Positions 1 to 36,278 of a stretch of 36,278 bases of DNA are shown one piece after another (the first letter of the stretch is position 1; each line of letters opens with the position of its first letter). Both the position numbers and the translations under genes were made by a program. A model generated the notes under the pieces. It was not told the DNA's origin, did not search any database, and saw only the letters and a list, made by a program, of their open reading frames with translations. Origin of the DNA: Candidatus Woesearchaeota archaeon (lineage in GTDB: Archaea; Nanobdellota; Nanobdellia; Woesearchaeales; CG1-02-33-12); contig JAFCCI010000008.1 of NCBI GenBank assembly GCA_017610275.1, positions 1 to 36,278 of the forward strand, given 5' to 3'.

Positions 1-5
1 TCAAA

Positions 6-51
6 CTGTAGCCTTTACTACCAGTCTCTGATTTACAGGCTGGTGCTACAG
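6..51. repeat. Imperfect inverted repeat / hairpin at window edge (ctgtagc...accag / ctggtgctacag)
   Basis: ctgtagc (6-12) and accag (20-24) pair with contiguous ctggt-gctacag (40-51), leaving a 7-nt bulge and 15-nt loop. Confidence 0.4.
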
Positions 52-127
52 CTTGCCATTTTCTAGAAAGAAGAGGTTAGAAATAAACTTTACCTCACTT
101 AAGTTGACAGCACCGATTATAGAAAAG

Positions 128-158
128 TTTATATATCAATAGATATCTTTAGATATCT
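128..158 (+). promoter_or_regulatory. TATA-like box plus two copies of the palindrome agatatct (141-148, 151-158) just before the antitoxin start
   Basis: tttatata at 128-135; agatatct repeated at exactly 10-bp spacing; candidate RHH autoregulatory operator. Confidence 0.5.
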
Positions 159-413
159 ATGGTGACAAAACAAATAAATCTAAAACTAACTGAAAACCTG
201 TTTGAATCGGCGCAAAGGTATATAAAGAACTTTGGATTCAGAAATATACAGGAGTTGGCAACAGAGAGTATAAGGGAAAAGATATTTGAAAGAAATGAAT
301 ATGATGAAAACTTCAATGAGGAAGAAATAAAACTAGTAGATGAGATCATAAAAACCTCAATTTTGAAGAAAAAGCTTGTTTCTGAAGAAGAGATTATAAA
401 GGTGTTATCTTGA
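159..413 (+). CDS. Ribbon-helix-helix (CopG/Arc-like) antitoxin
   Basis: 84 aa, N-terminal 'TKQINLKLTENLFESAQRYIKNFGFRNIQELATESIREKI' RHH pattern; overlaps RelE-like toxin by 4 nt. Confidence 0.7.
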   Translation: MVTKQINLKLTENLFESAQRYIKNFGFRNIQELATESIREKIFERNEYDENFNEEEIKLVDEIIKTSILKKKLVSEEEIIKVLS

Positions 414-706
414 ATTACATCCTTAAAGCTACAGAAATTTTTAAAGAACAAGTAAAGGACCTAGACAAAAAAACAAGAGATATAATAAAAGATAAAATAA
501 GATTAATAAAAGAAAACCCATACAGATACAAGAAAATACATTCACACATTTTTTCTAAGGTTTTCAGAATAAGATTAAATATTAGAAAAAAAGGGGCAAG
601 ATTAATTTATGTAATAATAGAACCAAACATAATACTTGTATGCCTTTTAGAACGAAAAAAAGGATATAAAGATTTAACCAAATATCTACAAAAAATACAA
701 AAGTAA
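410..706 (+). CDS. RelE/ParE-family toxin
   Basis: 98 aa, 'ATEIFKEQVKDLDKKTRDIIKDKIRLIKENPYRYKKI...FRIRLNIRKKGARLIYVIIEPNIILVCLLERKKGY'; TTG start in a TTGA overlap with the antitoxin stop. Confidence 0.75.
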   Translation: MNYILKATEIFKEQVKDLDKKTRDIIKDKIRLIKENPYRYKKIHSHIFSKVFRIRLNIRKKGARLIYVIIEPNIILVCLLERKKGYKDLTKYLQKIQK

Positions 707-754
707 TCTAAGGTTATAGAGTTCTTGAAATATTAATGAAAAATTATAGAAAGG

Positions 755-787
755 TTTAAATATATGATTAATCATACCAATCATACT
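755..787 (+). promoter_or_regulatory. TATA-like box plus 12-bp perfect palindrome atgattaatcat and direct repeat aatcatac(c/t)
   Basis: tttaaatata 755-764; palindrome 764-775; direct repeats 770-778 and 779-787; upstream of AbrB-like antitoxin. Confidence 0.5.
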
Positions 788-799
788 AAAGGTGGTTAA

Positions 800-1084
800 A
801 TGGAAATTGGAATATCTAAAATAGGGGAAAGGGGCCAGGTTGTTATCCCGCTTGAATTCAGGGAGAACCTAAAACTCCAAAAAGGAGGAAAACTCCTGAT
901 AGTCAAAGAAGGCAACAAGCTGATATTTGAGGCAATGAAAGATTTAAAAGCAAAAAACATTGAAGAGATCAAAGAGGATTTAGAAGATATGAGAATTGCA
1001 AATGAATTCTGGGAAGACGTAAAGAAAGGCAAAACAATTGCACAAACAAAAGAAGAATTCTTAAAAGATCTGGAGAAATGGTGA
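800..1084 (+). CDS. AbrB/MazE-family (SpoVT-AbrB) antitoxin
   Basis: 'MEIGISKIGERGQVVIPLEFRENLKLQKGGKLLIVKEGNKLIFEAM' is a canonical swapped-hairpin AbrB N-terminus. Confidence 0.85.
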   Translation: MEIGISKIGERGQVVIPLEFRENLKLQKGGKLLIVKEGNKLIFEAMKDLKAKNIEEIKEDLEDMRIANEFWEDVKKGKTIAQTKEEFLKDLEKW

Positions 1085-1101
1085 CTTTGCAGACTTAAAA
1101 A

Positions 1102-1362
1102 ATGACAGAGATTATAAGAAAACCAGAATTTGAAAAAGCCATCAAAAAAATCAAAGATAACAAAACAAAAGAAAGGGTCAAAAAACAAATTAAAAAGATT
1201 ATTGAAAGCCCTGAACATGGCGACTTTATTAAATATGAAAAAAACGAAAGAAAAATCTACATACCTCCTTTTAGATTATTATACTCCTATGACAAAAGAG
1301 AAGATAAAATATACCTGATTGATTTTGACAAAAGAGATAAAATTTATAAAAAAAGAAGATAA
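1102..1362 (+). CDS. RelE-like toxin
   Basis: 86 aa, 'KPEFEKAIKKIKDNKTKERVKKQIKKIIESPEHGDFIKYEKNERKIYIPPFRLLYSYDKREDKIYLIDFDKRDKIYKKR'; 18 nt after AbrB stop. Confidence 0.75.
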   Translation: MTEIIRKPEFEKAIKKIKDNKTKERVKKQIKKIIESPEHGDFIKYEKNERKIYIPPFRLLYSYDKREDKIYLIDFDKRDKIYKKRR

Positions 1363-1488
1363 CAAAAAAAGTAATTGTGTTATTTATAGGACACAGAAAA
1401 AATGTTTACGATAATTTCTCAAAGCTGTTTTAAGTTTCAACGCAATATTAGAAACATTTAAATATCCTGTTGCATACATCAATAGAAA

Positions 1489-2043
1489 ATGGTGACAGGA
1501 AAAAAAATTAGGAGTATAATTTTCTTTTATACTATTGCAATCATGATTTTTACAGCTTCTGCAATAGCAATAAAAAATCTTGACCTGGCAGAATATCCAA
1601 AACCATTTATAGATAGAGATATGTTAAATTCAATAATTGTTGTTGGTGAAAATGCACACACAGGAGACATGATAGGAGCGTTTGATATAGCAAGAACTAT
1701 TGGATTGCCGATTGAGTCAACGATAATTGTATTGGACACAGAGATAGACAATATAAAAGATCAGAACATCATTGTTGTTGGAGGACCATGCGTTAATATG
1801 GCCGCAGCTGAACTTCTGGGATGGCCATTGAAATGCGACCAGGATTTTGAGCCGGGCAAAGCAAAGATTAAGCTATTTGATAACGGCAATAATATTGCTT
1901 TGCTGGTAGCAGGCTATTCTGTATATGATACAACAATGGCATGTGGGGTTTTAGTAAACCATGCTGACTATAATCTTACTGGCAACGAGATAGATGTTGC
2001 AGGAACTATTCTTCATGGTTTTATTATAGAACCAGTTGAATAA
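1489..2043 (+). CDS. Small secreted S-layer-like domain protein
   Basis: N-terminal hydrophobic leader; 'IIVVGENAHTGDMIGAFDIARTIG', 'IIVVGGPCVNMAAAELLGWPLKC', 'LLVAGYSVYDTTMACGVL' resemble archaeal S-layer protein domains. Confidence 0.65.
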   Translation: MVTGKKIRSIIFFYTIAIMIFTASAIAIKNLDLAEYPKPFIDRDMLNSIIVVGENAHTGDMIGAFDIARTIGLPIESTIIVLDTEIDNIKDQNIIVVGGPCVNMAAAELLGWPLKCDQDFEPGKAKIKLFDNGNNIALLVAGYSVYDTTMACGVLVNHADYNLTGNEIDVAGTILHGFIIEPVE

Positions 2044-2152
2044 TTTCTTTTTTAGCACAAATTTCTGTAATAAACAATATTAAAATTATTCTCTTTGGAA
2101 TATTATTATCAGGAAGGTTTTTATAGGAATTAATTAAGTTTTTTCTTAGTTT

Positions 2153-2160
2153 TAAGGAGG
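2153..2160 (+). promoter_or_regulatory. Shine-Dalgarno aaggaggt upstream of metK
   Basis: aaggaggt ~10 nt before ATG 2171. Confidence 0.7.
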
Positions 2161-2170
2161 TAGATAAACA

Positions 2171-3394
2171 ATGAGTAATAAAAAATATTTATTCACATCA
2201 GAGAGCGTAACAGAAGGGCATCCTGACAAGGTATGCGACCAGATATCAGACGCATTCCTGGATGCAGTCTATAGCAAAGACCCAAATGGAAGGGTTGCTG
2301 TTGAAACACTTGTAACAAAAGGGCTTGTTATTGTAACAGGAGAGGTAACAACAAGCACTTATGTGGATACCCAAAAAATTGTGAGAGACACAATAAAAAA
2401 AATTGGCTACACAAAGCCGGAATATGGCTTTAATTACAAGGATGTTGGAGTTCTTAGCTCAATTCATAAGCAAAGCCCTGATATCTCACAGGGTGTTACA
2501 GCAACAGAAAAGCATGAGCAGGGTGCAGGCGACCAGGGAATGATGTTTGGCTATGCAACCAATGAGACAAAAGAGCTTATGCCCCTGCCAATAGTGCTAG
2601 CACATAAGCTTTGCCTGAGGCTTGCAGAGGTAAGAAAAAAGGAAATTTTGCCATACCTAAGGCCTGATGGAAAATCACAGGTTACTGTAGAGTACAACAA
2701 TGGATTTCCTGCTAAGGTTACAACAGTTGTCATAGCTGCTCAGCATGACCCGGATGTTAGCGAGGAAAAAATAAGAAAAGATATTATTGAGAATGTCATA
2801 AAGCCAATATGCAAGGATTATCTAACTGATGAAACAATATATCATGTTAATTCAACAGGGTGTTTTGTTATTGGTGGGCCACCTGGCGATACAGGTGTTA
2901 CTGGCAGAAAGATTATAGTAGATACTTACGGAGGGCATGGCTCTCACGGCGGAGGATGCTTCTCTGGAAAAGATCCTTCTAAAGTTGACAGGTCAGCTTC
3001 TTATATGGTAAGATATGTTGCAAAAAATGTTGTTGCAGCAGGGCTTGCTGACAAATGCGAAATCCAGGTTGCATACAGCATAGGTGTGGCAGAACCAGTC
3101 TCCATACTGATTCATACTTTTAACACAAACAAGATTCCAGAAGAGAAAATTGTTGAGCTGATAAAAAAGCACTTTAGCTTCAAGCCAGCAAATATAATAA
3201 AGAATCTTGATTTGAGGAGGCCAATATACAGGAAAACGGCCTGCTATGGCCACTTTGGAAGAAGCGACCCTGACTTTACATGGGAAAAGACTGATAAAGC
3301 AGAGATTTTAAGGAAAGAAGCAGGCCTGAAAAAAGTTAAAATTCCGGCTGATAAAAAAACACTAAAGAAAAGCCCCGGGCTTAATGGGGAATAA
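2171..3394 (+). CDS. metK: S-adenosylmethionine synthetase (bacterial-type MetK)
   Basis: '[25 protein letters not shown]', '[12 protein letters not shown]', '[21 protein letters not shown]', '[30 protein letters not shown]'. Confidence 0.97.
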
Positions 3395-3425
3395 ATTTTT
3401 AATTTTTTTTATTAATTTTTTAATT
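3392..3425. terminator. T-rich tract between convergent metK and the HTH-nucleotidyltransferase gene
   Basis: aataaatttttaattttttttattaattttttaat between convergent stops; archaeal terminators are oligo-T. Confidence 0.4.
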
Positions 3426-3981
3426 AAATAAAAAACTGATTTTTTTCATAATAATATTGAATACCTTTTATTATAACATGGTTTTTGTCTATTTCCTTAA
3501 TCATATTGTCTTCCCTATTATATGCTCCTATCTTAATGCTTAATTTTGAGTCAACAAGAGCAAGCTCTTTTTTTAGGTTTTTATCTTTACTCTCAATAAA
3601 AATGTCAATGTCGCTGTCTTTTTTTGCAAGCCCTTTTGCATATGAGCCAAAAAGAATAGCTAATTTTATCTTTTTCTCTCTCTGGATTTTCTCAATAATA
3701 TTTCTTAACCCAGGATATTTAGCTATTGTTTGAAGTAAATTATATTTTTCAGCTATAAAAGTATATGCCTGTGTTTCAACTGTTTTTTTCAGAAAATAGG
3801 TTTGATTTTTTCCTTCTTGCGTAAAATCAACAACATTCTCTTTTGAAAGCTCTTTTATCTTCCTAACTATCATCATATGGTTTGTATTAAGTTTTTTAGC
3901 TATTCCCCTAACATGGCTATTCCCTTTTAATAAGACATTGATAATCTCTAATTTGTAACTTTTTTGTTCCATATGTAACAT
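3424..3981 (-). CDS. HTH domain plus nucleotidyltransferase (MNT/pol-beta fold) protein
   Basis: 'ILFGSYAKGLAKKDSDIDIFIESK' nucleotidyltransferase motif; N-terminal wHTH 'NVLLKGNSHVRGIAKKLNTNHMMIVRKIKELSKENVV'. Confidence 0.85.
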   Translation of the reverse strand: MLHMEQKSYKLEIINVLLKGNSHVRGIAKKLNTNHMMIVRKIKELSKENVVDFTQEGKNQTYFLKKTVETQAYTFIAEKYNLLQTIAKYPGLRNIIEKIQREKKIKLAILFGSYAKGLAKKDSDIDIFIESKDKNLKKELALVDSKLSIKIGAYNREDNMIKEIDKNHVIIKGIQYYYEKNQFFI

Positions 3982-4044
3982 TTATGTTAAATTATTTATA
4001 AACTTTTCTATTTTGTAATTATATTATTAATAAATTAGAACTCA

Positions 4045-4566
4045 TTATTCCTTATCATAATCAATTAGTGCTAAGATATCATACCCATTTAGTTTTTCCC
4101 GGCCTTTAAGAAAGCTTAGCTCTATAAGGAATGCCAGGCCAATGATATCGCCGCCTAGCTTTTCAACAAGGTCAACAGCTGCTTTGGCAGTTCCTCCTGT
4201 TGCCAAAAGGTCATCAACAATAAGCACTTTATTACCTTTTTCAATAGCATCCTCATGCACTTCAAATGTATCCTTGCTGTATTCTGTAATAAATTCCTGC
4301 TTTATTGTTTTATATGGTAGCTTGCCAGGTTTTCTCAAAGGCACAAACCCAGCATGCAGCTCATGGGCAAGGACAGCCCCAAGAATAAAACCGCGGGATT
4401 CAGCGCTTGCAACAATATTAATTCCTTTTCCATCAAAATAATTCATTATTTCCCTTATAACATGCCTGAATGCATGCGGATCTTTCAACAAGGTGGTTAT
4501 ATCCTTGAACATAATGCCTTGTTTTGGAAAATTAGGTATTGTCCTAATCTTGTCTTTTAGTTCCAT
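4045..4566 (-). CDS. apt: Adenine phosphoribosyltransferase
   Basis: 'IRTIPNFPKQGIMFKDITTLLKDP', 'VLIVDDLLATGGTAKAAVDLVEKLGG', 'FVPLRKPGKLPYKT'; ATG at 4566 preferred over TTG at 4575. Confidence 0.96.
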   Translation of the reverse strand: MELKDKIRTIPNFPKQGIMFKDITTLLKDPHAFRHVIREIMNYFDGKGINIVASAESRGFILGAVLAHELHAGFVPLRKPGKLPYKTIKQEFITEYSKDTFEVHEDAIEKGNKVLIVDDLLATGGTAKAAVDLVEKLGGDIIGLAFLIELSFLKGREKLNGYDILALIDYDKE

Positions 4567-4621
4567 GATTACCAATTACATTGATTATTAAAGCTTGTAT
4601 AAAAAATTTTCTAAAAAGAAA

Positions 4622-5413
4622 TTACATAAGAGCGCCTTTAAGAGCATTCTTGCAATTGCATGTTCTTGTTAAAGGAATTCTTGAAATAACATCAAAGAGT
4701 AATTGTTTTACTTTATTAAGATTATTTTTCATAGTGGCTTCAACCTCATCACCACTTACATGTGTGCCTCTCCAGACATCATAATCTGTAACCATTGCAA
4801 TTGTTGCATAGCATATCTCTGCCTCCCTCGCAAGCACAACCTCTGGTGTCATTGTCATACCAATAATATCAGCATTCCATGACCTGAACATATTTGATTC
4901 TGCTTTTGTTGAAAATCTTGGCCCTTCAATAACAACACAAGTTCCTCTTTCATGATAAGGAAAATGAAGCCTTTTTGCCTGTTCAGCCAATATCTTTCTA
5001 AGAACTGGGCAGCATGGCTCTGCTACAGAAATATGGCAGACCTGCGAGCCAGTGTAGAATGTTGTTTCTCTTTTATATGTCCTGTCAATAAACTGGTCTG
5101 TAAAAACAAAATCACCTGGCTTCATGCCTTCATTTAAAGAACCAACAGCTGATGGCGCCAGTATATGTGTTACACCAAGCTTTTTCATAGCATATATATT
5201 TGCCCTATAGTTAACATTGCCTGGATTTATAGTGTGATGTGAGCCATGCCTTGGTATGAAAACAACAGGCCTTCCCTTAATAAAACCAGTTGTTATTAAG
5301 TCAGATGTCAAGCCAAAAGGAGTATGTACCTTTATCTTCTTAGCATTTTTCAATAGCCTTGGATCATACACTCCTGAGCCGCCAATAATACCTATCTTAA
5401 TTTTTTCTTTCAT
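4622..5413 (-). CDS. mtnP: S-methyl-5'-thioadenosine phosphorylase
   Basis: 'IGIIGGSGVYDP', 'VVFIPRHGSHHTINPGNVNYRANIYAMKKLGVTHILAPSAVGSLNEGMKPGDFV', 'IEGPRFSTKAESNMFR...IGMTMTPEVVLAREAEICYATIAMVTDYD'. Confidence 0.95.
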   Translation of the reverse strand: MKEKIKIGIIGGSGVYDPRLLKNAKKIKVHTPFGLTSDLITTGFIKGRPVVFIPRHGSHHTINPGNVNYRANIYAMKKLGVTHILAPSAVGSLNEGMKPGDFVFTDQFIDRTYKRETTFYTGSQVCHISVAEPCCPVLRKILAEQAKRLHFPYHERGTCVVIEGPRFSTKAESNMFRSWNADIIGMTMTPEVVLAREAEICYATIAMVTDYDVWRGTHVSGDEVEATMKNNLNKVKQLLFDVISRIPLTRTCNCKNALKGALM

Positions 5414-5472
5414 ATTAGAATCTGATTAAGTTTAAAATATAAAAATGTTACTATTATGAAATAGATATAAAA

Positions 5473-6003
5473 TTATTTTGTTTTTAATTTGCTTGTTTGG
5501 GTTTTATCAGATATTATTGCAGAATTGCCAGAAGGATCCTCTATTGTTATTTTAAGCTTTTCATCTCCCCACATAACTTTATTAAGTTTTTTCATTAATT
5601 TTCTTGCTTTCTTTTTTTCATCTTTATCTTCTGCATCATTTGCAACAGTTTCAATCTGATACCTTATCCTTCTTAATATGCCCTCAATATTTGTTATATA
5701 TCCGTTTGAAGCTGGTCCAGGTGTAATTGTTGTAACATGGGGTATTTTTACTGTTGCCTGAGATGATTTTACAACTCTTATTTTCATATCATCCTCAGAG
5801 CTTATTTCTATTGTCTGCTTTACTGGCTCTTTTTGCTCAGCTGCCTCAACATCTGCAACATGGTACTTGCAGTTAGAACATGTCATTGAGAAAACAAATG
5901 TCTTTCCAAAAAATGGAATCTCAATCTCTTCCTGTACCATAACAAGATTATTTGTATTGCACATGGGGCATAACTGTTTTTCAATTGTTTCTGGCTTTTC
6001 CAT
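5473..6003 (-). CDS. ZPR1-type zinc finger domain protein
   Basis: 'CPMCNTNNLVMVQEEIEIPFFGKTFVFSMTCSNCKYHVADVEA' and 'IRVVKSSQATVKIPHVTTITPGPASNGYITNIEGILRR' match archaeal ZPR1-like proteins. Confidence 0.88.
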   Translation of the reverse strand: MEKPETIEKQLCPMCNTNNLVMVQEEIEIPFFGKTFVFSMTCSNCKYHVADVEAAEQKEPVKQTIEISSEDDMKIRVVKSSQATVKIPHVTTITPGPASNGYITNIEGILRRIRYQIETVANDAEDKDEKKKARKLMKKLNKVMWGDEKLKITIEDPSGNSAIISDKTQTSKLKTK

Positions 6004-6047
6004 GGTTTTTTTAGAAATCAGTTTATATAAAAAGTTTTTGTTTTCAA

Positions 6048-6878
6048 TTATTTTGTTTTGGCTAAATTTTCAATAACAGAAATAATTACAAGCCTTGCAT
6101 AGGCTATAAAAGGGAATATTAATATCATTCCAACAACAATCATAAGAGTTATGTTTATCATAAATAACAGCCTGAGCAGAACATCAATAAGAGCAAAATC
6201 TAAAATAAGCAAGAGATACATAGGGGCAATTGTTGAAAATTTTTTAATTCCAAAAGAAAATGATTTTTTTATTGAATCAATAAAGCCATGTTTTTTGATT
6301 AACACATATGATATAAATGCAAAATAGATAAGAATAATTAAAAAAATAAGAGAAAAAATTCTAACAGTTTCAAGATTTGATGATATCTTTAATACATCAG
6401 TAAAAATAAGTGCCCTTGCATAGAAATAAACGATTATCACAAAAGCAATATACCACAAAGTGTTTACTGCAAAGAATCTTTTTATGTATTCTAAATAATT
6501 TAATTTTTCTTTAAAGATTTTATGAGCAAAAAACCAGCTTGCTCCCTGAAAAATGCAGTACAATAGATATGTTAGAACTGCAAGACCACCTATCCAAAAG
6601 CCAATGCTGATAATAAGGGAGTTCATTTGCTGCTGATTAGATAAAATGTTTAAGCTAACATCAGTTTGTGTCAGGCCCTGAAATGCTTTCCCAGTTAGCA
6701 TAAGCAATGAAATTATCCTATCCATAATATTCTCAAAAAAGAAAGGATAAATAACAAAGAATACAAACAAAAAGAAAATATCAATAACAGACACAATAGC
6801 AAGATAAAAGGGATTTTTTCTTATAGCATTCAAGGAATCAGCAAAAGCTTTTATTAGAATGTTTTTTTTAAACTGCAT
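6048..6878 (-). CDS. Polytopic membrane protein, module copy 2 'C' gene
   Basis: 276 aa, multiple hydrophobic segments; shares FQG-x2-W...K.K...Y.K.F...N pattern with the 12565-13377 product. Confidence 0.65.
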   Translation of the reverse strand: MQFKKNILIKAFADSLNAIRKNPFYLAIVSVIDIFFLFVFFVIYPFFFENIMDRIISLLMLTGKAFQGLTQTDVSLNILSNQQQMNSLIISIGFWIGGLAVLTYLLYCIFQGASWFFAHKIFKEKLNYLEYIKRFFAVNTLWYIAFVIIVYFYARALIFTDVLKISSNLETVRIFSLIFLIILIYFAFISYVLIKKHGFIDSIKKSFSFGIKKFSTIAPMYLLLILDFALIDVLLRLLFMINITLMIVVGMILIFPFIAYARLVIISVIENLAKTK

Positions 6879-6886
6879 TTTTAAAA

Positions 6887-9800
6887 TTAATTTCCTTCCT
6901 CTTCAGGTTCTTCAGCTCTGCAATCTACAGTTATCTGGAAGTCTTTTGTTTTTATTCTCTTTCCGCAGCACTCGCCTTTCTGATCCCCTGTGCTCTTTGA
7001 ATGGAAAAGCTCAAACTGAACATGTGCTTTTTCTTCTCCTTCAATGCATCCTTCTTTCTCATTTTTTTCTTTTAAGACAATAACTGCTGCATCATCTTTT
7101 TTTGGCTCAGAATCAAGCTTAAGTTCAATGTTGTCGTATTTTATTATGCCTTTTTCTTCAGTATAATTATATTCCCTTTCACTAAGAGGCTCATTTTCTT
7201 TTATCTTCCATTCGCCATTCTTAGTTACTGAATAAACTTTATAATAATTATCTGTAGTGAATACTATTGCAAACTGCTTGTATTTTTCTGGACGCTCGAT
7301 AATAGTTAAATCAAGTTTTGGATTATCTCCTAATTTGTAGGTATCAATTGAATCCTCTGAACTGTCGCAGCAGATATTGTTTACACTAACTCTAGGAATT
7401 TCTCCTTCCCAGAGCTCATCCTTTGATAGCCTGATTTCCTCTTCTTTTATTTTTTTGTTTTCACTGTCTGTTATTGTCCATATTAGATATTTTGGTATTT
7501 GGTTGTCTGGTTCTGGACTCTCAACCTCTATCTGCACATCAAAGTTAATTATTTCACCTCTTGAATAAGAATCTTTAAGGCTTCTTCCACCAGATGGCTT
7601 AACACTTACAAATCTTGCTTCTCCATATTTTCCAATTATATAGCTGCATCTGAACTCTCCGCTTACAGAGTCAAGCTTGCAATCATCTGGTGCTCTCTCG
7701 CCAGCTTCTTCTATATTCTGAACTTTTCTTGTTGTCTGCATTTCACCTTTATTGTCTATCCAATCCCACTCAATAACTGCCTTATCATACCTTACAGGGG
7801 AGTCAACTACTTTTTCAAAGAACTCATCGTTAAACATCTCTCCTGCACTCAAGCTTCCTGATGCAATATTATATATTTCTTCCTTACCCCTGTAGAAACA
7901 GTCACATCTTCCTCCTGTGCATGAATTATCATTTGAGCATTTGAGATAAGAATTATAATTTAAATCTGCTCCTGCAATAATGCCAGCACCAATATGATAC
8001 ATATATGTTGTTCTTCCGTAATCAAGAGGATTAGAGCCAAGGAATCTTTTAGTTGTTGGATACAATAAGCCCTGGCTTCCCAATGTTGGCATACCAACCT
8101 CTGTACTTAACATGGTGTCAAGATCAAATTCTCCCCAATCTAATGTAAATGTAAACAAGCATATAGAGTGTATAAGTTTTCTTTCATTGAACATTGTGTT
8201 ATACATTCCTGTCTGTCCATATCTGTTTGATACAGAATCAAAAACATTTTTTCCACCAGTTGCTATTTGCTGTATAACTCCAAATGCTCCTGGCCTAATT
8301 TCTTCATCTGCCCCAAGCACAAGCGATCCTCCGGCGCATGCTATGGCATCATAAATCATATCACAAACATAAGTTGTCAGAACTGCTTTGCATACGCCAG
8401 AACTTCCCTCACCGGTTATCATTATGGTTTCAAAGCACTGCTTCACAGCTTCAAGAATTTGTTTCCACAGGTTAAGATAGCCAGAAACAGCAGGCAAGCA
8501 GACTGCCTGCACAGACCTTATAACATCTGATGTTGGGTCAAGGATGTAATTATCTGTTCCTTCAATACCTCTATTTGATTGAACTATTGAAGGTATTTTC
8601 TTTCCTTCCAACTCTCCACTAGTATAATATCCAGTTTCATTTATGTTTAATTTTGTATCATTAAAACATTTGTAAAAAATATCTTTTTCATTTTCTTTGC
8701 CTGTATATATGCCAAAATCTCCCTGAGTTCCTGATACTACTTCTGATTTATCACCTTTGCAAACACTTCCATCTGGGTAAACCAAATAAACAGTTTGTTT
8801 GTTTCCAGAGCCATCTGTTATAACAGTTACTTCCTGCTCTTTTGCTTTTTCGCAGAATGCAAGGCCTTCTGATATTTTATCAAAGAAGCTTTCTTCTCTT
8901 CCTCCTTCTTTTGCATTTGCCTTTTTCCACTCATCAATCATCCAGAATGCAGAATCCCAGGCACGTTTGTATTCTTCCTTACATTTATCTGATTTTTGAC
9001 CTTCTTTTTCACATAAATTTATCTCTTTCTTTGTTATGCTATCCTTGTATGTTTCAGTGTGATAATCAAGAGAAGGGACTGCAGGGCAGAATATCCTATC
9101 ACAAACATTATTCATCAATTTTTCAGTTTTTCTTAATGATTTTAATGATTGGAGGCAGGCATCACAATCAAACACTTTATCACCTTCATCTTGTTTAAAG
9201 CATGTATCTTCTCCGTCTATTAATGCCTGGACTGCTTCTGATCTCACACTAATACATGAGAATTCTGAAGCAATGGATTGCCCTAAATATGTTAATCCTA
9301 ATACCACACATCCGCCAAAAGCAATTTTACTGCCAAGATCAATTGGTTTTTTTATTGTATCAATAAGATTTATAGTAGAATTTAAAATATTTATTGTTGC
9401 ATTCAGCATTTTCTTTGGAATTTTATCAAGTGGAATCTCCTTGTCAATCATTATCTTAATATCCCAGCATTCTCTTTGCGTGTTTTCAACAATATCCCCA
9501 TTCATATTTTCATATTCATAGTATATATCAAGCCTCACTGGTATTTTTATAAGGCCAAAACTAAGGTTATTAAGCTCTTCTTTTGAATGAGGCCAGGCAT
9601 TAAGGTTTACAATAAAATAGCCTTTTGTATAATCATCATTCCAGTAGCTTGTTGCACCGCCTGCAAATAGTTCCTCCTGATATTTATCCCTTGATGATGA
9701 GCTTAAGCTATAGCTTGTAAGCTGGGGCTCGCTTGTTAAAATAACCTCATTAGGATCACCCCTCCCCTTATATGTAAGGTTAATTGGAAAGCTGAACTGC

Positions 9801-10603
9801 GCTATTCCCTGTATTAAATGCTCAGGTATTACAACATCTGGAGTTATCTTACCTATTTTTATATTCCAGTCAGAGCCATAGCCACAAAGAGTGTATATAA
9901 TAATATCTTCTATAGTTGAATTTCTTCCATAACCATCTGTTGCAGCTATTTTTATTGTATTTGGCCATTGATTTCCTTCCTGCGTTCCAACAGTTATGCT
10001 CTTATCTGTTACACCTATTTTAATACTTTTTTCTAATTTTATATCAATTTCAAAATTACCATCAGAATCAGATTTTCCAGAATATTTATTATTTTCATTA
10101 ACAAAAACATCTATATCTATGTTTGGCTTGTTAACCTGACCTTTGACTGTCTGCTTTGCTGTATATGCAGGGCTTAACTCATATAAATTATGATAAATTA
10201 TTTGAGGCAGCTCTGAGTCGCAGAAAACATCAAACTTATTTATAACTGAATTCCCGCCAGCATCAGTTGAATTAATTTTTATTTTGTTTTCCCCTTGATT
10301 CAGGCTTATGCCTATTGAAAAGGTGTTGTCCTCATTTGAACTTATTGTTCCATAATAATTAGAATTAAGGATAACCTCAATCATAATTGGCTCGTTTGTT
10401 GTTCCTTTAATATTCAATAAAATTTCAGTAACTTTTTCAGGGGGTTTTTCTATGTTTATTGATGGTGGAGTATTATCTACAATAATTCCCTTATCTTCAT
10501 TTTGTTCATCCTGTGCAAAAACCCTTGCAGTATAAACAGGCAGGCCTAATATAAGAAATATGCAGCTGATAGCTATTAATTTTAGTTTTATTTTTTTCAT
10601 CAT
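6887..10603 (-). CDS. Giant secreted Ig-like/Cys-rich protein, module copy 2 'B' gene
   Basis: ~1238 aa, signal peptide, 'IKGTTNEPIMIEVILN...GENKIKINSTDAGGN' Ig-like repeats, central Cys-rich part; ATG at 10603 preferred over TTG at 10615. Confidence 0.75.
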   Translation of the reverse strand: MMKKIKLKLIAISCIFLILGLPVYTARVFAQDEQNEDKGIIVDNTPPSINIEKPPEKVTEILLNIKGTTNEPIMIEVILNSNYYGTISSNEDNTFSIGISLNQGENKIKINSTDAGGNSVINKFDVFCDSELPQIIYHNLYELSPAYTAKQTVKGQVNKPNIDIDVFVNENNKYSGKSDSDGNFEIDIKLEKSIKIGVTDKSITVGTQEGNQWPNTIKIAATDGYGRNSTIEDIIIYTLCGYGSDWNIKIGKITPDVVIPEHLIQGIAQFSFPINLTYKGRGDPNEVILTSEPQLTSYSLSSSSRDKYQEELFAGGATSYWNDDYTKGYFIVNLNAWPHSKEELNNLSFGLIKIPVRLDIYYEYENMNGDIVENTQRECWDIKIMIDKEIPLDKIPKKMLNATINILNSTINLIDTIKKPIDLGSKIAFGGCVVLGLTYLGQSIASEFSCISVRSEAVQALIDGEDTCFKQDEGDKVFDCDACLQSLKSLRKTEKLMNNVCDRIFCPAVPSLDYHTETYKDSITKKEINLCEKEGQKSDKCKEEYKRAWDSAFWMIDEWKKANAKEGGREESFFDKISEGLAFCEKAKEQEVTVITDGSGNKQTVYLVYPDGSVCKGDKSEVVSGTQGDFGIYTGKENEKDIFYKCFNDTKLNINETGYYTSGELEGKKIPSIVQSNRGIEGTDNYILDPTSDVIRSVQAVCLPAVSGYLNLWKQILEAVKQCFETIMITGEGSSGVCKAVLTTYVCDMIYDAIACAGGSLVLGADEEIRPGAFGVIQQIATGGKNVFDSVSNRYGQTGMYNTMFNERKLIHSICLFTFTLDWGEFDLDTMLSTEVGMPTLGSQGLLYPTTKRFLGSNPLDYGRTTYMYHIGAGIIAGADLNYNSYLKCSNDNSCTGGRCDCFYRGKEEIYNIASGSLSAGEMFNDEFFEKVVDSPVRYDKAVIEWDWIDNKGEMQTTRKVQNIEEAGERAPDDCKLDSVSGEFRCSYIIGKYGEARFVSVKPSGGRSLKDSYSRGEIINFDVQIEVESPEPDNQIPKYLIWTITDSENKKIKEEEIRLSKDELWEGEIPRVSVNNICCDSSEDSIDTYKLGDNPKLDLTIIERPEKYKQFAIVFTTDNYYKVYSVTKNGEWKIKENEPLSEREYNYTEEKGIIKYDNIELKLDSEPKKDDAAVIVLKEKNEKEGCIEGEEKAHVQFELFHSKSTGDQKGECCGKRIKTKDFQITVDCRAEEPEEEGN

Positions 10604-10607
10604 AACA

Positions 10608-12509
10608 TCATTCAAATTTTGGCATTAAACTAATATTATTTGAGTTCTCATTTAAGAACTTTACCATATTCACTTTCTCATCATCTGTTTTAGCAACACC
10701 TCTGTCATAAGCATAAAATATTATCTCATCCTTACCCCTAATCTCATTGTAACTTAATTTCCAGTCTGCTTTAAACCCACCCGTAAGTTCATCGCCATTC
10801 ATAAGGAAAATTTCCAGATAATAACTATTATCATTATCAATAAGCTCTATTTCTTCCATCCCTTCCTCAGCAGGGTATGCTGCAAAGACATCATGGCTTT
10901 TATTTAATGATGTGATGTATATTGCTGCTTTTTCATTTGGCTCCAGACGTTCTTTATGTCTTGTGCTGTCGACTTTCATAACCCTAAAATCAAAGCTTTT
11001 CAATGAATCCATCATAACTAAAACATTCTTTTCCGTAACCTGCTGTTCTGCTCTTAAAAAGCCATCTTTCTCTGCTATTATAATCCCATTAACACATGCT
11101 GACGGCAGTTTGGTTTTTAATCTGAACCTGTTTGCCTCTGACTTTATAAAGCCTAAATTACATTGATACTTTATACAGTTAAATGAAATGCTTACATTAT
11201 TCAAGTCTTGATTTGTTCTTGAATCTTTTGCACTGATAATATAATCTTCTTCTGTTAATTCATTGCAGAACCCTGTATTCTGATAGCTGGTAAGTTTTGT
11301 TATTCCAAAGTCAGACCTGTCACCCTGGTTATGGTTAATTAAAACCGGAAATGCAAACCTGAAAACATATCCTTTGTTGTTAAATGACTTTTCATCCCTT
11401 ATTGCTATCTCAACAGGATAAATAATATCATATGTAAAATGGTACATATTTATGCAGAACATGCTGAGGTATTTTGGAGCTCCTTCAACCATATTAGACT
11501 TCATAAGATCTCCATCGCTTGGCCTTGCATATAACTCAAGACCCCAATTTTTCATATATCTTACTCCTGCTTTCAAATCATCAAAGTTTTCACTGACAGG
11601 TGCCCAGAAAAAGTGATTATATTCATAAATGTCCCCTGGTATGTCTTTTGGAATGGGGTCTTTGGTAATATCTAGTTTTTGGAATTTCCCGTATATCACT
11701 GGATCATATAAAAATGGAATATAATCTGTTTTGTCAATCCTTATCTTTGGAAGGTTATAGTATAATAATTCCTTGACAGACTGCTCAACATCTGCTTTAC
11801 TCCACTCAATCCCTTTGCATGAGAAAACCAAGTCTGTGAATGGGACTTCAGAATCAAGAGCCATTAGGTCAATAGTTGTTTTTTCAAAAAACATATCCTT
11901 ATTTTCTGCTTTCATTATCTCTTTTGCAAGCCTGTAGATTCTCTTAAGCCTTACTGGAACAGATGCTGTATATTCTGATAAGGTGGTTATTTTATCACCT
12001 TTTTTATCCTTAATAACTAATTGATAATCTGCTGTTATAATAACCTCTTCTTCTGCTATAACTGTCTTTGTTTTGATTTCTCCCTTTTCTTCTATAATAA
12101 ATTGATTGAAGTCAGAAAAATTTCTTAGGCAGGATTTAAGATTTTTTGAAACATAATCAGATATTTGGGATTGTATATCACTTAGTTTTGGTGAGGTATC
12201 TATTCCGTTAAGATACCAGTATGGCAGCTTGATTGGTCCTCCAACACTAATATAAGCCCCAGGATTCATGGCTATTTCTTCTGGTATTTCAACATACCCA
12301 GACTGCATTCCAAGCTTTATAACAGCTTTTTCGCCAATATCCTGCATACAGCTTTCAACATATCTTTTAACAGGAGCAACTTCCTGCGGAATAACAACAT
12401 CTGGAGTGAAAATAGTTGTTTTTACCCTTAGATAAAAAAAAAGCAAAAATCCTAGAATAACAAGAATTCCAACTATTACAAATACTGTTATCTGGCCTCT
12501 TTTTTTCAT
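10608..12509 (-). CDS. Membrane-anchored ectodomain protein with prepilin-like leader (KKRGQ-ITVFVIVGI), module copy 2 'A' gene
   Basis: 633 aa; SD gaggg upstream; homologous blocks with the 725-aa ORF at 18479-20596. Confidence 0.75.
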   Translation of the reverse strand: MKKRGQITVFVIVGILVILGFLLFFYLRVKTTIFTPDVVIPQEVAPVKRYVESCMQDIGEKAVIKLGMQSGYVEIPEEIAMNPGAYISVGGPIKLPYWYLNGIDTSPKLSDIQSQISDYVSKNLKSCLRNFSDFNQFIIEEKGEIKTKTVIAEEEVIITADYQLVIKDKKGDKITTLSEYTASVPVRLKRIYRLAKEIMKAENKDMFFEKTTIDLMALDSEVPFTDLVFSCKGIEWSKADVEQSVKELLYYNLPKIRIDKTDYIPFLYDPVIYGKFQKLDITKDPIPKDIPGDIYEYNHFFWAPVSENFDDLKAGVRYMKNWGLELYARPSDGDLMKSNMVEGAPKYLSMFCINMYHFTYDIIYPVEIAIRDEKSFNNKGYVFRFAFPVLINHNQGDRSDFGITKLTSYQNTGFCNELTEEDYIISAKDSRTNQDLNNVSISFNCIKYQCNLGFIKSEANRFRLKTKLPSACVNGIIIAEKDGFLRAEQQVTEKNVLVMMDSLKSFDFRVMKVDSTRHKERLEPNEKAAIYITSLNKSHDVFAAYPAEEGMEEIELIDNDNSYYLEIFLMNGDELTGGFKADWKLSYNEIRGKDEIIFYAYDRGVAKTDDEKVNMVKFLNENSNNISLMPKFE

Positions 12510-12539
12510 AATCCCTCTAAGAATACTCTATAATAAGGT

Positions 12540-12552
12540 ATATTTAAATCTT
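12540..12552 (-). promoter_or_regulatory. TATA-like element (minus strand atttaaatatacc) upstream of module copy 2
   Basis: A/T box about 30-40 nt before ATG 12509 in the 55-nt intergenic gap. Confidence 0.4.
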
Positions 12553-12564
12553 GCGGTGAGTTCT

Positions 12565-13377
12565 CTATGATTTTGCTATAACAGCTGCAATATAAAACCT
12601 TATCCATGCTGAGTAAAAAATCAGGAAAATCAATAAAAATAATGAGGTAATCCACTCTGGAAAAATGTTAAGAGGAATTGTAATTACAGACAGCAAAACA
12701 AGGACAAGGCTCATTATCAAGCAAGGAATGTATAATAAATGAATTTTTTTAACTGCAATGTTGAATGTATTTTTAAAAGAATATAATATTTTTTTCTTGT
12801 TTGTAAAATAAAAATATAGAATTGATATGAAATTAATTAGGTAAAGTAGGATTGGCAGGAAGACAAAAGTAAATAAAATCAATAATATAAGCATAACAAG
12901 GCTTTTGTTAAGTCCAGTAATTGAAAAAAATAAGAATATTGAATTAAAGAACCTAAGAAAGATTACTGCTATGAAAAACAGGATTATTGATATTGGAATA
13001 CAAGCCAGGTTTAACAACAGAAACTTCTTGAAATAATCTAAATCAAATTTCTTTTTAAGTATAGTAGTCCATATAAAACCCTGAAAAAAAGACCAGGTAA
13101 AAAATAAAAATATAATTAGAAGTATTAAGCATACTATTACCCCATAATAAAAGCTTTTGAGTGCAGCAAGATCATTTACAGCATTTTCAGTAAGGGTTGT
13201 TAAGTCTAACCCGCTTATTTTGGAAGCAGAGCTGTTTAACCACATACCACACAAAAAGAGTGCAATATATGAAACCAAAATAAAAAGAGAATCAAAAATT
13301 ATTACTGAAAAAAATCTCTTTTTGTCAAGCTTAAAGCTTTTTTTAAACAGGCTTATCTGGTTATTTAAGTATGCCAT
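12565..13377 (-). CDS. Polytopic membrane protein, module copy 1 'C' gene
   Basis: Hydrophobic segments; ATG at 13377 ('MAYLNNQISLFKKSF') abuts the upstream stop and is preferred over 13446. Confidence 0.65.
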   Translation of the reverse strand: MAYLNNQISLFKKSFKLDKKRFFSVIIFDSLFILVSYIALFLCGMWLNSSASKISGLDLTTLTENAVNDLAALKSFYYGVIVCLILLIIFLFFTWSFFQGFIWTTILKKKFDLDYFKKFLLLNLACIPISIILFFIAVIFLRFFNSIFLFFSITGLNKSLVMLILLILFTFVFLPILLYLINFISILYFYFTNKKKILYSFKNTFNIAVKKIHLLYIPCLIMSLVLVLLSVITIPLNIFPEWITSLFLLIFLIFYSAWIRFYIAAVIAKS

Positions 13378-13378
13378 T

Positions 13379-15451
13379 TTACCATCCCTGCTGGCCAGTT
13401 GATGTGCTGGAAACAGTTGTTGAGCTGGCTGGCTCAGAAATCTCACCTGGGCTTATATATGCCTCAACTATATTATTACATAGCTTATCATCCTTGAGCG
13501 AATTCCTGAATTCTGCATTTAAGTTTTCTGTATCGTAGAATTTGAGGCAAACCTTTTCATAAATTTCATCTTTGTATCTTACTATTGCATTCTCACCTGT
13601 TCCGCTGTAGCTTTCTCCAGGCTTGAGTTCTATTTTATCTGCTTTTCCGTCATTGTCAAGGTCAGCTTTGTTTCCATCTATCAACAGTTCAAATTCTATT
13701 TCCTCATCTTCATCTATCTGAGGATTGACTGCAAATGTTATCTTGTAAAAGTATATTGTTTGGTTGTTTGTTGTTATTTGCTTGCTTCTTTCTCCTTCAA
13801 CATGGGCTGCAAATCCCATCATATTGTTTACGTTTACAACAGCAACATTATTTGGGATATTGTCAATATGCTTGTGGCATATGCTCTCCTCCCATTTGCC
13901 GCTTATTATTCTTCCGATAACAGTCTGTGAGAAGAATTCATCGCTCTTTTTTCTCCATCCCATCATGAAGTCCCAGTCCAGCCAGCTATTCAATAGGTTT
14001 GAGAGTGCTATTCCTCTTCTGGCTGCCCTAACAGAATTATAAAATACATCTGCAAATGTCTGCGATGCATGCTCAATTATCTTCTTTTGCTCATAAGTTA
14101 AATCTTCTCCAGCTTTATTACCCAAAATCTTTAATATTTTTAATTCTTCATCAGTTAATCCTTCTTTTCCTTCTTCCTTGTATTTCTCAACCAGTTCATT
14201 CAACAAATTTTTTTCGTATTCTAACCGCAATTTGATTTTTTCCATTTCTTCTTGCTTTATCATAAAATCATCCTTGTATGATTCATATACCTCATTTATT
14301 ATAGGCTTTTTATTATCACTATCATAAAGAATTATCCTAATTTTGCCCTCACCTAAATCCTGAGTGTATAATTTCCAATCTATACCCCCATCTTCATTAA
14401 TTCCTATATCTACGGTGTACCAACCACCTTCGTTACTAACTGTAAAGGATATAGTTGTTTCATCTTCATCTTTTGTAATTGAAATATCCTTTCCATCAAC
14501 ACCAAGAACGTTTGTTATGTAATTATAAGATTCTTCACTTATTATTATTGGGTTTCCGTCATTGTCTTTTAAAGTTATAGTTTTCTCATCTTTGTTTTCA
14601 TCTATTACTTCAATTTTTGGTTGCACTCCACTTTCTTCATCTTCATCAGCAGTTCCTTTTTCTTCAATTGTTTCATCTCCTTCATCTTTTTTATTAATAA
14701 TTTTCTCTATATTTTTGTTAATGTTGTCTATTCTTTTCTGTTTTTCTTCTTCTGATAAGTAATGATCATCAATTGAATTAATATCCATTTCAATTTCTGC
14801 GGTTATACCAGCACCTGCACCACCATCTCCTTCTGCTGTGAATTCTCCATCACTAGTAACAGAACTTCCAAATTCTTGTTTTACACCCTCTGTTATATCT
14901 TTACCTGTTGATATTACTTCTACTTTTTTAATGAAATCATCATGATAATATTCTGTATAAACATCATTTGTGTAATCCCACTTTTTCTTTATATCACCAT
15001 TTTCATAATATTCAATACTATACCTTTCTTCTATCTCTCTTTTTGTTTGAGGAATAAAACCCCCTAACTCATATTTAGATACCTTTACAACCTGACCAGT
15101 TTCTATCATTTTTTCTTTATTTTCATTAAAGCTAAGTAAATATTCATATTCTTTATCAAGAGCATCATAAGTATTATAACGTAAAGAATAAGTATGACCA
15201 CCAGGAATTAATTCAACATCTTCTTTAACATTTATTTCTTTTGGATTCTTAATGATAATTAAATCATCTTTTAGAAGTTCATAGACTGTATTATCAAACT
15301 CTAATTCATAACCATTTGGATAAGTGATGGTATAATAATTATCGAAAGAACCTTCATTTTCGGTTATAACTGGTTCTTCAGGTACAACAGCAATGACAGA
15401 AACGACTAACGTAAATAAAACCAATAAAATCATGATTTTTGTTTTATTCAT
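13379..15451 (-). CDS. Secreted protein of unknown function with EF-hand-like DLDNDGKADKIEL motif
   Basis: Signal peptide 'MNKTKIMILLVLFTLVVSVIAVVPEEP'; start at 15451 gives a short overlap with the upstream gene; coiled/charged middle, C-terminal beta-rich part. Confidence 0.7.
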   Translation of the reverse strand: MNKTKIMILLVLFTLVVSVIAVVPEEPVITENEGSFDNYYTITYPNGYELEFDNTVYELLKDDLIIIKNPKEINVKEDVELIPGGHTYSLRYNTYDALDKEYEYLLSFNENKEKMIETGQVVKVSKYELGGFIPQTKREIEERYSIEYYENGDIKKKWDYTNDVYTEYYHDDFIKKVEVISTGKDITEGVKQEFGSSVTSDGEFTAEGDGGAGAGITAEIEMDINSIDDHYLSEEEKQKRIDNINKNIEKIINKKDEGDETIEEKGTADEDEESGVQPKIEVIDENKDEKTITLKDNDGNPIIISEESYNYITNVLGVDGKDISITKDEDETTISFTVSNEGGWYTVDIGINEDGGIDWKLYTQDLGEGKIRIILYDSDNKKPIINEVYESYKDDFMIKQEEMEKIKLRLEYEKNLLNELVEKYKEEGKEGLTDEELKILKILGNKAGEDLTYEQKKIIEHASQTFADVFYNSVRAARRGIALSNLLNSWLDWDFMMGWRKKSDEFFSQTVIGRIISGKWEESICHKHIDNIPNNVAVVNVNNMMGFAAHVEGERSKQITTNNQTIYFYKITFAVNPQIDEDEEIEFELLIDGNKADLDNDGKADKIELKPGESYSGTGENAIVRYKDEIYEKVCLKFYDTENLNAEFRNSLKDDKLCNNIVEAYISPGEISEPASSTTVSSTSTGQQGW

Positions 15452-18400
15452 TTTCACTTTCATCTTCTCCTTGGTTCTCGTCTTGAGTTGATTCATCTGT
15501 GTCTTCATCATCATTTGTATCTTCTTCTGTTGTTTCAGGCATTGGCTTTAGGGCTTCTTCGCAGACATCACCACTAAGACTCCAACTATCTGCATCAACA
15601 AATCCTACTATGTCTTCAGCAATAGATGCTAATGTCGGGACTAAATGACCAAGAATGCATCCTGCATGCAGTGCACCAGCTGGCTGCATATCACAGTAAA
15701 AGTTTATTCCTGCAAATATCATCCCAATTGGATCAGCAAATATTGTTTCAACATGCTCTGTCAGTCCCTTGAAAAATCCTGCAAATGGAATTATTTGGAA
15801 TATTTCTCCGTAAATGAACATGCATTCAAGATAAGCCTTCTGCTCTTCGCATACACTAAGCGAGATACCTTCAACAGCTGCGTTTTTAAGGCATAATATA
15901 TAATAACATTCAATCTGTCTTCTTTTTTGCAGGTTATGAACTATTCCAGGAAGGCATCCGGTCGCAAGGCTTAAAACCAAGCTATCCTTTGGATTCTGAG
16001 GCCAGAATTCTGCAACAAAACCACTATCACCCAAGGGCTTGCTTTGCTTTCCTATGATATTATTATACCAATCTCCCCACAATCCTTTTTCACATGAGAT
16101 ATATTTGCAAAGATTATATTGGCTATCCATAAATTTTTGATGCATATCATCGCTTTTTTTAACAAAGTCACTAATAGTCTCTGCAAAACCCCATCCAAAT
16201 ATAGTAGCCATACCTTCAATGTCTGCAAGGGCTTTGTTTACCTCTCCCCATGTTCCAAGAAGGCCACAAATCTTTTCAGCAATGCTTATCCACTTTTCAA
16301 GCTGCCCTATCCATTCCTGCTCTACAAGCCAGCTGTCCTGTGCATTCTCTATCTTGTCCTTAACACTTTGGCTTAGTTCTCCAAGTGGCATATTGTAGAA
16401 GTCTATTGTCACGTCAACAGGTTCTTCTTCTGTATTTTGTATTATTATATCCCCAACCCTTGATATAATTAATAAACTGCAGTTAAATGATAATGATACA
16501 TTTGGCATGCTTTCTTGTTTTAATGTTAAAACCATATAAGGATCATTAAATTTTTCATTTATTAGTTTATAATCATTAATATAATCCATATCTCCGCTGC
16601 ACTGCAAATCAAGAGCAAGAATAATTGGATTATCATAAACATCTATTGGTTTTAATTTAATGTGATAATATGTTTGGTGATTTATTAACTCAGTTGTCTG
16701 CCTGTCAATTGCCAGAGGCATTTTTTCAATATTACTAATTTCCCAGTAATTAGGATTTTCCTCAACACTTATTCCTAAAATTTTTATATTAAGATTTTTC
16801 TTAGCTTCATTGCCAACCAGGTCTGTAAATTTAAACTTTAAAATATTATTTATTGATTTTGGGGCAATTTCGCTTGTTGTCCATTCACAAATCCATTTTG
16901 TTCCATTTTGCGTGCACGTAGCTTTTTCATCCTTGCCTAAACCCAATGATAATAAATCAGCACTTGCTGTTACAGGTGTTTTGTCCGTAAGAACAGCTTT
17001 AATATGTAATATATCTCCTGATACTATTTCATCCTGAACATATGTTCTATTGTTCAAATTTGTAATCTCTATCTCACCCACCAAAATCGGGTTCTTGCTA
17101 TCAACAGCAAATGTTTCTGAAAGTACACTCTTATCAAGGTCAACATCATTTCCAGCATCATCTTCTGAATTAGGAAGAATAAAAACCCTTATAGATGATC
17201 CCTGTGCTTCATTAAAGATTAAATTATTCCAGAAGCAGTTCCAAACTTCACCACTTTTAGTGCAACTATTTGCCCTTATTTCTTTCCCACTTACTTTCAT
17301 CCAAAATTTTTTTAGGTTTAAACCAGATTCTTTTTCCTGAATTTCAGCAATAATATCACTTCCTTTTTTAATATATTTTATACCATCATATTCTACTTCC
17401 CCTGAACTTTTGATAGATTTAACTATTGGAGAAATAGTATCAACCTTAAAATCATAACTTACACTTTCTTCTGCAGTATTTCCAACAGCATCTGTTGCCT
17501 CAATCTTAATATTAATTTTGCCTGATTTATTAATTTTTATTAGTATATTAGACCATGTACATAATGAAACCCCCCCTTTGTTAACACAACTAGCTATCTT
17601 TCTTTTGTAGCTTGGTTCATCTTTATTTAGCTCTGATAAATCAGCCATAACATTATCTAAGGAATCATCTTCGACCTCTATGCTTATAATTGATTTTAAT
17701 GGCTTACTAAAGATATAATTTATATCATTACCATAAGAATCAATTATTTTGAATGAATTCTTATCAATATTTGGTTTAGTTTCATCAACAGTAAGTTTTT
17801 CACACCTAAATTCTGAAACCTGGTTTAGTTTATCATAAGCAGCTATACAAACATTAGCAGAGCCTGTTTCAGAAACAAATTCAGATGTTTTAAAGTCAAA
17901 CTCTCTTGAATCAATGGAGGAATCATTAATCTCTATTTCTTTAACAATAGTTGCTATATTATTCTTGCAGATGATTATCCTGCTTAACCCTAGACCATAG
18001 GTTGTATCATAAGCATAATCCTTTACACTATATTTTACAGTTAAATCCCCTTTTTTTGTTATCTTTGGGTTTATACTAAAGGATTCAATAGTTGGTGCCT
18101 TGCCATCAACAACAAACGTACTTGCATAAATATCAATAGTGTTACCAGAATCATTCTTTAATCTTATTATAAAGGAGTGTCTCTTTGGCTCTAATATGTT
18201 TTTACTGATTCCCAGGAAACATTGGGAGTAATTATCTTCAGACAATCTGCACGTATTAAATGCAATATCATTGAAAAAAATTTGCTCTGGAGTTACGCTT
18301 TCATTCCCAGAAATAGCAACATCTGCTTGGACATAAGTTAAATCACTTTCTTTTCTGTAACCTTCTACCTCATCATTGCCAAAGATTCCAACATTATTTA

Positions 18401-18482
18401 TCCCAGCAAAAACACTTGCACTATATACTGGAAGTGCAATTATCATGCATATTATAAACAATGCAGCTATCTTTTTCTTCAT
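15444..18482 (-). CDS. Giant secreted Ig-like/Cys-rich protein, module copy 1 'B' gene
   Basis: 1012 aa, signal peptide 'MKKKIAALFIICMIIALPVYSASVFA', repeated Ig-like units ('KINIKIEATDAVGNTAEESVSYDFKVDTISP'), Cys-rich C-terminal half; ATGA overlap with upstream gene. Confidence 0.78.
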   Translation of the reverse strand: MKKKIAALFIICMIIALPVYSASVFAGINNVGIFGNDEVEGYRKESDLTYVQADVAISGNESVTPEQIFFNDIAFNTCRLSEDNYSQCFLGISKNILEPKRHSFIIRLKNDSGNTIDIYASTFVVDGKAPTIESFSINPKITKKGDLTVKYSVKDYAYDTTYGLGLSRIIICKNNIATIVKEIEINDSSIDSREFDFKTSEFVSETGSANVCIAAYDKLNQVSEFRCEKLTVDETKPNIDKNSFKIIDSYGNDINYIFSKPLKSIISIEVEDDSLDNVMADLSELNKDEPSYKRKIASCVNKGGVSLCTWSNILIKINKSGKINIKIEATDAVGNTAEESVSYDFKVDTISPIVKSIKSSGEVEYDGIKYIKKGSDIIAEIQEKESGLNLKKFWMKVSGKEIRANSCTKSGEVWNCFWNNLIFNEAQGSSIRVFILPNSEDDAGNDVDLDKSVLSETFAVDSKNPILVGEIEITNLNNRTYVQDEIVSGDILHIKAVLTDKTPVTASADLLSLGLGKDEKATCTQNGTKWICEWTTSEIAPKSINNILKFKFTDLVGNEAKKNLNIKILGISVEENPNYWEISNIEKMPLAIDRQTTELINHQTYYHIKLKPIDVYDNPIILALDLQCSGDMDYINDYKLINEKFNDPYMVLTLKQESMPNVSLSFNCSLLIISRVGDIIIQNTEEEPVDVTIDFYNMPLGELSQSVKDKIENAQDSWLVEQEWIGQLEKWISIAEKICGLLGTWGEVNKALADIEGMATIFGWGFAETISDFVKKSDDMHQKFMDSQYNLCKYISCEKGLWGDWYNNIIGKQSKPLGDSGFVAEFWPQNPKDSLVLSLATGCLPGIVHNLQKRRQIECYYILCLKNAAVEGISLSVCEEQKAYLECMFIYGEIFQIIPFAGFFKGLTEHVETIFADPIGMIFAGINFYCDMQPAGALHAGCILGHLVPTLASIAEDIVGFVDADSWSLSGDVCEEALKPMPETTEEDTNDDEDTDESTQDENQGEDESENE

Positions 18483-20596
18483 TTTAACATTGGCTTTAGG
18501 CTTGTTCTGTAACTTTTTGAATATTCTTCTATTTTATTCATCTCATCCATATCATCATGCTTTCTTTCACTTTCTGAGATTCCAGGAATATCTATATACA
18601 GTGAATAAAATTCTATATTATTATAATTTGTTATATCTCCTGCATTCCAGGCAATGGTTTCATCAAATACTAGTCCGCCGGCAGGGAAAGGTTCTAACTC
18701 AATCTTAGGCAGGGTGGTTAATATTTTCTTTTCTTCTGGTATTACAACATTTTCATTTAAAATTAATTGGATATTTATTTTATATTTTCCAGGCACAATT
18801 CTTAGTTCAGATAATTCATTTTGACTGCCTGTGTATTCTGCTGCTGTTGAAAATTCTTCCTCTCCTTTTTTGCCAATTCTTTCAAGCATTATGATTGCCT
18901 GCTCATTGCTTGATAATCTTAAAGGAGTGTTGTCAAATGTCCATTTGCCATCACTTTTTATTATTTTTTTCTTCTTTACTTCAATGTTCTTGTATACAAA
19001 TGGCTCTAGTTTTGTTAATGGCAAATTAATGTCCTTATCAAGCTCTGTGCTTAAAAATTCTGAATATCCAAGGAAATCCGGCTTTGTAAAGGTGATTGTG
19101 CCTCCTGCGCAGATAGGGAACTTTGTTTCTAAGACAGCTTTATCATCTTTTATCTTTGTTTCTCCTATGAAACAGGATTCACTGCCACAACTGTAATATA
19201 CAATTACTCCTTCTAAATCCTGATTTGTTTGTGCATTTGCTGTTGTTATTTTTATATTGCCACTATTTCTTTTGTTAATGTCACAAAACATTGAGGTTTC
19301 ACCAGATTTCCCCTTTAATGATACAAATGATGAATTAATAGCCTCATTGTTTCTTATGTTTGCCTCAAGAGCAAATCTAAATGAATAACCTTTTCCATGA
19401 AATGCTTCAGGACTGTTTATTGTTATAACAACTGGATAGGATACATCATATAGGAAATTATACCTTTGTATGCCTATTCCTAATGGAAGAATATTTGTTG
19501 ATGCAGATTCAGGCATTATAATCCCTGATTTAGTATTAATGTTAAAATAGATTGGCCACCAGCCCAAATACCTGAAATCAACTCCTAATTTTTTGTATGA
19601 ATCTCCGTATGAGGGAATGTCCATCTGGCTGTAAACCCTCTGCTTTGTAGTGTCATCAAACATTCTTTTTTTATAGTTCAGGGTGTCTTCAACCTGAAGA
19701 AGAGGAACATAGCTCATAAGCATTCCTTCTAGTTTGGTCTTTACATCTGGCTTTGTCCAGTATACAGGGCTGCTTAACTCAAATTTAGAGCCAGCCATTG
19801 GAGGCAGTTTTTCATTATCTATTTCTGAGAACCCTGAAATCAGGTTAAGAGTGTTTAGTTCAAGAAAATGATAATTAATTTCATCACTTGTTACCATAAA
19901 TGCAAGCTCATAAACATTTTTTAGGTTTACAGGAATGGTTGTGAAGAAGTTAGATGCTTTTGACTTAATTTTTCCTTTTCTTATTTCAAGAGGATAATTG
20001 ATTGAAACAAGAACATTATCCTGCATTATGGTTGTTGTTGTGGTTATTTTTTCAAGTTCTATTACCTCAAATCCCTGGTCTTCAAAATCAATGAAATCAT
20101 TAAGGCATTCATTTAAGTTATAATTAATATACCTGTCTATCTGTGCTTCTATTGAAGAATCCATTGGTGAGCGTTCTGAACCTTTTTTCATCTCACTCTT
20201 TAAGTCAGGCATCTCTGATGAAAACTCGCAGTTTCCTGAGCAGTCATTACTGCTTTTCAAATACCACCAGTATGCAACATTCATCGAGCTTTCTGGAGAG
20301 AATTCAACTGCTTGTGAAGTTGTGGGATCAGACGTGTGGGTAATTCCAAATTCATTTAGGTTAGTATACCCGCCTGATTCCCCAATAAGAATTACTGCAT
20401 CTGTTGCTGTTTTGTCAATGCACTGCTCAATAAAAGTTTTTATAGGGTATAATTGTGTTGGTATTTCTTCAACTGTTGGTTCAACACCCCCTACTTTATT
20501 AGTCCTTGCTATAATATAGAAGGTTAAACCAGAAACAAGAAGAATAATAATTCCTATTATTATAAATAAGCTTACCTGCCCTCTTTTTCTCAACAT
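18479..20596 (-). CDS. Membrane-anchored ectodomain protein with prepilin-like leader (RKRGQ-VSLFIIIGI), module copy 1 'A' gene
   Basis: ORF track start 20656 lies upstream of the TATA box; ATG 20596 ('MLRKRGQVSLFIIIGIIILL') fits promoter and paralog. Confidence 0.77.
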   Translation of the reverse strand: MLRKRGQVSLFIIIGIIILLVSGLTFYIIARTNKVGGVEPTVEEIPTQLYPIKTFIEQCIDKTATDAVILIGESGGYTNLNEFGITHTSDPTTSQAVEFSPESSMNVAYWWYLKSSNDCSGNCEFSSEMPDLKSEMKKGSERSPMDSSIEAQIDRYINYNLNECLNDFIDFEDQGFEVIELEKITTTTTIMQDNVLVSINYPLEIRKGKIKSKASNFFTTIPVNLKNVYELAFMVTSDEINYHFLELNTLNLISGFSEIDNEKLPPMAGSKFELSSPVYWTKPDVKTKLEGMLMSYVPLLQVEDTLNYKKRMFDDTTKQRVYSQMDIPSYGDSYKKLGVDFRYLGWWPIYFNINTKSGIIMPESASTNILPLGIGIQRYNFLYDVSYPVVITINSPEAFHGKGYSFRFALEANIRNNEAINSSFVSLKGKSGETSMFCDINKRNSGNIKITTANAQTNQDLEGVIVYYSCGSESCFIGETKIKDDKAVLETKFPICAGGTITFTKPDFLGYSEFLSTELDKDINLPLTKLEPFVYKNIEVKKKKIIKSDGKWTFDNTPLRLSSNEQAIIMLERIGKKGEEEFSTAAEYTGSQNELSELRIVPGKYKINIQLILNENVVIPEEKKILTTLPKIELEPFPAGGLVFDETIAWNAGDITNYNNIEFYSLYIDIPGISESERKHDDMDEMNKIEEYSKSYRTSLKPMLK

Positions 20597-20625
20597 ATTG
20601 CCTCTATTGTTTTTTCTCTTGTGAT

Positions 20626-20640
20626 ATATATAAAACTTTT
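20626..20640 (-). promoter_or_regulatory. TATA box (minus strand ttttatatatatcac) for the giant-protein operon
   Basis: Strong A/T box ~30 nt upstream of ATG 20596. Confidence 0.5.
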
Positions 20641-20665
20641 GTTTTTTAGTTGACAAATAGAGAAA

Positions 20666-22877
20666 TTATCTTACAATTGCGTTTTCTTTAATGCCTTCAA
20701 CTATTATTTCTTCTTTTTTTGTTTTCAGGGGTTTGCCTTTGTAAAGAACATGGCCATTTGCATCTGTTCTCATCTCTGCTTCCCTGAATTCATTATAGCC
20801 AAGATGTTTTTTTGGCTGTTTTTCAATTCCATCAATAAAAACATCATCTCCTGGCGAGCTGTTTTTTGCTGAAAGAAGTTTTACATTTTCCTCACCATCT
20901 TTTTCTTCCATAGCTGCCAACAACATGCCGTTGCTTTCCTTGCCCCTTAATACAACTGGCTTTAGGTTTTTAACAACAATTAGGTTCCTGCCATCAAGCT
21001 CTTCTTTTGAGTAATGCTTTTTTATCCCGGCAACTATCTGCCTCTCCTCATTCCCAAGGTTTATTTTCATGACTAATAATTTATCAGCATCAGGATGATC
21101 TTCAACAGAAACAATCTTTGCGACCTTTAAATCAAGCTTTGCAAATATATCTTTGTTATCTTCATTTGTTTTTTCTTCCATTTTTCTTCCTCCAAACTCT
21201 TTTTTAAATTTCTTTAATTCATCATCTTCAAGTTTTTTGAACAACGGCTCTGCTTTGTTTATCTTATGATATTTTTCAATGGATAATTTTCCAAGGTCAT
21301 CCCATTTTCTTTCATTTATATTAAGTTGTTTAAATATCTTGCTTGATGTTTCAGGCATATATGGTTTTATCATTATAGCAAGATCCTTTGCAATATTTGC
21401 ACATATAACCAAGCATGTTTCTGCTTTCTCCTTGTTTTCCTTTATTGCTTTCCATGGCTCTGTTTCCTGGAAATATTGGTTCCCTAATTTTGAGATATGC
21501 ATTATATTTTTTAGTGCGTCTTTTAGCTGGATATCATCAAGAAGTTCTGTTGTTTTTTTGATTTCATCATTGATTTCTTTAATTAGTTTTTCATCTCTTT
21601 TGTCAGGATTTGCTTTTGGAATTTCTGAATTATAAAATTGATTAATAAAAGAAATTGTCCTGTTAATGAAATTTCCAAGGTTAGCAACAAGCTCATTGTT
21701 GATTTTGCTTTGGAAGTCATCCCATGAAAAGTCTGTGTCAGATTTCTCTGGCCTATTGACCATAATATAATATCTCCACACATCTGCAGGTATTCCAGTT
21801 TTCATTGCGCTATCTCCAAAAACACCAAGATTTCTGCTTTTTGAGAACTGTCCGCCCTCATAATTAATATATTCATTAGATGAAATCCTGTCCAATAAAA
21901 CATAGTCATCTTTTGTTCCAATTAATGATGCAGGAAACATAACAGTATGAAAAGGTATGTTATCCTTTCCCATGAACTGAACTAATTTAACATCCTTTCC
22001 AAACCACCAGTCTTTCCAGTCTTTTCTGCATTCCCTTGTTATTCCAATATATCCAATAGGAGCGTCAAACCACGAGTAAAATACTTTTTTTTCAAAACCA
22101 GGGTAAGGCACTGAAATTCCCCATTTAAGGTCGCGGGTTATACACCTTAACTTTAAGCCATCCCTTAACCATGCTTCAGTCATTGTTTTTGCATTCTGCG
22201 ACCATTTCCCTTTTACAGATTGTTTTTTAATCCATTTCTCTAGCATAGGAGCAAGCTTTGGAAGGTCAATAAAAAGATGCTCGCTTTCTTTTACAATTGG
22301 TTTTGTTCCGCAGATTTTGCATCTTGAATCAATAAGCTCAGTAGCATTCAATAAAGCTCCGCAGTTTTCGCACTGGTCTCCGCGCGCATCCTTGTAGCCG
22401 CATTTTGGGCATATACCCTCAACAAACCTGTCTGCAAGAAATTTTTTGCATTTAGGGCAGTATGCCTGCTTTAAAATATTTTTTTTGATAAATCCATTTT
22501 CATTTAATTTTTTGAATATATCCTTTGTTATCTCATAGTTTTCTTTAGAAGAAGTTCTGCCAAAGCAGTCAAAAGAGCTTTCAAACCAATCATAAATCTT
22601 CTTATGTATCTTAAAGTATTTTTCGCAAACTTGCTTTGGTGTTATTCCCTCTTCTATTGCTTTTGTTTCTGTTGTTGTTCCATGCTCATCTGTTCCAAGC
22701 ACAGATATAACATCAATCTGTTCCAAGCACAGATATAACATCAGCACCATGTGATCTTAAGAAACGCGTATATACATCTGCGCTTATCACGCACACCATA
22801 TTTCCTAGGTGGGGAACATTGTTTACATATGGCAGTGCGCTTGTTACAAGTATCTTTTGTTTGGTTTTCTCACCCAT
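20666..22877 (-). CDS. metG: Methionyl-tRNA synthetase with C-terminal EMAP-like tRNA-binding domain; frame-disrupted by a 28-bp tandem duplication
   Basis: N-part (22877 down to the stop at 22713) 'ILVTSALPYVNNVPHLGN...ADVISVLGTD*'; C-part resumes '..DVISVLGTDEHGTTTETKAIEEGITPKQVCEKYF'; zinc-binding Cys clusters; 'DLKVAKIVSVEDHPDADKLLVMKINLG' tRNA-binding domain. Confidence 0.93.
22688..22743. repeat. Exact 28-bp tandem duplication (atctgttccaagcacagatataacatca x2) inside metG
   Basis: Copies at 22688-22715 and 22716-22743 are identical; 28 is not a multiple of 3. Confidence 0.97.
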
Positions 22878-22940
22878 TTTATGCTTTTTTAGCAACTTTG
22901 TTTAAATAATTTTCTGAATGGAATATTCTTTGAGGAATAA

Positions 22941-23630
22941 TCAGGCAAGAAGCTCTATTTCTTTTTCTTCTGTCTTGCCATCTATATCTATTTTTCTTAT
23001 TATCCTGCCTTTTCGCTTTGCATTAAGCCTTGCTTCCTCTGGATTATTCTTGAATTCATCTGGTATAATAATTTCATCAATAACATAAGTGTGCTTTATT
23101 GAAATATCCTTGAAATTATCAACCTTTATATCAAACAAAAATTCTTTTTTTATCAAGTCCAAGTCCTTTAAACCAAACTTTGCTGTTACAAACTTTTCAA
23201 GAATCTTGCCTGGCTTTGGAATTGATTTCTTTACTGAAATGCTATATTTTCCTGATTTTAATTTAATGAGCAGAGAGTATGAATTAAACTTATTTACAAA
23301 CTCCTTAAATTTATCACTCGTCATTGTCTCTTCTATTGTGTATTTTTTTCCTGTAACCTTCTTTGGCTCAATTCCAAACTCATTAAGCTCATTGATTATA
23401 TTGTTTTTTGTTATAATCACGCCATTTAATGAAACATCTTCACTTACACATTGTGCTATCAAGTCAAACATAACATCAAGATATTCAAAGCCAGCTTTTA
23501 TCTGCACAAAAGAAGAGCCTTTTTTTATCATAAATTCCTCTTTTTCAAATTCGCCTGTGCTGTACCTTATAAACTTTTGATGAACTTTTTCATCAACATT
23601 CTTCTCATAAATTTTTCTTATAAAATTCAT
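22941..23630 (-). CDS. Protein of unknown function
   Basis: ~229 aa; SD ggtgat directly before ATG 23630. Confidence 0.7.
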   Translation of the reverse strand: MNFIRKIYEKNVDEKVHQKFIRYSTGEFEKEEFMIKKGSSFVQIKAGFEYLDVMFDLIAQCVSEDVSLNGVIITKNNIINELNEFGIEPKKVTGKKYTIEETMTSDKFKEFVNKFNSYSLLIKLKSGKYSISVKKSIPKPGKILEKFVTAKFGLKDLDLIKKEFLFDIKVDNFKDISIKHTYVIDEIIIPDEFKNNPEEARLNAKRKGRIIRKIDIDGKTEEKEIELLA

Positions 23631-23691
23631 ATTATCACCCTTAAACATTAGGCAAGAAAACTATTATATATTTAAACCTTGGGGAAATAAA

Positions 23692-25272
23692 TTAATTTAA
23701 ACCGAACTGCAATCTAACTGCATTTCCTGAATCCAGTATCTCAAGATTTTTCACTCTCAGACCATTTATAACCTTCTCTTCTGCAAGTCCAACAACATCA
23801 GAAACACCATCAACTTCCACAGTAACCTTTTGGTCACTTCCTATTTCTAATAATTTTATGGTCTTACCCATATAAACAAACATAATTGTTTTATCTATTA
23901 TCTGCTGGTTTAACGCATCTATAAATGTTCCCTTACATGCATCAGTCTTAGAATTCCATTGCTCAGTTAACCATTCAGAGTATTCTTCATTCAAAAATTC
24001 CTTTGGTATTAAGCATTCATAATATGTTCCTGCTGTTTTATATTCTTCACCAATAATATTTGCATTAACTAGGCCATGTATTTTACATTTATCTCCCTCC
24101 CACCCTTTTATTGTGTATTGAATAAAAGCTACATTATATTTTACAGGTTTGCATTGCCCGAGATTTTCATGAAAACAAGACATGTCATTTTTGCAATCTA
24201 AAATTGAATCATCATCTAAATCATCCTCATTTGCAGATTCAAAATTGCATATTCCTTCTGTATCAAACATATGGCCAAACATCATTGCAATGGAAACACC
24301 TACTGCTGATTGCGCAGGCAATCCAATCATATTTTCATCTTCTGGCTCACCCATTAAAAAGTATATAGTGGGAATATCTTCAATAGGAATAGGACACTCT
24401 AATTTTCCATGAGATAAATACTCAAATGGTGATGAATTAATATTACCAAACTCCTGAAGTATTAAACAATCTGAACCCTCTTTTCCTTTTATTTCCAGCT
24501 TTCGCATTCCATTTTCATCATCATTTAATATAACTTTTGCCTTATTGCATTTAAATAAATTATTTCCAAAGCATACCAAAGCAGAATCAGACTCAAAATC
24601 ATTTGTTTCTATTTTTCCTCCTCCTTGGGTTTTTATTTCCATATCTGGAAATGTACTCAGGTCTGCACTCTGTCCGCAGTCAATTATATTATTATCTCCT
24701 GAAGATATTTTTTCATCATCCTGATTATCTTGCTCTTTGTTTTCTTCCTTTGGTTCAATGACCTTAATTTTTATTTTAGCAGTATTATTATCCTCTATTT
24801 CAACATTCTTAATCTCAACGCCATTAACAACTTTCTTAGATGAATGCTCTATTGTTTCTGGCACCCCATCAACTTCTATTGTAATCTCATCATTTTCCCC
24901 TATGCTTACTAAGTTAATATACCTTCCATCAATTTTTGGTTCAGTGCCAAGAGATAGAGACATACTTTTCATTTGCAAATTACCAAAACTAATTTCTCCA
25001 GGGTAAAGGAGAAATCCCAATATTACACAAAAAATTATCACAATAGCTATGCTAATTAAAATAATTTTTTTACCTTTATTGCCAGAAATATTTTTTTTGT
25101 CATCCCTATTAATCAAACCAACATCTTTAGGGCCTTGATTTACAGAATCAATTGCACTGTTTATCTCTTCTTGTTTCCAGCCAACATCAATTAAAGCCTG
25201 TTTAATTTGCTCTAAAGGAAATCCATTTGATAAGTTTGTCTTTATGTAATCAATAACCCTTTGGTCAGCCAT
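23692..25272 (-). CDS. Membrane-anchored protein: N-terminal UBA-like helical domain, TM helix, extracytoplasmic region with a duplicated beta domain
   Basis: 'YIKTNLSNGFPLEQIKQALIDVGWKQEEINSAI', TM 'KIILISIAIVIIFCVILGFLL', two copies of an 'IG..(E/K).(T)(I/V)EVDGV....KV(V/I)NG..(V)KN.EI' domain. Confidence 0.75.
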   Translation of the reverse strand: MADQRVIDYIKTNLSNGFPLEQIKQALIDVGWKQEEINSAIDSVNQGPKDVGLINRDDKKNISGNKGKKIILISIAIVIIFCVILGFLLYPGEISFGNLQMKSMSLSLGTEPKIDGRYINLVSIGENDEITIEVDGVPETIEHSSKKVVNGVEIKNVEIEDNNTAKIKIKVIEPKEENKEQDNQDDEKISSGDNNIIDCGQSADLSTFPDMEIKTQGGGKIETNDFESDSALVCFGNNLFKCNKAKVILNDDENGMRKLEIKGKEGSDCLILQEFGNINSSPFEYLSHGKLECPIPIEDIPTIYFLMGEPEDENMIGLPAQSAVGVSIAMMFGHMFDTEGICNFESANEDDLDDDSILDCKNDMSCFHENLGQCKPVKYNVAFIQYTIKGWEGDKCKIHGLVNANIIGEEYKTAGTYYECLIPKEFLNEEYSEWLTEQWNSKTDACKGTFIDALNQQIIDKTIMFVYMGKTIKLLEIGSDQKVTVEVDGVSDVVGLAEEKVINGLRVKNLEILDSGNAVRLQFGLN

Positions 25273-25305
25273 TTAAACCTCTTTTTATAAAACAATTAAT
25301 CCTTG

Positions 25306-25315
25306 TTTATATAAA
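25306..25315 (-). promoter_or_regulatory. TATA-like box for the 526-aa minus-strand gene
   Basis: minus-strand ttttatataaac ~35 nt upstream of ATG 25272. Confidence 0.4.
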
Positions 25316-25419
25316 ATTTTCTACTTTTTTTATTTTAAGCAGCCATAAAACCATTCTTTTGTAGCAAATTATTTATGCTATTTTATAGTCGTGAAAATGA
25401 TTGTTTTAAACATCAAAAC

Positions 25420-25431
25420 CTTTAAATACTA
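25420..25431 (+). promoter_or_regulatory. TATA box for pilus-locus transcription unit
   Basis: ctttaaatac ~25 nt before ATG 25452, compatible with leaderless transcript. Confidence 0.5.
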
Positions 25432-25451
25432 ACTAACTTTTAATTTGATAT

Positions 25452-27419
25452 ATGGCCCGTGAATTAACTGATGATGAGCTTTTAGACAAGTTTGAAAGTG
25501 AAACAAATATAGTAAGGACAAGGGCTGATGAACTTCTTAAATTAGTTAAGCAGAAAGGAGAATTATCATTTGATAGTGCTGCAAAAGCGCTGAATGTTTC
25601 AATATCAACAGTAGAATCATGGGCTAACTTTCTTGAAGAGGAAAAAATACTTTCCATTAAATATAATTTTACAACCCCTTTCATTACAGTTTTTCATGAG
25701 AAAATCAAAGCAGGGTCAGAAGAAGACACTTTGGAAAAAGACAGCTTGAAAAAAGAAACTACTGAGAAAAAAGAATTTGATAAAGCTGCATTGATTAGAG
25801 AAGAGGAATTGTCAGAAATAAACAGGATGCTTGCAGAGGCATATAACTACCTAAAAAAAGGTCAGTTTGACAAAGCAAAGGAAATATATGCTAAAATAAA
25901 AAAACAATATGAAGATTTGCCACTGCAATTTCTTGAAAAAAAGAAAGAACTCAATACAACCCTTACAAGACTTAGCAAAGATTTGGCACTAAATCTCAGC
26001 AAGGCATCATTAAAGGAAATGGAAAATAAATCTCAGAATATAAGAAAACTGCTGAAGATGCTGGAACAGAAAATAGAAAAGAGAGAAATACTAAATGCAA
26101 TAAAAATTTATGGGCAGATAAAAACAACATACAATAGCCTTCCAGAGGGATTTCTTGAGCAGAAACTTATCTTGCAGAACAAAATAATAGAAATTTATGA
26201 GCACTTAATCACAATAAGGGAAGAGCAGGATATAAGAGATACATCAGTGAAAAGATCTGAAATAATCAATTTATTGGAAGAGCTGAATCAATCTATGGAT
26301 GAAAAAAATATTCCTCTTGCAATAAAGTTATATGAGAAGGTAAGGGAACTTTATAACAGCCTGCCAAAAGGATTCCTGCAGGAAAAAGCAGAACTTCAGG
26401 CCAGAATAATAAAGATTTATGAAGATTTATTATCAAACTATAAGCAGTCTGCTATCAAAGATATAGACAATAAAACAAAAAAAATAGATGAGCTATCAAT
26501 GCTGATGAAAAGAAATATGGCAGAAGGAAACCCTGAATCTGCAAGCGAGGCGTATAATCAAATAAAAAATGTTTTTTATAGCATGCCTGAAGGATTCTTA
26601 AAGCAGAAAACAGACATACAGAAAAACATATTGGGGTTATATGAAACACTTGCATTAGGATTAGATAAGCAATCTTCTGAAGATTTTAATATTAAATATC
26701 AAAAGATAAATAAAATGCTTGAAGACGCATTTAACTATATCAAAAATAAAAATTTTGAGCTTGCAAATGATACTTATAAGCAGCTTATGATGATATACAA
26801 TTCTATGCCAATTGGCTTTTTGGAGAAAAAGACAGTGCTTAGGACAAGAATCATGGCTTTTTATAAGGATCTTTCAAGCTATGAGGAACTAGAAGAAAAA
26901 CTCATGAGGGTTCCAGAAGTTGAAGAATCAATGACAAATAAAGAACTTGTTGATATTCCTTTACCTAAAACAGAACAATTTAAGCCGGAAGAACCTGCCG
27001 AGGCAACAGATGTTAAAAAATTGAAACCACTTCTCCAAAAACCGCAGCTTGTTATGCCAAATATTAAACCAAAGCTTAAAAAACCGTTACCATTTAAGCC
27101 AACACTTTCTCCTATTTTACATCCCCAAAAAAATCAAAAATTACCATTTAAGCCAACACTTTCTCCTATTTTACATCCCCAAAAAAATCAAAAATTACCA
27201 TTTAAGCCAACACTTTCTCCTATTTTACATCCCCAAAAAAATCAAAAATCTATTTTAAAGGAACTCCCTTCTGCTCCAAGTCCAAATGTTCCGCTGCCTA
27301 AATCTGCTGAAAGGCCAATGAAGAAGCAAAAGTCAGAATTATTCAAAAAGTTTTTTAAAAAAAAGGGAGAGCAGGAATTAATGCCTCCAACACCTCCAGA
27401 GCTTGCTGCTAAAAAATAA
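25452..27419 (+). CDS. wHTH plus repeated helical (TPR/MIT-like) units plus Pro-rich tail protein
   Basis: N-terminal wHTH 'ADELLKLVKQKGELSFDSAAKALNVSISTVESWANFLEEEKIL'; five diverged units around 'Y.(Q/K)(I/V/L)...Y.S(L/M)P.GFL..K'; C-terminal 18-aa repeats. Confidence 0.75.
   Translation: MARELTDDELLDKFESETNIVRTRADELLKLVKQKGELSFDSAAKALNVSISTVESWANFLEEEKILSIKYNFTTPFITVFHEKIKAGSEEDTLEKDSLKKETTEKKEFDKAALIREEELSEINRMLAEAYNYLKKGQFDKAKEIYAKIKKQYEDLPLQFLEKKKELNTTLTRLSKDLALNLSKASLKEMENKSQNIRKLLKMLEQKIEKREILNAIKIYGQIKTTYNSLPEGFLEQKLILQNKIIEIYEHLITIREEQDIRDTSVKRSEIINLLEELNQSMDEKNIPLAIKLYEKVRELYNSLPKGFLQEKAELQARIIKIYEDLLSNYKQSAIKDIDNKTKKIDELSMLMKRNMAEGNPESASEAYNQIKNVFYSMPEGFLKQKTDIQKNILGLYETLALGLDKQSSEDFNIKYQKINKMLEDAFNYIKNKNFELANDTYKQLMMIYNSMPIGFLEKKTVLRTRIMAFYKDLSSYEELEEKLMRVPEVEESMTNKELVDIPLPKTEQFKPEEPAEATDVKKLKPLLQKPQLVMPNIKPKLKKPLPFKPTLSPILHPQKNQKLPFKPTLSPILHPQKNQKLPFKPTLSPILHPQKNQKSILKELPSAPSPNVPLPKSAERPMKKQKSELFKKFFKKKGEQELMPPTPPELAAKK
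27087..27248 (+). repeat. Three perfect 54-bp tandem repeats encoding LPFKPTLSPILHPQKNQK
   Basis: Identical units 27087-27140, 27141-27194, 27195-27248. Confidence 0.97.
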
Positions 27420-27466
27420 TTTAATTAAATACTAAATTCAAATTAAAAATAAAAAAAGGTGTAAGA

Positions 27467-28927
27467 TTGGATAAAAACAAAGGAACAATAAAGATTGATT
27501 CATACAAACTCAATGTTAATGACATTGTAGTTAATGTAGATATCACATTGGGCAGGAATGAGTTTGTTCCACTATACAATGTATCCATCTTAAATATCAG
27601 CAAAATAACAAACATCATTTTGCATAAAATAAGAGAGGAGTTTGTCTCAAAGATTAATGTGGGGGATATAAAGATAAAAGATTCAAGCAGCCAAAATGCT
27701 ATTAAGGACAAATTTCAGAAAGAAATCCTTGTTTTAATAAAAAAATATTTTCCTGATGTTGACAAGAAAACATCTAACCTGCTCGTAAATTATTTAATAC
27801 AAGAAAACATAGGTCTTGGGAATGTTGAGCTATTATTGAGAGACAAAAATCTGGAAGATATAGTGATAAACAATGCTCACGATCCTGTCTGGGTTTATCA
27901 CCGCAAACACGGATGGCTTAAGACAAACGTAAAGATACAATCAGAGTCGAAGATAAGGCATTATTCAACAATGATAGGCCGTGATGTTGGGAAAGAGATA
28001 ACATTATTAAAGCCATTGATGGATGCCAGCCTGCCAAGCGGGGACAGGGTTAATGCTACATTAAGCCCAATCTCAACCATTGGCAATACCATATCCATAA
28101 GAAAATTTGCTGAAAAGCCATGGACAATAACTGATTTTATAAGGGAAAAAACCTTATCATATTATGCAGCCGCATTGATATGGCTTGCAGTTCAGAACGA
28201 ACTTTCAATCTTGATTACAGGCGGAACAGGCTCTGGAAAGACATCCATGCTTAATGTTGTTTCTAACTTTTTTCCGCCAAACCAGAGGATAATTTCCATT
28301 GAAGATACAAGAGAGCTAACCCTGCCAGATTCCCTGCATTGGGTCCCTCTGGAAACAAGATTGCCAAATCCAGAAGGCAAAGGTGAGGTTACTATGCTTG
28401 ACCTTCTTGTGAATTCGCTTAGAATGAGGCCAGATAAGATAATTGTTGGTGAGATAAGAAGAAAAAAAGAAGCAGAAGTGCTGTTTGAAGCAATGCATAC
28501 AGGACATTCTGTTTATGCTACACTGCATGCAAATAATGCAAGAGAAACTGTTGTAAGGATGACAAATCCGCCGATAGATATCCCCAAGCTTATGCTTACT
28601 GCTCTTTCATTAATAGTTGTGCAGCATCGTGACAGAAGAACTGGAAGAAGAAGGACATTGCAGATTGCAGAGGTATTGCCTAATGGTGATCCAAATGTTT
28701 TATTGCAGCTGGATGCACAGAAAGACCAGTTAAACCAAATAAACGAATCTCAGGTTCTTATGGAGACAATAAACCTTTATACCGGGCTTACACCTGATGA
28801 AATAAGGAAAGATATAAATGAGAAAATAAACATACTAAAATGGCTTGTTAAGAACAATATCACAAATATACACCAGATAGGATTGATATTTGCTAAGTAT
28901 TATATTAAAAAGCTAAGGCATAAATAA
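27467..28927 (+). CDS. Type II/IV secretion (archaeal T4P/VirB11-like) ATPase
   Basis: Walker A 'ITGGTGSGKTSMLNVV', Asp box 'IISIEDTREL', Walker B 'LRMRPDKIIVGEIR', His box 'AMHTGHSVYATLHANNARETV'; TTG start after SD aaaggtg. Confidence 0.95.
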   Translation: MDKNKGTIKIDSYKLNVNDIVVNVDITLGRNEFVPLYNVSILNISKITNIILHKIREEFVSKINVGDIKIKDSSSQNAIKDKFQKEILVLIKKYFPDVDKKTSNLLVNYLIQENIGLGNVELLLRDKNLEDIVINNAHDPVWVYHRKHGWLKTNVKIQSESKIRHYSTMIGRDVGKEITLLKPLMDASLPSGDRVNATLSPISTIGNTISIRKFAEKPWTITDFIREKTLSYYAAALIWLAVQNELSILITGGTGSGKTSMLNVVSNFFPPNQRIISIEDTRELTLPDSLHWVPLETRLPNPEGKGEVTMLDLLVNSLRMRPDKIIVGEIRRKKEAEVLFEAMHTGHSVYATLHANNARETVVRMTNPPIDIPKLMLTALSLIVVQHRDRRTGRRRTLQIAEVLPNGDPNVLLQLDAQKDQLNQINESQVLMETINLYTGLTPDEIRKDINEKINILKWLVKNNITNIHQIGLIFAKYYIKKLRHK

Positions 28928-28956
28928 AGGTGATATGAATTATTGATTTAGTTAAT

Positions 28957-29751
28957 ATGCTTGTTAGGAAGCTTCCTAAATTAAAGGAAGACATGATAGT
29001 TGCCCATATGAGGGAAACACCTAAGCAACTTGTAAAGAAAGCAATACTTTTCTCTTTTTCAGCTGCAATAGCTGTCACCTTTTTCACTTTTGTAATACTT
29101 GAAAAGCAGATGAGTTCTTTATCAATACTTCCCTTACTATTTATCCTTGTTTTGGTATTGGTATCTGTATTTATGCTTCAAACACCAAAAGTTTACATAA
29201 GAAGGAGGGAAAGGGAAATAAATAAGGAAATTTTGTTTGCAGGAAGATACCTCCTTGTTAAGCTTGAATCGGGGACTCCCTTATTTAATGCACTTATTGA
29301 TGCATCAAAGAGCTATGGTATTTCAGGCAAATACTTTAAGGAAATAGTTGATGACATAAACACAGGAACACCAATAGAAGAGGCACTTGAAAATGCAAGA
29401 AAATATAATGCGTCAAAAAATTTCAGGCTTATACTATGGCAGATAATAACATCTTTGAAAACAGGGGCAGAGGTAGCAGATTCTCTGAGAAAAACCCTAA
29501 GCCAGATAACACAGGAAGAAATAATAGAAATAAAAGAATATGGAAAAAAGCTGAATTCATTGGTTATGTTCTATATGATAGTTGCATGTGTAATCCCTTC
29601 ATTAGGAGTGACTATGATTGTAATTGTTTCAAGTTTTATGGACCTTGATATTAGCATGAGCCATCTTTTTATGGTTTTGTTCTTTTTGGCTATTATACAA
29701 TTTTTGTTTATATCATTAATTAAATCAGTAAGACCAATGGTGAACTTATGA
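28957..29751 (+). CDS. Type II secretion F-domain (TadC/GspF-like) platform protein
   Basis: 'GRYLLVKLESGTPLFNALIDASKSYG...IVDDINTGTPIEEALENARKYNASKNFRLILWQIITSLKTGAEVADSLRK' plus C-terminal TM helices. Confidence 0.88.
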   Translation: MLVRKLPKLKEDMIVAHMRETPKQLVKKAILFSFSAAIAVTFFTFVILEKQMSSLSILPLLFILVLVLVSVFMLQTPKVYIRRREREINKEILFAGRYLLVKLESGTPLFNALIDASKSYGISGKYFKEIVDDINTGTPIEEALENARKYNASKNFRLILWQIITSLKTGAEVADSLRKTLSQITQEEIIEIKEYGKKLNSLVMFYMIVACVIPSLGVTMIVIVSSFMDLDISMSHLFMVLFFLAIIQFLFISLIKSVRPMVNL

Positions 29752-30779
29752 AAATAATCTTTTTAGAGGAATTTGGAAAAGCAATCATTCCGGAAAAGCT
29801 TAGGCCAAAGATTAGAGAGTACCTTCTTAGGGCAGGTGTAACAGAGGTTCCATACAGATTATTTGGTGGTCTTTTTTATGGGTTCATATTATTGACAATC
29901 CTGTTGTTTTTCTTTTATGCTTACCCACTTCTTATTGAATCATTCTCTGGATTAAAACTTTTTATTCTTGCATTTGTTTCAGGTCTTGCTATAGCCTCAA
30001 GTATTGCTATTCTTACATTTGCTGTAATATATTTCTATTTGGATTTAAGAATTTTTAACAGGACAAAACAAATGGAAGAAATGCTGCCGGATTTCTTAAA
30101 GTTTGTTTCAGAGAACCTTAAAGGTGGGATGTCTTTTGAAAAGGCACTATGGTCTGCTATAAAGCCGGAGTTTGGAATACTTGCCACTGAGGTTAGGCTT
30201 GCTGCAAAAAAAGTCATGACAGGACAGGATGTTGATGATTCAATAACAGAATTTACAGACAAGTATGATTCTCCAATGCTGAGGAGGTCATTCAACCTTA
30301 TTATAGAAGGACTTAAGGGCGGAGGCCAGATAGCAGAACTTATTGACAGGGTTATTGAAAATATCACTGAGACAAGGATGCTGAAAAAAGAAATGGCTGC
30401 CACAAACATGACTTATGTGATATTCATTACATTTGTTGTGATAGTGATTGCACCCGGATTGTTTGCACTTTCATACCAGTTGCTTATTATCTTAGGAAGT
30501 TTTATCTCTAAGATTGGAACTACCCAAATAAGCGGCGGAATGAATCTCCCATTAACTATCTCAAGCATATCAATAAAGCAGTCAGACTTTGTGGTCTTTT
30601 CAAGATATGCTCTTGTTATAATATCCACATTTTCATCTATGATAGTTTCAATGATAAGGAGGGGAAGCATCAAAGCAGGAGTTGCATATATTCCTATATT
30701 TATTGCATCATCACTTTTGCTTCACTTTTTGTTTATGATGGTACTGACAAAGATATTTGGCGGTTTAATAGCAATTTAA
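29748..30779 (+). CDS. Type II secretion F-domain (TadC/GspF-like) platform protein
   Basis: 'EMLPDFLKFVSENLKGGMSFEKALWSAIKPEFGILATEVRLAAKKVMTGQDVDDSITEFTDKYDSPMLRRSFNLIIEGLKGGGQIAELI'; ATGA overlap with preceding gene. Confidence 0.9.
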   Translation: MKIIFLEEFGKAIIPEKLRPKIREYLLRAGVTEVPYRLFGGLFYGFILLTILLFFFYAYPLLIESFSGLKLFILAFVSGLAIASSIAILTFAVIYFYLDLRIFNRTKQMEEMLPDFLKFVSENLKGGMSFEKALWSAIKPEFGILATEVRLAAKKVMTGQDVDDSITEFTDKYDSPMLRRSFNLIIEGLKGGGQIAELIDRVIENITETRMLKKEMAATNMTYVIFITFVVIVIAPGLFALSYQLLIILGSFISKIGTTQISGGMNLPLTISSISIKQSDFVVFSRYALVIISTFSSMIVSMIRRGSIKAGVAYIPIFIASSLLLHFLFMMVLTKIFGGLIAI

Positions 30780-30799
30780 TTAACTAAAAAAACGAAAGA

Positions 30800-30860
30800 T
30801 TTATATAAAAGCAGGAGTATAATCCAATATAATTATATTTTATTAATAAAAAAGGAGGAG
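30800..30860 (+). promoter_or_regulatory. TATA box (tttatataaaa) and SD (ggaggag) for the major pilin candidate
   Basis: 30800-30810 TATA; 30854-30860 SD before ATG 30866. Confidence 0.6.
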
Positions 30861-30865
30861 ATAAA

Positions 30866-31402
30866 ATGGTTATGAAAAAAAAGGCACAGGCTGCCATGGA
30901 ATTCTTGATGACTTATGGATGGGCAATCCTAGTTGTTCTGGTTGTTATTGGTGCATTAGCATATTTTGGTGTTTTAAATCCGGAAAATCTTTTGCCAGAG
31001 AAATGCACACTCCCAATGGGATTATATTGTAAAGAACATGCTGTAAGAACAGGTTCTCCTGGTTCCATAAACTTCATTGTTGAGAATGGTATGGGAAGCG
31101 GAGTCATCTTTCGTAATATAAGTGTTACTGGAGACGTATTTGATGATGCAAATTGTAACTTAGATGCTGCTGGGTTAGGTAGTTTACCATATAGTGAAAG
31201 CCCATACAATAGTGTTGCAGGATTACATATTGGAAATGGTGATAGCAAAACTATAACAATTGCATGTGATATTGGTACATGGAGTGGTAAGACCAAAGGC
31301 AACATAAAAATAACTTACTGTTCTGACACTCTTGGAGATTCAACTAAATGTGATACTTTCTCTCGCCCATTAGAAGGGGAATTAATGACCGTTGTTCAAT
31401 AA
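30866..31402 (+). CDS. Type IV pilin-like protein (class III signal peptide), candidate major pilin
   Basis: 'MVMKKKAQAAMEFLMTYGWAILVVLVVIGALAYFG'; E at +5 of predicted mature protein. Confidence 0.85.
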   Translation: MVMKKKAQAAMEFLMTYGWAILVVLVVIGALAYFGVLNPENLLPEKCTLPMGLYCKEHAVRTGSPGSINFIVENGMGSGVIFRNISVTGDVFDDANCNLDAAGLGSLPYSESPYNSVAGLHIGNGDSKTITIACDIGTWSGKTKGNIKITYCSDTLGDSTKCDTFSRPLEGELMTVVQ

Positions 31403-31552
31403 TTCTCTTACTTTTTTAATTTAATTCTTTTTTATTTATGATATTTTTCTTAATTTATTTTACTTATTATATCTCCTTATTATACTTCAGTAGAAGTGTA
31501 AGATTATACTAATCTAAATTTAGTTAAAATTACTTTTAAGTAGGCACAAAGC

Positions 31553-31565
31553 TTTTATATATTTA
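31553..31565 (+). promoter_or_regulatory. TATA box for the second pilin-like gene set
   Basis: ttttatatattta ~25-30 nt before ATG 31587. Confidence 0.5.
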
Positions 31566-31586
31566 AACAGGATTTTCTAGATAATA

Positions 31587-32045
31587 ATGGCAATGATGAG
31601 AAAAGCACAGGCATCAATGGAATACCTGCTTGTAGCAGGGCTGATAACACTTGTAATTCTTCCTTCAATATATATTTTTTACAGTTACTCACATAAGTCA
31701 AATGAAGAAATAGCACAAGGAATGGTTAACAGGTTTGGAACACAAATAATTGATGCTGCAGAAGAGGTTTATTATCTTGGGGGTCCATCAAAAACAACCC
31801 TTGATTTAACAATGCCTAATGGTGTTATGAATATGGAAATATGGTGTAACCAGGAGATTGTATTTTTTTTAGCTGATGGTTCAGAACTTGGATTCAAGTC
31901 AAGAGTGAACATAACTACAAATATAACTGCTGGTGATGCTAGCGGCAGATGCTGTTATAATTTCACAAAAAGAGATTATTCCCCTGGACTAAAACATGTG
32001 ATAGTTGAGGCAAATGGAGATAATGTATTAGTTAGAATTGAATAG
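31587..32045 (+). CDS. Pilin-like protein (class III signal peptide)
   Basis: 'MMRKAQASMEYLLVAGLITLVILPSIYIFYSYS'. Confidence 0.8.
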   Translation: MAMMRKAQASMEYLLVAGLITLVILPSIYIFYSYSHKSNEEIAQGMVNRFGTQIIDAAEEVYYLGGPSKTTLDLTMPNGVMNMEIWCNQEIVFFLADGSELGFKSRVNITTNITAGDASGRCCYNFTKRDYSPGLKHVIVEANGDNVLVRIE

Positions 32046-32053
32046 GTATCAAT

Positions 32054-32482
32054 ATGAAAAAAGCACAATCATCCATTGAAGTTGCATTATTGATTGGATT
32101 TATGTTCCTGACATTTAATATATTCCTTCTTGTTATTGCACAGAGAATGGTTGATGTGCAGAATCAAAAAGACCGCCAGCTTATAGATGATATGGGTTTT
32201 GTTATTGAAAGTGAAATAGAGCTTGCAGCAGGAGTTGAGAATGGTTATTCAAGGACGTTTGTGATTCCAAAAACATTAAAAGGAATTAATTACTCAATAC
32301 AACTTATAAGCTCAGATGCTATGGGAACAAATTACAGCGAGATAGTGCTTGAATATATTGATTTTACAAAAACTCATACAATAGTAAAAAAACTACCAAA
32401 AAATGTGGATGGGATTATTCATAAAGGAGAAAATAATATATCAAAGAATGCTGGAATCATCTGCTTAAACACTTGTTCATAA
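32054..32482 (+). CDS. Pilin-like protein (class III signal peptide)
   Basis: 'MKKAQSSIEVALLIGFMFLTFNIFLLVIAQRM'. Confidence 0.78.
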   Translation: MKKAQSSIEVALLIGFMFLTFNIFLLVIAQRMVDVQNQKDRQLIDDMGFVIESEIELAAGVENGYSRTFVIPKTLKGINYSIQLISSDAMGTNYSEIVLEYIDFTKTHTIVKKLPKNVDGIIHKGENNISKNAGIICLNTCS

Positions 32483-32497
32483 AAAGAGGTAATTTAA

Positions 32498-32899
32498 ATG
32501 AAAAAAGCACAAACATGGTCTTTGGATGTTATGATAGCAGTATTTATATTTATTGTTGTGGTCATAGGATTTTTTTATATTATTGATATGTCATCAAAAC
32601 CTGATGAAGCAGAAAAGCTTAAAGATGAAGGTGAAACAGTTCCTGATATCCTGATATCATCAGAAACAGGAGAAAACCAAAGCGCTGTTATGGAAAAAAA
32701 GGTTGATGAAGGAAAAATAGATGAACTTGTTGAAAAAATTCAAACAAAAGAAGGGTATGAAAACCTTAAGAAAGAGCTTGGCATAGAAGGGGAGTTTTAC
32801 ATCCACTTTGAGGATGATGATGGAAATATAATATATATAAATGAAAGTGCTGAAACTGTTGGCATAGGCAGTGATCAAGTAAATATAACAGAAGAGTAA
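32498..32899 (+). CDS. Pilin-like / minor pilin candidate
   Basis: 'MKKAQTWSLDVMIAVFIFIVVVIGFFYIIDM' leader, small acidic ectodomain. Confidence 0.65.
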   Translation: MKKAQTWSLDVMIAVFIFIVVVIGFFYIIDMSSKPDEAEKLKDEGETVPDILISSETGENQSAVMEKKVDEGKIDELVEKIQTKEGYENLKKELGIEGEFYIHFEDDDGNIIYINESAETVGIGSDQVNITEE

Positions 32900-32914
32900 T
32901 AGCCAAAGCTTATA

Positions 32915-32956
32915 GGACTTTTCTTTAGTCCGGTACAAGTAAATTTCTCTCTTGTA
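32915..32956. other. Two adjacent small hairpins in a pilin-cluster intergenic region
   Basis: ggact-7nt-agtcc (32915-32931) and tacaag-11nt-cttgta (32934-32956). Confidence 0.35.
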
Positions 32957-32976
32957 ACTCTTAAATTAATAAAATA

Positions 32977-32987
32977 ATTTAAATACC
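32977..32987 (+). promoter_or_regulatory. TATA box upstream of the 168-aa pilin-like gene
   Basis: atttaaatacc ~25-30 nt before ATG 33011. Confidence 0.5.
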
Positions 32988-33010
32988 AGCTAACAAATAA
33001 TATATTAAGA

Positions 33011-33517
33011 ATGGACAAAAAGGCATATTTTTTCACATTAGACGCTTTTATTGCAACAAGCATTATAGTTATTGGTATTTCTTTAATCTTATTTGCCCGT
33101 GCAAACAAGCCTTATGAGATGCAGACAGCTTTTCTTTCTCAGGATGTTATAGATACTGTCTCATCAATAAAGGTTTATGAGATAAGTGATAATGAATATG
33201 TAAATAATTTAACAGCAGAGGGGAATATAACAAATACACAAAATACTATTTTAGAGCAGCTAGGAGAATTTTGTTATAAGAGGATGAATAGCACAGCAAG
33301 AAATTTCACAGAAGAGGTATTCTTAAGAATAATCCCCCCAGAATATAATTTCCAGTTATTGATTAAAAATGGAAGTAACATATTGTTTAATTATACAAAG
33401 GGTAAAGGTATGAGTACATCACGGGTTTTAATATCTTCAAAAAATATAATCTTTGGGCAGATAAATGATTCAACTATGTGGGGACCTTATACATCAGAGG
33501 TAAAAACATGGCAATAA
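33011..33517 (+). CDS. Pilin-like / minor pilin candidate
   Basis: 'MDKKAYFFTLDAFIATSIIVIGISLILFA' leader. Confidence 0.65.
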   Translation: MDKKAYFFTLDAFIATSIIVIGISLILFARANKPYEMQTAFLSQDVIDTVSSIKVYEISDNEYVNNLTAEGNITNTQNTILEQLGEFCYKRMNSTARNFTEEVFLRIIPPEYNFQLLIKNGSNILFNYTKGKGMSTSRVLISSKNIIFGQINDSTMWGPYTSEVKTWQ

Positions 33518-34506
33518 AAAGCAAGAAAGGGGTGTTTTTTACATTTATGGCAATACTTGTTGTAAGTGTTTTAGTTTTAGCATTTTCCTCTGATGTTTAT
33601 GTCACCTCAAAAAACAAGATTCCAGTAGTTAAATCAAGGGTTAAAACAGCTGACAATTATTTAAGAAACCTTGAAACATCTTATCTGGAAACATCATTAT
33701 ATACAAGCAGCCATAATGCACTAAATTCAATTATTTTATATATTGTAAATCAAACCAATTTTCTAATTGATGAAAATGATTTAAACTTGAAGTTTGAGGA
33801 AATACTATTAAATGGCTCAATAAACGGAGAGAACATTAATACTAAGTACAACATAAAGCTAATGGATGAAAACACATTTATCCATAGGCTTGAGGATATT
33901 GAGGAAATGTCACAGGATGTATTGCATATAACAACAAGATTTGATAAGGATAACATAAATGCCATAATATTTCAGTCTAATGATACTGGACCATGGCAGG
34001 TTGGTATTAATTTAACTATGAATTATTCTGTTAATGCAGGAATTGCTTTATGGAACAAAACAAAAACAATTAGTATAGTCATAAGCATTCTTGGTTTTGA
34101 TGACCCTTTATATCTTGTAAATTCAGGTTATTCTCACCCAATAAAGGAAACCCCTTTTAATGACACAGAATGGAATGTTAGTACCCTAAATAAGCATATT
34201 GCAAACGCAACTTACAGACATGAGTCTAATGAATCTAATGAATCTACTGAGCACTCACCTAGCTATCTTATGAGGTTTTATAATAATACTTCACCTTCGC
34301 TATGCTGTGGCATAGAGTCAATGATAAATGAAACATTATCTGACGGAAGATATAAGAGTTATGTTGATTACTGCTTCTGGAGTGATGAGTGTGATGATTA
34401 TGGGCATAAGTTGTATAATATAACAGACATAACAACACCAGCTTATCCATTTAAGCTTGATGCATATCATGTTGGGCAATATAATGTGACAAAGGAAGTA
34501 GGGTAA
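33508..34506 (+). CDS. Short-leader membrane-anchored extracellular protein
   Basis: 'MAIKSKKGVFFTFMAILVVSVLVLAFSSDVYVTSKNK' leader, N-glycosylation-like NxS/T-rich ectodomain; ATG 33508 overlaps upstream stop. Confidence 0.65.
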   Translation: MAIKSKKGVFFTFMAILVVSVLVLAFSSDVYVTSKNKIPVVKSRVKTADNYLRNLETSYLETSLYTSSHNALNSIILYIVNQTNFLIDENDLNLKFEEILLNGSINGENINTKYNIKLMDENTFIHRLEDIEEMSQDVLHITTRFDKDNINAIIFQSNDTGPWQVGINLTMNYSVNAGIALWNKTKTISIVISILGFDDPLYLVNSGYSHPIKETPFNDTEWNVSTLNKHIANATYRHESNESNESTEHSPSYLMRFYNNTSPSLCCGIESMINETLSDGRYKSYVDYCFWSDECDDYGHKLYNITDITTPAYPFKLDAYHVGQYNVTKEVG

Positions 34507-34514
34507 AGCTTAAG

Positions 34515-34994
34515 ATGAATTATTATAACTCCATCTCAGGGTCTTATAACAAATTGCACAAAGAAGAGCAGTTAAACAAGATAAGAATAATAAGAAATAA
34601 CCTAAAAATTGAAAAACAGGATTTTCTTTTAGATGTCGGATGCGGAACAGGAATTTTTGCAGAAGAGTTTAAATGTATAAAAATAGGTGTTGACCCGGCT
34701 ATAAATCTCTTAAACCAGGGAAAGAATGCATTTTACATACAAGCATGTGCTGAAAATTTGCCATTCAAAGATAGTTCTTTTGATTTTGTTATATCTGTTA
34801 CTGCAATTCACAATCTCAAGAACATAAGAAAAGGCTTGGAGGAGATAAAAAGAGTTTCCAAAAAGAATATTGTATTAAGCATACTTAAAAGATCAGCTAA
34901 AATAAATGAAATAAAGAACCATATAGAAGAATTATTTAAAATAACAAAAATAATTGAGGAAAACAAAGACATAATCTTCTTTGCTAAAAGATAA
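34515..34994 (+). CDS. Class I SAM-dependent methyltransferase
   Basis: 'FLLDVGCGTGIFAEEF' motif I, 'ACAENLPFKDSSFDFVISVTAIHNLKNIRKGLEEIKRVSKKNIVLSIL'. Confidence 0.9.
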   Translation: MNYYNSISGSYNKLHKEEQLNKIRIIRNNLKIEKQDFLLDVGCGTGIFAEEFKCIKIGVDPAINLLNQGKNAFYIQACAENLPFKDSSFDFVISVTAIHNLKNIRKGLEEIKRVSKKNIVLSILKRSAKINEIKNHIEELFKITKIIEENKDIIFFAKR

Positions 34995-34995
34995 C

Positions 34996-35006
34996 TTTTA
35001 TATAAT
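34996..35006 (+). promoter_or_regulatory. TATA box upstream of the Glu-rich protein
   Basis: cttttatataa region; SD aaggtgat before ATG 35055. Confidence 0.45.
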
Positions 35007-35054
35007 ATTAGGTTTATCTTTGAATCATATTGAATAATAATAAGGTGATAAACA

Positions 35055-36014
35055 ATGAGTGTTCCAGATGAAATAATGAAACTAGCTAAATCATTAAAAG
35101 ATAATGGTCTTGCTGCAAGCATGCATGATGCAATAGAACGAGCAAAAAACATGATTGGAAAACCAAAGGAAAAGCCCGAAGTTAAGATAAAAGAACCAGA
35201 GTTTATTAAACAAGATTCTGAAGAGCATAAGGAAGAAAAGCCTGAAGAAAGGATTGAAGAAGTTGATGAGGTTAAAGAATCAGAAAATTTAGAAGAAACA
35301 CCAAAAGAGATTGAAGAGCCAGTAGAAGAAAAGCCTGAAACTTGTAAGGAGACACCTGAAGATATTGAAGAACCAAAAGAATCAGAAATGCCTGAAGAGA
35401 TAAAAGAAGTTGAGGAACCTTTAGAAAAAAAACAGATTGAGAAGCAGGAAACCATTGAAGAAGTTATGGAAGAAAAAGATTTGAGCAAGGGGGTTGAAGA
35501 AATAAAAACTGATGAAAAACCAGAAGAGATAAGTATAGAACCAGAAGAAAAACAAGAAGAAATCAAGATTGAAGAGCCAAGCGAAGAAATTGAAGAAAAA
35601 AAAGAAGAGCTTCCAACTGTCGATGAAATAGAGCCTGTTGACAGGGCAAAACCAGATTATGATGTTGCAAAAGAAGAAAAAACAGTAGGAGAACTGATGG
35701 AAGAGAACACTAAGTCTATTTATGAAGAAGAAAAACCAACAGAATCTGAAAAGCCTGAAAAAAATGAACAAGAGCAAATTGAGCAACCTGAAGAAGAAAA
35801 AGAAAAAAAGCCAGATGAAAACATAGAAAAACAGCAAAACTCTGAAGAGGAGAAAAAGGAAGAAGAACCTGAGAAACAAGAACAAGATTCAGATGAAAAA
35901 GAAAGCAATGAAGAAAAGAAAGAATCAGAGCCAGAAAAAGAACAGAAAAGTGAAAAACATTATGCAGAAGAGACTATTGATTTAACAAATGTTTTTAATT
36001 TTGGAAATAAATAA
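35055..36014 (+). CDS. Glu/Lys/Pro-rich, probably disordered protein with ordered N-terminal helix and C-terminal ETIDLTNVFNFGNK tail
   Basis: 319 aa; N-term 'MSVPDEIMKLAKSLKDNGLAASMHDAIERAKNMIG'; long EEK/PEE low-complexity middle. Confidence 0.75.
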   Translation: MSVPDEIMKLAKSLKDNGLAASMHDAIERAKNMIGKPKEKPEVKIKEPEFIKQDSEEHKEEKPEERIEEVDEVKESENLEETPKEIEEPVEEKPETCKETPEDIEEPKESEMPEEIKEVEEPLEKKQIEKQETIEEVMEEKDLSKGVEEIKTDEKPEEISIEPEEKQEEIKIEEPSEEIEEKKEELPTVDEIEPVDRAKPDYDVAKEEKTVGELMEENTKSIYEEEKPTESEKPEKNEQEQIEQPEEEKEKKPDENIEKQQNSEEEKKEEEPEKQEQDSDEKESNEEKKESEPEKEQKSEKHYAEETIDLTNVFNFGNK

Positions 36015-36028
36015 AAAAAGGTGTTTTT

Positions 36029-36278
36029 TTGTTAAACTATATTAATCTTAAATATAAGCCATTAAAGACTGATTTGATATGTGAATTCTACTTAGAGCCA
36101 AATAAAATAACTATTGAGAAGGCCGCAGCACATGTTGCATTGGAGTCTTCTATAGGAACATGGACTGATATTGGAACAATGAACCAGAGGATAGCTAAAA
36201 CCCTTAAGCCAAATGTTTTTCATATTAATAAAAAAAGCAATATAATAAAGATAGCCTATAGCGAGAATTTATTTGAAG
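36029..36278 (+). CDS. rbcL: RuBisCO large subunit, archaeal form III-like, 5' end only (truncated by window)
   Basis: My translation from TTG 36029: LNYINLKYKPLKTDLICEFYLEPNKITIEKAAAHVALESSIGTWTDIGTMNQRIAKTLKPNVFHINKKSNIIKIAYSENLFE; SD aaaggtg upstream; ESSIGTWT is the RuBisCO N-domain motif. Confidence 0.9.
   Translation, partial: MLNYINLKYKPLKTDLICEFYLEPNKITIEKAAAHVALESSIGTWTDIGTMNQRIAKTLKPNVFHINKKSNIIKIAYSENLFE

Follow-up and report, generated by a model that had tools for sequence, protein, structure and literature searches.

Organization of the locus

Beside a type IV pilus locus, the genome of an uncultured archaeon, Candidatus Woesearchaeota archaeon (assembly GCA_017610275.1), carries a run of large surface-protein genes. 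The window analyzed here (36,278 nucleotides) is one contig, JAFCCI010000008.1, of a 961-kb assembly comprising 83 contigs and 76% complete. The nearest named relatives of this genome are Woesearchaeota MAGs, e.g., CG10_big_fil_rev_8_21_14_0_10_33_12. The first-pass annotation, made from the letters alone, described two diverged tandem copies of one gene module, and an ORF check found the seven genes where it had placed them and in the same order, A1-B1-X-C1-A2-B2-C2. They form a tight operon on the minus strand (20596-6048), with intergenic gaps or overlaps of at most 10 nt, except for the 55 nt separating C1 and A2. The starts of A1 (ATG at 20596), X (ATG at 15451), and C1 (ATG at 13377) were revised according to leaders and orthologs.

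A1 (18479..20596; minus strand, as are all seven genes) encodes a large protein of about 705 aa, counted from the ATG at 20596, with the prepilin-type leader MLRKRG/QVSLF (the slash marks the expected cut). B1 (15444..18482) has a Sec-type leader, Ig-like domains, 25 cysteines, and a "CLPG" module at aa 830-891. The secreted protein X (13379..15451) carries a conserved C-terminal domain at about aa 510-670 of its 711-aa ORF and three invariant cysteines, and C1 (12565..13377) is a polytopic membrane protein with about six hydrophobic segments. The 633-aa A2 (10608..12509) has the leader MKKRG/QITVF and, in the predicted structure, a helical/beta N-terminal half and an Ig/CnaB-like C-terminal half. 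B2 (6887..10615) combines a Sec-type leader, Ig-like domains, 34 cysteines, a CLPG module at aa 689-755, and a conserved beta-sandwich at about aa 850-1010, while C2 (6048..6878) encodes a polytopic homolog of C1. Each C protein has roughly five or six hydrophobic segments; the only one in B and X is that of the leader. Invariant cysteines are numerous in the ortholog alignments of both B1 and B2. The neighboring pilus locus (27467..34506, plus strand) encodes a FlaI/TadA-like ATPase, two TadC-like platform proteins, and pilins with KKAQ leaders; it does not belong to the conserved block.

Two other genes of the window deserve mention. The frame of metG (20666-22945), located upstream of A1, is disrupted near its start, apparently by a short tandem duplication; this may be an assembly error, and a relative in another locus (L164) is intact. 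A 526-aa protein (23692-25272) with one internal transmembrane segment, a Cys-rich exterior, and no assigned family stays near metG and A1 within the window's family.

Two ancient copies of one gene set

The relatedness of the two halves, proposed from alignment by eye, was examined by pairwise and profile comparisons. A1 and A2 are homologous both by BLASTP (177 bits, 1e-51, 26% over 620 aa) and by hhalign of their ortholog profiles (100%, 1e-92). The C proteins proved homologous as well: although pairwise comparison of C1 and C2 gave just 4e-4, their ortholog profiles align over about 250 columns, i.e., the full length (99.5%, 7.5e-23). For B1 and B2, pairwise similarity is confined to the leader, and profiles add the Ig regions and a common 66-column Cys module, NP...S...CLPG....L...R.I.C....C (B1 830-891, B2 689-755; 97.7%, 1.4e-12); the B2 profile also independently picks up B1 genes of other genomes, weakly (about 1e-5). 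The notion of B1 and B2 as diverged copies therefore stands for the leader, the Ig domains, and the CLPG module, to which their relatedness, as judged by profiles, is restricted. X has no relative detectable by profile comparison among the other block proteins. Since all three pairs match by profile, the A-B-C duplication is real, and the block is, on this sequence evidence, two ancient copies of one anchor/partner/membrane-protein set with an unpaired X. In a tree of 57 A proteins, A1 and A2 were fully separate (A1 clade support 1.0), and the duplication therefore predates the families sampled.

Distribution and synteny

The block is near-universal in the order, with an almost unchanged gene order, and is not a local feature. 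The A1 profile matched 125 of the 147 genomes sampled from the order, the A2 query found matches in 57 of 61 relatives, and the A-family profile covered 151 of the 237 class genomes. The B2 domain profile was found in 91 of the 149 genomes of a phylum sample, and its matches adjoin A where genomes were compared by eye. Synteny was followed in the window and in 80 named contigs, giving 81 loci. The gene directly 3' of A2 was B2 in 70 of 79 testable loci, B1 directly followed A1 in 24 of 30, C1 directly followed X in 35 of 39, and C1 directly preceded A2 in 45 of 72. The six-gene order A1-B1-X-C1-A2-B2 was present in 18 loci and the full seven in 13, many others being cut by contig ends. In more distant class members, A2 is retained and followed by a gene for a large secreted protein; three of those examined also have C2. 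The genes flanking the block differ family by family. Dozens of families share this string of genes, far beyond what chance arrangement could produce. This survey of relatives shows that the A-B-C linkage is conserved and lends support to the earlier suggestion that the parts are co-expressed.

One contig titled as an Aminicenantes bacterium (L064) bears a Woesearchaeal operon and was probably mis-binned or mis-titled.

Domains, folds, and known systems

The block had not been recognized as a named system, and none emerged from the searches of Pfam, NCBIfam, PADLOC, and PDB (by sequence and by fold), which returned generic Ig/CnaB-type sandwiches only. A and C had no matches in Pfam, NCBIfam, or PADLOC, and in the same databases B yielded Ig-like domains only and no known adhesin domain besides Ig-like folds. 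Weak sequence-profile matches to PDB entries (coiled coils, designed helices) were discarded. The A2 model, built on a 71-row alignment (mean pLDDT 90.5), starts with an N-terminal helix, then has a helical/three-strand region, and continues into Ig/CnaB-like sandwiches. Its best Foldseek matches were two Lactobacillus rhamnosus proteins, the pilus adhesin SpaC and the shaft pilin SpaA; TM-scores were low, and the predicted resemblance is one of generic domains. No pilin fold was present among PDB matches of this model, in which one could be masked by additional domains of about 600 residues. The model of B2 aa 395-1032 (pLDDT 79.7) comprises a Cys-rich helical part, without a solved relative in the fold search, and a beta-sandwich; PDB and BFVD gave generic beta-sandwiches only. 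Thus, Foldseek matched neither of the two models to a characterized system, and the main anchor protein A is, as far as these searches indicate, a match to no described family or system.

The seven-gene block was also not found described in the open literature, although subscription papers and supplements may mention it. The predicted arCOG01314/arCOG02487 secretion system (Makarova 2015, PMC5898192) likewise combines Ig-domain surface proteins with membrane proteins, but the block lacks its MoxR ATPase, vWA, and flavodoxin-like protein in Pfam/NCBIfam scans; arCOG02487/NEQ255, followed in the literature, appears to belong to a different predicted system. Archaeal type IV pilus loci with uncharacterized DPANN pilins (PMC4858521; PMC6393860 Fig. 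2A) are likewise DPANN pilus loci with fast-evolving secreted genes, whereas the A-B-X-C-A-B-C arrangement is not described in the accessible parts of these papers, and the block recurs without pilus genes.

The leader of A proteins

Leaders were defined as [KR][GAS]Q plus a subsequent stretch of 16 or more uncharged residues, with the cut expected before Q ([KR][GAS]/Q). This prepilin-type pattern was present in 121 of 124 A proteins having an N-terminal hydrophobic segment versus 1 of the 130 unlabelled proteins with such a segment encoded in these loci, and was absent from all B, X, and C proteins of the loci scanned. With its basic residue, G/A before Q, and hydrophobic helix, it resembles the leaders of type IV class III pilins and, given established knowledge of archaeal prepilins, we take it to be a class III prepilin-type site. 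In the alignment of 71 A2 sequences, position +1 was Q in all 71 and position -1 was G, A, or S. Glu at +5 is typical of most filament-forming pilins, but in A2 this position was F in 68 of the 71 sequences, Y in two, and L in one.

The leader pattern suggests that A proteins are processed by a prepilin peptidase. The A24 prepilin peptidase (PF01478) is encoded in 226 of 237 genomes of the class, including four (G032, G219, G227, and G027) that keep A and have no ortholog of the window-type pilus ATPase at 1e-75; it had no match in the 76% complete assembly containing the window. Being near-universal, PF01478 was uninformative about co-occurrence with A and was dropped as such a test.

Relation to pilus machines

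Operons of a minor pilin and a PilY1-type tip adhesin also have a prepilin-leader gene just before a large gene for a Sec-secreted Cys-rich protein. By analogy, A could be a true minor pilin in filaments of the neighboring FlaI/TadC pilus, with B as a PilX/PilY1-like tip adhesin. The leader of A agrees with this, as does the position of the pilus ATPase beside A1 in three families (f1, f4, and f42) among the places listed, a count in which contig breaks may hide further neighbors. Similar genes lie between the ATPase and A1 in f1 and f4, and one f42 genome (G049) has the same pilus operon (TPR/HTH, ATPase, two TadC, pilins) immediately next to B1-A1 in divergent orientation. In the rest of the 147 genomes, the listed pilus and A1 places were on different contigs or separated by more than 20 kb, and a general linkage of the block to the pilus locus was rejected.

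Moreover, A1 was kept in about 18 of the 20 genomes listed without a close ortholog of the window's pilus ATPase (E<=1e-75). Several of these are 95%-100% complete, and three (G032, G219, and G027) have a completeness rating of 100%. When 18 genomes without the close ATPase were checked for T2SSF, 13 had no match, three had only weak matches to 720-746-aa proteins, and two (G046 and G325) contained a platform gene, accompanied in G325 by a more distant ATPase. Since adjacency is limited to three families and A1 is kept without the ATPase ortholog, the adjacent pilus machine is not generally required, which leaves the earlier idea of joint work with it weak. A also differs from the minor pilins in its far larger size, F at +5, and the lack of a pilin fold among the A2 matches, and B from PilY1 in having Ig-like domains only in Pfam/NCBIfam, with no beta-propeller or vWA domain. 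We regard the minor-pilin interpretation as unlikely.

Another machine may be considered. All six genomes examined encode a divergent ATPase of the FlaI type, about 760 aa long, and, next to it or close by, a TadC-like protein of 712-760 aa (the latter is cut by a contig end in G227). This pair sits with small helical proteins, apart from the operon. In the window's own genome, a different contig (C53, 4570-12230; locus L168) encodes a 762-aa FlaI/TadA-like ATPase, a 722-aa TadC-like protein, two helical proteins, and three tandem polytopic proteins of about 190 aa; similar clusters occur in five other genomes, some without the window-type pilus. The divergent pair is a possible partner machine of A. 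It is a more speculative and rather improbable proposal that the A family represents the missing pilin-like subunits of the pair of about 760-aa FlaI-like ATPase and 730-aa TadC-like protein, together making up a lineage-specific contact machine that displays paired disulfide-rich adhesins. Nanoarchaeal pilus ATPases without identified pilins are noted by Makarova 2016 (PMC4858521).

Short A paralogs and SLT proteins

Short members of the A family occur outside the operon. On contig C48 of the window's genome (L126, 5497-13313), short A genes (244 aa, and a broken copy of 139+127 aa) are followed by genes for three secreted proteins whose C-termini resemble SLT (best Pfam 6.7e-6), a pairing that recurs within the window's family. 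In other families, short A genes precede genes for different secreted proteins, one with LysM. Since short A paralogs usually precede secreted-protein genes, an A-type anchor followed by its Sec-secreted partner looks like a general rule at the level of gene order. In G020 (L151, 2927-5791), a short A gene is followed by one for a protein with a C25 peptidase domain (8e-7), and L126 also contains a gyrA-like gene (550-4278), apparently with an intein-like insertion.

SLT proteins of Woese- and Pacearchaeota have been proposed to act in attachment to bacterial walls, according to Castelle et al. 2021 (PMC8204110), and some short-A partners could act on such walls in line with this. The operon might then be a dedicated secretion or host-attack apparatus in which A anchors export wall-acting proteins or hold them at the surface, and the SLT and LysM neighbors of short A genes speak for it. 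The Module 98/fam00969 SLT proteins of that source come from the same lineages and are large extracellular proteins without an assigned role. In contrast, no SLT or other enzyme domain was found in A1, B1, X, A2, B2, or the tested orthologs; SLT was found only beside short A paralogs, and in other families SLT proteins were mostly not beside A among the places listed. B was accordingly rejected as a carrier of the SLT domain, and we consider the host-attack role quite unlikely.

Possible function of the operon

We tentatively prefer, at somewhat less than an even chance, a reading of the operon as two surface complexes in which pilin-like A anchors display Sec-secreted disulfide-rich B and X partners, with C in the membrane. 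A would be made with the observed class III leader, which the A24 peptidase presumably cleaves after G/A/S, just before Q, and the helix after the leader would hold A in the membrane with about 600 residues outside. B, the exported disulfide-rich Ig-domain product of the next gene, could be captured and displayed by A, as the observed synteny suggests; C would serve as a partner in the membrane and X as an additional secreted partner. The A/B pair would thus resemble a minor pilin and its tip adhesin, presenting adhesins to surfaces or host cells, generally independently of the pilus ATPase beside the block. We prefer this reading because it accounts for the leader, the constant adjacency of A and B, the disulfide-rich secreted partners, and the lack of dependence on one pilus ATPase. 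It is also favored by the A24 peptidase of genomes that keep A but lack the window-type ATPase ortholog, the numerous invariant cysteines of B1 and B2, the SpaC-like Ig/CnaB folds of A2, and the secreted-protein genes that usually follow short A paralogs. Points against it are Phe instead of Glu at +5, PDB matches of A2 without a pilin fold, the limitation of B to Ig-like folds with no known adhesin domain, and the missing A24 match in the 76% complete genome of the window.

The operon could instead build or anchor the envelope, as an S-layer-like lattice or assembly with A as a membrane stalk and B and X as lattice or cross-linking proteins. The near-universal A1, the large Ig/Cys-rich secreted proteins, polytopic C, and independence from the pilus ATPase would fit such a role, but the strong sequence divergence is more typical of contact proteins, and nothing points to abundance or a lattice. 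S-layer proteins seldom have prepilin-type leaders, and the leader of A also argues against this alternative, which we judge doubtful.

Of the envelope-spanning adhesin or secretion assembly proposed by the first-pass annotation, the surface assembly is upheld by synteny, leaders, and Cys-rich secreted domains, and the link to the neighboring pilus is the weak part. Display by A anchors remains our preferred reading, and the block probably helps cells touch their surroundings or hosts. It represents a near-universal unnamed surface operon of widespread uncultured archaea, and it supplies concrete genes to localize, express, and solve. A also offers a testable candidate for the pilins that, according to PMC4858521, are missing next to nanoarchaeal pilus ATPases.
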